From Betaproteobacteria bacterium (GTDB lineage Bacteria; Pseudomonadota; Gammaproteobacteria; Burkholderiales; Burkholderiaceae_C): a stretch of DNA of 64,000 bases. Made by a program: the position numbers and the translations under genes. The stretch is taken from the NCBI GenBank assembly GCA_947453725.1, contig CANGHH010000001.1, positions 62,001 to 126,000 on the forward strand, written 5' to 3'. The first letter of the stretch is position 1; each line of letters opens with the position of its first letter. The notes beneath the pieces were generated by a model. That model did no database searches, was not told where the DNA came from, and was given only the letters and a program-made list of their open reading frames with translations. Shown here piece after piece: positions 1 to 64,000 of this stretch.

Positions 1-20
1 CGGCGGATCATGCAGTCGAA

Positions 21-329
21 TTAGGTCCTGCTTCTGCCCGCCAGCCACAGCAAGGGCCACAGCCACAGGCTGGCCAGCCAGCGCGCCACGCGGGCGAAGG
101 AAACCGGCGCAGTCTCGTGCTGCGCCACCCGGACAAAGAGCACGACGGCGCCGGTCAGCACATGGACCAGCAAGCCCGCGTACAGCGCCACCCGCGTGCC
201 GTAGCTGTCGCCGACGAGGTCACCCAGTGCCGCGCCGGCGAAGGCGGCCAGCAGCACCGACAGCAGCAGCGCCAGGCCGACACCGGCCAGCGCGTGGCGC
301 AGCTTCCAGAGCGGGTCTTGCGTCGACAT
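21..329 (-). CDS. Small two-helix inner membrane protein
   Basis: A 102-residue hypothetical membrane protein. After a short charged N terminus it has two clear hydrophobic stretches (about residues 15-38 and 46-66) and a third Trp/Leu-rich one near the C terminus (about 83-97). I do not recognise a family. The ATG at 329 was chosen because a GAGG ribosome-binding site lies about 8 bases upstream; the longer open frame reaching to 686 overlaps the transglutaminase gene in another frame and is not coding. It is the last gene of a minus-strand run with the transglutaminase-like and DUF2177 genes, 32 bases after the former, so it is probably cotranscribed with them. Confidence 0.6.
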   Translation of the reverse strand: MSTQDPLWKLRHALAGVGLALLLSVLLAAFAGAALGDLVGDSYGTRVALYAGLLVHVLTGAVVLFVRVAQHETAPVSFARVARWLASLWLWPLLWLAGRSRT

Positions 330-361
330 CGAGGCACCTCGGGCTGTGAGGCCCCGCGGGC

Positions 362-1225
362 TCAGGCATCCATCGAGAGCGCCTCGGGGCAGTGGTAGGG
401 CATCAGCAGGCGGCCGTCGGCCCCTGGCACCGCTTCGATGCTGATGCGCGGTGCGTGCGACTGTACCGGGCCGAAGATGGTGGCGAAGGCCACGTCGGCG
501 GCGTCGCGTCCGGTGCCGAAGCGAACGAAGCCCATCGGGATGGCGGTGCCCGAGGGGTCGAAGATGTACCAGCGATCGCCCAGGAAGACCTCGACGTAGG
601 CATGGAAGTCGGTCGGGCCCAGAGCGGGGTCGGCGCCGTAGTCGATGCCGGTGGTGAAGCGCGCCGGGATGTTGACCGCGCGGCACAGCGCGATCATCAG
701 GTGCGCGAAGTCGCGGCAGACGCCGACGGTCTCCAGCAGCGTGTCCACCGCCGAGGTGTTGCTGTTCGACGTGTTCTGCGCGAACTGCACGCGCTGCAGC
801 ACCCAGTCGCGGATGCCCTGCACGCGCCTGTAGCCTTGTTGCCAGTGGCCGAATTCGCGCGCCGCCAGACGCAGCAGGCGGTCGCTCTCACAGTAGCGGC
901 TGGGGTAGATGTAGCCCAGCACGCTGGTCGGCAGCTGGGCGACCGGGATCTCGGCGATGTTGCCGGGTTGCTCGACATGATGGTTCAGGTCCACCGTGGC
1001 GTTGTAGGACACCTGCAGCGAGCCGGGCCCGGCGCTCAGCCGCAGGTAGCGGTTGCGCGTCGCCGGGTCGGTGTCCACCCGCGTGGCCACGTTCGGGCTG
1101 ATCTGCAGGCCTTCCTGCAGCACCTGCTGGCAATCGGTTTGTGCCGCGTGAATGTTGAAGATGAAGTCGCAGCCCGGCGGCGCGATCTCGTAGTGCAGTT
1201 CCAGCGACAGGCGCAGGCGGATCAC
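362..1225 (-). CDS. Transglutaminase-like cysteine protease family protein
   Basis: A 287-residue protein of the transglutaminase-like superfamily, in the group with an N-terminal beta domain followed by the papain-like core. The presumed catalytic triad is visible: Cys in GVCRDFAHL, His in DFHAYVEVFL and Asp in FDPSG. Members of this group are thought to be peptidases or amidases; the substrate is unknown. There is no signal peptide, so it is probably cytoplasmic. The start is a GTG that overlaps the stop of the upstream DUF2177 gene (GTGA), which implies translational coupling. The family call is firm; the substrate cannot be inferred. Confidence 0.85.
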   Translation of the reverse strand: MIRLRLSLELHYEIAPPGCDFIFNIHAAQTDCQQVLQEGLQISPNVATRVDTDPATRNRYLRLSAGPGSLQVSYNATVDLNHHVEQPGNIAEIPVAQLPTSVLGYIYPSRYCESDRLLRLAAREFGHWQQGYRRVQGIRDWVLQRVQFAQNTSNSNTSAVDTLLETVGVCRDFAHLMIALCRAVNIPARFTTGIDYGADPALGPTDFHAYVEVFLGDRWYIFDPSGTAIPMGFVRFGTGRDAADVAFATIFGPVQSHAPRISIEAVPGADGRLLMPYHCPEALSMDA

Positions 1226-1650
1226 GCGCCCGGCTCCGGGGTGACGGCCGCGGCGCTGCGCAGCAGAACCCGGCGCCCGGCGCCGGCTGCCAGCGCGCTG
1301 GCCACGCTGCCCCAGGCCATGTCGGTGATCGCGATGGACCAGGGCCAGCCCTTCAGCGTGGCCAGGTTGCTCAGGTCGTAGGTGGCGTAGGCGAAGAAGC
1401 CGAAGGCCGCCGCCGTCAGCAGCGGCTCGCGCCAGCCCGCGCCGGCACCGAAGGGCAGCACGGTGAAACGCAGCAGGCCGAGCGCGTAGACGAGATAGAA
1501 CAGGCCGGCGGCGACCCAGTTCGGCTGCGCCGCCATCAGGTGGCCGATGCCGGCGGCGTACATCGGCCGGGCGACGAGCCCCAGCCAGACCAGGTCCAGC
1601 AACAGCAGGGACAGAACGACGGTGGCGTAGGTCGGGATCTTCCGGTTCAT
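1222..1650 (-). CDS. DUF2177 family membrane protein
   Basis: A 142-residue integral membrane protein with about four hydrophobic segments. It matches the DUF2177 pattern, with an N-terminal LLLLDLVWLGLVARPMY-type segment and the conserved central FFAYATYDLSNLATLKGW stretch. Function is unknown. ATG 1650 fits the usual family start; an in-frame ATG at 1662 would add four residues, and neither has a strong ribosome-binding site. It is the first gene of the minus-strand run with the transglutaminase-like gene and points away from mraZ, so its promoter must lie in 1651-1950. Confidence 0.8.
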   Translation of the reverse strand: MNRKIPTYATVVLSLLLLDLVWLGLVARPMYAAGIGHLMAAQPNWVAAGLFYLVYALGLLRFTVLPFGAGAGWREPLLTAAAFGFFAYATYDLSNLATLKGWPWSIAITDMAWGSVASALAAGAGRRVLLRSAAAVTPEPGA

Positions 1651-1807
1651 GGGCAGCAGCATGGAGCGAGTCGACACGGCGCGCAAGGGCGCGGAAGCGC
1701 GATGGTGAGGCCGGCCGGGCTGTCTGTCCGTGCGCCAGGCAGCAAAAAAATAGCGCTGCGGTCCCTCAGGCGCCGTGCCGGGTCCGGCGCCTGTCATCCA
1801 CCTCACA

Positions 1808-1893
1808 AAGCACTTTCATAACGGACCCCAAGTGCTTCATTTGGAACAAGTTTTTGCCACCAGAACCGCTGCAGAAACCGCCGGTAAGTGCTT
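1808..1893. repeat. Three AAGTGCTT octamers upstream of mraZ
   Basis: The octamer AAGTGCTT occurs at 1830-1837 and 1886-1893 in direct orientation and at 1808-1815 inverted. The two direct copies extend to a shared 15-base pattern, AAGTGCTT(C/G)ATTTG(G/A). They lie in the 341-base gap between the divergent DUF2177 and mraZ genes, 100-180 bases before the mraZ start, in sequence that is A+T-rich for this genome. A regulatory role is inference. The rest of the gap (1651-1807) shows nothing I can name. Confidence 0.45.
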
Positions 1894-1924
1894 GATTTGA
1901 TTGAATTTTCAGCGCCCAAGGCGA

Positions 1925-1953
1925 TTGACCCTGCGTTCTGAACTCAGTTAAAG
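1925..1953 (+). promoter_or_regulatory. Candidate sigma70 promoter of the dcw cluster
   Basis: TTGACC at 1925-1930 matches the -35 consensus at five of six bases. A 17-base spacer separates it from TTAAAG at 1948-1953, a weak -10 match. It sits about 40 bases before the mraZ start and directly abuts the candidate MraZ repeats, as in characterised mra promoters. The -35 is convincing and the -10 is not. Confidence 0.45.
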
Positions 1954-1991
1954 TGCAGGCCAGTGCAAAAAAGTGGGGTTTTGTGGCGGCA
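1952..1991 (+). promoter_or_regulatory. Candidate MraZ box: four 10 bp repeats
   Basis: Four consecutive decamers, each with (A/T)GTG at its start (AGTGCAGGCC, AGTGCAAAAA, AGTGGGGTTT, TGTGGCGGCA), end immediately before the mraZ ATG. MraZ proteins bind arrays of short GTG/TGGG-type repeats at 10 bp pitch upstream of their own gene, so this is probably the autoregulatory operator. The array also argues that translation starts at 1992 and not at the in-frame GTG at 1953, which would put the operator inside the gene. Confidence 0.65.
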
Positions 1992-2426
1992 ATGACGTTT
2001 CGAGGGGGTCCGGTGCTCACGCTGGACGGGAAGGGGCGCATCACCGTGCCGGCCCGTTGGCGTGAGTTGCTGATGGCCGCCGTCAATGGCCAGATGGTCG
2101 TTGCGAAGAACGCCGACGGCTGCCTCGGTCTGTACCCCTTGTCGGTGTGGGAAGCGCTGGAAGCGCAATTGCTGGAGCTGTCCAGCGAGAACGACGCCTG
2201 GCGCCGCTTTTTCATCGGCAGCGCCACCGACGTCGAGATCGACGCCTCGGCCCGCGTGCTGATCCCGCCCGAGCTGCGCGCCTGGGCCGGTCTGGACAAG
2301 GATGTGAAGTTCATGGGTGTCGGCCCGCACTTCGAATTGTGGGACATGGCCCGCTACGAAGCCCGCGAGGCCGAGGCGCTGGCCGCCGGTCGCCCCGAGG
2401 CGCTGCGCAACCTGGTTGTCCGGTGA
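1992..2426 (+). CDS. mraZ: Transcriptional regulator MraZ
   Basis: A 144-residue MraZ, the DNA-binding regulator at the head of the dcw cluster. It has the two AbrB-like repeats typical of the family, seen as [15 protein letters not shown] (about residues 9-23) and [14 protein letters not shown] (about 84-97). Length is normal for the family. ATG 1992 aligns with known MraZ N termini; an in-frame GTG at 1953 would add 13 residues made from the repeat array. MraZ forms a ring-shaped oligomer that represses its own promoter, and the four decamers just upstream are the likely target. Its stop overlaps the rsmH start. Confidence 0.95.
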
Positions 2427-3367
2427 ACACCGCCGCCCCGTCCCCGGCAACGTGGACCCACACGCCCGTGTTGCTCTCCGAAGCCATCGAGGCCCTGGTG
2501 ACGCAGCCCGGCGGTGTCTACGTCGATGGCACCTTCGGCCGCGGTGGCCACAGCCGGGCGATCCTGGCGCAACTGTCGCCGGCCGGCCGCCTGTGGGCCT
2601 TCGACAAGGACCCGGAGGCCATCGCCGCGGCGGCCGCGATCGGCGACCCGCGCTTTGCGATCTGCCACGCCAGCTTCGCCGACATGCGGAGCGAACTGGC
2701 CGCTCGCGGGATCGAGAAGGTCGACGGCATCCTGCTCGACCTGGGCGTCAGTTCGCCGCAGATCGACAACCCCGAGCGCGGCTTCAGCTTCCGCTTTGAG
2801 GCCCCGCTGGACATGCGCATGGACACCACGCGTGGCGAGACGGCAGCCGAGTTCCTGGCCCGCGCCGACGTGCGCGAGATCGCAGAGGTCATCCGTGAAT
2901 ACGGCGAAGAACGGTTTGCTTTTCAGATTGCAAAGGCGCTTGTCGCTGGCCGCGAAAGCGGACAGGTCATCCGCAGCACCGGCGATCTTTCCGCGCTCGT
3001 GGCTCGCGTCGTCAAGACCCGCGAACCGGGCCAGGACCCCGCCACGCGGACCTTTCAAGCTCTTCGGATACACGTTAACGCCGAGCTTGAAGCGCTCGAA
3101 CAAGGCCTGAAGTCGGCGCTGGACCTGCTGGCGCCGCAGGGGCGGCTGGTCGTGATCAGCTTCCATTCTCTGGAAGACCGTATCGTCAAGAGCTTCATCG
3201 CCCGCGAGAGCCGCGACGAGGTCGATCGCCGCGCGCCTTTCGCGCCGGCCCGGCCGATGCGGCTGGAAGCGGTGGCCCGCGTCAAGCCCGACGCGCTGGA
3301 AGTGCTGCGCAACCCGCGTTCACGTTCGGCGGTGCTGCGTGTCGCCGAACGCACCGCTGTCGCCTGA
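2423..3367 (+). CDS. rsmH: 16S rRNA m4C1402 methyltransferase RsmH (MraW)
   Basis: A 314-residue SAM-dependent methyltransferase that modifies the N4 position of C1402 in 16S rRNA. Family motifs are clear: [13 protein letters not shown] near the N terminus, the SAM-binding [24 protein letters not shown], and the C-terminal [10 protein letters not shown]. It starts with GTG, and GTGA overlaps the mraZ stop. Two short stretches (2911-2946 and 3051-3090) use codons such as ATA, CTT, GTT and TTT that are scarce in the rest of the cluster, although the protein there is normal. Confidence 0.97.
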
Positions 3368-3368
3368 C

Positions 3369-3656
3369 ATGAAGCTGAATGCGCTGCTCATCGTCGCGCT
3401 GCTGCTCAGCGCGCTGCTGCTGGTGAAGACGGCTTTCGAGTCGCGACAGCTGTTTGCGGCCATCGACAGCGCGCGCGCCGAGAAGGCCCAGCTCGACGCC
3501 GAGTACAAGCGCCTGGACGCCGAGGCGCAGGCGCAAAGCACGAACATGCGCGTCGAACGCGTGGCCCACGACAGGCTGGGCATGAACCGCGCGCAGCAGG
3601 GCGTGATGACCTATGTCTTCGACGGCGCCGCGGCCAGCGCCGGAGCGCAGCGGTGA
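3369..3656 (+). CDS. ftsL: Cell division protein FtsL
   Basis: A 95-residue bitopic division protein. One transmembrane helix (about residues 3-22) is followed by a periplasmic heptad-like coiled coil rich in Ala, Glu and Leu. The end has the VAHDRLGM motif typical of betaproteobacterial FtsL. FtsL forms a complex with FtsB and FtsQ that activates FtsW-FtsI at the septum. ATG 3369 lies 1 base after the rsmH stop, and the gene's own stop overlaps the GTG of ftsI. Position in the cluster makes the call secure despite low conservation. Confidence 0.92.
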   Translation: MKLNALLIVALLLSALLLVKTAFESRQLFAAIDSARAEKAQLDAEYKRLDAEAQAQSTNMRVERVAHDRLGMNRAQQGVMTYVFDGAAASAGAQR

Positions 3657-5461
3657 GCCGCACCATCTCGAACAATGCGGCGCGCACGCTGGGCGCCAAC
3701 AGCGTGCGCAGTGTCAACTACGCCACCAGCCCTTTGCTGACCAGCCAGACGCCGACCTGGCGTTCGCGCTTCGTCGTCGTGCTGGTCGGCGGTGCCTTCC
3801 TGGCGCTGCTGGGCCGCGCGGCCTTCCTGCAGATCTGGGCTACCGATTTCTACCAGGCCCAGGGTGAAAAGCGTTTCGTCTACAAGCAGGTCCTGCCGGC
3901 CAGCCGCGGCCGCATCCTCGACCGCCACGGTCTGGTGCTGGCCACCAGCGTGGCCCTGCCGACGGTGCAGATCGACCCCAAGACCTTCAACGCCGACAGT
4001 GCCCAGCGCAAGGCCCTGGGCCAGGCGCTGGGCATGACGCTGACCGAGGTCGACGACAAGCTGGAAGGCGCCAGCAACACCGTCACGCTGCGCCGGCTGG
4101 TCGAAGAAGCGGCCTGGCAGCAGGTCAGGCAGCAGGCCCGGGACGAAGGCATCAAGGGTGTGCAGGAGGTGCGTGAATACCAGCGCCGCTACCCAGAAGG
4201 CGAAGCCGCCGCGCACGTGGTGGGCTTCACCGACATCGACGGGAAGGGTATCGACGGCATCGAGCTCGGCTTCCAGAGCCAGCTGCTCGGGCGCCTGGGC
4301 GCGCGCACCGTGGTGCGCGACCGGCTCGGCCGCGTGGTCGAGGAAATGGGCGACCAGGCCGACCCGGTGAACGGCAGCGACATCACGCTGTCCATCGACA
4401 GCAAGGTGCAGTTCTTCGCCTACCAGCGCGTGCGCGACGCAGTCAGGGAACACAAGGCCAAGGCCGGCAGCGTGGTCGTGTTGGACAGCCAGACCGGCGA
4501 GGTGCTGGCGCTGGCCAACTACCCGAGCTACGACCCATCGAACCGCGGCAGCCTGAGCGGCGGTTCGCTGCGCAACCGTGCGCTGACCGACGTTTTCGAA
4601 CCCGGCTCGACGATGAAGCCGCTGGTCGTGGCGCTGGCGCTGGAAACCCAGCGCGTGCGGGTCGACCAGGTGATCAACACCGCACCGGGCAGCCTGGTGG
4701 TCGGCCCGCTGGTGGTCAAGGACGCCCACCCGCACCCGGCGCTGACGGTGCAGCAGGTGATCCAGAAGAGCAGCAACATCGGCGCCGCGCGCATCGCGAT
4801 GGGCATGCCGGCGCGCGAGCTGTGGGAGCTTTTCAGCGCGGTCGGCTATGGCCAGAAGCCGCAGATCGCCTTCCCCGGCGCGGTCACCGGTCGGCTCAAG
4901 CCCTACAAGAACTGGCGCCCGGTGGAGCAGGCCACGATGGCCTATGGCTACGGCCTGTCGGCATCGCTGCTGCAGATGGCGCGTGCCTACACGCCACTGG
5001 CGCGCGACGGCGATGTCATCCCGGTGACCATGCTCAAGCAGGACCAGCCGGCCAGCGGCCCGCGCGTGCTGTCGGCGGCCACCACGGCCGAGATCCGCAA
5101 GATGCTGCAGATGGCCGCCGGCCCGGGCGGCACCGGCCCGAAGGCGCAGACCGTGGGTTATTCGGTGGGCGGCAAGAGCGGCACCGCGCACAAGCAGGAA
5201 GGCAAGGGCTACGCGGCGCACAAGTACCGCGGCTGGTTCGTCGGCATGGCCCCGATCAGCGCGCCGCGCATCATCGTCGCGGTGATGATCGACGAGCCCA
5301 GCAACGGCGTGTATTTCGGTGGCGACGTTGCCGCGCCGGTGTTCAGCGAAGTCGTCCAGCAGACGCTGCGCATGATGAACGTGGCGCCCGACCTCGACGT
5401 CAAGGCACAGATCAGCGCCAAGCCGATCGTGCCGATTGCCGCCGAGCAGGAGAGTTTCTGA
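3653..5461 (+). CDS. ftsI: Septal peptidoglycan transpeptidase FtsI (PBP3)
   Basis: A 602-residue class B penicillin-binding protein that cross-links septal peptidoglycan in the periplasm, partnered with FtsW. A single N-terminal membrane anchor (about residues 40-65) is followed by the dimerisation domain and then the transpeptidase domain. Catalytic motifs are intact: SxxK as STMK with nucleophile Ser319, SxN as SSN at 373-375, and the KTG-type box as KSGT at 508-511. The start is GTG in a 4-base overlap with ftsL. The last base of the stop is the first base of murE. Confidence 0.97.
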   Translation: MSRTISNNAARTLGANSVRSVNYATSPLLTSQTPTWRSRFVVVLVGGAFLALLGRAAFLQIWATDFYQAQGEKRFVYKQVLPASRGRILDRHGLVLATSVALPTVQIDPKTFNADSAQRKALGQALGMTLTEVDDKLEGASNTVTLRRLVEEAAWQQVRQQARDEGIKGVQEVREYQRRYPEGEAAAHVVGFTDIDGKGIDGIELGFQSQLLGRLGARTVVRDRLGRVVEEMGDQADPVNGSDITLSIDSKVQFFAYQRVRDAVREHKAKAGSVVVLDSQTGEVLALANYPSYDPSNRGSLSGGSLRNRALTDVFEPGSTMKPLVVALALETQRVRVDQVINTAPGSLVVGPLVVKDAHPHPALTVQQVIQKSSNIGAARIAMGMPARELWELFSAVGYGQKPQIAFPGAVTGRLKPYKNWRPVEQATMAYGYGLSASLLQMARAYTPLARDGDVIPVTMLKQDQPASGPRVLSAATTAEIRKMLQMAAGPGGTGPKAQTVGYSVGGKSGTAHKQEGKGYAAHKYRGWFVGMAPISAPRIIVAVMIDEPSNGVYFGGDVAAPVFSEVVQQTLRMMNVAPDLDVKAQISAKPIVPIAAEQESF

Positions 5462-7002
5462 TGGCCGCGCAGCTGGCCTCCGCCCCCGCAGCCGCCCAGT
5501 GGCTGGCCGCGCGCGTGCGCGGGCACTTGCGCATGGACAGCCGCGCGGTGCAGCCGGGTGACGGCTTCATCGCCTGGCCGGGTCTGTCCACCGACGGGCG
5601 GCGCCACGTGCAGGCCGCGCTGGACGCCGGTGCGGCGGCTTGCCTGGTCGAAGCCCAGGGTGCCGAGGCCTTCGCCTTCGACCCCGAACGCGTGGCCCTG
5701 GTGAACGGGCTGAAGGCCGCCACCGGCGACATTGCCGACGCCTACTTCGCCCAGCCCAGCGCCGTGCTCGACGTGGTCGCCACGACCGGCACCAACGGCA
5801 AGACCAGCACCGCCTGGTGGACGGCGCAGGCGCTGACCCGGCTCGGCCGGCGCTGCGGCGTCATCGGCACCCTGGGCGTCGGCGAGCCGCCCAGTCAGGC
5901 TGGCGCTGACGCGACCGGCAGGTTCACGCCGACCGGCCTGACCACGCCCGATCCGGTCACGCTGCACGGCGCCTTCCGCCACTTCGTCGACCTCGGTTGC
6001 TCGGCCTGCGCGCTGGAGGCTTCGTCGATCGGTCTGGCCGAGCACCGGCTGGCCGCCGCGCGCATCGATGTCGCGCTGTTCACCAACTTCACGCGCGACC
6101 ACCTCGACCACCACGGCAGCATGGCCCGCTACTGGGAAGCCAAGCGAGCGCTGTTCGAGGTGCCGGGTCTGAAGGCGGCGGTCATCAACACCGACGACGA
6201 GCAAGGCGCGGCGCTGGCTGCCGAACTGGGCCATTCGACGCTCGACATCTGGACCGTTTCGCTGCATCACGCCGCCCGCCTGCAGGCCGGCGGCCTGCGC
6301 TACACCGACGACGGCCTGGCTTTCGACCTTCGCGAAGGCGCCCAGCACGCCAGCGTGCACAGCCGGCTGGTCGGTGAATTCAACGCCAGCAACCTGCTGG
6401 TCGTCATCGGCGGCCTGCGCGCCCTGGGCGTGCCGCTGGCCGACGCCGCGCAGGTGGCGGCCGAGTTGACGCCGGTGCCCGGCCGCATGCAGCGCGTCAG
6501 CGGCGGCGACCTGGACGTCGTGGTGGACTACGCCCACACGCCCGACGCACTGGCCAAGGTGCTGCAGGCGCTGCGCCCGCTGGTCACCGCGCGCGGCAGC
6601 CGGCTGTGGTGCGTTTTCGGCTGCGGTGGCAACCGCGACGCCAGCAAGCGCCCGCTGATGGGCGCCATCTCGGCGGCCGGCGCCGACCGCGTGGTGCTGA
6701 CCAGCGACAACCCGCGTGGCGAATCGCCCGACGCCATCCTGGCGCAGATCCTGGCCGGCATCAACGTCATCGGCGGCGGCCACGACGAGGTCGATGTCAT
6801 CGAAGACCGCCGCGCGGCCATCGCCCACGCCTTGCGCCAGGCCGCGCCCGGCGATGTGGTGCTGCTGGCCGGCAAAGGGCATGAGGACCACCAGGAGATC
6901 GCCGGCGTGAAGCGCCCCTTCTCCGACCTGGCCGAGGCGCGGGCGATGCTGGCGTTGCGCGATGGCGGCTGGCAGCCGCAGAACGCCGGGGTGGCCGCAT
7001 GA
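5461..7002 (+). CDS. murE: UDP-MurNAc-tripeptide synthetase MurE
   Basis: A 513-residue Mur ligase that adds the third stem-peptide residue to UDP-MurNAc-L-Ala-D-Glu in the cytoplasm. The ATP loop GTNGKTS is at residues 110-116. The DNPR motif (SDNPRGESP) is the signature associated with meso-diaminopimelate as substrate. It overlaps ftsI by one base and murF by four (ATGA). Some Burkholderiales have fused murE and murF; here they are separate. Confidence 0.97.
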   Translation: MAAQLASAPAAAQWLAARVRGHLRMDSRAVQPGDGFIAWPGLSTDGRRHVQAALDAGAAACLVEAQGAEAFAFDPERVALVNGLKAATGDIADAYFAQPSAVLDVVATTGTNGKTSTAWWTAQALTRLGRRCGVIGTLGVGEPPSQAGADATGRFTPTGLTTPDPVTLHGAFRHFVDLGCSACALEASSIGLAEHRLAAARIDVALFTNFTRDHLDHHGSMARYWEAKRALFEVPGLKAAVINTDDEQGAALAAELGHSTLDIWTVSLHHAARLQAGGLRYTDDGLAFDLREGAQHASVHSRLVGEFNASNLLVVIGGLRALGVPLADAAQVAAELTPVPGRMQRVSGGDLDVVVDYAHTPDALAKVLQALRPLVTARGSRLWCVFGCGGNRDASKRPLMGAISAAGADRVVLTSDNPRGESPDAILAQILAGINVIGGGHDEVDVIEDRRAAIAHALRQAAPGDVVLLAGKGHEDHQEIAGVKRPFSDLAEARAMLALRDGGWQPQNAGVAA

Positions 7003-8378
7003 TGCTGACGCTGGCCCAGGCCCACGCGCTGCTGCCTGGCAGCCGGCTCGTCGGTGACGGCGCGTTGGCCCTTGCACGCGTGCACAGCGACACCCGCACC
7101 CTGCTGCCGGGCGACCTCTTCGTCGCGCTGCGCGGCGAGCGCTTCGACGGCGCCGACTACCTGGCGCAGGCCCAGGCTGCCGGCGCGGTGGCGGCGCTGG
7201 CCGAACGCGGCCTGTCGGCCGCCAGCGGCATGCCAGGCCTGCTGGTGCCCGACGCGCTGGCCGCCCTGCAGCAGCTGGCCGCCGCCTGGCGTGCGCGCTT
7301 CACGCTGCCGCTGATCGCGGTCACCGGCAGCAACGGCAAGACCACGGTCACGCAGATGACGGCGGCCATCCTGCGCAGCTGGCACGGCGCGGCGGCCCTG
7401 GCCACCGCCGGCAACTTCAACAACCACATCGGCGTGCCGCTGACGCTGCTGCGCCTGCGCGCCGACCACCGCGCGGCGGTGCTCGAGCTGGGCATGAACC
7501 ACCCTGGCGAAATCGCGCTGCTGGCCGGGCTGGCCGCGCCGACCGTGGCCCTGGTCAACAACGCCCAGCGCGAGCACCTGGAATTCATGACCAGCGTGGA
7601 AGCGGTGGCCTGCGAAAACGGCAGCGTCATCGACGCGCTGGGCGCCGGCGGCACCGCCGTCATCCCGGCCGATGATGCGCACGCGCCCCTGTGGCGCGAA
7701 CGCGCCGGCGCGCGGCGCGTCTGGTCCTTCGGTTTGCAGGCAGCCAACGACCCGTACAGCCATGTCTGGGCCGCAGCGCAGTGGCATGCCGAAGCGGCCC
7801 AGTGGCAACTGCAACTGCACACCCCGCTGGGCGGCGCCGACACCACGCTGTCGCTGGCCGGCCGCCACAATCTGCTGAACGCCACGGCCGCCGCAGCCTG
7901 CGCCATCGCTGCTGGCGCACCGCTGGCCGCCGTCGCGCGCGGCCTGGCCAACTTCGAGGCCGTGGCCGGGCGTTCGCAGGCGCTGCGGCTGCGGCGCCAG
8001 GGCCGCGGCGTCACGCTCATCGACGACAGCTACAACGCCAACCCCGATTCGGTGCTGGCTGCCATCCAGGTGCTCGCCGGGCTGCCCGGCCCGCGCTGGC
8101 TGCTGCTGGGCGACATGGGCGAGGTTGGCAACGAAGGCCCGCGCTTGCACGCCGAAGTCGGCGCCGCCGCCCGCGCGGCCGGCATCGAACAGTTCTGGGC
8201 CGTCGGTGCGCTGTGCGCGCAGGCCGGCGCCCACCGCCATTTCAGCCGCGTGGCCGACCTCGTCGCCGCGTTGCCCCAGGCCGAGGCTGCGGCCTCGGTG
8301 CTGGTCAAGGGGTCGCGATTCATGAAGATGGAACAGGTTGTCCTGGCGCTGCAACAGGAAGCCGACGATGCTGCTTAG
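6999..8378 (+). CDS. murF: UDP-MurNAc-pentapeptide synthetase MurF
   Basis: A 459-residue Mur ligase that attaches D-Ala-D-Ala to the UDP-MurNAc-tripeptide and completes the cytoplasmic pentapeptide. The P-loop GSNGKTT is at 110-116, the central domain has [12 protein letters not shown], and the C-terminal ligase domain begins with the [10 protein letters not shown] motif. There are two adjacent ATG codons at the start (6999 and 7002); the first overlaps the murE stop and is used here. The 3' end overlaps mraY by 11 bases. Confidence 0.97.
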
Positions 8379-9549
8379 CCTGAGCCAGTGGCTGCTGACG
8401 CAATGGCCCGAAAGCTTGGGCTTCCTGCGCGTCTTCCAGTACCTGACCTTCCGCGCCGTGCTGGCCGCGATGACTTCGCTGCTGATCGGCCTGGCCTTCG
8501 GGCCCTGGGTCATCCGCAAGCTGACCGAGATGAAGATCGGCCAGCCGATCCGCGAATACGGCGTCCAGACCCACCTGGGCAAGCGCGGCACGCCGACGAT
8601 GGGCGGCGTGCTGGTGCTGATCGGCATCGGCGTCAGCACGCTGCTGTGGTTCGACTGGAGCAACCGCTTCGTCTGGGTCGTGATGCTGGTGACCTTCGGC
8701 TTTGGCGCCATCGGCTGGACCGACGACTACCGCAAGGTCGTCAACAAGGACCCCGAGGGCATGCGCAGCCGCGAGAAGTTTTTCTGGCAAAGCCTGATCG
8801 GCGTCGTCGCCGCGCTCTACCTGGCCTTCAGCGTCAGCGAGACCAGCAACCTGCGCGTGCTGGAACTCTTCCTGCGCTGGATAGCCAGCGGCTTTTCCAA
8901 CACCCTGCCGCCGCGCGCCGACCTGATGGTGCCGTTCTTCAAGACCGTCAGCTACCCGCTGGGCGTCTTCGGCTTCATCTTCCTGACCTGGTTCGTCATC
9001 GTCGGCGCCAGCAACGCGGTGAACTTCACCGACGGCCTCGACGGCCTGGCCATCATGCCGGTGGTGATGGTGGGCAGCGCGCTCGGCATCTTCGCCTACG
9101 TGACCGGCAGCGCGGTGTTCAGCAAATACCTGCTGTTCCCGCACATCCCGGGCTCGGGCGAACTGCTGGTCTTCTGCGCGGCGATGGCCGGCGCCGGCCT
9201 GGCCTTCCTGTGGTTCAACGCCAACCCGGCGCAGGTCTTCATGGGCGACGTCGGCGCGCTGTCGCTGGGCGGCGCTCTGGGCACCATCGCCGTCATCACG
9301 CGCCAGGAAATCGTGCTCGGCATCATGGGTGGCGTCTTCGTCGCCGAAGCGCTGAGCGTGATGATCCAGGTCGGCTGGTTCAAATACACGAAGAAGAGGA
9401 CCGGCACCGGCCGCCGCATCTTCCTGATGGCGCCGCTGCACCACCATTTCGAGAAGAAGGGCTGGGCCGAACAGCAGGTCGTGGTGCGCTTCTGGATCAT
9501 CACCATGCTGCTGTGCCTGGTCGGGCTGGCCAGCCTGAAGTTGCGGTGA
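8368..9549 (+). CDS. mraY: Phospho-MurNAc-pentapeptide translocase MraY
   Basis: A 393-residue polytopic inner membrane enzyme that transfers phospho-MurNAc-pentapeptide onto undecaprenyl phosphate to make lipid I. About ten hydrophobic helices are visible. Conserved loops are present: [11 protein letters not shown], the aspartate-rich [18 protein letters not shown], and the C-terminal [16 protein letters not shown] 8368 was chosen because it gives the standard N terminus; an 11-base overlap with murF suggests coupled translation. Confidence 0.97.
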
Positions 9550-9556
9550 CGCTGCG

Positions 9557-11113
9557 ATGAACTTCCTCAAGGATCTCCACGTGCTGGTGCTCGGCCTGGG
9601 CGACAGCGGTCTGGCGATGGCCCGCTGGTGCGCACGCCACGGCGCGCGGGTCACGGCCTGGGATTCACGGGGCAGCGCGCCGGGTTCTGCAGCGCTGCAC
9701 CGTGAATGGCCGGCGGTCGACATCATCAGCGGCCCGCTCGGCGCCGACCGGCTGATCGGCATGCAGCTGGTGCTGAAGAGCCCCGGCCTGCCGCCGTCCG
9801 ACGCGCGCGTGGCGCCGCTGCTCGACGAAGCGCGGGCCATCGGCATTGCGGTGCAGGGCGAACTCGACCTGTTCGCGCGGGCCCTGGCCGACCTGCACGA
9901 GACCGGGGGCTACGCGCCCCAGGTGCTGGCCATCACCGGCACCAACGGCAAGACCACCACCACCGCGATGACCGCGATGCTGGTCGAGCGGGCTGGCAAG
10001 CGCGTGGCGGTGGCCGGCAACATCGGGCCGACACTGCTGGACACGCTCGCGGCCGGGCTGGACCAGCCTGCCGACGAGCGGCCCGAAGTCTGGGTGCTGG
10101 AGCTGTCCAGCTTCCAACTGGAGGGCGGCGGCACCGGCGTCAAGGGCTTCCAGCCCACTGCGGCCACGGTGCTGAACATCACCGAGGACCACCTCGACTG
10201 GCACGGCAGCATCGCCGCCTACACCGCGGCCAAGGCGCGCGTCTTCGGCAGCGCCGCGGACAGCACGGTGACGATGGTCATCAACGCCGACGACCCGCGT
10301 GTCGAAGCCCTGGTGCCGCAGCCGCTGATGATCAAGGGCAAGGCCAAGCCCAGGCCGATCACCCAGACCGTGATGCGTTTCGGCCTGGACGCCCCGCGCC
10401 ATCCGGGCGATTTCGGCCTGGTCACCGAAAACGGCATGGCCTGGCTGGTTCGCGCGCTGCCGGTGGACGAGACCTTCAAGCTGAAGAAAGGCGAGGAACT
10501 GGAGATCCACCTGCAGCGCCTGATGCCCGCCGACGCGCTGCGCGTGCGCGGCCGCCACAACGCCGCGAATGCGCTGGCCGCGCTGAGCCTGGCCACGGCC
10601 ATCGGCTGCACGCTGGCGCCGATGCTGCACGGCTTGCGCGAATACGCCGGCGAGCCGCACCGCGTGCAGCCCGTCGGCATGGTCGGCGAGGTCGAGGCCT
10701 ACGACGACAGCAAGGGCACCAACGTCGGTGCCACCGTGGCCGCGCTCGACGGCCTGGGCGCCGACAAGGCGCCGTCCAGGCTGGTGGTGATCCTGGGTGG
10801 CGACGGCAAGGGCCAGGACTTCAGCCCGCTGACCGCGCCGCTGGCCCGCCACGCGCGCGCCGTGGCCACCATCGGGCGTGACGCCGAAGCCATCGAAGCC
10901 GCCATCGAAGCCGGTGTGGACGGGTTGCCGCTGCAGCGCTTCGCCACCCTGCAGGCGGCCGTCGGCTGGTGCTTCGAGCAGGCGCTGCCCGGCGACGCGG
11001 TGCTGCTGAGCCCGGCCTGCGCCAGCCTGGACATGTTCCGCAACTACGCCCACCGCGCCGAGGTCTTCGTGGCCGCGGTGCAGGCTCTGGCGCTCGAGCG
11101 AGGGCAGGCATGA
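9557..11113 (+). CDS. murD: UDP-MurNAc-L-alanine:D-glutamate ligase MurD
   Basis: A 518-residue cytoplasmic Mur ligase that adds D-glutamate to UDP-MurNAc-L-alanine. The N-terminal Rossmann domain starts [14 protein letters not shown]. The ATP loop [10 protein letters not shown] begins at residue 128, and LELSSFQLE and [11 protein letters not shown] mark the central domain. It is somewhat longer than the E. coli enzyme (438), through inserts such as the Lys-rich stretch around residues 255-270 and 305-320; I believe this is normal for Burkholderiales. Its stop overlaps the ftsW start (ATGA). Confidence 0.96.
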
Positions 11114-12354
11114 GCGCTTTCGCCGCCTCGATCAAGGGCTGGTTCGCCGCCCGCCACGACCGCGTCGGCGCATTGCCGGTGCGCGACCAGGTCGAAGTCG
11201 GCGGCGCCCGCCCGGTGCGCCTGATGGCTTTCGACCAGACGCTGGTGGCGGTCATCGTCGCGCTGATGCTGCTGGGCGTGGTGATGGTCTATTCGGCCAG
11301 CGTGGCCCTGCCCGACAACCCGAAGTTCGCGGCCTACGCGCCGACCTTCTTCCTGCAGCGCCACCTGATGTCGCTGGCGATCGCCTTCGTCGTCGCGCTG
11401 GCCACCGTGCAGGTGCCGGTGGCATTCTGGGAAAAGCACGCGCCGCTGATCTTCCTGGTCTCGCTGGCGCTGCTGGTGCTGGTGCTGATCCCGGGCATCG
11501 GCAAGGTGGTGAACTTCTCGCGCCGCTGGATCCCCCTGGGCATCATGAACTTCCAGCCCAGCGAGCTGGCCAAGCTGGCCATTGCGCTGTACGCAGCGGG
11601 CTACATGGTGCGGCGGATGGACGCGCGCGAGGAGTTCTTCCGCGCCGTGATGCCGATGGTGGTGGCCGTGGCCATCGTCGGCGTGCTGCTGATGCGCGAA
11701 CCGGACATGGGCGCCTTCATCGTCGTGGCCACCGTCGCCTTGGGCATCCTGTTCCTGGGCGGCGTCAACGCGCGCATGTTCTTCCTGATGGCCATCGTCA
11801 TCGTCGCCACCGCCGCCGTCTTCCTGTACTTCGACGACCTGCGGCGGGCGCGCATCCTGGCCTACCTCGACCCCTGGAACCCGAAGTACGCGCAGGGCAA
11901 GGGCTACCAGCTGACGCATTCGCTGATCGCCCTGGGCCGCGGCGAGATCTTCGGCCAGGGCCTGGGCGCCAGCGTCGAGAAGCTGCACTACCTGCCCGAG
12001 GCGCACACCGACTTCCTGCTCGCCGTGATCGGCGAAGAGCTGGGCTTCGTCGGCGTGGCCACCGTCATCGCTGCCTTCTTCTGGATGACGCGCCGCCTGT
12101 TCCACATCGGCCGCCAGGCCATCGCGCTGGACCGCGTCTTCGCCGGGCTGCTGTGCCAGGGCATCGGCATCTGGATGGGCTTCCAGACCTTCATCAACAT
12201 GGGCGTGAACCTGGGGCTGCTGCCGACCAAGGGGCTGACCCTGCCGCTGATGAGCTTCGGCGGCAGCGCGATCCTGATGAACCTGATCTCGCTGGCGATC
12301 GTGCTGCGCGTGGACATCGAGAACCGAGCCCTGATGCGCGGAGGCCGCGCATGA
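11110..12354 (+). CDS. ftsW: Septal peptidoglycan glycosyltransferase FtsW
   Basis: A 414-residue SEDS-family polymerase that polymerises lipid II at the septum together with FtsI. Ten transmembrane helices are predicted by eye after a 40-residue cytoplasmic N terminus. SEDS signatures are present: [49 protein letters not shown], the [14 protein letters not shown] loop and the terminal [14 protein letters not shown]. The catalytic Asp of the SEDS fold corresponds to the one in LREPD-type loop 4. It overlaps murD and murG by four bases each. Confidence 0.97.
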
Positions 12355-13439
12355 GCCACCTGGTGATCATGGCGGCCGGCACCGGCGGCCACATCATCCC
12401 GGGCCTGGCGGTCGCGCAGGAGATGCAGGGCCGCGGCTGGACGGTGAGCTGGCTGGGCACTTCGCACGGCATGGAAAACCGGCTCGTGCCGCCGAGCGGC
12501 TTGCGCCTGGACACCATCACCTTCAGCGGCCTGCGCGGCAAGGGCCTGCTGCACACGCTGACCGGCGGCCTGCGCCTGCTGAAAGCCTTCGTCGATTGCT
12601 TCGGCATCCTGCGGGCGCGCAGTGCCAGCGCGGTGCTGGGCATGGGCGGCTACGTCTGCTTCCCCGGCGGCCTCATGGCCAGCCTGCTGAACAAGCCGCT
12701 GCTGCTGGTCAACGCCGACGCCGGCCTGCTGCTGTCGAACCGGAGCCTGCTCGGCGTGGCCGACCGCGTCGCCTTCGGCTTTGCCGGCGAGGCCGCCGCC
12801 AGAACGAAGAACGCCGTTGTCACCGGCAACCCGGTGCGCGCCGAGATCGAAGCGCTGCCCGCGCCGGCCGCGCGCTATGCCGGTCGCAGCGGCCCGCTGC
12901 GCCTGCTGGTTGTCGGCGGCAGCCTGGGCGCGCAGGCGCTGAACAGCGCCCTGCCGGCAGCGCTGGCCCTGTTGCCGCTGGCGCAGCGGCCGCTGGTCGT
13001 TCACCAGACTGGCGTCGCGCAGGCCGACAGCGTGCGCGCCGCCTACGCCGCTGCCGGCATCACCGCCGAGGTGCTGCCCTTCATCGCCGACATGCCGCAG
13101 CGCCTGGCGGCCTGCGACCTGATGGTCTGCCGCGCCGGCGCGATCACGGTCAGCGAACTCTGCGCGGCCGGCGTGCCGGCGCTGCTGGTGCCTTTCATCG
13201 CCAACACCACGGCGCACCAGCGCGACAACGCGGCGTGGATGGCCAGGCAGGGTGCCGCGCTGCACCTGCCGCAGCCCGAACTGACGCCGGCCCAGCTGGC
13301 CGCCGTGCTGGCCGGCCTGAACCGCGACAGCCTGCTGGCGATGGCCGAGAAGGCCCGCGCGCTGGCGCGCCCGCATGCCGCCGCGCGGGTCGCCGACGAA
13401 ATCGAGAAGCTGGTCGAACGCGGTCGGGGGGCGGCATGA
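12351..13439 (+). CDS. murG: Lipid II synthase MurG (GlcNAc transferase)
   Basis: A 362-residue GT-B glycosyltransferase that adds GlcNAc to lipid I on the inner leaflet of the membrane. The N-terminal glycine loop [15 protein letters not shown] and the UDP-binding [21 protein letters not shown] and [11 protein letters not shown] motifs are intact. The position where E. coli MurG has the HEQN box reads VNADAG here (around residues 120-125). I recall this as a variant of comamonad-type Burkholderiales. The gene overlaps ftsW and murC by four bases each. Confidence 0.97.
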
Positions 13440-14863
13440 AGCACGCCATCCAGCACATCCACTTCGTCGGCATCGGCGGCTCGGGCATGAGCCCGATCGC
13501 CGAGATCTTTCAGGGCTTGGGCTACCGCGTGTCGGGCTCGGACCAGAGCGACAGCGTCGTCACGCGCCGGCTGGCCGACCGGGGCATCACGGTCTTCATC
13601 GGCCACGCCGCCGGGCACATCGCCGGCGCGCAGGCCGTGGTCATCAGCAGCGCGGTGCCCGCCGACAACCCCGAGGTGCTGGCCGCCCGCATCCAGCAGG
13701 TCCCGGTGGTCGCGCGCGCCGTGCTGCTGGCCGAACTGCTGCGCCTGAAACGGGGCATCGCGATCGCCGGCACCCACGGCAAGACGACGACGAGCTCGCT
13801 GGTCGCCAGCGTGCTGCTCGAGGCCGGTGTCGACCCGACCTTCGTCATTGGCGGCCAGCTGAAGGGCGCCCCTGCGAACCAGCCCAGCGCTGCGGGCGCC
13901 CACCTTGGCAAGGGCGACACCATCGTGGTCGAGGCCGACGAAAGCGACGCCAGCTTCCTGCACCTGAGTCCGGTCCTCTGCGTGGTCACCAACATCGACA
14001 CCGACCACATGGCCACCTACGGCCACGACCTGGCGCGGCTGCACGCGGCCTTCGTCGAATTCATCCACCGCCTGCCGTTCTATGGCCGCGCCGTGCTGTG
14101 CAGCGACGATGCCGGGGTGCGCGCCGTCCTGCCGGCGCTGCAGCGGCCCATCACCACCTATGGCCTGAACGAGGGCGCCGACTTGCGCGCCGTCGGCGTT
14201 CAGGCGCTGGGCGGTGGCGGCATGCGTTTCACCGCGCGACAAGCCGGCTGCGCCGACCTCGCCGTGACGCTGAACCTGGCCGGCGAGCACAACGTTCGCA
14301 ACGCGCTGGCGGCGATTGCCGTGGCGCGGGAAATCGAATTGCCCGACGCGCCCATCGCCCGCGCACTGGCGCAATTCGCCGGTGTCGCCAGGCGTTTCGA
14401 AAGCCACGGTGAAGTGGCCATCGCCGCCGAGAACGGCGGCGGCTGCTACACGCTGGTCGACGACTACGGCCACCACCCGGCCGAGCTGGCGGCGGTCATC
14501 GCCGCGGCGCGCGGCGCCTACGCCGGTCGGCGGCTGGTGCTCGCATTCCAGCCCCACCGATACAGCCGCACGCGCGACTGCTTCGCCGACTTCGTCGCGG
14601 TCCTGCGGCAAGCCGATGCGCTGCTGCTGACCGAGGTCTACGCCGCCGGTGAAGCGCCGATCGACGGGGCCGACGGCCGCGCGCTGGCGCAGGCCCTGCG
14701 CGAGGCCGGCTGCACCGCCGTGCAGCTCGTACCCGCGGTGGCGGCGCTGCCGGCGGCCATCGCCCAGACCCTGCGCGACGGCGACGTGCTGATCACCCTG
14801 GGCGCTGGCTCCATCGGCGCGCTGCCGCGCCTTCTGACCAACAACAAGGAGGTCGCAACATGA
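13436..14863 (+). CDS. murC: UDP-MurNAc:L-alanine ligase MurC
   Basis: A 475-residue Mur ligase that adds the first stem-peptide residue, L-alanine, to UDP-MurNAc. The N-terminal [16 protein letters not shown], the P-loop GTHGKTTTS (from about residue 112), [11 protein letters not shown], and the C-terminal [11 protein letters not shown] and FQPHRYSRT motifs are all family signatures. It is encoded between murG and ddlB with four-base overlaps on both sides. Confidence 0.97.
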
Positions 14864-15813
14864 GCGGCGCAGCCATCGGCAAGGTCGCAGTCCTGATGGG
14901 CGGCAGCAGCGCCGAACGCGCGGTGTCGCTGATGTCGGGGGCCGGTGTGCTGGCGGCGTTGCGGTCGCAGGGTGTCGACGCGCAGGCCTTCGACCCGGCC
15001 GAGCGCGACCTGGTGGAACTGAGGCGCGCAGGGATTGCCCGCGTCTTCATCGCGCTGCACGGCCGCCATGGCGAAGACGGCACGGTGCAGGGCGCGCTGG
15101 AATTGCTGGGCATTCCCTACACCGGCAGCGGCGTGATGGCCAGCGCCATCGCGATGGACAAGGTCATGACCAAGCGCGTCTGGCAGACCGAAGGGCTGCC
15201 GACGCCGCGCTGGCAGTGGCTGGCGCCCGACCGCCAATCGCGCGAGGACGTGAATGCCGTGCCGGACCAATTGGGTTTGCCGCTGATCGTCAAGCCGCCG
15301 CGCGAGGGTTCGTCGATCGGCATCAGCAAGGTGGCCGGCTATTCGCAGATGCAGGACGCGGTCACGCTGGCCGCGCAATACGACCCCGATGTGCTCTGTG
15401 AAGAATTCATCGAAGGCATCGAGTTGACCTGTCCCGTGCTGGGCCGGGGCGCGGCCGCCAAGGCCTTGCCGGTGGTTCGCATCGACGCCCCCGACGGCCA
15501 GTACGACTTCCAGAACAAGTACTACACCGACGTCGTCCGCTATGGCATTCCGAGCGGCTTGTCGGCCGCTGAAGAAGCCGAAGTCCAGCGCCTGACACTG
15601 GCCGCCTACCGCACCCTGGGCTGCCGCGGCTGGGGCCGCGCCGACCTGATGATGCGGGCGGCCGACCGCCAGATCTTCCTGCTGGAAATGAACACCAGCC
15701 CGGGCATGACCAGCCATTCGCTGGTCCCGATGTCGGCGCGCGCCGCCGGTCTCAGCTACGAGCAACTCTGCCTGCGCTTGCTGCAGCAGGCCACGCTCGA
15801 TTCGACACGCTGA
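14860..15813 (+). CDS. ddlB: D-alanine:D-alanine ligase
   Basis: A 317-residue ATP-grasp ligase that makes the D-Ala-D-Ala dipeptide used by MurF. The N-terminal [31 protein letters not shown], the ATP-binding [11 protein letters not shown] and the C-terminal [15 protein letters not shown] are characteristic. An almost ideal ribosome-binding site (AAGGAGG) lies 7 bases before the ATG inside the end of murC, the strongest in the cluster. Confidence 0.97.
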
Positions 15814-15826
15814 AACGGACACCACC

Positions 15827-16660
15827 ATGCCGCGCGGCGCCGCACCCCGCTTCAACACCATCGCCCCTCAGGCGCTGGTGATGCCGGCCGACATCCGCCT
15901 GATGAACGCGGTGGCCAGCGCGGTGTATGCGCTGGCGGCGGTGGGGGCGCTGATCGCCGGCGTGCTGTGGCTGATGCGCAGTCCGCTGTTCCCGATCCGC
16001 AGCATCCAGCTCGACGGCGAGCTGGCGCGCAACAGCGTGCCGACGATCCGCGCCAACGCCGGCCCGATGCTGGCCGGCAACTTCTACAGCGTCGACCTGC
16101 AGAAAGGCCGCGCCGCCTTCGAGACCGTGCCCTGGGTGCGCCGCGCCGTCGTGCGCCGCGTCTGGCCCGACCGCCTGCTCGTCCGCCTGGAAGAACACCG
16201 CGCCGAAGCGCTGTGGCAGGTCAGCGTCGGCAATGTCGAAGAGGCCGCTGCCGACAAGCTGGTCAACAGCTTTGGCGAGGTCTTCGAGGCCAATGTCGGC
16301 GACGTCGAACAGGACGGCCTGCCCAGCCTGGCCGGCCCCGAGGGCAGCGCGCGCCAGGTGCTGTCCCTGTACCGCCGCCTGCAGCCGGTACTGGCCCGGC
16401 TCGACCTGGCCATCGACAAATTGCAGCTCACCGGCCGCGGTTCGTGGCGGGCCGAGCTGGACAGCGGCGCGCTGATCGAACTCGGACGCGGCAGCGACGA
16501 CGAGGTGCTGGCGCGCACCGAACGCTTCGCCCGCACGCTGACACAGGTGACGACCCGCTACGGCCAGCCGATGGAATACGCCGACCTGCGCCAGGCCGGC
16601 GGCTATGCCCTGCGGCTGCGCGGTGTCAGCACCACGGCGCCGGCGAACAAGACCAATTAA
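15827..16660 (+). CDS. ftsQ: Cell division protein FtsQ
   Basis: A 277-residue bitopic division protein. A cytoplasmic N terminus is followed by one membrane helix (about residues 29-48), then the periplasmic POTRA domain beginning FPIRSIQLDGEL and the FtsQ beta domain. It joins FtsL and FtsB in the divisome. The ATG at 15827 is used; a later ATG at 15881 (MPADIRLMN) would also give a plausible, shorter N terminus. Thirteen bases separate it from ddlB. Confidence 0.93.
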   Translation: MPRGAAPRFNTIAPQALVMPADIRLMNAVASAVYALAAVGALIAGVLWLMRSPLFPIRSIQLDGELARNSVPTIRANAGPMLAGNFYSVDLQKGRAAFETVPWVRRAVVRRVWPDRLLVRLEEHRAEALWQVSVGNVEEAAADKLVNSFGEVFEANVGDVEQDGLPSLAGPEGSARQVLSLYRRLQPVLARLDLAIDKLQLTGRGSWRAELDSGALIELGRGSDDEVLARTERFARTLTQVTTRYGQPMEYADLRQAGGYALRLRGVSTTAPANKTN

Positions 16661-16679
16661 AGCGAAACGGGAACCCAGC

Positions 16680-17912
16680 ATGGCCAAAGAATTCAAGGAC
16701 ATGGTGTTCGCCCTGGACATCGGCACCGCCAAGGTGATGGTGGTGGCCGCCGAGGTGCTGCCTGACGGCAGCCTGCGCGTGGCCGGCCTGGGCGTGGCGC
16801 CGACCCACGGCCTGAAGCGCGGTGTGGTGGTCAACATCGACGCCACCGTGCAGAGCATCCAGCAGGCGTTGAAAGAGGCCGAGATGATGGCCGCCTGCAA
16901 GATCACCAGCGTCTACACCGGCATCACCGGCGGCCACATCCGGGGCCAGAACAGCACCGGCATGGTCATCGTGCGGGACAACCGCGAGGTCACGCCGGTG
17001 GACGTCGGCCGCGTCGTCGAAACGGCCAAGGCCATCAACATTCCGAACGACCAGCGCCTGCTGCTGGTCGAGCCGCAGGAATTCATCATCGACGGCCATG
17101 AGGTCAAAGAGCCGATCGGCATGTCCGGCAGCCGGCTGGAAGTGAAGGTGCACATCGTCACCGGCGCGCAGAGCGCGGCCGAGAACATCCTGAAGTGCGT
17201 GCGCCGCTGTGGCCTGGAAGTCGAGCGCCTGGTGCTGAACCCCAGCGCCAGCGCGGCGGCCGTGCTCTCGCCCGACGAAATGAGCCTGGGCGTGGCGGTG
17301 GTGGACATCGGCGCCGGCACCACCGACGTGCAGATCTACACCGACGGCAGCGTGCGCCACACGGCGGTCATTCCGATTGCCGGCGACCTGATCACCAGCG
17401 ACATCGCGATGGCCCTGCGCACGCCGACCAAGGACGCCGAAGAGATCAAGGTCGAACACGGCGTGGCCAAGCAGATGCTGGCCGACCCGGGCGACCAGGT
17501 CGAGGTGCCGGGCCTGGGCGACCGCGTGCCGCGCATGCTGTCGCGTCAGGCCCTGGCCGGCGTCATCGAGCCGCGCGTCGAAGAGATCTTCACGCTGGTG
17601 CACCAGGTCATCCGCGAAAGCGGCTACGAGGAGTTGCTGTCCAGCGGCATCGTCATCACCGGCGGCAGCGCGGTGATGCCGGGCATGGTCGAGCTCGGCG
17701 AAGACATCTTCCTCAAGCCGGTGCGCAAGGGCCTTCCGCTCTACCACGGCGCGCTCTACGACATGGTGGCCAATCCGCGCAGCGCCACCGTGATGGGGCT
17801 GCTGGAAGAAGCGCGTCGGGCGCGCGCCCGCGGCCACAAGGCGGCGGCGCAGGCCGGGTCGATGAAGAACATCGTCGGCCGCGCGAAAGACTGGTTTCTC
17901 GGTAATTTTTGA
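16680..17912 (+). CDS. ftsA: Cell division protein FtsA
   Basis: A 410-residue actin-like ATPase that tethers FtsZ filaments to the membrane and recruits later divisome proteins. Actin-fold motifs are visible: FALDIGTAKVMVV (phosphate 1), VVDIGAGTTDVQIY (phosphate 2) and GIVITGGSAVMPGM (adenosine). The C-terminal amphipathic membrane-targeting helix is present as the last residues, AKDWFLGNF. It starts 19 bases after ftsQ and is followed by a 98-base gap before ftsZ. Confidence 0.97.
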   Translation: MAKEFKDMVFALDIGTAKVMVVAAEVLPDGSLRVAGLGVAPTHGLKRGVVVNIDATVQSIQQALKEAEMMAACKITSVYTGITGGHIRGQNSTGMVIVRDNREVTPVDVGRVVETAKAINIPNDQRLLLVEPQEFIIDGHEVKEPIGMSGSRLEVKVHIVTGAQSAAENILKCVRRCGLEVERLVLNPSASAAAVLSPDEMSLGVAVVDIGAGTTDVQIYTDGSVRHTAVIPIAGDLITSDIAMALRTPTKDAEEIKVEHGVAKQMLADPGDQVEVPGLGDRVPRMLSRQALAGVIEPRVEEIFTLVHQVIRESGYEELLSSGIVITGGSAVMPGMVELGEDIFLKPVRKGLPLYHGALYDMVANPRSATVMGLLEEARRARARGHKAAAQAGSMKNIVGRAKDWFLGNF

Positions 17913-17921
17913 TTTCAGGAA

Positions 17922-17972
17922 GGGCCGTTCAAATGATCCAGAGTTGTCATCCAGCGGGCCCGGTTTTTTCAT
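17922..17972 (+). promoter_or_regulatory. ftsA-ftsZ spacer: weak hairpin with T run and candidate ftsZ promoter
   Basis: This is the only sizeable gap inside the dcw cluster. GGGCC at 17922-17926 can pair with GGCCC at 17957-17961, with an inner ATGA/TCAT pair (17933-17936 and 17947-17950), and T6 follows at 17964-17969. That could act as a weak terminator or attenuator. The same DNA has TTGTCA (17944-17949) and, after 17 bases, TTTCAT (17967-17972), a fair sigma70 pair. FtsZ is often expressed from extra promoters near ftsA. Both readings are inference. Confidence 0.35.
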
Positions 17973-18010
17973 CCATAGGCAACTGCAACACCAACAAGTA
18001 GGAGGCTCAC

Positions 18011-19249
18011 ATGCCCATCGAAATGATCGACGAATTTGACGAAGGCACCCAGATCAAGGTCATCGGCGTTGGTGGCGGCGGCGGCAATGCCGTCGAGCAC
18101 ATGATCGGCCAGGGCGTTCAAGGCGTGGAGTTCATCTGCGCCAACACCGACGCACAGGCCTTGCACCTCAGTTCCGCCGGCACGCTGGTGCAGCTGGGCA
18201 AGACCGGCCTGGGCGCCGGCAGCAAGCCCGAGATGGGCCGTCTCAGCGCCGAGGAGGCGGTGGAGAGCATCAAGCAAGCCATCGCCGGCGCGCACATGCT
18301 GTTCATCACCGCCGGCATGGGTGGCGGCACCGGCACCGGCGCGGCGCCGGTGATCGCCCGCGTGGCGAAGGAAATGGGCATCCTGACGGTCGGCGTCGTG
18401 ACCAAGCCTTTCGACTTCGAAGGCAAGCGCCGCGGCAGGCAGGCCGACGACGGCGTGGCCGAACTCGAAGCCAATGTCGACTCCCTGATCGTGGTCCTGA
18501 ACGAGAAACTGCTCGACGTGATGGGCGACGACGTCACCCAGGACCAGGCCTTCGCGCACGCCAACGACGTGCTGAAGAACGCTGTCGGCGGCATCAGCGA
18601 CATCATCCACATCCCGGGCCTGGTCAACGTCGACTTCGAGGACGTCAAGACCGTGATGAGCGAACCCGGCAAGGCGATGATGGGCACGGCGGTGGCCGGC
18701 GGCCCGGACCGCGCCACCAAGGCCGCCGATGCGGCCGTGGCCTGCCCGTTGCTGGAAGGGATCGACCTGAGCGGCGCGCGCGGCGTGCTGGTCCTGATCG
18801 CGGCCAGCAAGGCCACCTTCAAGCTGGCCGAGAGCCGCAACGCGATGAACACCATCCGCCGTTACGCGGCCGACGACGCGCACGTCATCTTCGGCACCGC
18901 CTACGACGAGAGCCTGGGCGACCTGCTGCGCGTGACGGTCATCGCCACCGGCCTGAGCAGCGCCCGCAAGGCCGTGGTCCAGCCGCCGACGCTGGTGCCG
19001 CAACCGATGCAGGCCCTGCGCACCGGCACCGACAACCTGCCGATCCTGAACAGCCCGCTGCATGCGATGGCGCAGCAGCCGGTGAACATCAACGCAGCGG
19101 CGGCGGTGCAGCACAGCTACGAAGGGCTGAACACGCCCAGCGTGTGGCGCAGCGCGCGCTCGCAGGCAGCGGCCAAGGTCGATGCGCTGGCCAGCAACGG
19201 CATGGACGACATCGACATCCCGGCCTTCCTGCGCAAGCAGGCGGACTGA
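18011..19249 (+). CDS. ftsZ: Cell division GTPase FtsZ
   Basis: A 412-residue tubulin-like GTPase that forms the cytokinetic ring. The N-terminal KVIGVGGGGGNAVEHMI, the tubulin signature GMGGGTGTGAAPVIA and the NVDFEDVKTVM synergy-loop segment are intact. A variable linker (about residues 325-395) leads to the conserved C-terminal peptide DIDIPAFLRKQAD, the docking site for FtsA. In the T4-T5 region the sequence GRQADDGVAELEANVDSLIVV follows the comamonad-type pattern and differs from the E. coli one. A TAGGAGG site lies just upstream of the ATG. In most relatives lpxC comes next; here it is 33 kb away. Confidence 0.98.
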   Translation: MPIEMIDEFDEGTQIKVIGVGGGGGNAVEHMIGQGVQGVEFICANTDAQALHLSSAGTLVQLGKTGLGAGSKPEMGRLSAEEAVESIKQAIAGAHMLFITAGMGGGTGTGAAPVIARVAKEMGILTVGVVTKPFDFEGKRRGRQADDGVAELEANVDSLIVVLNEKLLDVMGDDVTQDQAFAHANDVLKNAVGGISDIIHIPGLVNVDFEDVKTVMSEPGKAMMGTAVAGGPDRATKAADAAVACPLLEGIDLSGARGVLVLIAASKATFKLAESRNAMNTIRRYAADDAHVIFGTAYDESLGDLLRVTVIATGLSSARKAVVQPPTLVPQPMQALRTGTDNLPILNSPLHAMAQQPVNINAAAAVQHSYEGLNTPSVWRSARSQAAAKVDALASNGMDDIDIPAFLRKQAD

Positions 19250-19313
19250 TTCCGCGTCGCCCGCCGCGCGGCGAGCCTGTTAACGTCGCCGGCGGTCAAC
19301 GCCCGCCTGCCGC

Positions 19314-19328
19314 ACCCGCCCGGCGGGT
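19314..19328 (+). other. Short hairpin between ftsZ and the first TldD gene
   Basis: ACCCGCC at 19314-19320 and GGCGGGT at 19322-19328 are exact inverted repeats. They lie in the 98-base gap after ftsZ and end about 20 bases before the next ATG. No proper T run follows (CCTCGTCTTT), so this is at best a weak terminator; read-through from ftsZ into the tldD/pmbA run is possible. Confidence 0.3.
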
Positions 19329-19347
19329 CCTCGTCTTTGGAGTCACC

Positions 19348-20985
19348 ATGGAACGTCGTTCATTTCTGAATCTCGGCAGCCTGGCCCTGGGCCCGATGCT
19401 GGTGCCCGTCTGCGGGCGCGCGGTGGCGGCCGAAGAACTGCTCAGCCCGATGGCCGTGAAGTTCAAGAAGATGCTGGCCGACACCGCGATGGGCGCCGCC
19501 ACCAGCGCCGGCGCCAGTTATTGCGATGTGCGCGTCGGGCGCTACCTGAACCAGTTCATCACCACGCGCGACCTCAACGTCGAGAACGTCGTCAACACCG
19601 AATCGGCCGGCGTCGGCGTTCGCGTGCTGGCTGGCGGCGCCTACGGCTTCGCGGCGACCAACGACATGACCGCCGACGGCGTGGCCGGCGCTGCCCGCCA
19701 GGCGGTGGCGATCGCCAAGGCGAATGCCAAGTTGCAGGGCGAGGCGGTGCGCCTGGCCCCGGTGAAGGGCGTCGGCGAAGTCAGCTGGGCGACGCCGCTG
19801 AAGAAGGACTGGCGCAAGGTGCCGATCAAGGACAAGGCCGACCTGCTGATCGCCGCCAACAAGGCCGGTTTCGACGCCGGTGCCAACTTCATGCGCTCGG
19901 TGCTGTTCCAGGTCAACCAGCAGAAGTATTTCGCCTCGACCGACGGGTCCTACATCGACCAGGACATCCACCGCATCTGGATGCCGATCACGGCCACCGC
20001 GGTGGACAAGGCCACCAACAAGTTCCGCTCGCGCGACGGCCTGTCGACCCCGGTGGGCATGGGCTATGAATACTTCGACGGCCGGCCGGAGGACAAGATC
20101 AAGGCTGCTGGCGGCGTTGCCACGCTGTACAAGGCTTCCTACGACCCGATCGAGGACGCCCGCGCCGCCGGCCGCCACGCCAGGGAAAAGCTGACCGCCA
20201 AGTCGGTCGAGCCCGGCAAGTACGACCTGGTGCTGAGCCCCGAACACCTGTGGCTGACGATCCACGAGTCGGTCGGTCACCCGACCGAGCTCGACCGCGT
20301 GCTCGGCTACGAGGCGAATTACGCGGGTACCAGCTTCGCCACGCTGGACAAGTGGCAGAGCAAGAAATTCAAGTACGGCGCCGAGCGCGTCAACATCGTC
20401 GCCGACAAGACCATTCCCGGTTCGCTGGGAGCGGTCGGCTTCGACGACGAGGGCGTCAAGTGCAAGACCTGGGACATCGTCAAGGACGGCGTGCTGGTGA
20501 ACTACCAGGCCACACGCGACCAGGTTCACATGCTGGGCGAGGCTGAATCGCAAGGCTGTTCCTACGCCGACAGCTGGGCCAGCGTGCAGTTCCAGCGCAT
20601 GCCCAATGTGTCGCTGTCGGCCGGCAAGGCCGCACTGACGCCCGACGAGATGATCAAGGACGTCAAGAAGGGCATCTACATCATCGGCGCCGGCTCGTTC
20701 TCGATCGACCAGCAGCGCTACAACTTCCAGTTCGGCGGCCAGCTGTTCTTCGAGATCAAGGACGGCAAGCTCGGCGCGCAGCTGGAAGACGTGGCCTACC
20801 AGTCCAACACCACCGAGTTCTGGAACGCCTGCAGCGCCCTGTGCGACGCCAGCGACTGGCGCATGGGCGGCTCCTTCTTCGACGGCAAGGGCCAGCCCTC
20901 GCAGTCCAGCGCGGTCTCGCACGGCTCGCCCACGGCGCGCTTCAACGGGGTCAACGTGATCAACACCGCCCGCAAGATCGCCTGA
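19348..20985 (+). CDS. Tat-exported TldD-type metalloprotease homologue (copy 1)
   Basis: A 545-residue TldD/PmbA family protein of the catalytic TldD type. The N terminus ERRSFLNL, a hydrophobic stretch and AVAA at about 25-28 form a twin-arginine signal, unlike cytoplasmic E. coli TldD. The zinc-binding HExxxH box is intact as HESVGH at residues 306-311. E. coli TldD works only with its non-catalytic partner PmbA/TldE, degrading unfolded peptides and processing microcin B17 and CcdA. Three PmbA-type genes follow; the first is 14 bases downstream. A GGAG site supports the ATG. Copy 2 at 23749 has the same length and motif positions. Substrate unknown; the periplasmic location is inferred from the signal. 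Confidence 0.85.
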   Translation: MERRSFLNLGSLALGPMLVPVCGRAVAAEELLSPMAVKFKKMLADTAMGAATSAGASYCDVRVGRYLNQFITTRDLNVENVVNTESAGVGVRVLAGGAYGFAATNDMTADGVAGAARQAVAIAKANAKLQGEAVRLAPVKGVGEVSWATPLKKDWRKVPIKDKADLLIAANKAGFDAGANFMRSVLFQVNQQKYFASTDGSYIDQDIHRIWMPITATAVDKATNKFRSRDGLSTPVGMGYEYFDGRPEDKIKAAGGVATLYKASYDPIEDARAAGRHAREKLTAKSVEPGKYDLVLSPEHLWLTIHESVGHPTELDRVLGYEANYAGTSFATLDKWQSKKFKYGAERVNIVADKTIPGSLGAVGFDDEGVKCKTWDIVKDGVLVNYQATRDQVHMLGEAESQGCSYADSWASVQFQRMPNVSLSAGKAALTPDEMIKDVKKGIYIIGAGSFSIDQQRYNFQFGGQLFFEIKDGKLGAQLEDVAYQSNTTEFWNACSALCDASDWRMGGSFFDGKGQPSQSSAVSHGSPTARFNGVNVINTARKIA

Positions 20986-20999
20986 GCCCGGGGCCGCGC

Positions 21000-22337
21000 A
21001 TGAAGCTGCTCAGCCCCGACGAAACCAGGCGCCTGTGCGACAAGCTGATGGCGCTGAGCCAGGCCGACGAATGCACGGTCAACCTCAACGGCAGCCGCAC
21101 CGGCAACATCCGCTACGCACGCAACAGCGTGTCGACCGCCGGGCTGGTCGAGGACACCCAGCTGGTCGTCGCCGTGGCCTTCGGGCGCCAGCAGGGCGTG
21201 GCCACCACCAACGAACTGGACGACGCCTCGCTGGCCCGCGTCGTGCGTCAGGCCGAAGCGCTGGCCCGGCTGGCCCCCGACAACCCCGAGTTCATGCCCG
21301 CGGTCGGCAAGCAGGCCTACAAGGCCACCCCCACCTTCAGCCCGGCCACCGCCGCGGTCGACGCCGATTTCCGCGCCCGCGCGGCGGCCTACAGCATCGA
21401 GGCCTGCCGCAAGCGTGGCCTGGTGGCGGCCGGTTTCTTCACCGACAGCACCGGCTACGCGACGGTGGCCAATTCCCGGGGCGTCTTCGGCCACCAGGCC
21501 AGCACCTCGCTGGACTTCACCTGCACCGTGCGCACCGAAGACGGCCGCGGCTCGGGGTGGGTCAAGCGCTCGGATTTCGACGCTGCCCGCTTCGATGCCC
21601 GCGAGGCCTCGGACGTGGCGATCGACAAGGCGCTGCGCTCGGTCGAGGCCAAGGCCATCGAGCCGGGCCGCTACACGGTGATCCTGGAACCGGCGGCCAC
21701 CTCCGACATCGTCGGCACCATGCTGGCCGGTTTCGACGCCCGCCAGGCCGACGAGGGCCGCAGCTTCCTCAGCCGACGAGGCGGCGGCAACCGACAGGGC
21801 GAAAAGCTCTTCGACGAGCAGGTGAACATCTGGGCCGACCCCTGGAACCCGGACGTCGGCGTGCTGCCCTGGGACGGCGACACGATGCTGGCGCGCGAGC
21901 GCACCGAGGTCATCAAGGACGGCCGCGTCAACACGCTGGACTACTCGCTGTACTGGGCCAAGAAGCAGGGCCTGCGCCCCACCGCCCGACACGGCAACAT
22001 GGTGATGGCCGGCACCAAGCAGACGACGGCCGAACTGATCGCCGGCACCAAGAAGGGCGTGCTCGTCACGCGCACCTGGTACATCCGCGAAGTCGACCCG
22101 CAGTCGCTGCTGCTGACCGGGCTGACCCGCGACGGCACCTTCTACATCGAGAACGGCAAGATCCTCTACCCGATCAAGAACTTCCGATTCAACGAAAGCC
22201 CGGTGACGATGCTCAACAACATCGAAGCCATCGGCCAACCGGCGGTCATTGCCGGCGACGAAGTGCCCTACCAGATGCTGATCCCGCCGATGAAGGTGCG
22301 CGATTTCAACTTCACCAGCCTGTCCGACGCCGTTTGA
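21000..22337 (+). CDS. PmbA/TldE-type protein (copy 1)
   Basis: A 445-residue TldD/PmbA family member that lacks the HExxxH box, so it is expected to be the non-catalytic partner of a TldD. The N-terminal ADECTVNLNGSRTGNIRYA and NSVSTAGLVEDTQ match the family N-terminal domain, and TEDGRGSGW and KNFRFNESPVTMLNNIE the C-terminal domain. There is no signal peptide, although the neighbouring TldD has a Tat signal. It is 14 bases after TldD copy 1 and 15 before PmbA copy 2. The ATG lacks a good ribosome-binding site (GGGGCCGC precedes it), so it may depend on coupling. Confidence 0.85.
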   Translation: MKLLSPDETRRLCDKLMALSQADECTVNLNGSRTGNIRYARNSVSTAGLVEDTQLVVAVAFGRQQGVATTNELDDASLARVVRQAEALARLAPDNPEFMPAVGKQAYKATPTFSPATAAVDADFRARAAAYSIEACRKRGLVAAGFFTDSTGYATVANSRGVFGHQASTSLDFTCTVRTEDGRGSGWVKRSDFDAARFDAREASDVAIDKALRSVEAKAIEPGRYTVILEPAATSDIVGTMLAGFDARQADEGRSFLSRRGGGNRQGEKLFDEQVNIWADPWNPDVGVLPWDGDTMLARERTEVIKDGRVNTLDYSLYWAKKQGLRPTARHGNMVMAGTKQTTAELIAGTKKGVLVTRTWYIREVDPQSLLLTGLTRDGTFYIENGKILYPIKNFRFNESPVTMLNNIEAIGQPAVIAGDEVPYQMLIPPMKVRDFNFTSLSDAV

Positions 22338-22352
22338 TCGAACCGCAAAGCC

Positions 22353-23690
22353 ATGAAATTCCTGAACTCTGAAGAAGCCCGTCGCATCTGCGACAAGGTG
22401 CTGGCCCTGTCCAGGGCCGACGAATGCACCATCAGCCTGAGCGGCAGCCGCGACGGCAACATCCGCTATGCGCGCAACAGCGTGTCGACCGCTGGCCTGG
22501 TCGAAAACACCCAGCTGGCGGTGTCGGTGGCCTTCGGCAAGAAGCAGGGCACGGCGGTCATCAACGAACTCGACGACGCCTCGCTGGAGAAGCTGGTCCG
22601 CCGCGCCGAAGACGTCGCGCGGCTGGCGCCCGACAACCCCGAATTCATGCCCACGGCGGGCAAGCAGGTCTTCAAGGCCTCACCCACCTTCAGCCCCAGC
22701 ACGGCGGCCATCGACCCCGAGTTCCGCGCCCAGGTGGCGGCCTACAGCATCGAGGCCTGCCGCAAGAAGGGCCTGACCGCCGCCGGTTTCTTCAGCGACA
22801 GCCTGGGCTACAGCGCCATCGCCAATTCGAACGGCGTCTTCGGCCACCAGGCCAGCACCTCGCTGGACCTCACCGTCACCGTGCGCACCGAAGATGGCCG
22901 CGGTTCGGGCTGGGTCAAGCGTTCGGCCAACGACGCCGCGCGCCTCGACGCCCGCGAGGCCTCGGACGTGGCCATCGAGAAGGCGCTGCGCTCGGTCGAA
23001 GCCAAGGCCATCGAGCCGGGCCGCTACACCGTGATCCTGGAACCGGCGGCGACCTCGGAACTGGTTGGCCGGATGCTCGGCGGCTTCAACGCACGCCAGG
23101 CCGACGAAGGCCGCAGCTTCCTCAGCAAGAAGGGCGGCGGCAACCGCCTGGGCGAAAAGCTGTTCGACGAGCAGGTCAACGTCTGGTCCGACCCCTGGGA
23201 CAAGGATGTGGGCGTGCTGCCCTGGGACGGGCGCAGCATGCTGGGCCGTGAGCGCACCGACGTCATCAAGGCCGGCCGGGTCAACGCGCTGGAGTATTCG
23301 CCGTACTGGGCGAAGAAGCAGGGTGCCCGGGCGGTTGGCGGCCCCGGCAACATGATCATGGGCGGCGGCGACAAGTCGCTGGCCGAGCTGATCGCCAACA
23401 CCAAGAAGGGCGTGCTGGTCACGCGCACCTGGTACATCCGCCTGGTCGACCCGCAATCGGTGCTGCTGACCGGCCTGACGCGCGACGGCACCTTCTACAT
23501 CGAGAACGGCAAGATCGCCTACCCGGTAAAGAACTTCCGCTTCAACGAAAGTCCGGTGACGATGCTCAACAACATCGAAGAGATCGGCAAGCCGGTGATC
23601 ATTGCCGGCGACGAGGTGCCCTACCAGATGCTGATTCCGCCGATGAAGGTGCGCGACTTCAACTTCACCAGCCTGTCCGACGCCGTCTAG
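22353..23690 (+). CDS. PmbA/TldE-type protein (copy 2)
   Basis: A 445-residue protein very similar to copy 1 along its whole length, including identical stretches such as PYQMLIPPMKVRDFNFTSL near the C terminus. It clearly arose by tandem duplication. No HExxxH box and no signal peptide are present. Having two PmbA-type genes behind one TldD suggests different partners or a mixed assembly. A 58-base gap separates it from TldD copy 2, the longest gap between genes in this run. Confidence 0.85.
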   Translation: MKFLNSEEARRICDKVLALSRADECTISLSGSRDGNIRYARNSVSTAGLVENTQLAVSVAFGKKQGTAVINELDDASLEKLVRRAEDVARLAPDNPEFMPTAGKQVFKASPTFSPSTAAIDPEFRAQVAAYSIEACRKKGLTAAGFFSDSLGYSAIANSNGVFGHQASTSLDLTVTVRTEDGRGSGWVKRSANDAARLDAREASDVAIEKALRSVEAKAIEPGRYTVILEPAATSELVGRMLGGFNARQADEGRSFLSKKGGGNRLGEKLFDEQVNVWSDPWDKDVGVLPWDGRSMLGRERTDVIKAGRVNALEYSPYWAKKQGARAVGGPGNMIMGGGDKSLAELIANTKKGVLVTRTWYIRLVDPQSVLLTGLTRDGTFYIENGKIAYPVKNFRFNESPVTMLNNIEEIGKPVIIAGDEVPYQMLIPPMKVRDFNFTSLSDAV

Positions 23691-23748
23691 CGCGTTCGCA
23701 ACGCCGTCAGCCGCGCGCCCCCGGCGGCACCTTTTCCGAGACGAGACC

Positions 23749-25386
23749 ATGGAACGACGTCGCCTCCTCAAGCTGTCCGGCATCGCCGGCGGCACGCTGC
23801 TGGTGCCGGTCTTCGGGCACGCCATCGCGGCCGAAGCGCTGGTGCAGCCGGCCGACCGCGCCGGGCGCAAGCGGCTGGCCGACACCGCGCTGAACGCCGC
23901 CACCGCAGCCGGCGCCAGCTACTGCGACGTGCGCATCGGCCGCTACCTGAACCAGTTCATCACGACGCGCGACACGCGGGTCGAGGACACCGTCAACACC
24001 GAATCGCTGGGCGTCGGCGTGCGCGTCATCGCGCTGGGCGCCTACGGCTTCGCGTCGACCAACGACCTGACGCCCGACGCCGTGGCCGCTGCCGCGCGGC
24101 AGGCGGTGGCCATCGCCAAGGCCAACGCGCGGCTGCAGACCGAGCCGCTGCGGCTGGCGCCCGTGAAGGGCGTCGGCGAGGTGCAGTGGGCCACGCCCAT
24201 GACGAAAGACTGGCGCACGGTGCCCTTGAAGGACAAGGCCGAGATGCTGATCGCGGCCAACCGCGCCGGGCTCGAGGCCGGCGCGGCCTTCATGCAGTCG
24301 CGGCTGTTCCAGGTCAACCAGCAGAAGTATTTCGCCTCGACCGATGGCTCCTACATCGACCAGGACATCCACCGCCTGTGGGCGCCGCTGACCGCCACCG
24401 CGGTGGACAAGGCCAGCAACCGCTTCCGCAGCCGCGACAGCCTGGCTTCGCCGGTCGGCATGGGCTACGAGTTCTTCGACGCCAGGCCGGCCGACAAGCT
24501 GCAGGCCGCCGGCGGCGTGACCACGCTCTACGGTGCGTCCTGCGACCTGGTCGAGGAAGCCCGCGCCTGCGGCCGCCAGGCCAGGGAAAAGCTGGGCGCC
24601 AAGTCGGTGGAGCCGGGCAAGTACGACCTGGTGCTGAGCCCCGACCACCTGTTCCTGACGATCCACGAATCGGTCGGCCACACCACCGAACTCGACCGCG
24701 TGCTGGGCTACGAGGCCAATTACGCGGGCACCAGTTTCGCGACGCTCGACAAGTGGCGCAGCAAGAACTTCGCCTTCGGTGCCGAGCGCGTCAACTTCTT
24801 CGCCGACAAGACCACGCCGGGCTCGCTGGGCGCGGCCGGCTTCGATGACGAAGGCGTGGCCTGCAAGCGCTGGGACCTGGTCAGGAACGGCGTGCTGGTC
24901 AACTACCAGGCCACGCGCGACCAGGCCCACCTGATCGACGAGCCGGCGTCGCACGGCTGCTCCTACGCCGACAGCTGGTCCAGCGTGCAATTCCAGCGCA
25001 TGCCGAATGTTTCGCTGGCCGCCGGCAAGGCCCTGCTGACGCCCGACGAGATGGTCAAGGACGTCAAGAAGGGCATCTACATCCTGGGCCGCGGCAGCTA
25101 CAGCATCGACCAGCAACGCTACAACTTCCAGTTCGGCGGCCAGCTGTTCTACGAGATCCGCAACGGCCAGATCACCGGTCCGCTGGAAGACGTCGCCTAC
25201 CAGGCCAACACCCAGGAATTCTGGAACGCCTGCAGCGCCATCTGCGACCAGCGCGACTGGCGCATGGGCGGTTCCTTCTTCGATGGCAAGGGCCAGCCCA
25301 GCCAGGTCAGCGCGGTGTCGCACGGCTCGGCCACCACGCGCTTCAACGGCATCAACGTCATCAACACCGCGCGCAAGATCGCTTGA
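23749..25386 (+). CDS. Tat-exported TldD-type metalloprotease homologue (copy 2)
   Basis: A 545-residue paralogue of copy 1, collinear without visible gaps. The Tat-type N terminus is ERRRLLKLSG followed by a hydrophobic stretch and AIAA; HESVGH is again at residues 306-311. The two copies are most alike in the catalytic half and the C terminus (RMGGSFFDGKGQPSQ in both) and differ most in the signal and in surface positions. It has its own GAGACC leader and the third PmbA-type gene 14 bases later, so genes 23749-26729 repeat the pair at 19348-22337. Confidence 0.85.
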   Translation: MERRRLLKLSGIAGGTLLVPVFGHAIAAEALVQPADRAGRKRLADTALNAATAAGASYCDVRIGRYLNQFITTRDTRVEDTVNTESLGVGVRVIALGAYGFASTNDLTPDAVAAAARQAVAIAKANARLQTEPLRLAPVKGVGEVQWATPMTKDWRTVPLKDKAEMLIAANRAGLEAGAAFMQSRLFQVNQQKYFASTDGSYIDQDIHRLWAPLTATAVDKASNRFRSRDSLASPVGMGYEFFDARPADKLQAAGGVTTLYGASCDLVEEARACGRQAREKLGAKSVEPGKYDLVLSPDHLFLTIHESVGHTTELDRVLGYEANYAGTSFATLDKWRSKNFAFGAERVNFFADKTTPGSLGAAGFDDEGVACKRWDLVRNGVLVNYQATRDQAHLIDEPASHGCSYADSWSSVQFQRMPNVSLAAGKALLTPDEMVKDVKKGIYILGRGSYSIDQQRYNFQFGGQLFYEIRNGQITGPLEDVAYQANTQEFWNACSAICDQRDWRMGGSFFDGKGQPSQVSAVSHGSATTRFNGINVINTARKIA

Positions 25387-25400
25387 ACCGGGGCCGCACC

Positions 25401-26729
25401 GTGAAACCCATCGACGAAGAAACCGCCCAGCGCATCTGCGCCAAGGCCATCGGCTTTTCCAAGGCCGACGAGTGTCGCGTGACGCTGCAAGGCAGTCGCA
25501 CCGGCAACATCCGCTACGCGCAGAACAGCGTGTCCACGGCGGGCCTGAACGAGGACACGCAGATCGCGGTCAGCGTGGCCTTCGGCAAGCGCCAGGGCAC
25601 GGCCACGCTGAACGAGTTCGACGACGCGTCGCTGGAAAAGCTGGTGCGCCGCGCCGAAGACGTGGCGCGGCTGGCGCCCGAGAACCCGGAATTCATGCCG
25701 GCCGTCGGCAAGCAGGCTTTCAAGGCTTCCGCCACCTACGCCAAGGCCACGGCCGCGATCGACCCCGAGTACCGCGCCGAAGTGGCCGCCGCCAGCATCA
25801 GCGTCAGCCGCAAGAAGGGCCTGCAGGCGGCCGGCTTCTTCGTCGACACCACCGGCTTCGAGGCGGTGGCTAATTCCAATGGCGTCTTCGGCTTTCAGAC
25901 CCACACCGATCTGAACTTCACCGTCACCACCCGCACCGAAGACGGCCGCGGTTCGGGCTGGGTCACGCGCAACGGCAATGACGCGGCGCGCTTCGACGCG
26001 CGCGAGGCCTCGGCGGTGGCCATCGAGAAGGCGCTGCGTTCGGTCGACGCCAAGGCCATCGAGCCCGGCCGCTACACCGTCATCCTGGAGCCGGCGGCTT
26101 CGGCCGACATCCTGAGCTTCATGTTCCGCGCCTTCGACGCGCGCCAGGCCGACGAGGGCCGCAGCTTCCTCAGCAAGAAGGGCGGCGGCAACCGGCTGGG
26201 CGAGAAGCTGTTCGACGAGCAGGTCAGCCTGCGGACCGACCCCTGGGACAAGGACGCACCGGTGCGGCCCTGGGACAGCGACACCATGCTGGCCCGCGAG
26301 CGCCGCGACCTGATCCAGGCCGGCAAGGTCGCTTCGCTGGACTATTCGGCTTTCTGGGCGCGCAAGCAGGGCGTTGCGGCTTGCGGCCGGCCGGGCAATG
26401 TGATCATGGCCGGCGGCAGCAAGTCGCTGGCCGAACTGATCGCCAGCACCAAGAAGGGCGTGCTGGTCACCCGCACCTGGTACATCCGTTCGGTCGATCC
26501 GCAGTCGCTGCTGGTCACCGGCCTGACGCGCGACGGCACCTTCTACATCGAGAACGGCAAGATCGCGTATCCGGTGAAGAACTTCCGCTTCAACGAAAGC
26601 CCGGTGACCATGCTGAACAACATCGACGAACTGGGGCAGACGCAGGTGCTGGGCGAGAACCGCCGCGTGGTGGTGCCGGCGATGAAGTTGCGCGACTTCA
26701 ACTTCACCAGCCTGTCGGACGCGGTTTAG
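25401..26729 (+). CDS. PmbA/TldE-type protein (copy 3)
   Basis: A 442-residue PmbA/TldE-type protein paired with TldD copy 2. GTG 25401 was chosen because it aligns with the starts of copies 1 and 2; a TTG at 25383 would add six residues. The stretch before it (GGGGCCGC) is nearly the same as that before copy 1, evidence that the pair was duplicated with its spacer. It has lost a few residues near the C terminus (the segment matching PYQMLIPPMK is shortened) but keeps LRDFNFTSLSDAV. No HExxxH box, no signal peptide. DUF4159 follows after 21 bases. Confidence 0.85.
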   Translation: MKPIDEETAQRICAKAIGFSKADECRVTLQGSRTGNIRYAQNSVSTAGLNEDTQIAVSVAFGKRQGTATLNEFDDASLEKLVRRAEDVARLAPENPEFMPAVGKQAFKASATYAKATAAIDPEYRAEVAAASISVSRKKGLQAAGFFVDTTGFEAVANSNGVFGFQTHTDLNFTVTTRTEDGRGSGWVTRNGNDAARFDAREASAVAIEKALRSVDAKAIEPGRYTVILEPAASADILSFMFRAFDARQADEGRSFLSKKGGGNRLGEKLFDEQVSLRTDPWDKDAPVRPWDSDTMLARERRDLIQAGKVASLDYSAFWARKQGVAACGRPGNVIMAGGSKSLAELIASTKKGVLVTRTWYIRSVDPQSLLVTGLTRDGTFYIENGKIAYPVKNFRFNESPVTMLNNIDELGQTQVLGENRRVVVPAMKLRDFNFTSLSDAV

Positions 26730-26750
26730 GCGGTCTGGGGCGAAAACGGC

Positions 26751-27380
26751 GTGGCGACGACTTCGGGCTTCGATTTCTACTTCACGCGCCTGGTCTACGA
26801 CTCGGGCGACTGGGACGTGGACATCCGCATGCCGAGCAATGTGCTGAACTCGCTGGTCGAGTACACGACGCTGCGCGTCGACCCGGTCGAACGCGTCGTG
26901 CCGCTGGCCGACCCGAAGATGCTGGAAGCGCCGTTCTGCTACCTGGCCGGCCACAAGCTGGTGCAGTTTTCGCCGGCCGAGCGCAGGAACTTCGAGCGCT
27001 ACGTGAAGGGCGGCGGTTTCGTCTTCGTCGACGACTGCAACCACGACATCGACGGCCTGTTTGCCAAGTCCTTCGAGGCCGAAGTGGCGCGCATCTTCGG
27101 CCCGAAAGCGCTGCACAAGATCCCGAACCAGCACCCGGTCTACTCCAGCTTCTTCAAGTTCGACGGCCCGCCGAACACCGGCGTCGAACTGAATGGCTGG
27201 GGCGACGACCTGGTGCACGATTACCTGAAGGCGGTCGAGATCAACGGCCGCGTCCGTCTGCTCTACAGCAACAAGGACTACGGCTGCGAGTGGGACTACG
27301 ACTTCCGCAACAAGCGCTGGCTGGTCATCGACAACACGCGCTTCGCCGTCAACATCATTCAATACGCGCTGGGCGCGTGA
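26751..27380 (+). CDS. DUF4159 protein
   Basis: A 209-residue protein matching DUF4159: an N-terminal FTRLVYDSGDWDVD, a middle LEAPFCYLAGHKLVQFSPAE and GGGFVFVDDCNHDI, and a C-terminal WLVIDNTRFAVNIIQYALG. The fold resembles class I glutamine-amidotransferase-like domains, but I see no catalytic Cys in the expected place; function unknown. Elsewhere this domain is often fused to BatA-type membrane regions; here it is free and without membrane helices or signal. The start is GTG. It links the TldD/PmbA genes to the MoxR genes. Confidence 0.8.
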   Translation: MATTSGFDFYFTRLVYDSGDWDVDIRMPSNVLNSLVEYTTLRVDPVERVVPLADPKMLEAPFCYLAGHKLVQFSPAERRNFERYVKGGGFVFVDDCNHDIDGLFAKSFEAEVARIFGPKALHKIPNQHPVYSSFFKFDGPPNTGVELNGWGDDLVHDYLKAVEINGRVRLLYSNKDYGCEWDYDFRNKRWLVIDNTRFAVNIIQYALGA

Positions 27381-27408
27381 TCCTCGAGCATGAACCTGGA
27401 GCAGGACC

Positions 27409-28413
<1,005 letters not shown>

Positions 28414-28427
28414 CGGATTACTCGGCG

Positions 28428-29321
28428 ATGTTGGCCACGTCCGCCATCCGGGCGCAAACCGCAGACCTGGACCTCGTCATCCGCCACGTGCTGGCGGGGC
28501 TGGGCCATGGCCTGCACGCCGGCCGTGAACGCGGTGCCGGCGTCGAGTTCAGCGAGTACCGCGCCTACGCGCCGGGTGACGAATGGCGCCGCGTCGACTG
28601 GAAGCTGCTGGCCCGCGCCGACCGCTACTACGTGCGCGAGGCCGAGCGCGACAGCCATGTCGCGGTCTGGCTGCTGCTCGACGCCAGCGCCTCGATGGCC
28701 GAGCCCAGCCGCCGCCTGGCCGGCCTCGACAAGCTGGGTTTCGCGCGCACCGTGCTGGCCTGCATCGCGGCCATCGCGCAGCGCCAGGGCGACGCCTTCG
28801 GGCTCGTCGTGGCGGGCGGCGACCGCATGCTCTTCACGCCGGCGTCGCGCGGGCCGCGCCAGATGCACCGCGTGCTGGCGCAACTGCAGCGCGCGCAGGC
28901 CGGCGGCGGTCTGCCCGACGCCAGCGCCGTGCGCAGCAGCCTGCACTTCGCGCGCGCGCCCAGCCTGGTCTTTGCGGTCAGCGACGGCCTCGAATGGCCG
29001 TCGCCGCTGTCCGACGCCCTGCTGCGCCTGCGCGCCCTGCAGCACGACGTGCGCCTGCTGGTCCTGCAGACCGAGGCCGAAGCCGAAGGCCGCTTCGCCA
29101 CCGGCACTGGCTACCGCGACCCCGAAGCGGTGGACGCCCCCGTCGGCCTGCGCCGCTATGACGCCGCCGCGCGTGGTGCCTATCTCGCCGCGCGCCAGGC
29201 GCATTTCGACAGCCTCGCCACGGCCTGCCGGCAGCGCGATGTACCGCTGCTGATGGCCTCGATCGAAGACGCCGTCGGGCCGGTGCTGCGCAGCTGGCTG
29301 CAGCGGGCAGGGCGCCGGTGA
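28428..29321 (+). CDS. DUF58 protein (MoxR partner)
   Basis: A 297-residue DUF58 protein. The family motif lies at about residues 33-65: GRERGAGVEFSEYRAYAPGD, then RRVDWKLLAR. It is followed by WLLLDASASM (81-90), the start of a von Willebrand A-like fold with a DxSxS metal site. DUF58 genes almost always accompany moxR. There are no membrane helices. Its stop overlaps the next gene's GTG by four bases. Confidence 0.9.
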   Translation: MLATSAIRAQTADLDLVIRHVLAGLGHGLHAGRERGAGVEFSEYRAYAPGDEWRRVDWKLLARADRYYVREAERDSHVAVWLLLDASASMAEPSRRLAGLDKLGFARTVLACIAAIAQRQGDAFGLVVAGGDRMLFTPASRGPRQMHRVLAQLQRAQAGGGLPDASAVRSSLHFARAPSLVFAVSDGLEWPSPLSDALLRLRALQHDVRLLVLQTEAEAEGRFATGTGYRDPEAVDAPVGLRRYDAAARGAYLAARQAHFDSLATACRQRDVPLLMASIEDAVGPVLRSWLQRAGRR

Positions 29322-30400
29322 GCAGCGCGCTCGCTGGGTGGTGGCTGGCGCTGCCGCTGCTGCTCTTGCCGCTCTGGTGGCACCGCCAGAAGCGCCAGCG
29401 CACCCAGGCGCTGCCGCTGGCCACCGCCCGCTTCCTGCCGGCCGCAGCGCCACAGCAGCTGCGCGTCTGGCGCTGGGTCGACAAGACCCTGCTGCTGCTG
29501 CGCCTGCTGTTGCTGCTGGGCCTGATCGCCTGGCTGGCCGACGTCGCGCTGGCCTGGCGCGGCGACACCGTCTTCGTCGGCGACCGGGTCGACCCGGTCT
29601 GGGCCGAAGCGCAGATCCAGGCCGCCGGGCTGGTCGCCGCGCGGCGCAGCCCGCTGCCCGGCGCCGACCCGCTGGCCTGGCTGGCCGCGCACGAGCGCGA
29701 GTGGCAGCCCGGGGCACGGCTGGCCATCGTCGCCACCGGCGACGCGGTGCCCATGGCGGCGCAGGCCCCGCAGTGGGTGCACCGCGTCGATGTGCGGCTG
29801 CAGGCCGCGTCGACCGGCACCGCGCCAGCCGTCCAGCCCGTCGAGCGCCACATCGTGCTGGCCAGCGCGCGCGAAGCCGATTGGCGGGCCCTGTTCACGG
29901 CCTTCGAGAGCGCGGGCCTGGGCCGCGAGCGCTATGCCATCCAGGCCGCGCCGGACGCCCGGACCGACCTGATCGTCTGGGACCGCCCCGGCGCGCCCGA
30001 CCCCGCCTGGCGCGCGCCGCTGTGGTGGGCGGTGCAGCCCGCGGCCTTCGCCGAGCTGGCTGCTGCGGCCCGGAGCGGCAGCCTGCGCGCGGCCGACACG
30101 CCGCGCGGCCGGGTCTGGGCGCGCGACCGCTGGCCGCTGGACGAGCGCGAGCCGCTCGACAGCGCGCGCGCGCTCTTCGACGACTGGCAGGGCCTGCAGC
30201 GCGAGCCGCTGCCCTACGCCGCGCCGACGTTGGTGCTGGACGCCCGTGCGACGCAACCGGCGCTGCAGCCCATCGGCGCCAGCCACGCGCTGCTGGCGCC
30301 GCTGCTGGCGCTGCTCTTCGCGTTGGAGCGCTTGCTGGCCTGGCGCCAGCGCCAGCCACACCCGGTGCCAGCGACGACCACCGCAGGCAGCGTGCCGTGA
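29318..30400 (+). CDS. BatA-like membrane protein
   Basis: A 360-residue protein with the N-terminal layout of BatA/aerotolerance proteins: a first helix (about 4-21), a basic WHRQKRQRTQ stretch ending in the ARFLP motif, and a second helix (about 55-76) rich in Leu. The soluble part is probably periplasmic. No intact metal-ion site of a von Willebrand A domain is visible, so the middle has diverged or been replaced. A third hydrophobic segment with basic residues ends the protein. GTGA overlaps join it to both neighbours. Confidence 0.7.
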   Translation: MSSALAGWWLALPLLLLPLWWHRQKRQRTQALPLATARFLPAAAPQQLRVWRWVDKTLLLLRLLLLLGLIAWLADVALAWRGDTVFVGDRVDPVWAEAQIQAAGLVAARRSPLPGADPLAWLAAHEREWQPGARLAIVATGDAVPMAAQAPQWVHRVDVRLQAASTGTAPAVQPVERHIVLASAREADWRALFTAFESAGLGRERYAIQAAPDARTDLIVWDRPGAPDPAWRAPLWWAVQPAAFAELAAAARSGSLRAADTPRGRVWARDRWPLDEREPLDSARALFDDWQGLQREPLPYAAPTLVLDARATQPALQPIGASHALLAPLLALLFALERLLAWRQRQPHPVPATTTAGSVP

Positions 30401-32397
30401 GCGAAGCCGCCGCCCGGTCTTCTGCCACCACGCTGCCGACCCTGCTCCAGCGCCTGTGGCGGGTCGCGCTCTGGCGCCGCCTGCCGGGCTGGCTGGCGGC
30501 GGGCCTGCCCTGGCTGCTGCTGCAGTCCTGGCCCGGCCTGGCGCTGTGGGCGCTGGCGCTGGGCCTCGACGCCTGGCGTCTGCGCGGGCGCATCGACGCC
30601 CAGGGGCTGCGCTGGCTCGACGCCGCGGTGCCGGCGCTGGAAGACAGCAGCGCGCTGCTGGTGCGGGCCGCGTCGCCGCTGGCGCGGCTGCAGCAGCAGC
30701 GCCTGCTGGCGCGCCTGGACCGCGTGGTCGATGCGCCGCTGCTGCGGCAGATCGCGCGCACGCGGGCCGGCTTCGACTGGCGCCTGCTGGTCCTCAGCCT
30801 GGCCGCTGCGGGGGGGGTGGCGCTGCTCGCCGCCCGGCCGGCCCAGCGCGGCGGCACCACCGCAGTCGCCGCGTCGGCGTCGGCCGTGGCTGGCGAACTG
30901 CGGCTGCAGATCGCGCCCCCTGCCTACACCGGCGTCGCCGCCTTCGACAGCGCGCCGCGCGACCTGCCGTTGCCCGAACAGAGCCGCGTGCGCTGGTGCC
31001 TGCCAGGGCCCGCCGACAACGAAGCCATCGAGCTCAGCGACGGCAGCCGGCTGCCGCTGGTCGCCGGCTGCGCCAGCTGGCTGGCCAGCGAGTCGACGAT
31101 CTGGCGCTGGCGCGGCCTGCGCCACACGCTGCGGGTGCAGCCCGACGCGGCGCCGCTGATCACCGTGCGCGCGCCCGACGAGCTGATCCGCACGCTGGGC
31201 CAGACCGAGACCAGCACGCGCATTGCCGTCACGGTGCGCGACGACTACCAGGTGGTGCGCGCCAGCCTGCACCTGACGCTGGCCCGAGGCAGTGGCGAGA
31301 ACGTGCGCTTCAGCGACCGCGAACTGCCGCTGCCGCAGGGCCGCGACCCGCGCGTCCGCGACTGGGACCAGACCTGGACGCTCAAGGAGCTGGGCATGGA
31401 ACCCGGCGACGAGCTCTACGTCTTCGTGCGCGCCAGCGACAACGCCGAACCGCGGCCCCACACCAGCACCTCGGCCACCGTCACCCTGCGCCTGCCGGGC
31501 CCGCTGGCGGCCAGCGAGGAAGCCTCGGCGCTGCCGATGCTGGTCAAGCCCGAGAACCTGCGCAGCCAGCGCCAGATCATCATCGACACCGAACAGCTGC
31601 TGGCCAACATCAAGGCCAACCCCAAACCGAAGCCGGCCGAGGTCCGCGCGCGCAGCGAGTCCATCGCCAGCGACCAGGCGCAGCTGCGCCGCCGCTATGG
31701 CCAGTTCCTGGGCGAAGAGTCCAGCCTCTTCGGCGACGCCGACGACCACGAGGCCGAGCCAGGCGCCGGCAAGCCCGACCTGATGGCTCAGTTCGGCCAC
31801 ACCCACGACCAGGCCGAGAACGCCACCTTGTTCGACGAGGCCACCAAGCAGGTGCTCCGCCGTGCGCTGTCGGCGATGTGGGACGCCGAGAAGGCGCTGC
31901 GCGCCATCACCCCGCAGCCGGCGCTGCCCTTCGAGTTCCGCGCGCTCGAAGCCATCAAGCAGCTGCAGCAGGCCGACCGCATCTACCTGCACCGCACGGC
32001 CTTCGCGCCGCCGCCGCTGAAGGAAGAAAAGCGCTTGAGCGGCGACGTGCTGGGCGCGCTCAGCAGCCGCCGCGCGCAGGGCGCGGCGGCCGAGGCGGTG
32101 CCCGCAGCGCTGCGCGAGCTGCTGCAGGCGCTGGCCGAGGATGCGCCGCTGCCCGCGCTGTGGCCGGCCACCGCACGGGCCTGGATCCGCGAGCACCTCG
32201 CTGCCGACGACGACCGCCTGGCGGCCCAGCGCGCCGTGCAGGATGTGCAGGACGGCTGCGGGCCCTGCCGCGCCACGCTGCGCGCGGCCCTGCGCGGCGG
32301 CATCACCGACACCCTGCCGCGCCTGCAGGCCACCGACAGCGGCAGCACGGCCTTCTCCAGCGCGCTCGAAAAGGCCCTGCGGCGGGGGCCGCCGTGA
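30397..32397 (+). CDS. Large membrane-anchored protein, DUF4175-like
   Basis: A 666-residue protein. One or two hydrophobic segments (about 31-58) and another (about 127-146) precede a long soluble region. This has a beta-rich part beginning ELRLQIAPPAYTGVA and a charged helical part with repeats of Gln, Glu and Arg (about 380-560), likely coiled coil. The layout resembles DUF4175 proteins found beside BatA-type genes in other bacteria, but the match is by general appearance. It probably forms the membrane scaffold of the MoxR-linked complex. It starts with GTG in an overlap and its stop shares one base with the next ATG. Confidence 0.6.
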   Translation: MSEAAARSSATTLPTLLQRLWRVALWRRLPGWLAAGLPWLLLQSWPGLALWALALGLDAWRLRGRIDAQGLRWLDAAVPALEDSSALLVRAASPLARLQQQRLLARLDRVVDAPLLRQIARTRAGFDWRLLVLSLAAAGGVALLAARPAQRGGTTAVAASASAVAGELRLQIAPPAYTGVAAFDSAPRDLPLPEQSRVRWCLPGPADNEAIELSDGSRLPLVAGCASWLASESTIWRWRGLRHTLRVQPDAAPLITVRAPDELIRTLGQTETSTRIAVTVRDDYQVVRASLHLTLARGSGENVRFSDRELPLPQGRDPRVRDWDQTWTLKELGMEPGDELYVFVRASDNAEPRPHTSTSATVTLRLPGPLAASEEASALPMLVKPENLRSQRQIIIDTEQLLANIKANPKPKPAEVRARSESIASDQAQLRRRYGQFLGEESSLFGDADDHEAEPGAGKPDLMAQFGHTHDQAENATLFDEATKQVLRRALSAMWDAEKALRAITPQPALPFEFRALEAIKQLQQADRIYLHRTAFAPPPLKEEKRLSGDVLGALSSRRAQGAAAEAVPAALRELLQALAEDAPLPALWPATARAWIREHLAADDDRLAAQRAVQDVQDGCGPCRATLRAALRGGITDTLPRLQATDSGSTAFSSALEKALRRGPP

Positions 32398-34037
32398 TGC
32401 CGCTGTCCTTGGGCGCCGTCAACGTCGTGAGCGCCGACGCCGTGGCGCTGGCAGCCGCGGCCTTGGTCGCCGCCGCCGGGGTTCTCGGCAGCGCGCTGTA
32501 CGCCCGCGCCCGGCGCTGGATCGATGCCGCGCTGGTGGCGGTGGCCGCCGCTGCGCTGGCGGTGCTGGTCAGCGACCTCTCCTTCGGCGCCAGCCCGGCC
32601 GGCACCGTCGCCGTCGCCGAGGGTCTGACGCCCGACCAGGTGCGTGGCGCCGCCACGCTGCGCCTGCAGGGCGAAGGCCTGCGCGCCGCCGCCTGGCACG
32701 ACCTGCCGACGCGGCCGCTGCAAGCCGCGGTTGCCGGGGACGGCGCGGACGCTGCGGGCGCTGTGGTGGCGCTGGAATTTCCGCGCCAGCTGGCGCTGGG
32801 CCGGCCTTTCGAGCTGACGCTGCGGCGCAGCCAGCCCTTGTCCGGCTGGCGCTTGCAGCTGCTGGACGAGAGCGGCCGGCTGCTGGCCCAGGCTGCGCCG
32901 GCCGGGGCCGCCACCGAGGCCCGCCTGCGCTGGCTGCCGCCGGTGGCCGAAACGCTGCTGCTGCAGGCCCGCGTGCTCGGCGCCGACGGCCGCGTGCTCG
33001 AGCAGGGGCCGCTGCCGCTGCGCGTGCAGGCCGGCCTGCCGCTGCAGGTCCAGGGGCGCTTCGGCGCGCCGTCCTTCGACGTCCAGGCGCTGAACAGCCT
33101 GCTGGTCGGCAGCGACGCGCTGGTCGACTGGCAGCTGACGCTGGGCAAGACCGTCACGCGCAGCGAGGCCGCGCGCGCGGCGCTGTCGGCACCCGACCTG
33201 CTGGTCATCGACGCCGCGTATTTCGAAAGTGCCAGCGGCCCGACCCGCGCCGCGCTGCTGGCCCAGGTCGCCGGTGGTCTGCCCTTGCTGGTGCTGGCCG
33301 CCAATGCCCGCGACCCCGCCTTGTGGGCGCGCGAACTGCAATTGCCGCTGGCGGCGACCGAGGGCGAGCCGACCCGCGCGCCCGGGCCCGACGCCAGCCT
33401 GCAGCTGCCGCTGACGCGCTGGGTGCCGGCCGCAGGGGCCCGGCCGGGCCCTTGGATGGCCAACGACGCCAGCCAGCCCTGGCTGTGGCAGCGCCGCTGG
33501 CAGGCCGGCCGCATCGTCTGGCTGGGCCTCAGCGACTGGCACCGCGCCGCGATCAGCGCGCCGCAGGCGCTGGGCGCCTGGTGGCAGCGGGTGCTGGACT
33601 CATCGGGTGTCCAGCATGCGCCGGCGCTGGTCTGGGACTTCCCCGACACGATGCCCGTGGCCGGCGAACGCAGCCTCGTCTGTGCCCGCGGTGCGCGTGC
33701 CGAGATGGCCGTCGAACTGCCCGGCCTGGACCAGCGCCTGCAGCTGCAGCGCCGTGCCGACCGCGCCGACGCCGCCTGCGCCGCCTTCTGGCCGCGCCAG
33801 GCCGGCTGGCAGCGGGTGCAGGGCCCGGATGCCGCCACGCCGGTGGCCGCGGTCTATGTCTATGCCGCCGACGCCTGGCCGGCCTGGCAGCGCCGGCTGC
33901 GCCGCGAGGCCGCTGCCCGCTATGCCGTGCGTGCCCAGCCGGCCCTGCCGCGCCTGCTCACGCCGCTGCCGGCCTGGCCCTGGGCGCTGGCCTTCGCTGC
34001 GGCCCTGCTGGCCTTGTGGTGGCGCGAACGGCGCTGA
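32397..34037 (+). CDS. Membrane protein at the end of the MoxR run
   Basis: A 546-residue protein with two N-terminal helices (about 13-35 and 42-60), a large, probably periplasmic region, and a C-terminal helix (about 521-540) followed by RERR. The middle contains a segment LLVIDAAYFESASGPTRAAL that recalls glutamine-amidotransferase-like domains found in BatA-linked proteins, and later beta-rich sequence. I do not recognise a named family. It is the last gene of the plus-strand run and ends 16 bases from the convergent ABC1 kinase gene; I see no hairpin there. Confidence 0.6.
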   Translation: MPLSLGAVNVVSADAVALAAAALVAAAGVLGSALYARARRWIDAALVAVAAAALAVLVSDLSFGASPAGTVAVAEGLTPDQVRGAATLRLQGEGLRAAAWHDLPTRPLQAAVAGDGADAAGAVVALEFPRQLALGRPFELTLRRSQPLSGWRLQLLDESGRLLAQAAPAGAATEARLRWLPPVAETLLLQARVLGADGRVLEQGPLPLRVQAGLPLQVQGRFGAPSFDVQALNSLLVGSDALVDWQLTLGKTVTRSEAARAALSAPDLLVIDAAYFESASGPTRAALLAQVAGGLPLLVLAANARDPALWARELQLPLAATEGEPTRAPGPDASLQLPLTRWVPAAGARPGPWMANDASQPWLWQRRWQAGRIVWLGLSDWHRAAISAPQALGAWWQRVLDSSGVQHAPALVWDFPDTMPVAGERSLVCARGARAEMAVELPGLDQRLQLQRRADRADAACAAFWPRQAGWQRVQGPDAATPVAAVYVYAADAWPAWQRRLRREAAARYAVRAQPALPRLLTPLPAWPWALAFAAALLALWWRERR

Positions 34038-34053
34038 ATGGACAGCCCGGCGC

Positions 34054-35400
34054 TCAGAGTTCCGCGCCGAAAACCTCGTTCAGGTCCAGCCGGGCGCCCA
34101 GCCGCGTGCAGAGCATGAAGCTGCCGATGAACTTGCGCTGCAGGAACAGCAGGTCGGGCGGTGGCGTGCGGGCGTAGCCCTCGCCGAAGAACTGCGCCCG
34201 GCCCTGCGCGAAGGTGCGGGCGAAGAGGTCGGTGGCGCCGAAGTCGTAGGGCCCACGCTGCTGCAGCGGTTCACCGGCCGTCAGCATCATCGCGATGACG
34301 CCGCGCGTCTGCGTCGGCGGGTCTTCGGCGGCGATGAAGCCGGCGGCCTGCGCCGCGGCGGTCAAGCGTTCGAGGTCGGCGTCGCGCAGTGCGCGGCCCA
34401 GTTCCCGCAGCTGTTCGACGCGGCTGTCGCTGACCGCTTCGGTGGCGCCGAAGTCGACCAGCGCCACACGACCAGTACCGGCGTCGTACAGGTAGTTGCC
34501 GAAGTTGGGGTCGGTCTGCACCAGACGCATGCGGAAGAACTCATGGATCGACAGCCGGCTCAGGGCCGCGGCGACGTGGTCGCGCTGGACCTGCGGCACG
34601 CCGGGTCGCGTCAGCTGGTCGACCGCCACGCCGGGCGCGAAAGCCGTGGCGATGATGTGCGCGGTGCAGTGTTCCTCGAACACCGCCGGCACCGTCAGCA
34701 CCGGGTCGTCGCCGAGGCGGCGGCGGTACTCGGAGGCGTGGCGGGCTTCGGCGCGGTAGTCGGTCTCGAGGTGCAGCTGTTCGCGCACGCGGGCCAGCAT
34801 CGCGGTCGGGTCCAGCGCGGCGGGCACCAGGCCGGGGGTGCGCGCCAGCAGCGCCAGGTTGGCGACGTCGCTGTCGATGCTGGCCCGCACGCCGGGGTAC
34901 TGGATCTTCAGCGCCAGCAGCTGGCCGTCGTGGGTCTCGGCGCGGTGCACCTGGCCGATCGACGCGGCGGCGATGGGTGCGAAGCTGAAGCGGCGGAAGC
35001 GGCGGTGCCAGTCGGCGCCGTACTCGCGTTCCAGCACCTCGGCCAGCTGGGTCGCCGGCATGTGGTGGGCCCGGTCGCGCAGGCCGCCCAGCAGTTCGGC
35101 GAAGTGCGGCGGCAGCACGCCGTGGCCGTCCATCGACATCAGCTGGCCGACCTTCATCACCGCGCCCCGCATCTGCGACAGCCGGCCGGCCAGGCGCTGC
35201 GCGTTGGCCGGCGTCAGCATCAGATCGGCCAGCGCCGGGCGTTCGCCGCGGGCCAGCCGCGTCAGCCCTTCGGCGGCCGCACCGGCCGCCATCTCGCCGA
35301 CCGCGCGGCCCAGGTGCAGGAAGCGACTCGCGCGGCCTTGCGGCACCGGCGCGTTGCGGGTCGCATCGCCGGTGGGCCCTGGCTGTTCACCGCGACCCAC
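34054..35400 (-). CDS. ABC1/COQ8-type atypical kinase
   Basis: A 448-residue protein of the ABC1 (UbiB/COQ8/ADCK) family of atypical kinases and ATPases, which support ubiquinone synthesis and lipid handling. Diagnostic elements: KxGQ as KVGQ (83-86), the Ala-rich loop AAASIGQVH (144-152), Lys165 in ALKIQYPG, the ETDYRAEA motif (212-219), QTDPNFGN (295-302) and DFG (316-318). QTDPN plus LVDFGA resembles mitochondrial COQ8/ADCK3 more than UbiB, which has ADPHPGN. No C-terminal membrane helices like those of UbiB are seen, so it is not the main UbiB. The start is a GTG. Confidence 0.88.
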   Translation of the reverse strand: MGRGEQPGPTGDATRNAPVPQGRASRFLHLGRAVGEMAAGAAAEGLTRLARGERPALADLMLTPANAQRLAGRLSQMRGAVMKVGQLMSMDGHGVLPPHFAELLGGLRDRAHHMPATQLAEVLEREYGADWHRRFRRFSFAPIAAASIGQVHRAETHDGQLLALKIQYPGVRASIDSDVANLALLARTPGLVPAALDPTAMLARVREQLHLETDYRAEARHASEYRRRLGDDPVLTVPAVFEEHCTAHIIATAFAPGVAVDQLTRPGVPQVQRDHVAAALSRLSIHEFFRMRLVQTDPNFGNYLYDAGTGRVALVDFGATEAVSDSRVEQLRELGRALRDADLERLTAAAQAAGFIAAEDPPTQTRGVIAMMLTAGEPLQQRGPYDFGATDLFARTFAQGRAQFFGEGYARTPPPDLLFLQRKFIGSFMLCTRLGARLDLNEVFGAEL

Positions 35401-35444
35401 GGATCAAGCCCGTGGGTTGCGGCCGGGCAGCTGCCGGCGCCCGA

Positions 35445-35621
35445 TCATGGCTGCGGTTCGAGGCCGGGGTCGGTGCCGGCGGTGGCCTTGCCAGCGGGCT
35501 TTGCCGGCTGCCGGGGCGGTGCGGCCATCTTTTCACCGTCCCATTGCTGGCCGCACCAGCAGCGGCCTTCGGTGTCGATGATGCAGGTGCCGCTGCCGCA
35601 GCAGCGCGGGTCTTCGTTCAT
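35445..35621 (-). CDS. Small cysteine-rich conserved protein
   Basis: A 58-residue protein that starts MNEDPRCCGSGTC and continues IIDTEGRCWCGQQWDGEKM, then a disordered Pro/Lys tail. Five cysteines in 23 residues, in a CC-x3-C and C-x-C arrangement, suggest a small metal-binding or iron-sulphur module. I recall similar short proteins in other betaproteobacteria, without a known role. It lies upstream of the ABC1 kinase gene on the same strand, 44 bases away, and may be cotranscribed with it. Confidence 0.65.
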   Translation of the reverse strand: MNEDPRCCGSGTCIIDTEGRCWCGQQWDGEKMAAPPRQPAKPAGKATAGTDPGLEPQP

Positions 35622-35756
35622 GGCCAACTCCACGGGGCTGAACGCCCGATTCTGCACAAGCGCTGCGCCCCTCGCGCCGCGCTGCCTGACCCAGCCGTTA
35701 TGCTGGCACGCAGGGCCTCGGTCGATGCCCGCTGACACCGCCCTGGGAGCCCCGCC

Positions 35757-35966
35757 ATGCAGACGCTCGACGAGATGCGCAGCCTGCACCTGCTGAGCGA
35801 CGAGCAGCATGCCCAGATCGGCGCCTGGATCGCCGCCGGCAAGACGCCCGAAGCGATCCTGCAGATGCCGCCCCATCTGTGGCGGGCCTTCTCGCTGGCC
35901 AGCGTGCTGATGGGCTTCGACGCCGACCTCGACCAGCCGCCACCCATGGGCGGCGACGGCGGCTGA
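35757..35966 (+). CDS. Small hypothetical protein
   Basis: A 69-residue, mainly helical, acidic protein with the segment LHLLSDEQHAQIGAWIAAG and a Pro/Gly-rich tail. No membrane helix or signal peptide. I do not recognise a family. Codon use fits the neighbourhood and a GGGAG site lies 9 bases before the ATG, so it is probably real. It is divergent from the cysteine-rich gene; the 135 bases between hold the promoters of both but no clear motif. Confidence 0.55.
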   Translation: MQTLDEMRSLHLLSDEQHAQIGAWIAAGKTPEAILQMPPHLWRAFSLASVLMGFDADLDQPPPMGGDGG

Positions 35967-36006
35967 CGCGGGCGCAGGCCGCGGTCCATAGCCCGTCGAG
36001 CGGCGG

Positions 36007-36954
36007 TCAGGCGGCGGTCAAGCTGGACACGCTGATCAGTTTGCCGAGGCGTTCGGCCTGCTGGCGCAGGCTGTCGGCGGCAGCCGACTCGTCCACCAGC
36101 GCAGCGTTCTGCTGCGTCACCTGGTCCAGCTGGCCGTCGGCTGCGGCGACCTGGCCCATCCCCTGCTTGCCCGCGCGAGCGGCCTCGACGGCGGCGTTGA
36201 GGTCCAGGATCTTGGTCTGGAGGGCGATGCCGTCGATGATCTCGGCGATGCGCCGGCTGCTGGCGCTGATGTCGTCCATCGTGGCCACGGTGTGGGTCGG
36301 CGGCTGCGTGATCGACAGGCTCAGCCGCCAGGCCAGCCAGGCGCTGAGCAGCGCCGATGCCGTGGCGATGGCCAGCATGAAGGTTGCGGCGCGGGCGGTG
36401 GTGGCCTTGACCACGGCGATGGCTTCCTGCATCTGCCCTTTCTGGAAGGTCACGAGCTCATCGACGCCCTTGAAGTAGGCCACCTGCTGCGGCCGGACCT
36501 CGGCCATCAAGGCGGCCACTGCGGCTTCCTTGCTGCCGGCCAGCGCGAGGGCCATCGTCTTGTCCACGACGGCCAGGTAGGGCTGCCGGGCGCTGTGGAC
36601 GGCGGCCAGCAGCGCCTTGCCCTCTTCGCTGACGACCGAGGCTTCGAGCTTCCTGATCAACTCGGCGTCGCGCGCGGTGCGCACGCCCAGGTTTTTCTGT
36701 TCGCCGGCCAGCAGCTTCTCGTCGGTGAACAGGACGGCGTTGCGCACCGTGCGCGCGACGGACTGGGTGTTGTCGCGGATCTCGCCGAGCAGCATCACCT
36801 TGGCCACGCTGTTTTTGGTCAACTGGTCGACCGTCGCATCCACCGCAGCCAGTCGCATGCGGCCGTAGATCGCCATCAGCAGACCCAGGACGATCAGGAA
36901 CGCGAAGCCCGCGCCCAGCCTTGTTCCGATCTTCGGATTGTCGAAACCATCCAT
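36007..36954 (-). pseudogene. Chemoreceptor (MCP) with two internal deletions
   Basis: A 315-residue relic of a methyl-accepting chemotaxis protein; relatives usually have over 500. It keeps helix 1 (about 13-33), a four-helix-bundle sensor, helix 2 and the hairpin tip IALQTKILDLNAAVEAARAG. The HAMP domain and first arm are gone: SLSITQPP runs straight into VATMDDISASS. After GKQGMGQ the returning arm is also missing and the text resumes at LDQVTQQNAALVDESAAA near the normal end. Both losses preserve the frame. The tip has K and D where most receptors have N and A. Without HAMP and most of the signalling coil it is unlikely to work as a receptor, but no stop or frameshift is present, so a shortened protein may still be made. 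Confidence 0.7.
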
Positions 36955-37103
36955 CTCAGCGGCCCTCCAGCCTGTGGCGCAACGAGCCACGCGCTTGCGC
37001 AGGCCGGCTTCCACCACGCCTATCGGCTGCCCGGGCCGCGCCTTGAGTCGCTGCGCCGCGGCCCAGGCGACCCGCACAGGCGCATCCCGACTGCTGGAGG
37101 ACG

Positions 37104-37157
37104 AAAAAAAGCGGCGTCGGACCGGGGTGCTTGTTCCGCACCCCGGCCCGACGCCGC
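37104..37157 (-). terminator. Rho-independent terminator of the TonB receptor gene
   Basis: GCGGCGTCGG-ACCGGGGTGC (37111-37130) pairs with GCACCCCGGCCCGACGCCGC (37138-37157), a 20-base stem with a single mismatch and a 7-base loop. Read on the minus strand it is followed by seven T (37104-37110). It lies 20 bases after the stop of the TonB-dependent receptor gene and is the clearest terminator in the window. Confidence 0.93.
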
Positions 37158-37176
37158 GCTGACGCTGCCCGCTTCC

Positions 37177-39978
37177 TTACTTGAACTTGTAGGACGCGGT
37201 CACGTAGGCGAAGCGCCCGCGCACGTCGGTGTAGCTCAGGTCGTAGCTGCCGACGAAGCCCGCACCGTAGTTGGTGTACGGCGGGTCCCTGTCGAACAGG
37301 TTCTTGACGCCCAGCGTGAGCTTGAGCGCCTTGAAGCCGGTGTACGACACCTGGGCGTCATAGGTCTCGTAGCTGCCGACCTGGCGGGCCACCGGGGTCG
37401 TTGTGGCCGTCTGCAGGCCGGTGCGCAGGTCGCGGTAGCCGACCTGGTAGTTCTCCGACACGGTCGCGGTCCACGGGCCGTTGTCCCAGGTCGCGCTCAG
37501 CACATGGCGCCAGCGCAGCACGACACCGATGCCGACCGCCGCCGGGTTGTTGATCGACGAGGTGTAGGTGCCGTCGGTGTTCTGCACGTCGTAGGTGCTG
37601 ACGTAGTTGCCGTTCAGGCGCATCGTCAGCCTGTCCGTCGGCGTCAGGGCGACACGGCCCGTCACGTCAACGTCGATGCCCTCCGCCTGGACCTTGCCCA
37701 GGTTGACCAGGCCCTGCAGGATGCCGGTGATCGGGCCCAGGCCGCTGGGGTTGCCGTCGGCCGCGCCGCGCTGGATGTAGGACGCGTAGCGAGCCGGGTC
37801 GCCCAGGATGGTGGCCGAGGACAGGGCGCTGCGGATCACGTCGCTGATGTCGACCTTGTACAGGTCGACGCCCAGCGACAGATTCTTCACCGGCTCGATC
37901 ACCAGACCCAGGGTGTAAGAGGTCGACTTCTCGGGCTGCAGCGCCGGGTTGCCGCCACCGATGGTCACGAACTGCGTGCTGCAGTCGACGATGCCGCTGG
38001 TGCCCTGGGGGCAGCGCAGCAGGTCGCGGCTGCCGTTGGTGGTGATGCCGCGGGTTTCGGGGCTGTACAGGTCGCTCAGCAGCGGTGCACGGAAGCCACT
38101 GCCAATCGAGGCGCGGACCAGCACCGGTTCGACCGGCCGCCACTTGGCCGACAGCTTCGGGTTGGTGGTGCTGCCGACGCGCTGGTAGTTGTCATAGCGC
38201 ACAGCGGCGTCCAGCTCGAGCGCCTTGGTCACCGGCACGTTGACTTCGGCGTAGCCCGAGGTCACGTTGCGGTTGGCCGTCAGCGGCACCCCGGGGGCGC
38301 CGAAGCCGGAAACCAGGAACTGCGCGTTGGCGTCCGACGGGGTCACGTCCAGCGATTCCTTGCGGAACTCGGCACCGACCGCCAGGCCGACGGCGCCGGC
38401 CGGCAGCTTGAACAGCTCACGCGAGGCCTTGGCGTCGACGCCCTTGACCGTGTTGGTGGTGACGTTGAACAGGCCGTTGTAGTTGCTGTCCATCGCCGCC
38501 TGGCGGGCCGCCGCGTCGGTGGTGTCGCCGAAGGGGTTGATGACGCCGCTGTTGACCAGGTTCAGGTACTTGTCGGTCAGCGTCCAGCCCTGGGTCAGGT
38601 TGGTGGTGACCTTGTTCTTGCTGTAGACCCCACCGAAGTCGACGTCCCAGCTGCCCAGCGTGCCGCGCACGCCCGCCACCAGGCGGGTGTTGTCGATGAC
38701 GTTTTCCGTCTTGCGGGTGCCGGTCGGGACCGAGCGGAACATCAGCACCAGCGGCTGGCCGGTCAGGCCGTTGGCCGCGGCGAAGGCCGTCGGGTAGTAG
38801 GGGCTGGTCGGCGGCAGCAGGGCGTAGGCGTTGGCGATGCCTGTCGTGCCGGCAGGGAACAGCGCATTGCGAACGGCCGTCGGCAGCGTCGGGTACTTGG
38901 TGTTGACCAGGTTGGTCAGCGACGTGAAATAGGGGCTGTTGGGCAGCTGCGTCGAGCCGTTGATCAGCACATGCTGCGTGGTGTCCTCGACCTTGTTGCG
39001 CGTCAGACCGGCTTCTGCATAGCCCTCGAAGGCGCTGCTCAGGTTGAACCGCCCGGCCGCCGACAGGGTGGTCACCGTCGATTCGGGCTGCAGCGCGATG
39101 TAGGGCGCGTTGTCGTAGCGACACTGTGACAGCGTGGTCAGCGGCGAGACGATCGAGTAGGGGCCGCAGTTCGGGTAGTTCGGGTTGACGAGTTGCCCGT
39201 TGGGCAGGCGCACGTTGGCCGGGAACGAGGTCGTGCTGGTCTTGTCGAGCTGTTCGGCGACATTGATGTTGCGCGCGAAGCTGCGGTCGGAGCCGAAGAT
39301 CGGCTTGACGGTGGCGACGCTCGCCGACAGGGTGGTCGCGAACTTGTCGGTGTCGAAGTCGCCGAAGCCGGCAATCACGCTGGCCTTGGTTTCGGTGCCG
39401 CCACCGGCACGGGTCGGCGCGCCGATGGTCGTGCTGGCTTCGATGCCCTTGAAGTCGCGGCGCAGGATGAAGTTCACCACGCCGGCCATGGCGTCGCTGC
39501 CGTAGACCGCGGAAGCCCCGTCCTTCAGCACTTCGACGCGTTCGATCATCGCCACCGGGATGCTGGAGATGTCCACGCCCGACGAGCCGCCGACGGCGGG
39601 CGCGCTGCGGCGGCCGTTGATCAGCACCAGGGTGCGGGACGAGCCCAGGCCGCGCAGCGACAGCAGCGACTGCCCGCTGGCGCCGCCCTGGCCACCGCCG
39701 GCGCCGCTGTTGGCGACCTGCGAGGCGCCCGCCGTCGACGTCGACATGACGCTCTTCAGCAACTGCTCGGCGTTGGAGACGCCGGTGCGCGCGATGTCCT
39801 CGCGGTTCAGCACCTGCACCGGCAGCGCGGTTTCGGCGTCGATGCGCTTGATCGACGAGCCCGTGATTTCCACCCGTTCGGTGGTGCCCTGGGCGTGGGC
39901 GGTCATCACGACCAGGGGTGCCAGGGCGGCGGCCAGGGCCACGGCTGTTGGACGGAAACGAAGTCGGTGCGAACGCAT
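37177..39978 (-). CDS. TonB-dependent outer membrane receptor
   Basis: A 933-residue outer membrane receptor. A signal peptide ends at TAHAQ (about residue 29), the plug domain begins RVEITGSSIKRIDAE and includes LRGLGSSRTLVLINGRR and VEVLKDGASAVYGSDAMAGV, and a beta barrel fills the rest, with RDPPYTNYG and a final strand ending in ASYKFK. It imports a ligand through the outer membrane using TonB energy. This VEITGS-type group is common in peptide- and saccharide-using bacteria; the adjacent secreted peptidase and amidase hint at a peptide ligand, but that is inference. The ATG at 39978 gives the signal peptide and has an AGGAATCC leader. Confidence 0.9.
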   Translation of the reverse strand: MRSHRLRFRPTAVALAAALAPLVVMTAHAQGTTERVEITGSSIKRIDAETALPVQVLNREDIARTGVSNAEQLLKSVMSTSTAGASQVANSGAGGGQGGASGQSLLSLRGLGSSRTLVLINGRRSAPAVGGSSGVDISSIPVAMIERVEVLKDGASAVYGSDAMAGVVNFILRRDFKGIEASTTIGAPTRAGGGTETKASVIAGFGDFDTDKFATTLSASVATVKPIFGSDRSFARNINVAEQLDKTSTTSFPANVRLPNGQLVNPNYPNCGPYSIVSPLTTLSQCRYDNAPYIALQPESTVTTLSAAGRFNLSSAFEGYAEAGLTRNKVEDTTQHVLINGSTQLPNSPYFTSLTNLVNTKYPTLPTAVRNALFPAGTTGIANAYALLPPTSPYYPTAFAAANGLTGQPLVLMFRSVPTGTRKTENVIDNTRLVAGVRGTLGSWDVDFGGVYSKNKVTTNLTQGWTLTDKYLNLVNSGVINPFGDTTDAAARQAAMDSNYNGLFNVTTNTVKGVDAKASRELFKLPAGAVGLAVGAEFRKESLDVTPSDANAQFLVSGFGAPGVPLTANRNVTSGYAEVNVPVTKALELDAAVRYDNYQRVGSTTNPKLSAKWRPVEPVLVRASIGSGFRAPLLSDLYSPETRGITTNGSRDLLRCPQGTSGIVDCSTQFVTIGGGNPALQPEKSTSYTLGLVIEPVKNLSLGVDLYKVDISDVIRSALSSATILGDPARYASYIQRGAADGNPSGLGPITGILQGLVNLGKVQAEGIDVDVTGRVALTPTDRLTMRLNGNYVSTYDVQNTDGTYTSSINNPAAVGIGVVLRWRHVLSATWDNGPWTATVSENYQVGYRDLRTGLQTATTTPVARQVGSYETYDAQVSYTGFKALKLTLGVKNLFDRDPPYTNYGAGFVGSYDLSYTDVRGRFAYVTASYKFK

Positions 39979-40136
39979 GCGGGATTCCTCTTGAATGCTG
40001 GGCTGAAACTGAACGGGTCGCGGGGCCTTGGGCGGCCACTGCGGCGGACTCCCTGAAATGCCTTGCCCTCGGTGGGGCACTGTGCAGCTCACTGAGGCCA
40101 ATAAGGCCCAATCGGCTTGCTTGTATGACGCATCGG

Positions 40137-40150
40137 TGACAACGTTAACG
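40137..40150. promoter_or_regulatory. Candidate LacI-type operator between TonB receptor and peptidase genes
   Basis: TGACAACGTTAACG fits the LacI/GalR pattern TGxxAxCGxTxxCA at seven of eight fixed positions. It lies in the 396-base divergent gap 39979-40374, which is the most A+T-rich stretch of the window (especially 40140-40240). On the minus strand TTAACG and, after 17 bases, TACAAG could be a promoter overlapping the site. Nothing else clear is visible in the gap. No LacI-family gene is in the window, so the regulator would be encoded elsewhere. Confidence 0.35.
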
Positions 40151-40374
40151 CAATGGCAAGCCATTCGCTTCCCGTTGGCTAATTCTGTTGTGAACGTGTT
40201 GAGTCGATCATTTGTTATTCCAAATTGCCCAGATGTGGTTCGGCGGCACGGCCCAATTCGGCGGTTTTTGCGCTCTGCTGGGGCGCGCCGCCCCGTTACA
40301 GTGCCCCTTCATGCCGTGTCGATTGCCCTACAGTCCTGGCTTCCATTCGACCCTCTTGTCCTGATTCGTTGACC

Positions 40375-41829
40375 ATGACTTCTGCCACCTGCCTACTTCG
40401 CGCCAGAGGCCAGCGATTGCGCTCGCTGGGTCTGGCTGTTGCCTTTGCCACCAGCCTCACGGCCACCGCTGCCGCGCCGGTCCCGGACCCTGTCGTGCAG
40501 CGGGTGCTGGCGGGCATTTCGAGCGACCGCATCGCACAGCGGATCCAGGCGCTGGCCGCCTTCGAGACCCGCCACACCGAAAGCGAAACGGCGTCCGAGC
40601 TGCGTGGCATCGGCGCGGCGCGGCGCTGGATCGCGCGCGAACTGCAGGCCTGTTCACAGGCTGCCGGTGGCCGCCTGCAGGTCAGCACGCAGGAATGGGT
40701 CGAGCCGGCCGCCGGCCGCCTGTCCAAGCCGACGACGCTGGTCAACGTGCTGGCGACGCTGCCGGGAACTTCGGCCGTGTCGAGCGACCGCCTGCTGGTC
40801 GTCAGCGGCCACTACGACTCGCGCAATTCCGACATCGCCGACGCCGTCGGCAAGGCGCCGGGGGCCAACGACGACGCATCGGGAACGGCCGTGGTGATGG
40901 AACTGGCCTGCGCGATGGCCAGCCAGAACTTCGACGCCACGCTGGTCTTCATGGCCGTGCCCGGCGAAGAGCAGGGCCTGCTGGGTGCCGCGCATTACGC
41001 CAGCGAAGCGCGCCGGCTGGGCCTGAACGTCGAGGCCATGATCACCAACGACATCGTCGGCAGCGCCACCGGTGACGCCGGCCAGCGCGACGCGAAGACC
41101 ATCCGCCTGTTCGCTGACGGTTTCGATCCGCTGCTGCGCCTGCTGGTGCGCCCGCCGGCCAAGCGCCCCACCGATGCGGCCGAAGCCCAGGCCGACGACG
41201 CGATGCGCGCCCGGCTGCAGGCCATCGCGCTGGCTGGGGGCAGCGAAGACCTGCCCACCCACCAGCTCGGCCGGCATCTGAAGGCCGCCGCCGAAAGCTA
41301 CCTGCCGGGCTTCAGGGTGCAACTGATCCAGCGCCGCGACCGCTACCTGCGCGGCGGCGACCACATCCCCTTCCTCGAACGCGGCTACGCCGCGGTGCGC
41401 TACACCGAACCCTTCGAGAACTTCCGCCACCAGCACCAGAACCTGCGCAGCGAAGGCGGCCAGGTCTATGGCGACCAGTTCGAGTTCGTCGAGCCCGATT
41501 ACGTCGCCGACGTGGCGCGCGTGAACGCCGCCGGTCTGGCCACGCTGGCCCTGGCACCGGCCGCGCCGCAGGGCGTGAAGCTCGACGCTTCCGGGCTGAC
41601 CAACGACAGCACCCTGGTCTGGACTGTCAGCGCCGATCCCGCCGTGGTCGGCTACCGCGTGGTCTGGCGCGACACCGGTGCTGCCACCTGGCAGCACGCG
41701 CAGGACGTCGGTCGCGTCGGCACGCTGACGCTGGCGGTGTCCAAGGACAACGTGGTCTTCGGCGTCCAGGCGCTGTCGGCGCGCGGCCACGCCAGCCTGG
41801 CCAGTTTTCCCCTTCCCCTGATGCGATGA
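40375..41829 (+). CDS. Exported M28-family zinc peptidase
   Basis: A 484-residue M28 (aminopeptidase Y/S-like) metallopeptidase with an N-terminal signal (hydrophobic 18-33). Two-zinc ligands are visible: His146 and Asp148 in GHYDS, Asp166 in GANDDASG, Glu198-199 in PGEEQG, and a late His in RGGDHIPFLERG. The C-terminal 90 residues, starting near APQGVKLD, look like a fibronectin type III domain. It probably acts as an aminopeptidase in the periplasm or outside. It starts 396 bases from the divergent TonB receptor and ends 15 bases before the amidase gene, likely an operon. Confidence 0.88.
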   Translation: MTSATCLLRARGQRLRSLGLAVAFATSLTATAAAPVPDPVVQRVLAGISSDRIAQRIQALAAFETRHTESETASELRGIGAARRWIARELQACSQAAGGRLQVSTQEWVEPAAGRLSKPTTLVNVLATLPGTSAVSSDRLLVVSGHYDSRNSDIADAVGKAPGANDDASGTAVVMELACAMASQNFDATLVFMAVPGEEQGLLGAAHYASEARRLGLNVEAMITNDIVGSATGDAGQRDAKTIRLFADGFDPLLRLLVRPPAKRPTDAAEAQADDAMRARLQAIALAGGSEDLPTHQLGRHLKAAAESYLPGFRVQLIQRRDRYLRGGDHIPFLERGYAAVRYTEPFENFRHQHQNLRSEGGQVYGDQFEFVEPDYVADVARVNAAGLATLALAPAAPQGVKLDASGLTNDSTLVWTVSADPAVVGYRVVWRDTGAATWQHAQDVGRVGTLTLAVSKDNVVFGVQALSARGHASLASFPLPLMR

Positions 41830-41844
41830 GCCGGAGCCCTGTTG

Positions 41845-43482
41845 ATGACTGCACCTGTGAACCGACGCGGCTTCATGGCCGCCTCCTTGCCCCTGGGCGC
41901 TGCGGCGACCGCTGTCGTGACCGGCGCGATGAGTGACGGCGCGCAAGCCGCCGGCCCGGCCCGCGCGGCGGTCGCACCGTCGATGCTCGAAGGCCTGGAC
42001 GCGGCCGCGCTGCAGGCCCGGATGGCTGCCGGCCGCCTCAGCGCGCTGGGCCTGACGCGGGCCTGTCTGCGCCGCATCGCGGCCATCGACCACGCCGGCC
42101 CGCAGCTGCGCTCGGTGGTCGAGGTCAACCCCGACGCGCTGGCCCAGGCCCGCGTGCTGGACGCCGAACGCAAGGCCGGCCGCGTGCGCGGGCCCCTGCA
42201 CGGCATGCCGGTGCTGATCAAGGACAACATCGCCACCGCCGACCGCATGGCCACCACCGCCGGTTCGCTGGCGCTGGCCGGCCTGCACGCGCAGCGCGAC
42301 GCGCACATCGTCACGCGCTTGCGCGAGGCCGGCGCGGTCATCCTGGGCAAGACCAACCTCAGCGAGTGGGCCAATTTCCGCAGCACGCGCAGCAGCAGCG
42401 GCTGGAGCAGCCGCGGCGGCCAGACCCGCAACGCCTATGCGCTGACGCGCACGCCCAGCGGCAGCAGTTCGGGCTCCGGCGTCGCGGTGGCCGCCGGGCT
42501 GTGCGTCTTCGCGGTCGGCACCGAGACCGATGGCTCCATCGTGTCGCCGGCCAGCCGCAGTGGCGTGGTCGGTTTCAAGCCGACGCTGGGCCGCGTCAGC
42601 CGCGACGGCATCATCCCGATCGCCGCCTCGCAGGACACCGCCGGCCCGATGGCGCGCAGCGTGGCCGATGCGGCGCTGCTGATGTCGGTGCTGGCCGGGC
42701 CCGATGCGCGCGACGCCGCGACCGCGGCGCTGCCGGCCGGCGCCGCCGCGGCCGACTACCTGGGCGCGCTGAAGGCCGGCGCCCTGCAAGGTGCGCGCAT
42801 CGGCGTCGTGCGCAGCCCGCTGCCCAACCAGCCGCAGGCGCTGGCCCTGTTCGAAGCCGCGCTGGCGGTGCTGAAGGCGCAGGGCGCGGTGCTGGTCGAG
42901 AACCTGCAGATCCCCAACCGCGACAAGTACGGCGCCACTGAATCGACCGTGCTGCTGCATGAGTTCAAGGACGGCGTGGCCAAGTACCTGGCGGCTTTCC
43001 AGCCCGACGCACCGGTCAAGAACCTGCAGGACCTGATCGCCTGGAACAGCGCCCACGCGGCGCAGGCCATGCCGTTCTTCGACCAGGAGCTGTTCCTGTC
43101 GGCGCAGGCCACCAGCGGCCTGGACAGCAAGGACTACGTCGATGCGCTGGCCACCAACCACCGCTACTCGCGCGCCGAAGGCCTGGACGCGCTGTTCGCC
43201 GAAAACCAGCTCGACGCCGTGGTCACCGCCACCGGCAACCCGGCCTGGCGCATCGACCACATCCTGGGCGACTTCAGCAGCCGCGCCGGCTTCACCGCGC
43301 CTTTTGCCGTGTCGGGTTACCCGCACATCACCGTGCCGATGGGCCTGGTCGCTGAACTGCCGGTGGGTCTGTCTTTCGGCGCGCTGGCCTGGCAGGACGC
43401 CAAGCTGCTGGGCATCGCCCACGCCTACGAACAAGCCAGCCGGATGCGCCGCCCGCCGAAGTTCCTGGCCGACGCGGGCTGA
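41845..43482 (+). CDS. Tat-exported amidase (amidase signature family)
   Basis: A 545-residue amidase of the GatA-like signature family. The N terminus NRRGFMAASLPLG with an AQA-type site is a Tat signal, so it acts outside the cytoplasm and is not GatA. Catalytic residues are present: Lys126 in LIKDNIAT, the cis-Ser in GSSSGSG (206-212) and nucleophile Ser231 in ETDGSIVSPA. The start was set at ATG 41845, with GGAG 9 bases upstream; the codon before it is an alternative TTG. Such enzymes hydrolyse amides or peptide amides. Coupled to the M28 peptidase, it may belong to an extracytoplasmic peptide-use pathway. Confidence 0.88.
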   Translation: MTAPVNRRGFMAASLPLGAAATAVVTGAMSDGAQAAGPARAAVAPSMLEGLDAAALQARMAAGRLSALGLTRACLRRIAAIDHAGPQLRSVVEVNPDALAQARVLDAERKAGRVRGPLHGMPVLIKDNIATADRMATTAGSLALAGLHAQRDAHIVTRLREAGAVILGKTNLSEWANFRSTRSSSGWSSRGGQTRNAYALTRTPSGSSSGSGVAVAAGLCVFAVGTETDGSIVSPASRSGVVGFKPTLGRVSRDGIIPIAASQDTAGPMARSVADAALLMSVLAGPDARDAATAALPAGAAAADYLGALKAGALQGARIGVVRSPLPNQPQALALFEAALAVLKAQGAVLVENLQIPNRDKYGATESTVLLHEFKDGVAKYLAAFQPDAPVKNLQDLIAWNSAHAAQAMPFFDQELFLSAQATSGLDSKDYVDALATNHRYSRAEGLDALFAENQLDAVVTATGNPAWRIDHILGDFSSRAGFTAPFAVSGYPHITVPMGLVAELPVGLSFGALAWQDAKLLGIAHAYEQASRMRRPPKFLADAG

Positions 43483-43570
43483 GCCCGGGCTGCGGCAGCA
43501 CCCCGCTAAACTGAAATCGGCTCGAGGGCCGAAGAACCGATCACGAACCCACAAGGACAGGAGACAAGAC

Positions 43571-44815
43571 ATGCACCATGCGCGCCACCGTCTGATCGCT
43601 GCAGCCTGGCTGGCCGGCAGCACCGTCTGGGCACAAGCCCAGACGCCACCGGCCACCGCGCCGGCTGCGGCACCGCCGCCGGCCCCGTCGTGGCAGCAAG
43701 GCCGCACGGCCGAGCAGAACGCCTCGCCGCTGCACCCCATCGCGCCGATCTTCACCGGCCGCCCGGCCAGCGAACTGCCGGTCAACACGCTGAAGGTGCC
43801 GGCCGGCTTCAAGGTCGAGGTCTATGCCGACGGCATCCCCGAAGCGCGTTCGCTGGCCCTGGGCGACAAGGGCACGGTCTTCGTCAGCAACCGCAACCTG
43901 AGCGATGTCTACGCCATCGTCGACAAGGACGGCAAGCGCGAGGTCAAGCGCATCCTGAAGGGCCTGAAGTCGCCCAACGGCCTGGCCTTCGACAAGGGCA
44001 CGCTGTACGTCGCCGAACGCGGCCGCATCACGCGCTACGACGGCATCGAAGACCGGCTCGACAACGCGCCGGAGGCCAAGGTCGTCATCGACAACCTGGA
44101 CCCCACCAACCAAGCCGGCCACTTCTGGAAGTTCCTGGCGATGGGGCCCGACGGCAAGCTCTACTTCAACATCGGCTCGCCGGGCAACATCGTGATGCCG
44201 GGCACCATCCAGGCCAGCATCAACCGCGTCGACCCGAAGACCGGCGTGATGGACCAATACGCGCGCGGCGTGCGCAACACGGTCGGCTTCGACTGGCACC
44301 CGAAGACCAGGGAGCTGTGGTTCACCAACCATGCGCGCGACTGGGTCAGCGACGATCTGCCCAACGACACGCTGAACCGCGCACCCAGGGCCGGCATGAA
44401 CTTCGGCTTCCCCTTCTGCCACCAGGGTGACCTGCTCGACCCCGAGTTCGGCAAGAACCGCAGCTGTGCCGAATTCGACGCGCCGTCGCTGAAGCTGGGT
44501 GCCCACATCGCGCCGCTGGGCATGCGTTTCTACACCGGCACGATGTTCCCGCCGGCCTACCGCAACAGCATCTTCATCGCGATGCACGGCTCGTGGAACC
44601 GCACCAACAAGCAGGGCTACAACGTCATGCAGGTGACGCTGGACGCCAAGGGCGTGCCGACGATGAAGCCCTTCCTGGAAGGCTTCCTGACCGACCCCAA
44701 GGCTGACCCGCCGATGTGGGGCCGGCCGGTCGACGTGCTGGTGATGAAGGACGGCGCGCTGCTGGTGTCTGACGACTACAACGGCATCGTCTACCGGGTC
44801 AGTTACGCGAAATGA
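43571..44815 (+). CDS. Sorbosone/glucose dehydrogenase-like beta-propeller protein
   Basis: A 414-residue exported protein with a signal ending at AQAQ (about residue 24) and a six-bladed propeller of the L-sorbosone/soluble glucose dehydrogenase type. Features include LKVPAGFKVEVYADG at the start, YVAERGRITRYDG, GSPGNIV, FTNHARDWV and a late MHGSWNRT, a typical family signature. Relatives bind PQQ and pass electrons to a cytochrome; the adjacent cytochrome c gene, overlapping by four bases, supports this. The substrate is unknown. GGAG precedes the ATG, and TAAACT at 43507-43512 could be a -10 element. Confidence 0.85.
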   Translation: MHHARHRLIAAAWLAGSTVWAQAQTPPATAPAAAPPPAPSWQQGRTAEQNASPLHPIAPIFTGRPASELPVNTLKVPAGFKVEVYADGIPEARSLALGDKGTVFVSNRNLSDVYAIVDKDGKREVKRILKGLKSPNGLAFDKGTLYVAERGRITRYDGIEDRLDNAPEAKVVIDNLDPTNQAGHFWKFLAMGPDGKLYFNIGSPGNIVMPGTIQASINRVDPKTGVMDQYARGVRNTVGFDWHPKTRELWFTNHARDWVSDDLPNDTLNRAPRAGMNFGFPFCHQGDLLDPEFGKNRSCAEFDAPSLKLGAHIAPLGMRFYTGTMFPPAYRNSIFIAMHGSWNRTNKQGYNVMQVTLDAKGVPTMKPFLEGFLTDPKADPPMWGRPVDVLVMKDGALLVSDDYNGIVYRVSYAK

Positions 44816-45396
44816 GGGGCTTGCGCATCGCCGGCGGTCTGGCGGCGCTGTGCCTGCTGGCGGCCACGTCGGCGCAGGCCGCCGACGCCGAGGCGCTGCG
44901 CCAGCTGGTGCAGACCTGCGGCGCCTGCCACGGGGCCGACGGCAATTCGCCGATGCCCGAAGTGCCGTCGCTGGCTGGCCAGCCCAAGCAGTTCATCACC
45001 ACCCAGCTGGTGATGTTCCGCGAGGGCCGGCGCCTGAACCCGGTGATGGCAGCACTGACGGCCAACATCAGCAACGCCGACATCAACGCGCTGGGCGGCT
45101 ACTTCGCCGCCTTGCCGGCGATGGCGACGTCGGCGCCGCAAAGCGATGGCCATCAGCAGGCCGGGCGCGCGCGCGCCGAGCAGCTGAACTGCGTGCAGTG
45201 CCACGGCGCGGCGCTGAAGGGCCAGCAGCACATCCCGCGGCTGGCCGGCCAGCAGGCGGCCTACCTGCGCATCCAGCTGCAGGGCTTCAAGGCCCAGACG
45301 CGCTTCGACATGGACGGCAACATGACCTCGGCCGCGCAGGCGATGACGGCCGACGACATCGAGCTGCTGGCGACCTACCTGGCAGCGCTGCCCTGA
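44812..45396 (+). CDS. Dihaem cytochrome c (c4-like)
   Basis: A 194-residue periplasmic cytochrome with a signal ending at AQAA and two haem sites: CGACH (36-40) and CVQCH (127-131). The two halves are alike, as in cytochrome c4; Met ligands are likely those in PVMAAL and NMTSAAQAM. It probably accepts electrons from the overlapping dehydrogenase (ATGA overlap) and passes them to the respiratory chain. Confidence 0.92.
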   Translation: MRGLRIAGGLAALCLLAATSAQAADAEALRQLVQTCGACHGADGNSPMPEVPSLAGQPKQFITTQLVMFREGRRLNPVMAALTANISNADINALGGYFAALPAMATSAPQSDGHQQAGRARAEQLNCVQCHGAALKGQQHIPRLAGQQAAYLRIQLQGFKAQTRFDMDGNMTSAAQAMTADDIELLATYLAALP

Positions 45397-45412
45397 GCCC
45401 ACCGGCTGGGCC

Positions 45413-45441
45413 GGGCCGGGACACCCTGAGACCCCGGGCCC
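45413..45441 (+). other. GC-rich hairpin after the cytochrome gene
   Basis: GGGCCGGG (45413-45420) can pair with CCCCGGGCCC (45432-45441) with one bulged G. It lies 16 bases after the cytochrome stop and 48 before the ABC transporter gene. No T run follows, so it may be a pause or mRNA-end stabiliser more than a terminator. Confidence 0.35.
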
Positions 45442-45488
45442 ATCCGGTTTGCAAGACACTCGGCGGTTCACACGACTCCGGAGACTCC

Positions 45489-46502
45489 ATGACGCAGCCC
45501 TTTTCCCGCCGCAAGACCCTGCCGGCGCTGGTCGCCACGCTGGCGCTGCTCGGCGCCGCCGCGCCCGCCCGGGCCGAGGACAAGCCCGAAAAATTCGTCT
45601 ACCTGACCAACTGGTACGCCGAGGCCGAGCACGGCGGCTTCTACCAGGCGCTGGCCAGCGGGCTGTACAGGCAGGAAGGCCTGGACGTCAGCATCCGAAT
45701 GGGCGGGCCGCAGGTGAATGGCCTGCAGGTGCTGGCGGCCGGACAGGTCGATTGCCTGATGGGCTACGACGTGCAGACCATGAAGGCCCGCGAGCAGGGC
45801 ATCACCGCGGTGACGGTGGCGGCGGCCTTCCAGAAAGACCCGCAGGTGATGATCGGCCACCCCGAGAACTTCAAGCAGATGGCCGACCTGAAGGGCAAGA
45901 CCATCCTGATCTCGGGCGACGCGCGGACCAATTTCTGGCCTTGGCTGCAGGCCACCTTCCAGCTCGACGAGAAGCAGATCCGCCCCTACACCTTCAACAT
46001 CCAGCCCTTCGTGGCCGACAAGAACGTGGTCCAGCAGGGCTATCTGTCCAGCGAGCCCTATGCCATCGAAAAGCAGGCCAAGTTCAAGCCGAATGCCTTC
46101 CTGCTGAGCGACCATGGCTGGCCGCCTTACACCACCACCATCGTCTGCATGGAGTCCACGCTGCAGAAGAAGCCGAAGCAGGTGGCGGCTTTCGTCAAGG
46201 CCAGCATGCAGGGCTGGAAGGCCTACATGAGCGGCGACCCGAAAGCGGCCAACGCGCTGATCCGCAAGGACAACCCGGCGATGGGCGAGGACGAGTTGCT
46301 GAACGGCATCCGCCTGCTGAAGGAAACCGGCATGGTGCTGGGCGGTGATGCCAAGACGATGGGCGTGGGCATCATCACCGACGCGCGCATGAAGCAGACC
46401 TACGACATGCTGGTCAGCATGAAGCTGCTGGACCCCACCAAGGTCGACTTGAAGAAGACCTACAGCACCCAGTTCGTCAAGGATCTGAGGGTGCTGCCCT
46501 GA
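45489..46502 (+). CDS. ABC transporter substrate-binding protein, NMT1/THI5-like
   Basis: A 337-residue periplasmic binding protein with a signal peptide (RRKTLPALVATLALLG, cleaved near ARA). The NMT1/THI5-like core begins FVYLTNWYAEAEHGGFYQAL and includes LYRQEGLDVSIRMGGPQ and AGQVDCLMGYDVQ. This family binds pyrimidine precursors, nitrate/sulfonates and other small N-heterocycles. It heads an importer with the ATPase and permease that follow. With an amidohydrolase next, the ligand is probably a heterocyclic nitrogen compound (inference). Confidence 0.9.
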   Translation: MTQPFSRRKTLPALVATLALLGAAAPARAEDKPEKFVYLTNWYAEAEHGGFYQALASGLYRQEGLDVSIRMGGPQVNGLQVLAAGQVDCLMGYDVQTMKAREQGITAVTVAAAFQKDPQVMIGHPENFKQMADLKGKTILISGDARTNFWPWLQATFQLDEKQIRPYTFNIQPFVADKNVVQQGYLSSEPYAIEKQAKFKPNAFLLSDHGWPPYTTTIVCMESTLQKKPKQVAAFVKASMQGWKAYMSGDPKAANALIRKDNPAMGEDELLNGIRLLKETGMVLGGDAKTMGVGIITDARMKQTYDMLVSMKLLDPTKVDLKKTYSTQFVKDLRVLP

Positions 46503-46525
46503 CACCGCCAGCCCTCGGCAGTGGC

Positions 46526-47305
46526 GTGGCGGCCGTCGAAGTGCTGTCCGCCGAGAAGACCTACCCCAACGGCACGCGCGCGCTGCTGCCCGTCAACTTG
46601 ACGGTGCTCGAAGGCGAATTCGTCACCCTGCTGGGCCCCAGCGGCTGCGGCAAGAGCACGCTGCTGAAGATGGTGGCCCGCCTGCTGCAACCCAGCGACG
46701 GCCGGCTGCTGCTGTGGCGCCAGCCGGTCGACCAGTTGGAGACCGGCGGGCACCGCCTGAGCTTCGTCTTCCAGGAAGCCACGCTGATGCCCTGGGCCCG
46801 CGTGCGCAGCAATGTGCGGCTGCCGCTGGACCTGGCCGGCTTGCCCGCCGCCGAGGCCGCGCCGCGCGTCGACAGCGCGCTGCAGCTCGTCGGCCTGAGC
46901 AAGTTCGCAGACAGCCTGCCGCGCGAACTGAGCGGCGGCATGCAGATGCGCGTGTCGATCGCCCGCGGCCTGGTCACCGAGCCGCAATTGCTGCTGATGG
47001 ACGAACCTTTCGGCGCACTCGACGAGATCACCCGCAACCGGCTCGACAGCGACCTGCTGGCACTCTGGCAGCGCCAGCAGCTGACCGTCATCTTCGTGAC
47101 CCACTCGATCCACGAGGCCGTCTTCCTCAGCCAGCGCGTGGTCGTGATGGCGGCACGGCCGGGGCGCATCGTCGAGGAATTCACGATCGACGAACCCTAT
47201 CCGCGAACGGCCGATTTCCGCGTCTCGACGGCCTTCAGCCAGCACGCCAAGCGGCTGCAGGACAGTCTCTTGCGCGCGAGCGGCGCCGAGGCGGACCTGG
47301 CATGA
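46526..47305 (+). CDS. ABC transporter ATPase (nitrate/sulfonate/taurine type)
   Basis: A 259-residue ABC ATPase. Walker A is GPSGCGKST, the signature LSGGMQMR and Walker B LLLMDEPFGALDE, then the H-loop VTHSIHEA. It resembles SsuB/TauB ATPases that partner NMT1-type binding proteins. The start is a GTG at 46526; upstream GTG 46521 is out of frame and no ATG is available, so the exact start is uncertain. It overlaps the permease gene by four bases. Confidence 0.93.
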   Translation: MAAVEVLSAEKTYPNGTRALLPVNLTVLEGEFVTLLGPSGCGKSTLLKMVARLLQPSDGRLLLWRQPVDQLETGGHRLSFVFQEATLMPWARVRSNVRLPLDLAGLPAAEAAPRVDSALQLVGLSKFADSLPRELSGGMQMRVSIARGLVTEPQLLLMDEPFGALDEITRNRLDSDLLALWQRQQLTVIFVTHSIHEAVFLSQRVVVMAARPGRIVEEFTIDEPYPRTADFRVSTAFSQHAKRLQDSLLRASGAEADLA

Positions 47306-48084
47306 ACGCCCAGTCGCAGAAGTTCATCTGGCCGCTGATGGTGGCCTTGTTGCTGATCGCCCTCTGGCAGGGCCTGGTCGTCTATTTCGAGGTCCCGGTT
47401 TTCCTGGTGCCGTCGCCGCTGCGCGTGGCCCAGGTGCTGTTCGAAGACGCCGGGCTGCTGTTCGGCGCGCTGCTGACGACGATGAAGATCACGCTGCTGG
47501 CCTTCGCCTGCGCCACCGCCCTGGGCGTGCTGATCGCCTTCGCCTTCGTGCAGAGCCGGTTCATCGAGACGGCGCTGTTTCCCTACGCCGTGCTGCTGCA
47601 GGTGACGCCGATCGTGGCCATCGCGCCGCTGATCATCATCTGGGTCAAGGACCCGACGGCCTCGCTGGTGATCTGCGCCACGCTGGTCGCGCTGTTCCCG
47701 ATCATCGCCAACACCACGCTGGGCCTGCGCAGCGTCAACCCGGGGCTCTTGAGCTTCTTCAAACTGCATCGCGCTTCGCGCTGGCAGACCCTGGTCCGGC
47801 TGCGCATCCCGTCGGCACTGCCCTATTTCTTCGGCGGGCTGCGCATCAGCAGCGGCTTGAGCCTGATCGGCGCGGTGGTGGCCGAATTCGTCGCCGGCAC
47901 CGGCGGCACCGGCACCGGTCTGGCCTACCAGATCCTGCAGGCCGGCTACCAGCTGAACATCCCGCGCATGTTCGCTGCGCTGCTGCTGATCACGGTCACC
48001 GGCGTGCTGTTGTTCGCGGCGATGGCGGGGTTGTCGACGTGGGCGCTGGGCGCTTGGCACGATAGCGAGCAAACACATGACTGA
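47302..48084 (+). CDS. ABC transporter permease
   Basis: A 260-residue inner membrane permease of the SsuC/TauC/ThiX type, with about six helices and the ATPase-contact EAA-like loop around SFFKLHRASRWQTLVRLRIPSALPYF. It completes the importer with the preceding two genes. Its last eight bases overlap the amidohydrolase start, so uptake and breakdown are probably expressed together. Confidence 0.93.
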   Translation: MNAQSQKFIWPLMVALLLIALWQGLVVYFEVPVFLVPSPLRVAQVLFEDAGLLFGALLTTMKITLLAFACATALGVLIAFAFVQSRFIETALFPYAVLLQVTPIVAIAPLIIIWVKDPTASLVICATLVALFPIIANTTLGLRSVNPGLLSFFKLHRASRWQTLVRLRIPSALPYFFGGLRISSGLSLIGAVVAEFVAGTGGTGTGLAYQILQAGYQLNIPRMFAALLLITVTGVLLFAAMAGLSTWALGAWHDSEQTHD

Positions 48085-49495
48085 ACTTCTGATTCAAGGT
48101 GCTACCGCTCTGTGGACCGGCCTGCGCGGCGACGCGATGCGGGCCGGCAGCGGCACCGACATCCGTGTTCGCCAGGGGGTGATCACCGCCATCGGCCGGC
48201 TGTCCGCCGAGCCCGGCGAGCGGGTGCTCGACGCCAGCGGCTGCGTCATCCACCCGGCGTCGGTCAACACCCACCACCACCTGTTCCAGAGCCTGCTGAA
48301 GGGCATCCCGGCCGGCATCAACCTGGCGCTGCTGCCCTGGCTGGCGGCCGTGCCGGTGGCCTACCGGCGGCACTTCGACCACGAAGAGGCGCTGCGCGTG
48401 GCGGCCCGAGTCGGCCTGGTCGAACTGATGCTGTCGGGCTGCGGCACGGTGGCCGACCACCAGTACCACTATTACCCCGGCATGCCCTTCGACGCCAGCG
48501 CGGCGGTCTTCGACGAGGCCGACAAGCTGGGCCTGCGCTTCGTGCTGTGCCGCGGCGGTGCGACCCAGGTGCGCGAGATGACCGACGCCGCCGCGCCGCC
48601 GCAGGTCGCACCCGAAACGCTGGACGCCTTCATGGCCGGCATCGAGCGCGACGTGCGGCGCTTCCACGACCCGTCGCCGATGGCCATGCGCCGCGTCGTC
48701 AGCGCGATCACGACGCCGAACTGGAGCTGCAGGCTCGAGCACCTGCAGCCGATGGCCGAACAGGCGCGCGCGCTGGGCATCCGCCTGCACAGCCACCTGA
48801 GCGAGACCCATGACTACGTGCGCTGGGCGCGCGAGGTCCACGGCTGCACGCCGCTGCAATTCGTCGAGCAGCACGGCTGGGTCGGGCCCGACGTCTGGTT
48901 CGCCCACATGGTGCACCTCGACGACGGCGACCTGGCGATCTGTGCCCGCACCGGCACCGGCATCGCCCACTGCCCGCAGAGCAACGCGCGGCTGGGCAGC
49001 GGGATCGCGCGCATCCCCGAGGCGCTGGCCCTGGGCATCCCGGTGTCGCTGGCGGTGGACGGCGCGGCCAGCAACGAAGCCGCCGACATGGCCAGCGAGA
49101 TGCACGCCGCCTGGCTGACCCATCGAGCCGACCCGCGAGCGGGTCAGCGGCTCCGCGCCGGCGGTACCCAGCCGGGCGGCAATGCCGCCGCGCTGACCGT
49201 GGAAGACGTGGTCCACATCGCCAGCGCCGGCGGCGCACGCGTGCTGGGGCTGGACGGCGTCGGCGCGCTGCAGGTCGGCATGGCCGCCGACATCGCCGTC
49301 TACAGCCTCGACCAGCCGCGCCACTTCGGCTTGCACGATCCGGCCATCGCGCCGGTGGCCAGCGGCGGCCGCACCCCGCTGCGCGCGCTGCTGGTGCAGG
49401 GCCGGGTGGTCGTCGAGAACGACGGCGTGCCGGGCCTCGACCTGGCGCAGCTGCGCGCCGACGCGCAGGCCCTGGTCCAGCGCCTGCGCGCCTGA
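48077..49495 (+). CDS. TRZ/ATZ-family amidohydrolase (8-oxoguanine deaminase/hydroxyatrazine hydrolase-like)
   Basis: A 472-residue metal-dependent amidohydrolase. Metal and catalytic sites: His66 and His68 in NTHHHLF, the LHSHLSET motif, FAHMVHLDD and VDGAASNE. It resembles 8-oxoguanine deaminase and hydroxyatrazine ethylaminohydrolase, which remove an amino or alkylamino group from purine or triazine rings. About 16 extra residues (PRAGQRLRAGGTQPGG) are inserted before AAALTVEDVV and are encoded by a nested palindrome at 49125-49153. It overlaps the permease gene, suggesting it acts on the imported compound. Confidence 0.87.
   Translation: MTELLIQGATALWTGLRGDAMRAGSGTDIRVRQGVITAIGRLSAEPGERVLDASGCVIHPASVNTHHHLFQSLLKGIPAGINLALLPWLAAVPVAYRRHFDHEEALRVAARVGLVELMLSGCGTVADHQYHYYPGMPFDASAAVFDEADKLGLRFVLCRGGATQVREMTDAAAPPQVAPETLDAFMAGIERDVRRFHDPSPMAMRRVVSAITTPNWSCRLEHLQPMAEQARALGIRLHSHLSETHDYVRWAREVHGCTPLQFVEQHGWVGPDVWFAHMVHLDDGDLAICARTGTGIAHCPQSNARLGSGIARIPEALALGIPVSLAVDGAASNEAADMASEMHAAWLTHRADPRAGQRLRAGGTQPGGNAAALTVEDVVHIASAGGARVLGLDGVGALQVGMAADIAVYSLDQPRHFGLHDPAIAPVASGGRTPLRALLVQGRVVVENDGVPGLDLAQLRADAQALVQRLRA
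49125..49153. repeat. Palindromic element inside the amidohydrolase gene
   Basis: GACCCGC (49130-49136) and GCGGGTC (49139-49145) form an exact hairpin with a GA loop, flanked by GAGCC (49125-49129) and GGCTC (49149-49153) as a second pair. The DNA is in frame and encodes part of a stretch that seems extra compared with related enzymes. It may be a small coding palindromic repeat; whether it occurs elsewhere in the genome cannot be seen here. Confidence 0.5.
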
Positions 49496-49517
49496 GCCGC
49501 CCCTTCGAAAGCCCGCC

Positions 49518-50567
49518 ATGCTCGTCACCCGGCAGCCCGTCTTCCGCCGCTTCTGGCACGCCACGATGCCGCTGTCGCAGCTGGCGGGCGGCACGCCGCA
49601 GGCCTTCACGCTGCTGGGCGAGAAGCTGGTGCTCTTTCTCGACGCGAATGGCCAGCCCGCAGCGCTGAAGGACCGCTGCTGCCACCGCACGGCCCGGCTC
49701 AGCAAGGGCCGCTGCGTGAACGGCGGCATCGAATGCGGCTACCACGGCTGGACCTACAACGCCGCCGGCCGCGTCATCCGCATCCCGCAGTACGAAGCGG
49801 GCCGGGCGATACCGGCCGACTTCGGTACGCCGGCCTACCGCTGCGTCGCCAAGCTCGGTTACGCCTGGGTGGCGCTGGTCGGCGTCGACGAAGAGCCCTT
49901 GGCGCCGATTCCCGAGATCCCCGAGTTCGGCGCGCCGGGCTGGCGGACCATCTTCCAGTTCCACGAGGTCTGGGCCACCAGCCCGCTGCGGGCGCTGGAA
50001 AACAGCTTCGACAACAGCCACTTCAGCTTCGTCCACCGCGCCACCTTCGGCGTGGCCGACCAGCCCAAGCCGAGTCGCTACGAACTGGTGCAGCAGGCCG
50101 GCGGCTTCTGCGCCGAGACCGTCATCGCCGCGGCCAACCCCGGGGCTTTCCACCGGGTCAGCGGCAACCGTGCGCCCATCACCCAGCGCCACATGCGCAA
50201 CGCCTACTACCTGCCGTTCTCGCGCCGGCTGGACATCGAATACCCGGCCGAGAACGGCAAGCCGGGCGTGCGCCACATCATCATCAACTGCTTCACGCCG
50301 ATCGACGACGGCCACATCCAGCTCTGCCAGTGGCTGTTCCGCAATGACACCGAGGACGACTGCCCCGAGGCGATGCTGGTCCACTTCGACCAGGTCATCA
50401 CGCGGGAGGACAAGGACATCCTGGAGTCGACCGACCCCGACGCGCTGGTCGACACGCGCCGTCGCGGCGTCGAACACTCGATGGACAGCGACAGGCCCGG
50501 CATGCTGATCCGCAAGCTGCTGATGGAACTGCTGGCCGCGCAGGGCGAGGCCGAGGTTCACAACTAG
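49518..50567 (+). CDS. Rieske non-haem iron oxygenase
   Basis: A 349-residue oxygenase component. The Rieske [2Fe-2S] ligands are C54-H56 (CCH) and C73-H76 (CGYH); the mononuclear iron motif is ENSFDNSHFSFVH. Enzymes of this shape (VanA, caffeine demethylase, choline-type and pheophorbide oxygenases) hydroxylate or dealkylate their substrate and need a separate reductase, which is not encoded here. It lies 22 bases after the amidohydrolase gene and 9 before eutB, so it may modify the same compound. Confidence 0.9.
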   Translation: MLVTRQPVFRRFWHATMPLSQLAGGTPQAFTLLGEKLVLFLDANGQPAALKDRCCHRTARLSKGRCVNGGIECGYHGWTYNAAGRVIRIPQYEAGRAIPADFGTPAYRCVAKLGYAWVALVGVDEEPLAPIPEIPEFGAPGWRTIFQFHEVWATSPLRALENSFDNSHFSFVHRATFGVADQPKPSRYELVQQAGGFCAETVIAAANPGAFHRVSGNRAPITQRHMRNAYYLPFSRRLDIEYPAENGKPGVRHIIINCFTPIDDGHIQLCQWLFRNDTEDDCPEAMLVHFDQVITREDKDILESTDPDALVDTRRRGVEHSMDSDRPGMLIRKLLMELLAAQGEAEVHN

Positions 50568-50576
50568 ACTGCGGCC

Positions 50577-51962
50577 ATGCCCTGGACGCAAACGCTGGCT
50601 GGCCGTCGCCACCGCTTCGATGACCTGAAAACGCTGCTGGCGCGGGCCACGCCGCTGCGTTCGGGCGACGCCCTGGCCGGCCTCGCGGCCGAAACGGCCG
50701 CCGAGCGCATCGCCGCGCAACTGACGCTGGCCGAGCTGCCGCTGAAGACCTTCCTCAGCGAGGCGCTGGTGCCTTACGAAGCCGACGAGGTCACGCGGCT
50801 GATCATCGACAGCCACGACGCGGCGGCCTTCGCGCCGGTCGCCCACCTGACCGTCGGCGACTTGCGCAACTGGCTGCTCGGCCCGGCCGCCACCCCGGCT
50901 GCGCTGCGCGCGCTGGCACCGGGCCTGACGCCCGAAATGGCCGCCGCGGTCAGCAAGCTGATGCGCCTGCAGGACCTGATGCTGGTGGCCAGCAAGTGCC
51001 AGGTCACCACGGCCTTGCGCAACACCATCGGCCTGCCCGGCCACCTGGCGGTGCGCCTGCAACCCAACCACCCGACCGACGATCTGCGTGGCGTGGCCGC
51101 CTCGGTGCTCGACGGCCTGATGTACGGCTGCGGCGACGCCGTCATCGGCATCAACCCGGCCAGCGACAGCCTGCGCGTCATCGCCGACCTGCTGCGCCTG
51201 CTCGACGACCTCATCCAGCGCCACGCCATCCCGACCCAGGGCTGCGTGCTGACCCACGTGACGAACACGCTGCGGCTGATCGACGACGGGGTGCCGGTCG
51301 ACCTGGTGTTCCAGTCGATCGCCGGCAGCGAGCAGGCCAACGCCGGCTTCGGCATCACGCTGGACCTGCTGCGCCAGGCCCGGCAGGCGGCGCTGTCGCT
51401 GCAGCGCGGCACGGTGGGCGACAACGTCATGTACTTCGAGACCGGCCAGGGCTCGGCGCTCAGCGCCGGCGCCCACCACGGCGTCGACCAGCAGACGATG
51501 GAAGCCCGGGCCTACGGCGTGGCGCGGTCCTTCTCGCCGCTGCTGACCAACACCGTGGTCGGCTTCATCGGGCCCGAGTACCTGTTCGACGGCAAGCAGA
51601 TCATCCGGGCCGGCCTGGAAGACCACTTCTGCGGCAAGCTGCTCGGCGTGCCGATGGGCTGCGACATCTGCTACACCAACCACGCCGAGGCCGACAGCGA
51701 CGACATGGACGCGCTGATGACGCTGCTCGGCGCGGCCGGCGTCAACTTCATCATGGGCGTGCCCGGCGCCGACGACATCATGCTGAACTACCAGAGCACC
51801 AGCTTCCACGACGCCGCCGTGCTGCGCGACCTGCTGGGGCTGCGGCGCACACCGGAATTCGAGGCCTGGCTGGCGCGTTCGGGCATCACCGGCGAGGGCG
51901 GCCGCCTGCTGCCGGCACCGGCGCGCCATGCGCTGCTGGCTGATCTGTCGGGCCTGCGGTGA
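50577..51962 (+). CDS. eutB: Ethanolamine ammonia-lyase large subunit
   Basis: A 461-residue EutB, the TIM-barrel subunit of the adenosylcobalamin-dependent enzyme that turns ethanolamine into acetaldehyde and ammonia. Family signatures include CQVTTALRNTIGLPGHLAVRLQPNHP (here spanning about 141-166), QGCVLTHVTN, FETGQGSALSAGAHHGVDQ and GCDICYTNHAEADSDDMD. The length is normal. No eutA reactivase, permease, eutR or microcompartment genes are nearby, and I see no cobalamin riboswitch. The eutC start overlaps its stop. Confidence 0.96.
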   Translation: MPWTQTLAGRRHRFDDLKTLLARATPLRSGDALAGLAAETAAERIAAQLTLAELPLKTFLSEALVPYEADEVTRLIIDSHDAAAFAPVAHLTVGDLRNWLLGPAATPAALRALAPGLTPEMAAAVSKLMRLQDLMLVASKCQVTTALRNTIGLPGHLAVRLQPNHPTDDLRGVAASVLDGLMYGCGDAVIGINPASDSLRVIADLLRLLDDLIQRHAIPTQGCVLTHVTNTLRLIDDGVPVDLVFQSIAGSEQANAGFGITLDLLRQARQAALSLQRGTVGDNVMYFETGQGSALSAGAHHGVDQQTMEARAYGVARSFSPLLTNTVVGFIGPEYLFDGKQIIRAGLEDHFCGKLLGVPMGCDICYTNHAEADSDDMDALMTLLGAAGVNFIMGVPGADDIMLNYQSTSFHDAAVLRDLLGLRRTPEFEAWLARSGITGEGGRLLPAPARHALLADLSGLR

Positions 51963-52747
51963 GCAGCACGCCCGACCCCTGGTCTGCGCTGCGCGCGCAC
52001 ACCGCTGCCCGGATCGCGCTGGGCCGCGCCGGCGTCAGCCTGCCCACCGCCGAGTGGCTGCGTTTCGCGCAGGCCCACGCGTTGGCACGCGACGCGGTGC
52101 ACGCGCCTTTCGACGCGCTGGCGCTGGCCGACGAAGCGGCGCTGCAAGACTTCGACTGCACGGTGGTCGAGAGCGCCGCGCCCGACCGCGCGGGCTACCT
52201 GCGGCGGCCCGACCTCGGCCGGCGCCTGAGCCCGCGCAGCGCGGCGCTGCTGGCGGCCTGGCAGCGCCCGGCCTGCGACCTGGCCGTGGTCGTGGCCGAC
52301 GGGCTGTCGGCGCAAGCCGCGCAGCGCCACGCCCTGCCGTTGCTGCTGGAATTGCGCCCACGCCTGGAAGCGCAGGGGGCGTCGGTGGCGATGCACCTGG
52401 GCCCCGTGCTGCTGGCCCGGCAGGCCCGGGTGGCGCTGGGCGACGAAGTCGGCGGCCTGCTGCGCGCGCGCGCGGTGCTGGTGCTGATCGGCGAGCGGCC
52501 GGGCCTGTCGTCGCCCGACAGCCTGGGCGCCTACCTGACCTGGGCGCCGCGGCCGGGGCGCAGCGACGCCGAGCGCAATTGCGTGTCCAACATCCGCCCG
52601 CAAGGCCTGGCCTGTGGCGAAGCCGCGCGCAAGATTGCCTGGCTGCTCGGTGCCGCGCGCCGCCTGGGTGGCACCGGCGTGGCGCTGAAGGATGAAAGCG
52701 ACCAGCCTGCGCTGGCCGGCGCGCCATGCCGGACAATCGAAGGATGA
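51959..52747 (+). CDS. eutC: Ethanolamine ammonia-lyase small subunit
   Basis: A 262-residue EutC, which with EutB forms the cobalamin-binding active enzyme. Signatures: [46 protein letters not shown] and [14 protein letters not shown]. Its GTG start overlaps the eutB stop. The usual family end, VALKDES, is followed by about 15 extra residues that run into lpxC; the stop overlaps the lpxC ATG by four bases. Confidence 0.95.
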
Positions 52748-53679
52748 TCCAGCAACGCACGCTCAAGTCCATCACCCGCGCCGTGGGCGTCGGCGTGCAC
52801 AGCGGCCACAAGGTGGAACTGACGCTGCGCCCGGCGGCACCCGACACCGGCATCGTCTTCCGCCGCATCGACCTGGCCGAGCCGGTGGACATCCCGGTCA
52901 GCGCGCTGGCCGTCAGCGACACGCGCATGGCCAGCACCATCAGCCCGCTGAATGACCCGGGCGGCCCCAAGGTGCAGACCATCGAGCACCTGATGTCGGC
53001 CTGCGCCGGCCTGGGGCTGGACAACCTGTATGTCGACATCACCGCCGAGGAAGTGCCCATACTCGACGGCAGCGCGGCCAGCTTCGTGTTCCTGCTGCAG
53101 AGCGCCGGCATCGAGCTGCAGCCGGCGCCCAAGCGCTTCATCCGCGTGAAGAAGGCCGTCGAGATCCGCGAAGGCGAAGGCAACAGCCTGAAGTGGGCGC
53201 GGCTGGAACCCTTCCACGGCTACAAGCTGGCCTTCGAGATTGCCTTCAAGCACCCGGCGCTGGACGCCACCGGCCAGCGCGTCGAATTCGATTTCGCTTC
53301 CGGCCAGTACAAGCGCGACATCGCCCGCGCGCGCACCTTCGGCTTCACCAAGGACGTCGAAATGATGCGCGCCCGCGGCCTGGGCCTGGGCGGCAACATG
53401 GACAACGTGATCGTCGTCGACGAGTTCCGCGTGCTGAACGGCGAAGGCTTGCGCTACGACGATGAATTCGTCAAGCACAAGCTGCTCGACGCCATCGGCG
53501 ACCTGCACATCGCCGGCAAGCCGCTGCTGGCCAGCTACACCGCCTTCAAGAGCGGCCACGCGCTGAACAACCTGCTGCTGCGCAAGCTGCTGGCCGACGA
53601 AACGGCCTTCGAGGTCGTCACCTTCGAGCGCGACGCCGACGCGCCGGCCGGCTTCGCGGCGCTGGCGCCGGCCTGGTAA
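52744..53679 (+). CDS. lpxC: UDP-3-O-acyl-GlcNAc deacetylase LpxC
   Basis: A 311-residue zinc deacetylase, the committed step of lipid A synthesis. Zinc ligands and catalytic motifs are in place: [20 protein letters not shown] and [21 protein letters not shown] is also typical. ATG 52744 gives the standard N terminus and has GAAGG upstream; six extra residues would come from an alternative upstream start. It overlaps eutC, so this essential gene appears to be translated from a catabolic operon unless a promoter lies within eutC. Confidence 0.97.
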
Positions 53680-53698
53680 GCCGGATCACGACCGCACC

Positions 53699-53884
53699 AT
53701 GCTGCTCTTCCGGCTCGTCTTCGGCCTGCTGCTGGTCTGCGGCGTGCTGTGCTTCGCGATGTACATCGCCACCAGCCAGCCGGTCTGGCGCCGGCGCGGC
53801 ACCGTCATCGTCAAATGGACCGTGCTGGCCGGCCTGGCCTTCTTTGCGGTGCTGATCCTGGAGCGGCTGGCGCTGCTGCTGTAG
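53699..53884 (+). CDS. Small two-helix membrane protein
   Basis: A 61-residue protein made almost wholly of two membrane helices (about 4-25 and 38-60) joined by a basic loop, PVWRRRGTVIVKW. Similar short proteins follow lpxC in other Burkholderiales, as far as I recall. Role unknown. It is 19 bases after lpxC on the same strand and probably cotranscribed. Confidence 0.7.
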   Translation: MLLFRLVFGLLLVCGVLCFAMYIATSQPVWRRRGTVIVKWTVLAGLAFFAVLILERLALLL

Positions 53885-53912
53885 CCCTTGCGCGCGACTT
53901 CAGCGCAGGCCC

Positions 53913-55079
<1,167 letters not shown>

Positions 55080-55150
55080 CGAAGTTCGATCGGGGGGTGT
55101 CGAGGGGTGTGGTCCGGGGAGGGCCGCGGCGGCGGGGCAGAATCGGCCGC

Positions 55151-55903
55151 ATGGCAGATCGAAGCGATTTGGAAGCCGGCCTGCAGGCCCTGCTGCAGCC
55201 GGACCTGTTCAAGGATTATGGGCCGAACGGCCTGCAGGTCGAGGGCCGCCGCACGGTGCGCCACCTCGTGTCGGGGGTGACCGCCAGCCTGGCTTTCATC
55301 GACGCGGCGATTGCCGCCGGCGCCGACACGCTGCTGGTCCACCACGGCCTGTTCTGGCGCGGCCAGGACGGCCGTCTGACGGGCTGGCTGGCCGCCCGCG
55401 TGCGGCGCCTGATGGCCGCCGACGTCAACCTCTTCGCCTACCACCTGCCGCTGGACGCACACGCCGAATTCGGCAACAACGCGCAGCTGGGTCGGCGGCT
55501 GGTGCTGCAGGCCGACGCCCGTTTCGGCGAACAGAACCTGGGCTTCATCGGCGCCGCGTCGCCGGCCGCGGCCACGCTGCCCGCGCTGGCTGACCTGGTG
55601 CGGCAGCAGTTGGTGCGCGCACCGCTGGTGCTGCCCGGCGACGGCCGCCCGCTGCGCCGCGTGGCCTGGTGCAGCGGCGGCGCGCAGGGCTATTTCGAAG
55701 CCGCCATCGCGGCCGGTGCCGACGCCTTCATCACCGGCGAGGTCTCGGAAGCGCAAGCCCACCTGGCGCGCGAAACGGGCGTCGCCTTCCTGGCCTGCGG
55801 CCACCACGCCACCGAACGCTACGGCGCGCCGGCGGTGGCCGCGCAGGTGGCGGCGCAGTTCGGCCTGACGCACGCCTTCATCGACATCGAGAATCCCGCA
55901 TGA
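55151..55903 (+). CDS. NIF3/YbgI-family protein
   Basis: A 250-residue NIF3-like protein with a predicted dinuclear metal site: VHHGLFWRG near residue 60, YHLPLDAH near 100, and HHATERYG at the C-terminal end. Members are often annotated as GTP cyclohydrolase I type 2, but their true role is not settled. It is usually found beside petABC genes in betaproteobacteria. ATG 55151 was chosen; the stop overlaps pdxA (ATGA). Confidence 0.88.
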   Translation: MADRSDLEAGLQALLQPDLFKDYGPNGLQVEGRRTVRHLVSGVTASLAFIDAAIAAGADTLLVHHGLFWRGQDGRLTGWLAARVRRLMAADVNLFAYHLPLDAHAEFGNNAQLGRRLVLQADARFGEQNLGFIGAASPAAATLPALADLVRQQLVRAPLVLPGDGRPLRRVAWCSGGAQGYFEAAIAAGADAFITGEVSEAQAHLARETGVAFLACGHHATERYGAPAVAAQVAAQFGLTHAFIDIENPA

Positions 55904-56919
55904 GCATCCCCACCAAGCCCTTGCTGGTGACGATGGGCGACGCCGCCGGCATCGGCCCTGAGACCATCGTCAAGGCCTGGCAGCTGGGCGAACTGCACGA
56001 TGCCGTGGTTGTCGGCGATCCGGCCGTGCTGCGCCGTGCGCGGGGCCCGGCGGGCGTCGGGATGACCGCTGTCGTCGAACACCCGGCCGACCTGTCCGGC
56101 GTGCCGCCGGGCTGCCTGCCGGTGTGGCTGCCGCGCGACCTGCCGCCAGGCCTGGCCGGCCTGCCGCTGGGCGTGGTCGATGCGCGCAATGGCGCGGCGG
56201 CCGCGCGCTGCATCGAGCAGGCGGTGCGGGCGGTGCAGGGGGGCTTCGGGGCGGCGATCGTCACCGCGCCGATCCACAAGGAAGCCCTGGCGGCGGCCGG
56301 CCTGTCTTATCCGGGCCACACCGAGATGCTGCAGGCGCTGGCCGCGGCCCACGACCCGCAGGCGCCCGTACCGGCTGTGCGCATGATGCTGGCCAACGAG
56401 GAGCTGCGCGTGGTGCTGGTGACCATCCATACCTCGCTGCGCCAGGCGATCGACGCCGTGACTTTCGACGCCGTGCTGCAGACCCTGCGCATCGCGCAGC
56501 GCGCGGCGGCGGCCTGGCAAGATGGTCCGCCGCGCATCGCGGTGGCTGGCCTGAACCCGCATGCCGGCGAGGGCGGCCTGTTCGGCGACGAAGAGATCCG
56601 GATCATCGGCCCGGCCGTGCAGGCAGCCGTCGCCGAGGGCATCCGGGCGACCGGTCCCTACGCACCCGACACGGTGTTCATGCGCGCGCGGCGCGGCGAG
56701 TTCGACCTGGTGATCGCGATGACCCACGACCACGGCCTGATCCCGGTCAAATACCTCGGCGTGGAGCAGGGCGTCAACGTCACGCTGGGCCTGCCTTTCG
56801 TGCGCACCAGCCCCGACCACGGCACGGCCTTCGACATCGCCGGCCAGGGCCTCGCCGACCCGTCGAGCCTCGTCGCCGCGCTGCGCATGGCGCGCCGGCT
56901 GGTGGCCGTGAGGCCTTGA
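55900..56919 (+). CDS. pdxA: 4-hydroxythreonine-4-phosphate dehydrogenase
   Basis: A 339-residue PdxA, a metal-dependent, NAD-linked enzyme of pyridoxal 5'-phosphate synthesis. Motifs: MGDAAGIGPE at the start, TAPIHKEAL, YPGHTEML, GLNPHAGEGG and SPDHGTAFDIAG, which supply the metal ligands. The gene overlaps NIF3. It converges with the DUF1631 gene, with 21 bases between the stops and no clear terminator. Confidence 0.94.
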   Translation: MSIPTKPLLVTMGDAAGIGPETIVKAWQLGELHDAVVVGDPAVLRRARGPAGVGMTAVVEHPADLSGVPPGCLPVWLPRDLPPGLAGLPLGVVDARNGAAAARCIEQAVRAVQGGFGAAIVTAPIHKEALAAAGLSYPGHTEMLQALAAAHDPQAPVPAVRMMLANEELRVVLVTIHTSLRQAIDAVTFDAVLQTLRIAQRAAAAWQDGPPRIAVAGLNPHAGEGGLFGDEEIRIIGPAVQAAVAEGIRATGPYAPDTVFMRARRGEFDLVIAMTHDHGLIPVKYLGVEQGVNVTLGLPFVRTSPDHGTAFDIAGQGLADPSSLVAALRMARRLVAVRP

Positions 56920-56940
56920 CCCTGCTGGCCGCCGAGAACG

Positions 56941-59403
56941 CTAGTGCGCTTGGGGGCTCAATCCGGCGAGTTGTCGGCGGGCGCGGGCGGTAGCGCGTTC
57001 GACCAGGTAGCTCGGCTCGTAGGCCTTCAGCCGGCCGGTTTCGCACAGCCGCAGCAGCATGCGCTGGGTCAGCGTGACGGTGCTGCGCTGCTGGCTGCCG
57101 TGGGTGAAGACGAAGAAGCTGCGCGCCGTGCTGACGTGCGACAGGCGCACCTTCTGCCAGGTCTGGTCCAACTGCATGCGGTAGGGGTAGCCGACCTGCA
57201 CGTGGTCGGCCAGCGCGCGGCCTTCGGTCGGCTCGGCGGCGTCGGTGTTTTCGGGCAGGCCCGGCAGGCTGGGCGCGGCCTCGGCCGCCGCCGCGGTTTC
57301 GCCGCCGACCTCGATGTCCACCGTGCCCGACCAGTCGACCGCTGATTCCGGCACCAGGCCGACGCGCCGCGCTTCATCGGCGGTCAAGGTCGGCGGCGCG
57401 GCGGCGGCCCGGTCGGCGGCGTTCGGTCGGGGTGCGGTGGCCAGTTCCGCGCGCGAGGGCGGCGGCCGCAGCAGGGCGCCGTCGATCTGCCGCGCCATCA
57501 GGTTGATCTCGAGCGTGCGGCCGCTGGTCGACTTCATCGCCTCGGCATGGCAGGGCATCAGCTGGCCGAAGAAGCTGCGGCGCTGGGCCTCGGGCCAGGC
57601 GATCAGGTTCATGCCCGCGCTGAGGTCCTGCATCAGCCTGGGCAGTTCTGCCAGGAAAGCCTTGCGGTGCTGGGCAGTGGCTTTGGGCTGCACGCTGAGG
57701 AAGAGCTCGCGGCCGACCCCGCGCAAGCGCTGTACCAGCGGGCCGGTGGGCCCGCCCTGCTCGGTGGCGCGCAGCAGCACCTGGCTCCAGACGCCGGCCA
57801 GGAATTCGCGCAGGAAGACCGGCGCGTCGAGGTCCTTCAGTTCGCCCGCCAGTCGCTCGGCGTAGAGCTCGCGCAGGCGCTGCTGGTCTTCCTTTTCCGA
57901 CAGCAGCGAGGCGGCGTCGTGCGGGCCGGACGCACCGCCGTCGGCCCCTGCGGCGGCGAAGCTTTCCAGCGAGGCCAGCTTCTGCTCGTAGATCTCGATG
58001 TGGTCGAAGTCGCCTTCGGCCACCTCCTGCACCAGCGAACGGACCTTGTTCAGGAACTGCCGGGCGCCTTCGTCGTTGAAGTCCTCGAAGGCCGAACCCA
58101 GCGACGCGATGCGGTTGATGAAGCGCCGGACCGGGTGCTTGCGTGACGAGAAGAAGGTCTTGTCGCCGAGCGCCGCGCGCAGCACGGGCAGCTGCAGCCG
58201 GGCGATCTGGCGCGCCAGTTGCGGCGGCACCTTCGGATCGGCCAGGATCTGGTCGAACATGAAGCCGATGACGTCGATCACCATGTGGTCGAGCGCGCCG
58301 CTGGCGGCCCCGCGCAGCTCGTCGCGGTGGGCCCGGATCAGGTTGCGCGGCTGCGCAGCGTGCAGGCTGGCGCCGCCTTCAGCGCTGTCGTGGTCATCGT
58401 GGCGATGATGGCGATCGTGTCCATCGGGGTGCGCGTCGTGGCCGGCGCCGCCGCCCCAGGCGCCGCCGTGGTTCAGGCGCTGGATCAGCGACATCAAGCC
58501 GGAGCCTATCGGGCCCAGCTGGTGGCCGCCGTGGCTGCCCGTGCCGCCGCCCAGGCCGCTGCGTCGCGTGCTGTAGCGGCTGTCCAGGCCGCCGCCATGG
58601 CCGGTGGCGGCGCCCGGGTGCCGCTCGTGCTCGTCGCCGCCGGGGCCGGTGGTGGCTTCGGCGTAGCCGCTGGGCGCAGCGTTGCCGCCTTCGCCGAGGC
58701 TGCGGCGCTGCGCCCGATGACGCACGGCCAGGCTTTGCGGCTCGACCCCGGCCTTGCGCAGCCCGGCCACGATGTCGCCGTAGGCCATCGGCAGCAGGCT
58801 GGCCAGCGACCGGCTGAGTTCGGCCGCCAGCACCTTGCGCACGTCATCGCGGTCCGAAACCGCCGTGATGCCGCGGATCATCGCGTGGCCGATCAGGGCG
58901 GGGCGCAGCGGGTTGCGGTCGTGCTCGCCGCCGGCGTCGCCCAGGATGGTGCTGACGTAGGCGTCGAGTTCGCGCAACTCCCACTCGCAGGTGTGGGCGA
59001 TGTCCATGCCGAAGCGTTCGGCCGAGATCTGCGCTTCCACTTCCTGGTCCTCGACCAGGCTCAGGCTGGCCCAGTTGGTGGGCGCCCCGGTGGGCGTGCT
59101 CAGGGCTGCGAATTCGCTGGCCGCGCCCGCAATGCCCGCGCCGGCGGCGGGTCGCGGCGTGATCTCGCGCAGCACGCGCTGGTCGTGGGCGTCGTTGAAG
59201 GTCAGCGCAAAGACTGCCGACTTGCGGTTCAACTCGAATTGGGCGCCCAGCAGGCCGTCGCGCTGGTAAGCGTTGTGCGCCGCCAGCGCCGCCAGGCCCA
59301 GGCTCTCGATGGTGCGCTCGGCCGCCTCGCGCGCTGCAAGCTTCAGGCGCTGGATGGCCGCCTCCAGCGGGGCGGGCAGGCGGTGGACGGGGTTGGGCTT
59401 CAT
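56941..59403 (-). CDS. DUF1631 protein with His-rich linker
   Basis: An 820-residue protein that matches the DUF1631 family, known from many proteobacteria without a defined role. It has a helical N-terminal part (about 1-200), a low-complexity linker rich in Gly and His (about 225-345, with GHDRHHRHDDHD), and a helical core with charged heptads (about 370-620). A basic/Tyr-containing C-terminal domain (about 700-815, with VGYPYRMQLDQTWQKVRL) resembles PilZ-like ends seen in the family, so cyclic-di-GMP binding is possible but not shown. No signal or membrane helix. Confidence 0.8.
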   Translation of the reverse strand: MKPNPVHRLPAPLEAAIQRLKLAAREAAERTIESLGLAALAAHNAYQRDGLLGAQFELNRKSAVFALTFNDAHDQRVLREITPRPAAGAGIAGAASEFAALSTPTGAPTNWASLSLVEDQEVEAQISAERFGMDIAHTCEWELRELDAYVSTILGDAGGEHDRNPLRPALIGHAMIRGITAVSDRDDVRKVLAAELSRSLASLLPMAYGDIVAGLRKAGVEPQSLAVRHRAQRRSLGEGGNAAPSGYAEATTGPGGDEHERHPGAATGHGGGLDSRYSTRRSGLGGGTGSHGGHQLGPIGSGLMSLIQRLNHGGAWGGGAGHDAHPDGHDRHHRHDDHDSAEGGASLHAAQPRNLIRAHRDELRGAASGALDHMVIDVIGFMFDQILADPKVPPQLARQIARLQLPVLRAALGDKTFFSSRKHPVRRFINRIASLGSAFEDFNDEGARQFLNKVRSLVQEVAEGDFDHIEIYEQKLASLESFAAAGADGGASGPHDAASLLSEKEDQQRLRELYAERLAGELKDLDAPVFLREFLAGVWSQVLLRATEQGGPTGPLVQRLRGVGRELFLSVQPKATAQHRKAFLAELPRLMQDLSAGMNLIAWPEAQRRSFFGQLMPCHAEAMKSTSGRTLEINLMARQIDGALLRPPPSRAELATAPRPNAADRAAAAPPTLTADEARRVGLVPESAVDWSGTVDIEVGGETAAAAEAAPSLPGLPENTDAAEPTEGRALADHVQVGYPYRMQLDQTWQKVRLSHVSTARSFFVFTHGSQQRSTVTLTQRMLLRLCETGRLKAYEPSYLVERATARARRQLAGLSPQAH

Positions 59404-59491
59404 GGGCGGGGGCAGGCCGCCTACAGCGGCGCCCCAGTATGCGGCAGCCCCCGCCCGGTCTTGCCGCGCAACAGCGCCGGGAAGGCCGCGC

Positions 59492-59920
59492 TTATCGGCT
59501 CAGCGCATCGCGGATCTCGCGCAGCAGCAGCACGTCCTCTGGCGTCGGCGCCGGTGGCGCGGGCGGTGCCGGCGGCGCGGCCGGCGCCTCGCGCTTCATG
59601 CGATTCATCTGCTTGACCATCAGGAAGATGATCAGCGCCAGGATCACGAAATTCAGCGCCACGGTGATGAAGTTGCCGTAGGCCAGGACCGCGCCGGCCT
59701 TTCGGGCCTCGACCAGCGTGGTGGCGGTCTGGCCGGACAGCGCGATGAAGTAGTTGCTGAAATCCAGTCCGCCAAAGATCTTGCCGACGATGGGCATGAC
59801 CAGGTCAGCGACCACCGAATCGACGATCTTGCCGAAGGCGCCGCCGATGATCACGCCGACGGCGAGGTCCATCACGTTGCCCTTGACGGCGAATTCCTTG
59901 AACTCCGAACTGAAACTCAT
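59492..59920 (-). CDS. mscL: Large-conductance mechanosensitive channel
   Basis: A 142-residue MscL, the homopentameric channel that opens at extreme membrane tension. Helix 1 includes [20 protein letters not shown] and helix 2 [20 protein letters not shown]. The cytoplasmic end has a Pro-Ala repeat ([10 protein letters not shown]) before the conserved LLREIRD helix. The divergent petA gene starts 211 bases away; the spacer 59921-60131 contains promoters of both genes. Confidence 0.96.
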
Positions 59921-60084
59921 GGCGCAGGCTTTCCTGTGTTGTTGGCTGAAGGTGGCGCCTGGGGTCGGACGACCGGCAGGCGCGGGGACGGTAGTGGCAG
60001 GCCGGGGCCCGGTCAATCGGTAGGCGCCCGGGTGCCGGCCGATGGACGGGGCGGTCTCGTCCAGCCAAGTCCTGGCGCGTCGGC

Positions 60085-60120
60085 TAGAATTCGAGGCTGT
60101 CCCCAATAAACATCGAATTC
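60085..60120 (+). promoter_or_regulatory. petA leader: -10-like box and inverted repeat
   Basis: TAGAAT at 60085-60090 matches the -10 consensus at five of six bases; no good -35 is visible. It overlaps an exact inverted repeat, GAATTCGA (60087-60094) and TCGAATTC (60113-60120), with an 18-base spacer, ending 11 bases before the petA start. It could be an operator or a leader hairpin close to the ribosome-binding site. Confidence 0.45.
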
Positions 60121-60131
60121 CGAGGAACTCC

Positions 60132-60776
60132 ATGAGCGACGCCGCAGTCGAGAGCCCCGCTTCCACCCCGGGCGGCACCGCCGAAGGGTCTGTTGATTCT
60201 GGCCGCCGCACCTGGGTCGCCATCACCTGTGGCGCCGGTGTCCTGGGTGGTGCCGCGGTGGCCGTGCCCTTTGTCAGCACCTTTGCCCCTTCCGAGCGCG
60301 CACGCGCCGCCGGCGCGCCGGTTCAAGTCGACATCAGCGCCATCAAGCCCGGCGAAAAGCTGACCGTCGAATGGCGCGGCAAACCCGTCTGGATCATCCG
60401 CCGCACGCCCGAGCAGGTCGCCGCGCTGACCAAGAACGACAAGGACCTGGCCGACCCGAAGTCCGAGCGCAAGCCGGGCGAACTGACGCCGGTCTACGCC
60501 CGCAATGAAGGCCGCTCGATCAAGCCCGAGTTCTTTGTCGGCGTGGGCATCTGCTCGCACCTGGGCTGCTCGCCCAGCGAACGCTTCGCCACCGGCGCGC
60601 AGCCTTCGCTGCCCGACGACTGGAACGGCGGCTTCCTGTGCCCCTGCCACGGGTCGACCTTCGACATGGCCGGCCGCGTCTACAAGAACAAGCCCGCCCC
60701 CGACAACCTCGAAGTCCCGCCGCACATGTACGTGTCCGACGCCGTCCTCGTGATCGGCGAAGACAAGAAGGCCTGA
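60132..60776 (+). CDS. petA: Rieske iron-sulphur subunit of cytochrome bc1
   Basis: A 214-residue subunit of the ubiquinol:cytochrome c reductase. The N-terminal region has a Tat-type [11 protein letters not shown] and one membrane anchor (about 27-50). The [2Fe-2S] ligands and disulphide are in CSHLGC and CPCHGS. It moves electrons from quinol to cytochrome c1 in the membrane. It heads the petABC operon; GAGG precedes the ATG. Confidence 0.97.
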
Positions 60777-60818
60777 GCCTTCAGTCCCCTGCAGTAAACC
60801 CTGAAGACCGAGGTCAAG

Positions 60819-62225
60819 ATGGCTGAATTCAAGGAAGCACCCGCCGGCGCTGGCGCCCTCGTGCAGACGACCACGTGGCTCGAAAACCGGTTCCCGACCG
60901 CGTTCGATGCCTACAAGGTCCACATGTCGGAGTACTACGCGCCGAAGAACTTCAATTTCTGGTACTTCTTCGGCGCTCTGGCGCTGCTGGTGCTGGTCAT
61001 CCAGATCGTCACCGGCATCTTCCTGGTGATGCACTACAAGCCCGACGCCGGCATGGCCTTCGCCTCGGTCGAGTACATCATGCGTGACGTGCCCTGGGGC
61101 TGGCTGGTGCGTTACATGCACAGCACCGGCGCCAGTGCCTTCTTCGTCGTGGTCTACCTGCACATGTTCCGCGGGCTGATCTACGGCAGCTACAAGAAGC
61201 CGCGCGAACTGGTCTGGATCTTCGGTTGCGCCATCTTCCTGGCGCTGATGGCCGAGGCCTTCATGGGCTATCTGCTGCCCTGGGGCCAGATGAGCTACTG
61301 GGGCGCCCAGGTCATCATCAACCTGTTCGCAGCCATCCCCTTCGTCGGTCCTGACCTGTCGCTGCTGATCCGTGGCGACTACGTGGTTGGCGACGCCACG
61401 TTGAACCGCTTCTTCAGTTTCCACGTCATTGCCGTGCCGCTGGTGCTGCTGGGCCTGGTGGTGGCCCACCTGCTGTCGCTGCACGACGTGGGCTCGAACA
61501 ACCCCGACGGCATCGAGATCAAGGCCAAGAAGGACCCGAAGACCGGCATCCCGCTCGACGGCATTCCTTTCCACCCCTATTACTCGGTGCACGACGTGAT
61601 GGGCGTCAGCGTCTTCCTGATGATCTTCACCGCGGTGATCTTCTTCTCGCCGGAGATGGGCGGCTACTCCCTGGAGTTCAACAACTTCATCCCCGCCGAC
61701 CCGCTGAAGACGCCGGCGCACATCGCCCCGGTCTGGTACTTCACGCCTTACTACTCGATGCTGCGTGCCGTCACCGACGACATGGTGAACGTCTTCGTCG
61801 GCTTGACGGCTGTGGCTGGCGTGCTGGCCTTCCTCAAGGGGGGCCTGAAGGGCCTCTGGAAGTTCGCACCCTTGGTCGGCGCGCTGGTGCTGGCGGTGAT
61901 GCTGAAGTCCTTCGACGCCAAGTTCTGGGGCGTGGTCGTGATGGGCGGCGCCGTGATGATCCTCTTCGGTCTGCCCTGGTTCGACCAGAGCCCGGTCAAG
62001 TCGATCCGCTACCGGCCGAGCTGGAACAAGATCCTCTACGGCGTCTTCGTCGTCGTCTTCTTCGTGCTGGGCTACCTGGGCATCCAGCCGCCGACCACGG
62101 TGGGCACCCTGATGTCGCAGGCCGGCACGCTGTTCTACTTCGGCTTCTTCCTGTTGATGCCCTGGTGGAGCCGTCTCGGTGAATTCAAGCCGGTGCCCGA
62201 CCGCGTGACCTTCCACGCCCACTGA
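60819..62225 (+). CDS. petB: Cytochrome b subunit of cytochrome bc1
   Basis: A 468-residue polytopic cytochrome b with eight or more helices. Haem ligands are His in helix 2 (MHSTGASAFFVVVYLHMFRG) and helix 4 (FSFHVIAVPLVLL, VVAHLLSLH). The quinol-oxidation-site motif reads PVWY at residues 304-307, in place of the more common PEWY. The C terminus has additional helices typical of proteobacteria. Forty-two bases separate it from petA and 23 from petC. Confidence 0.97.
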   Translation: MAEFKEAPAGAGALVQTTTWLENRFPTAFDAYKVHMSEYYAPKNFNFWYFFGALALLVLVIQIVTGIFLVMHYKPDAGMAFASVEYIMRDVPWGWLVRYMHSTGASAFFVVVYLHMFRGLIYGSYKKPRELVWIFGCAIFLALMAEAFMGYLLPWGQMSYWGAQVIINLFAAIPFVGPDLSLLIRGDYVVGDATLNRFFSFHVIAVPLVLLGLVVAHLLSLHDVGSNNPDGIEIKAKKDPKTGIPLDGIPFHPYYSVHDVMGVSVFLMIFTAVIFFSPEMGGYSLEFNNFIPADPLKTPAHIAPVWYFTPYYSMLRAVTDDMVNVFVGLTAVAGVLAFLKGGLKGLWKFAPLVGALVLAVMLKSFDAKFWGVVVMGGAVMILFGLPWFDQSPVKSIRYRPSWNKILYGVFVVVFFVLGYLGIQPPTTVGTLMSQAGTLFYFGFFLLMPWWSRLGEFKPVPDRVTFHAH

Positions 62226-62248
62226 ACGCGCACGGCGGAGTCGAAAAA

Positions 62249-63019
62249 ATGAAAAAACTGATCCTCGCCCTGCTGGCTGCGCTGACGCTGCTGGGTTCGG
62301 CGCAAGCCAACACCGAAGGCCCGGCCTGGGACAAGTTCCCGACCAAGCGGCTGACCGACATGGCCGCGCTGCAGAACGGCGCCAAGCTCTTCGTCAACTA
62401 CTGCCTGAACTGCCACAACGCAGCCTTCATGCGTTTCAACCGCCTGCGCGACATCGGTCTGAGCGAGGCGCAGATCAAGGACAAGCTGGTGTTCACGGGC
62501 GTCAAGGTTGGCGACCTGATGAAGACCGCGATGGACCCGAAGGACGCCAAGGACTGGTTCGGTGGCGTGCCGCCCGACCTGACGCTGATCACGCGTTCAC
62601 GCGCCGACGGCGCCAAGGGCAGCGGCGCCGACTACGTCTACACCTACCTGCGCAGCTACTACCGCGACGAGACCAAGGCCACCGGCTGGAACAACACCGC
62701 TTTCCCCAACGTGGGCATGCCGAACGTGCTGTGGGAACTGCAGGGCCAGCAGCGTGCGGTCTACGAAGAAGAGAAGGACCACCACGACCCGAGCAAGGTG
62801 GTGCACGTCTTCAAGGGTTTCGAGCCGATCACCGCGGGCACGCAGACGCAGGCCCAGTACAACGATTCGGTGGCCGATCTGGTGGCCTTCCTGCAATGGA
62901 TGGGCGAGCCCGAGCAGAACAACCGCGTGCGGCTGGGTGTCTGGGTGCTGTTGTTCCTGGCCGTTTTCACGGTGATCGCCTGGCGCCTGAACGCTGCGTT
63001 CTGGAAAGACATCAAGTAG
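62249..63019 (+). CDS. petC: Cytochrome c1 subunit of cytochrome bc1
   Basis: A 256-residue cytochrome c1 with a signal peptide (cleaved near AQA, residue 20), haem site CLNCH (52-56), a periplasmic domain, and a C-terminal anchor (about 231-248). The axial Met is probably that in NVGMPNVLW. It receives electrons from the Rieske protein. A terminator follows at 63064. Confidence 0.97.
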   Translation: MKKLILALLAALTLLGSAQANTEGPAWDKFPTKRLTDMAALQNGAKLFVNYCLNCHNAAFMRFNRLRDIGLSEAQIKDKLVFTGVKVGDLMKTAMDPKDAKDWFGGVPPDLTLITRSRADGAKGSGADYVYTYLRSYYRDETKATGWNNTAFPNVGMPNVLWELQGQQRAVYEEEKDHHDPSKVVHVFKGFEPITAGTQTQAQYNDSVADLVAFLQWMGEPEQNNRVRLGVWVLLFLAVFTVIAWRLNAAFWKDIK

Positions 63020-63063
63020 TTCGAAGTCGGGACTTGGCCGCCAGGCCGAGCCTGCCGCGCAGT

Positions 63064-63111
63064 GGGGCGCCTTCAGTCGCGACTGAGGCGTCCCCTGCGT
63101 TTTGTGTTTTT
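63064..63111 (+). terminator. Rho-independent terminator of petABC
   Basis: GGGGCGCCTTCAGTCG (63064-63079) pairs with CGACTGAGGCGTCCCC (63080-63095) apart from single bulges, and TTTTGTGTTTTT follows at 63100-63111. It lies 45 bases after petC and 36 before sspA. A part of transcripts may still read into sspA, since no good separate promoter is obvious. Confidence 0.85.
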
Positions 63112-63146
63112 GAAGTGCTGAGAAGCTGAACAGAAAGGCCCACGCC

Positions 63147-63758
63147 ATGATGGTGCTGTATTCCGGAACGACCTGCCCCTATTCGCACCGCTGCCGCTTT
63201 GTACTGTTCGAGAAGGGCATGGATTTCGAGATCCGCGACGTGGATATCTTCGCCAAGCCCGAAGACATCGCGCTGATGAACCCGTACAACGAGGTGCCCA
63301 TCCTCGTCGAACGCGACCTCATCCTGTACGAGTCGCACATCATCAACGAGTACATCGACGAGCGCTTCCCGCACCCGCAGTTGATGCCCGGTGACCCGGT
63401 GGCACGCGCCCGCGTGCGCCTGTTCCTGTTCAACTTCGAGAAGGAGCTGTTCAGCAACGTCAACCTGCTCGAAGGCCGTGGCGTCAAGGCCACCGAGAAG
63501 CAGCTGGAAAAGGCGCGTGACCAGATCCGCGACCGCCTGACGCAGCTGGCGCCGATCTTCCTGAAGAACAAGTACATGCTGGGCGACGACTTCAGCATGC
63601 TGGACGTGGCCATCGCGCCGCTGCTGTGGCGCCTGGATTACTACGGCATCGACCTCAGCAAGAACGCCGTGCCGCTGCTGAAGTACGCCGAACGCATCTT
63701 CTCGCGTCCGGCCTACATCGAGGCGCTGACGCCGTCCGAGAAGGTCATGCGCAAGTAA
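63147..63758 (+). CDS. sspA: Stringent starvation protein A
   Basis: A 203-residue SspA, a glutathione-transferase-fold protein that binds RNA polymerase and alters promoter choice under stress. The N-terminal thioredoxin-like part starts with VLYSGTTCPYSHRCRFVL, then NPYNEVPILVERDL and ESHIINEYIDERFPHP, the hallmark of SspA. The start has two ATG codons in a row; the first is used. sspB follows 16 bases later. Confidence 0.96.
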   Translation: MMVLYSGTTCPYSHRCRFVLFEKGMDFEIRDVDIFAKPEDIALMNPYNEVPILVERDLILYESHIINEYIDERFPHPQLMPGDPVARARVRLFLFNFEKELFSNVNLLEGRGVKATEKQLEKARDQIRDRLTQLAPIFLKNKYMLGDDFSMLDVAIAPLLWRLDYYGIDLSKNAVPLLKYAERIFSRPAYIEALTPSEKVMRK

Positions 63759-63774
63759 GCACGGCGAGCAACCC

Positions 63775-64000
63775 ATGGTTGAGTCACTCGATGGCCAAGG
63801 CACGTCCACCCGCCCGTACCTGTTGCGGGCGCTGCACGACTGGTGTTCCGACAACGGCTACACGCCCTACATCGCGGTCCACGTGGGCCCCGGCGTGCAG
63901 GTGCCGATGGAGTACGTGAAGAACAACGAGATCGTGCTCAACGTCGGCTTCGATGCGACTTCGGGGCTGCAGCTGGGCAACGAGTACGTCGAGTTCAAGG
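63775..64000 (+). CDS. sspB: ClpXP adaptor SspB (partial, 3' end outside window)
   Basis: The first 75 residues of SspB, cut by the window end. SspB delivers ssrA-tagged and other substrates to ClpXP. The core STRPYLLRALHDWCSDNGYT and PYIAVHVGPGVQVPMEYV are clear family signatures. About ten residues precede the usual start of the family core; ATG 63775 is the only good start. Its position after sspA is the standard one. Confidence 0.93.
   Translation, partial: MVESLDGQGTSTRPYLLRALHDWCSDNGYTPYIAVHVGPGVQVPMEYVKNNEIVLNVGFDATSGLQLGNEYVEFK

Follow-up and report, generated by a model that had tools for sequence, protein, structure and literature searches.

Described systems with related components

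In Escherichia coli, TldD has a non-catalytic partner, TldE (PmbA), and HExxxH is found in TldD only. TldD/E matures microcin B17 (PMC5810440), and the available text of that paper gives Cys454 as the third metal ligand of E. coli TldD, mentions relatives in which Asp can take the place of this Cys, and cites a report of an active TldD homodimer from Sulfolobus.

MoxR is encoded alongside DUF58 in the Bat (Bacteroides aerotolerance) and other MoxR-DUF58-VWA operons. To our knowledge, none of these operons encodes TldD, PmbA, or DUF4159.

A further MoxR operon is RL3499-RL3502 of Rhizobium leguminosarum, in which DUF4159 is probably part of one long protein with BatA. In the portions available of two reports, its MoxR is described as having an important role in membrane integrity and in morphology (PMC3893208), and a table from a transposon screen lists RL3499 and RL3500 as growth-impaired (PMC5118466). 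Finally, an operon of nine locus tags in Stenotrophomonas maltophilia, NIPOLPBK_01784-01792, is mentioned as "not-yet-characterized," with eight proteins being named: two TldD, a putative protease, a MoxR-like ATPase, a membrane protein, and three hypotheticals (PMC7688217). Unlike the analysis presented here, the sections of that paper that concern the operon contain no DUF4159 or DUF58 assignment, signals, model, or mechanism.

Gene content of the locus

The window, a stretch of 64,000 nucleotides (positions 62001-126000 of its contig) from a genome of 4.40 Mb in 31 contigs, contained a run of 11 genes on the + strand. These encode two TldD, three PmbA, a DUF4159 protein, MoxR, a DUF58 protein, a BatA-like protein, and two further proteins, here OrfX and OrfY. 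All gene types named in the first-pass annotation were found on this strand by Pfam profiles and translations, while its count of ten genes should read 11, the sum of its own list. Re-measurement of the gene coordinates returned the spacing it had reported, with intergenic gaps of 14, 15, 58, 14, 21, 28, and 14 bases, in that order, followed by overlaps of 4, 4, and 1 bases.

Conservation of the operon

Of 398 genomes searched in the phylum, 106 (own genome included) had a DUF4159 match, and the matched proteins were of two kinds: stand-alone in 13 genomes, with open frames of 216-299 aa, and long in the other 93, with open frames of at least 578 aa. The surrounding 20 kb was retrieved for 11 loci of the stand-alone type and nine of the long type, and these were compared by tblastn. 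TldD, PmbA, MoxR, DUF58, and OrfX adjoined DUF4159 in all 11 stand-alone loci, and TldD and PmbA were absent within 20 kb of DUF4159 in all nine of the long type. Further stand-alone loci came from a scan of named genomes, from which the best 80 of 582 confirmed were taken, bringing the set to 91 loci, 89 of them distinct, as two of the 11 were duplicates of named ones. The named loci belonged to Oxalobacteraceae and allies, Sphingobium, Sphingomonas, Erythrobacter, Brevundimonas, Asticcacaulis, Alteromonas, Paraglaciecola, Colwellia, and Xanthomonadales.

The core order TldD-PmbA-DUF4159-MoxR-DUF58-BatA-OrfX-OrfY was retained on one strand in 91/91 loci, a set that includes the best 80 of 582. 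Within this same set, TldD was present in 87, PmbA in 90, MoxR in 91, DUF58 in 88, BatA in 86, OrfX in 84, and OrfY in 83, and every missing core gene coincided with a contig end. The upstream portion was variable, with TldD-PmbA-TldD-PmbA and TldD-PmbA each seen in 36 loci, TldD-TldD-PmbA in nine, TldD-PmbA-TldD in five, and five other patterns, four of which came from truncated loci. Moreover, when the 398 genomes were searched with TldD1, full-length matches of at least 63% identity appeared in exactly the 13 genomes with stand-alone DUF4159, and the next-best matches had 43% and 31% identity. The chance of this exact 13-genome match would be ~1e-24 if genomes were independent, which they are not.

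The order retained in all 91 loci and the exact match between TldD and DUF4159 in 13/13 genomes lie far outside chance expectation and argue that the two halves of the run constitute one system, as the first-pass annotation had proposed, and the eight core genes almost certainly act as one unit. That annotation had named a co-occurrence search as one check and unconserved neighbors as grounds for treating the halves as independent; the neighbors were conserved. The existence of TldD-less MoxR-DUF58-BatA/DUF4159 operons (9/9 long-type loci fetched, of 93) and a difference in G+C between the halves would favor a TldD/PmbA half and a MoxR half that are independent and just adjacent. Nevertheless, this alternative is very improbable given the conserved order and genome match, the tight gene spacing, and the treatment of a similar gene set as one operon in the available text of PMC7688217.

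The core proteins differed in their degree of conservation. Over matched stretches, DUF4159 was the most conserved, with a median identity to the window protein of 86.5% in Burkholderiales and 74.6% elsewhere. Outside Burkholderiales, median identities to the window proteins were ~65-67% for TldD, 61% for MoxR, 58-60% for PmbA, 39% for DUF58, 34% for OrfX, and 27% for OrfY (12 loci with an OrfY hit), and the BatA-like protein had no match there at the comparison threshold used.

TldD proteins and their predicted export

TldD1 (19348-20985, + strand) and TldD2 (23749-25386, + strand) are 77% identical, and both matched all three PmbA_TldD Pfam domains (third domain, 6e-29 and 3e-28). Each begins with a Tat-type signal, MERRSFLNLG...AVAAEE in TldD1 and MERRRLLKLSG...AIAAEA in TldD2. 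Residues 28-540 of TldD1 aligned with E. coli TldD (5nj5_A, 2.6e-14), and the match starts directly after the signal. HExxxH, described as intact in the first-pass annotation, reads HESVGH in both translations and was found in 141/141 operon TldD from the loci that include the best 80 of 582.

In these same loci, RRxF was present in all 138 TldD in which the N-terminus reaches the profile start. The combination of RRxF with a hydrophobic uncharged run was present in 134/138 TldD versus 0/127 PmbA, 0/89 MoxR, and 0/88 DUF58, and an AxA site following the motif was counted in 110/141 TldD. Thus, the features of a Tat substrate (RRxF, hydrophobic core, and signal-peptidase-like site) are present in the operon TldD, and TatC is encoded in the own genome. 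Based on this predicted signal, TldD is very probably exported by the Tat pathway, in agreement with the exported peptidase envisaged in the first-pass annotation. The own genome also encodes a separate, ordinary TldD and TldE outside the operon; with the start chosen, this ordinary TldD has no signal. Thus, the operon TldD resembles the E. coli enzyme in its near full-length match, in carrying HExxxH when its partner does not, and in having a non-catalytic partner, yet differs in its Tat-type signal, in being encoded alongside MoxR, DUF58, and DUF4159, and in coming from a genome that keeps the ordinary TldD and TldE as well.

A further difference concerns the metal site. In an alignment for which the canonical reference was the genome's own ordinary TldD, the column of E. 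coli Cys454 contained no Cys in any of the 143 operon-TldD rows (141 Phe, two gaps), and the residue beside this column was a conserved Asp (Asp512 of TldD1). Asp probably replaces Cys as metal ligand in the operon TldD. As a substitution of this kind is noted in the available text of PMC5810440, the absent Cys marks a subgroup, rather than exclusion from the TldD family. Giving up a thiol ligand would make sense in an oxidizing compartment.

PmbA partners

PmbA1 (21000-22337), PmbA2 (22353-23690), and PmbA3 (25401-26729), all on the + strand, matched the three PmbA_TldD domains, the last of these at 1e-40 to 2e-40, and PmbA1 is 79% identical to PmbA2. The latter also matched the structures 1vpb_A (4e-22) and E. 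coli PmbA, 5nj5_B (2e-13). HExxxH was absent from the three window proteins and from all 127 operon PmbA of the loci that include the best 80 of 582, indicating a non-catalytic, TldE-type partner. No signal peptide was seen on the three window proteins, and none of the 127 had an export signal of the RRxF plus hydrophobic run type; RRxF alone occurred in 4/127, which serves as a measure of chance level. Because PmbA is signal-less in every lineage seen, it would have to ride with TldD if it works in the periplasm, and on balance we favor PmbA traveling as a Tat passenger bound to TldD. In 14/91 loci (best 80 of 582 included), two TldD genes accompany one PmbA gene, so a 1:1 pairing of TldD and PmbA is not fixed.

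Maturation of microcin B17 by E. coli TldD/E (PMC5810440, available text) provides a precedent for an alternative in which exported TldD/PmbA would mature, or cleave an amide in, a single specific substrate, such as a secreted peptide or an acetylated component of cell wall or lipid, while the remaining proteins would be its export or sensing machinery. However, among frames of at least 110 aa and the 25 largest clusters, no cluster of neighbor genes outside the core spanned most families, although a short precursor could escape this size limit, and we consider the single-substrate alternative improbable. A few small neighbor-gene clusters did cross family lines.

DUF4159 protein

The stand-alone DUF4159 protein (26751-27380, + strand; Pfam, 2e-48) has 4i66 (2.3e-11) as a sequence relative of solved structure. 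With assumed starts, no signal-like stretch was present on DUF4159 in 46/46 Burkholderiales loci, the window protein being likewise without a signal, and a hydrophobic N-terminal extension was present in 45/45 loci from outside this order. Of these extensions, 27 passed a strict test and the other 18 had uncharged runs of 12-13, including one with a hydropathy of 1.28, slightly below threshold. In 44/45, an aliphatic residue follows R..F or a similar motif is present. Because RRxF itself occurred in only 14/45, the DUF4159 proteins outside Burkholderiales may use Sec instead of Tat. In Burkholderiales, where DUF4159 lacks a signal and so would have to ride with TldD if it works in the periplasm, it would probably pass through Tat in the company of TldD.

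MoxR, DUF58, and the membrane proteins

The MoxR-type AAA+ ATPase (27409-28413, + strand) matched AAA_3 at 3.2e-64 in Pfam and has Walker motifs in its translation. It adjoins the DUF58 protein (28428-29321, + strand; Pfam, 8e-29), which carries DASAS (MIDAS-like) and for which hydropathy indicated no membrane segment, and then the double-anchored N-terminus of the BatA-like protein, as in MoxR-DUF58-BatA operons.

The BatA-like protein (29318-30400, + strand) comprises two N-terminal membrane segments, a predicted periplasmic domain, and a C-terminal membrane segment. Its match to PF07584 was weak (1e-3) and under the Pfam cut-off, while in its alignment, made up of the window protein plus 28 relatives, 29/29 members matched this family at E<=0.1, the best at 3.5e-13. 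MoxR, DUF58, and the BatA N-terminal double membrane anchor are shared with the Bat and other MoxR-DUF58-VWA operons; unlike in those, a Pfam search of the alignment members returned no VWA match for the BatA-like protein.

For OrfX (30397-32397, + strand), the model (pLDDT 82.7, pTM 0.50) shows a membrane hairpin and a third membrane helix together with Ig-like sandwiches; the C-terminal end is helical and carries CxxC. Four of 33 OrfX members matched DUF4175 (PF13779) at E<=0.1 (best 4.6e-15) and the window protein did not, suggesting that OrfX may be distantly related to DUF4175. The model of OrfY (32397-34037, + strand; pLDDT 87.9, pTM 0.75) shows two membrane helices, one Ig-like and one GATase-like domain, and a membrane helix at the C-terminus. 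BatA, OrfX, and OrfY each combine N-terminal membrane segments with a large domain, predicted from charge distribution to be periplasmic.

Tat substrates are exported folded. This fits the main rival to a membrane-spanning machine, in which MoxR and DUF58 would be a cytosolic maturation pair for metal loading or assembly of TldD, PmbA, and DUF4159 before Tat, and BatA, OrfX, and OrfY would be a receptor or anchor. MoxR/VWA pairs have been described, in the text available, as metal-insertion or assembly factors (NorQ/NorD for nitric oxide reductase; CoxD). Still, a maturation pair does not account for three membrane proteins whose periplasmic domains are predicted to be large, or for the presence of the same MoxR-DUF58-BatA/DUF4159 set in alphaproteobacterial-type operons that lack TldD, and we regard it as unlikely, if somewhat less so than the single-substrate enzyme above.

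Proposed function

We see about an even chance that the locus encodes one trans-envelope peptidase system, in which a Tat-exported TldD/PmbA is held and controlled by a membrane complex driven by MoxR and DUF58. In such a system, TldD would cross via Tat as a folded metalloenzyme, with PmbA, and probably the Burkholderiales DUF4159, bound to it. In the periplasm, TldD/PmbA would assemble into a hollow peptidase resembling TldD/E of E. coli, with Asp probably in place of the Cys ligand, and, judging by topology and co-conservation, would dock together with DUF4159 on the large periplasmic domains of the BatA-like protein, OrfX, and OrfY. Cytosolic MoxR and DUF58 would then spend ATP to assemble, gate, or drive the membrane complex, such that unfolded or tethered envelope peptides would be removed. 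Coupling of ATP across the membrane is the weakest step and we propose it tentatively, as slightly less likely than its absence. The complete reading, namely a periplasmic chambered TldD/PmbA powered or gated by cytosolic MoxR via BatA, OrfX, and OrfY, with PmbA (and DUF4159 in one lineage) as Tat hitchhikers, is doubtful as a whole.

If true, this would be an ATP-dependent protease for the ATP-free periplasm. An export signal is absent from the characterized TldD/E pair of E. coli, and an exported branch linked to a MoxR membrane complex would represent a new envelope quality-control or maturation route spanning Xanthomonadales, Alteromonadales, sphingomonads, Caulobacterales, and Oxalobacteraceae. 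Many uncharacterized MoxR-DUF58-BatA operons would also gain a candidate client.

Relationship to the described operons

The long-type, or alphaproteobacterial-type, operon appears to have four genes. These encode MoxR, DUF58, a long protein containing DUF4159, and a protein of ~715 aa with weak similarity to OrfY; judged by this content, the operon is probably RL3499-RL3502. It shares MoxR, DUF58, DUF4159, and, weakly, the OrfY-like last protein with the locus studied here. Its DUF4159 lies inside a long protein (~900-1200 aa frames), the N-terminus of which we read as BatA-like, with 1/9 reaching E <1e-3 with the operon's BatA profile, whereas BatA and the stand-alone DUF4159 occupy separate frames in the window and in 86/91 loci, the other five being cut by contig ends. 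The motifs DDCNHD, NGWGDD, and GCEWDYD were absent from long-type DUF4159 (four sequences compared).

Gene content also suggests that the S. maltophilia operon, as presented in the available text, is the same as that analyzed here, and nine core genes were present in three loci (L034, L035, and L043) of the same class as S. maltophilia. RNA-seq of S. maltophilia biofilms is reported to show "some genes" of the operon down-regulated in all isolates, and the Venn analysis of the same paper lists 5S rRNA as the sole commonly down-regulated gene (PMC7688217, available text), so these data support co-regulation of the operon only weakly.

The earlier statement that no characterized system joins these parts was borne out among the open-licence papers searched, but must be qualified by the mention of the similar, uncharacterized Stenotrophomonas operon (PMC7688217, available text) and by the known TldD-less sister operon of Alphaproteobacteria, probably RL3499-RL3502. 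The best explanation is that the operon is a TldD-bearing variant of known MoxR-DUF58-BatA/DUF4159 operons. New here are the Tat-type signal on TldD, the signal-less PmbA, and the DUF4159 extension outside Burkholderiales only.

Genomic setting

The stand-alone type was patchily distributed, being found in 2/250 genomes of the window's order (own included). Upstream of the run, also on the + strand, are ddl, ftsQ, ftsA, and ftsZ, the last 98 bases from TldD1, and the next gene after OrfY encodes an ABC1-type kinase on the opposite strand (34054-35400). FtsZ and LpxC domain matches are 33.5 kb apart here, with the operon as the first part of the stretch between, versus 0.3-0.5 kb in 8/8 same-family genomes tested and 2.5 kb in genome G056, which suggests that the operon reached its present site by insertion or rearrangement.

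Genomic setting of the TldD operon

In the window, ftsZ and lpxC are separated by ~33.5 kb (19249-52753), an interval that holds the TldD operon together with genes for a TonB receptor, an M28 peptidase, an amidase, ABC transport, an amidohydrolase, a Rieske oxygenase, and EutB. The FtsZ and LpxC domain matches lay 0.3-0.5 kb apart in all eight tested genomes of the window's family, and 2.5 kb apart in a further compared genome, G056. The ftsZ-lpxC stretch thus appears to have been inserted where the division cluster ends. Within 41842-51962, an NMT1/THI5-like binding protein, an ABC ATPase, and a permease adjoined the amidase, with the amidohydrolase and EutB located farther along; these genes could possibly form a set for amine or pyrimidine uptake and breakdown.

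Composition of the operon and related loci

The TldD and PmbA copies in the 5′ part of the operon (19348-26729) were similar to one another, with 77% identity between TldD1 and TldD2 and 79% between PmbA1 and PmbA2. A set of two TldD and two PmbA was common among relatives, and the window carries that set plus one extra PmbA. In Brevundimonas loci L042 (927-2483), L099, and L104, of which L042 and L104 belong to one genome, an additional TldD with a predicted Tat-type signal was encoded directly past OrfY on the opposite strand, with no PmbA next to it within the stretch examined.

Of the two large membrane-anchored proteins, OrfX (30397-32397) had an invariant HxH at 468/470 and a near-invariant CxxC at 621/624, while Cys 429 and Cys 461 were both invariant in OrfY (32397-34037). 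These residues possibly represent a metal site and disulfides.

Finally, both kinds of DUF4159 were present in a single genome of family f85, G634, as a 272-aa short-frame and a 934-aa long-frame protein (C30:11580-12170 and C58:16276-16827).
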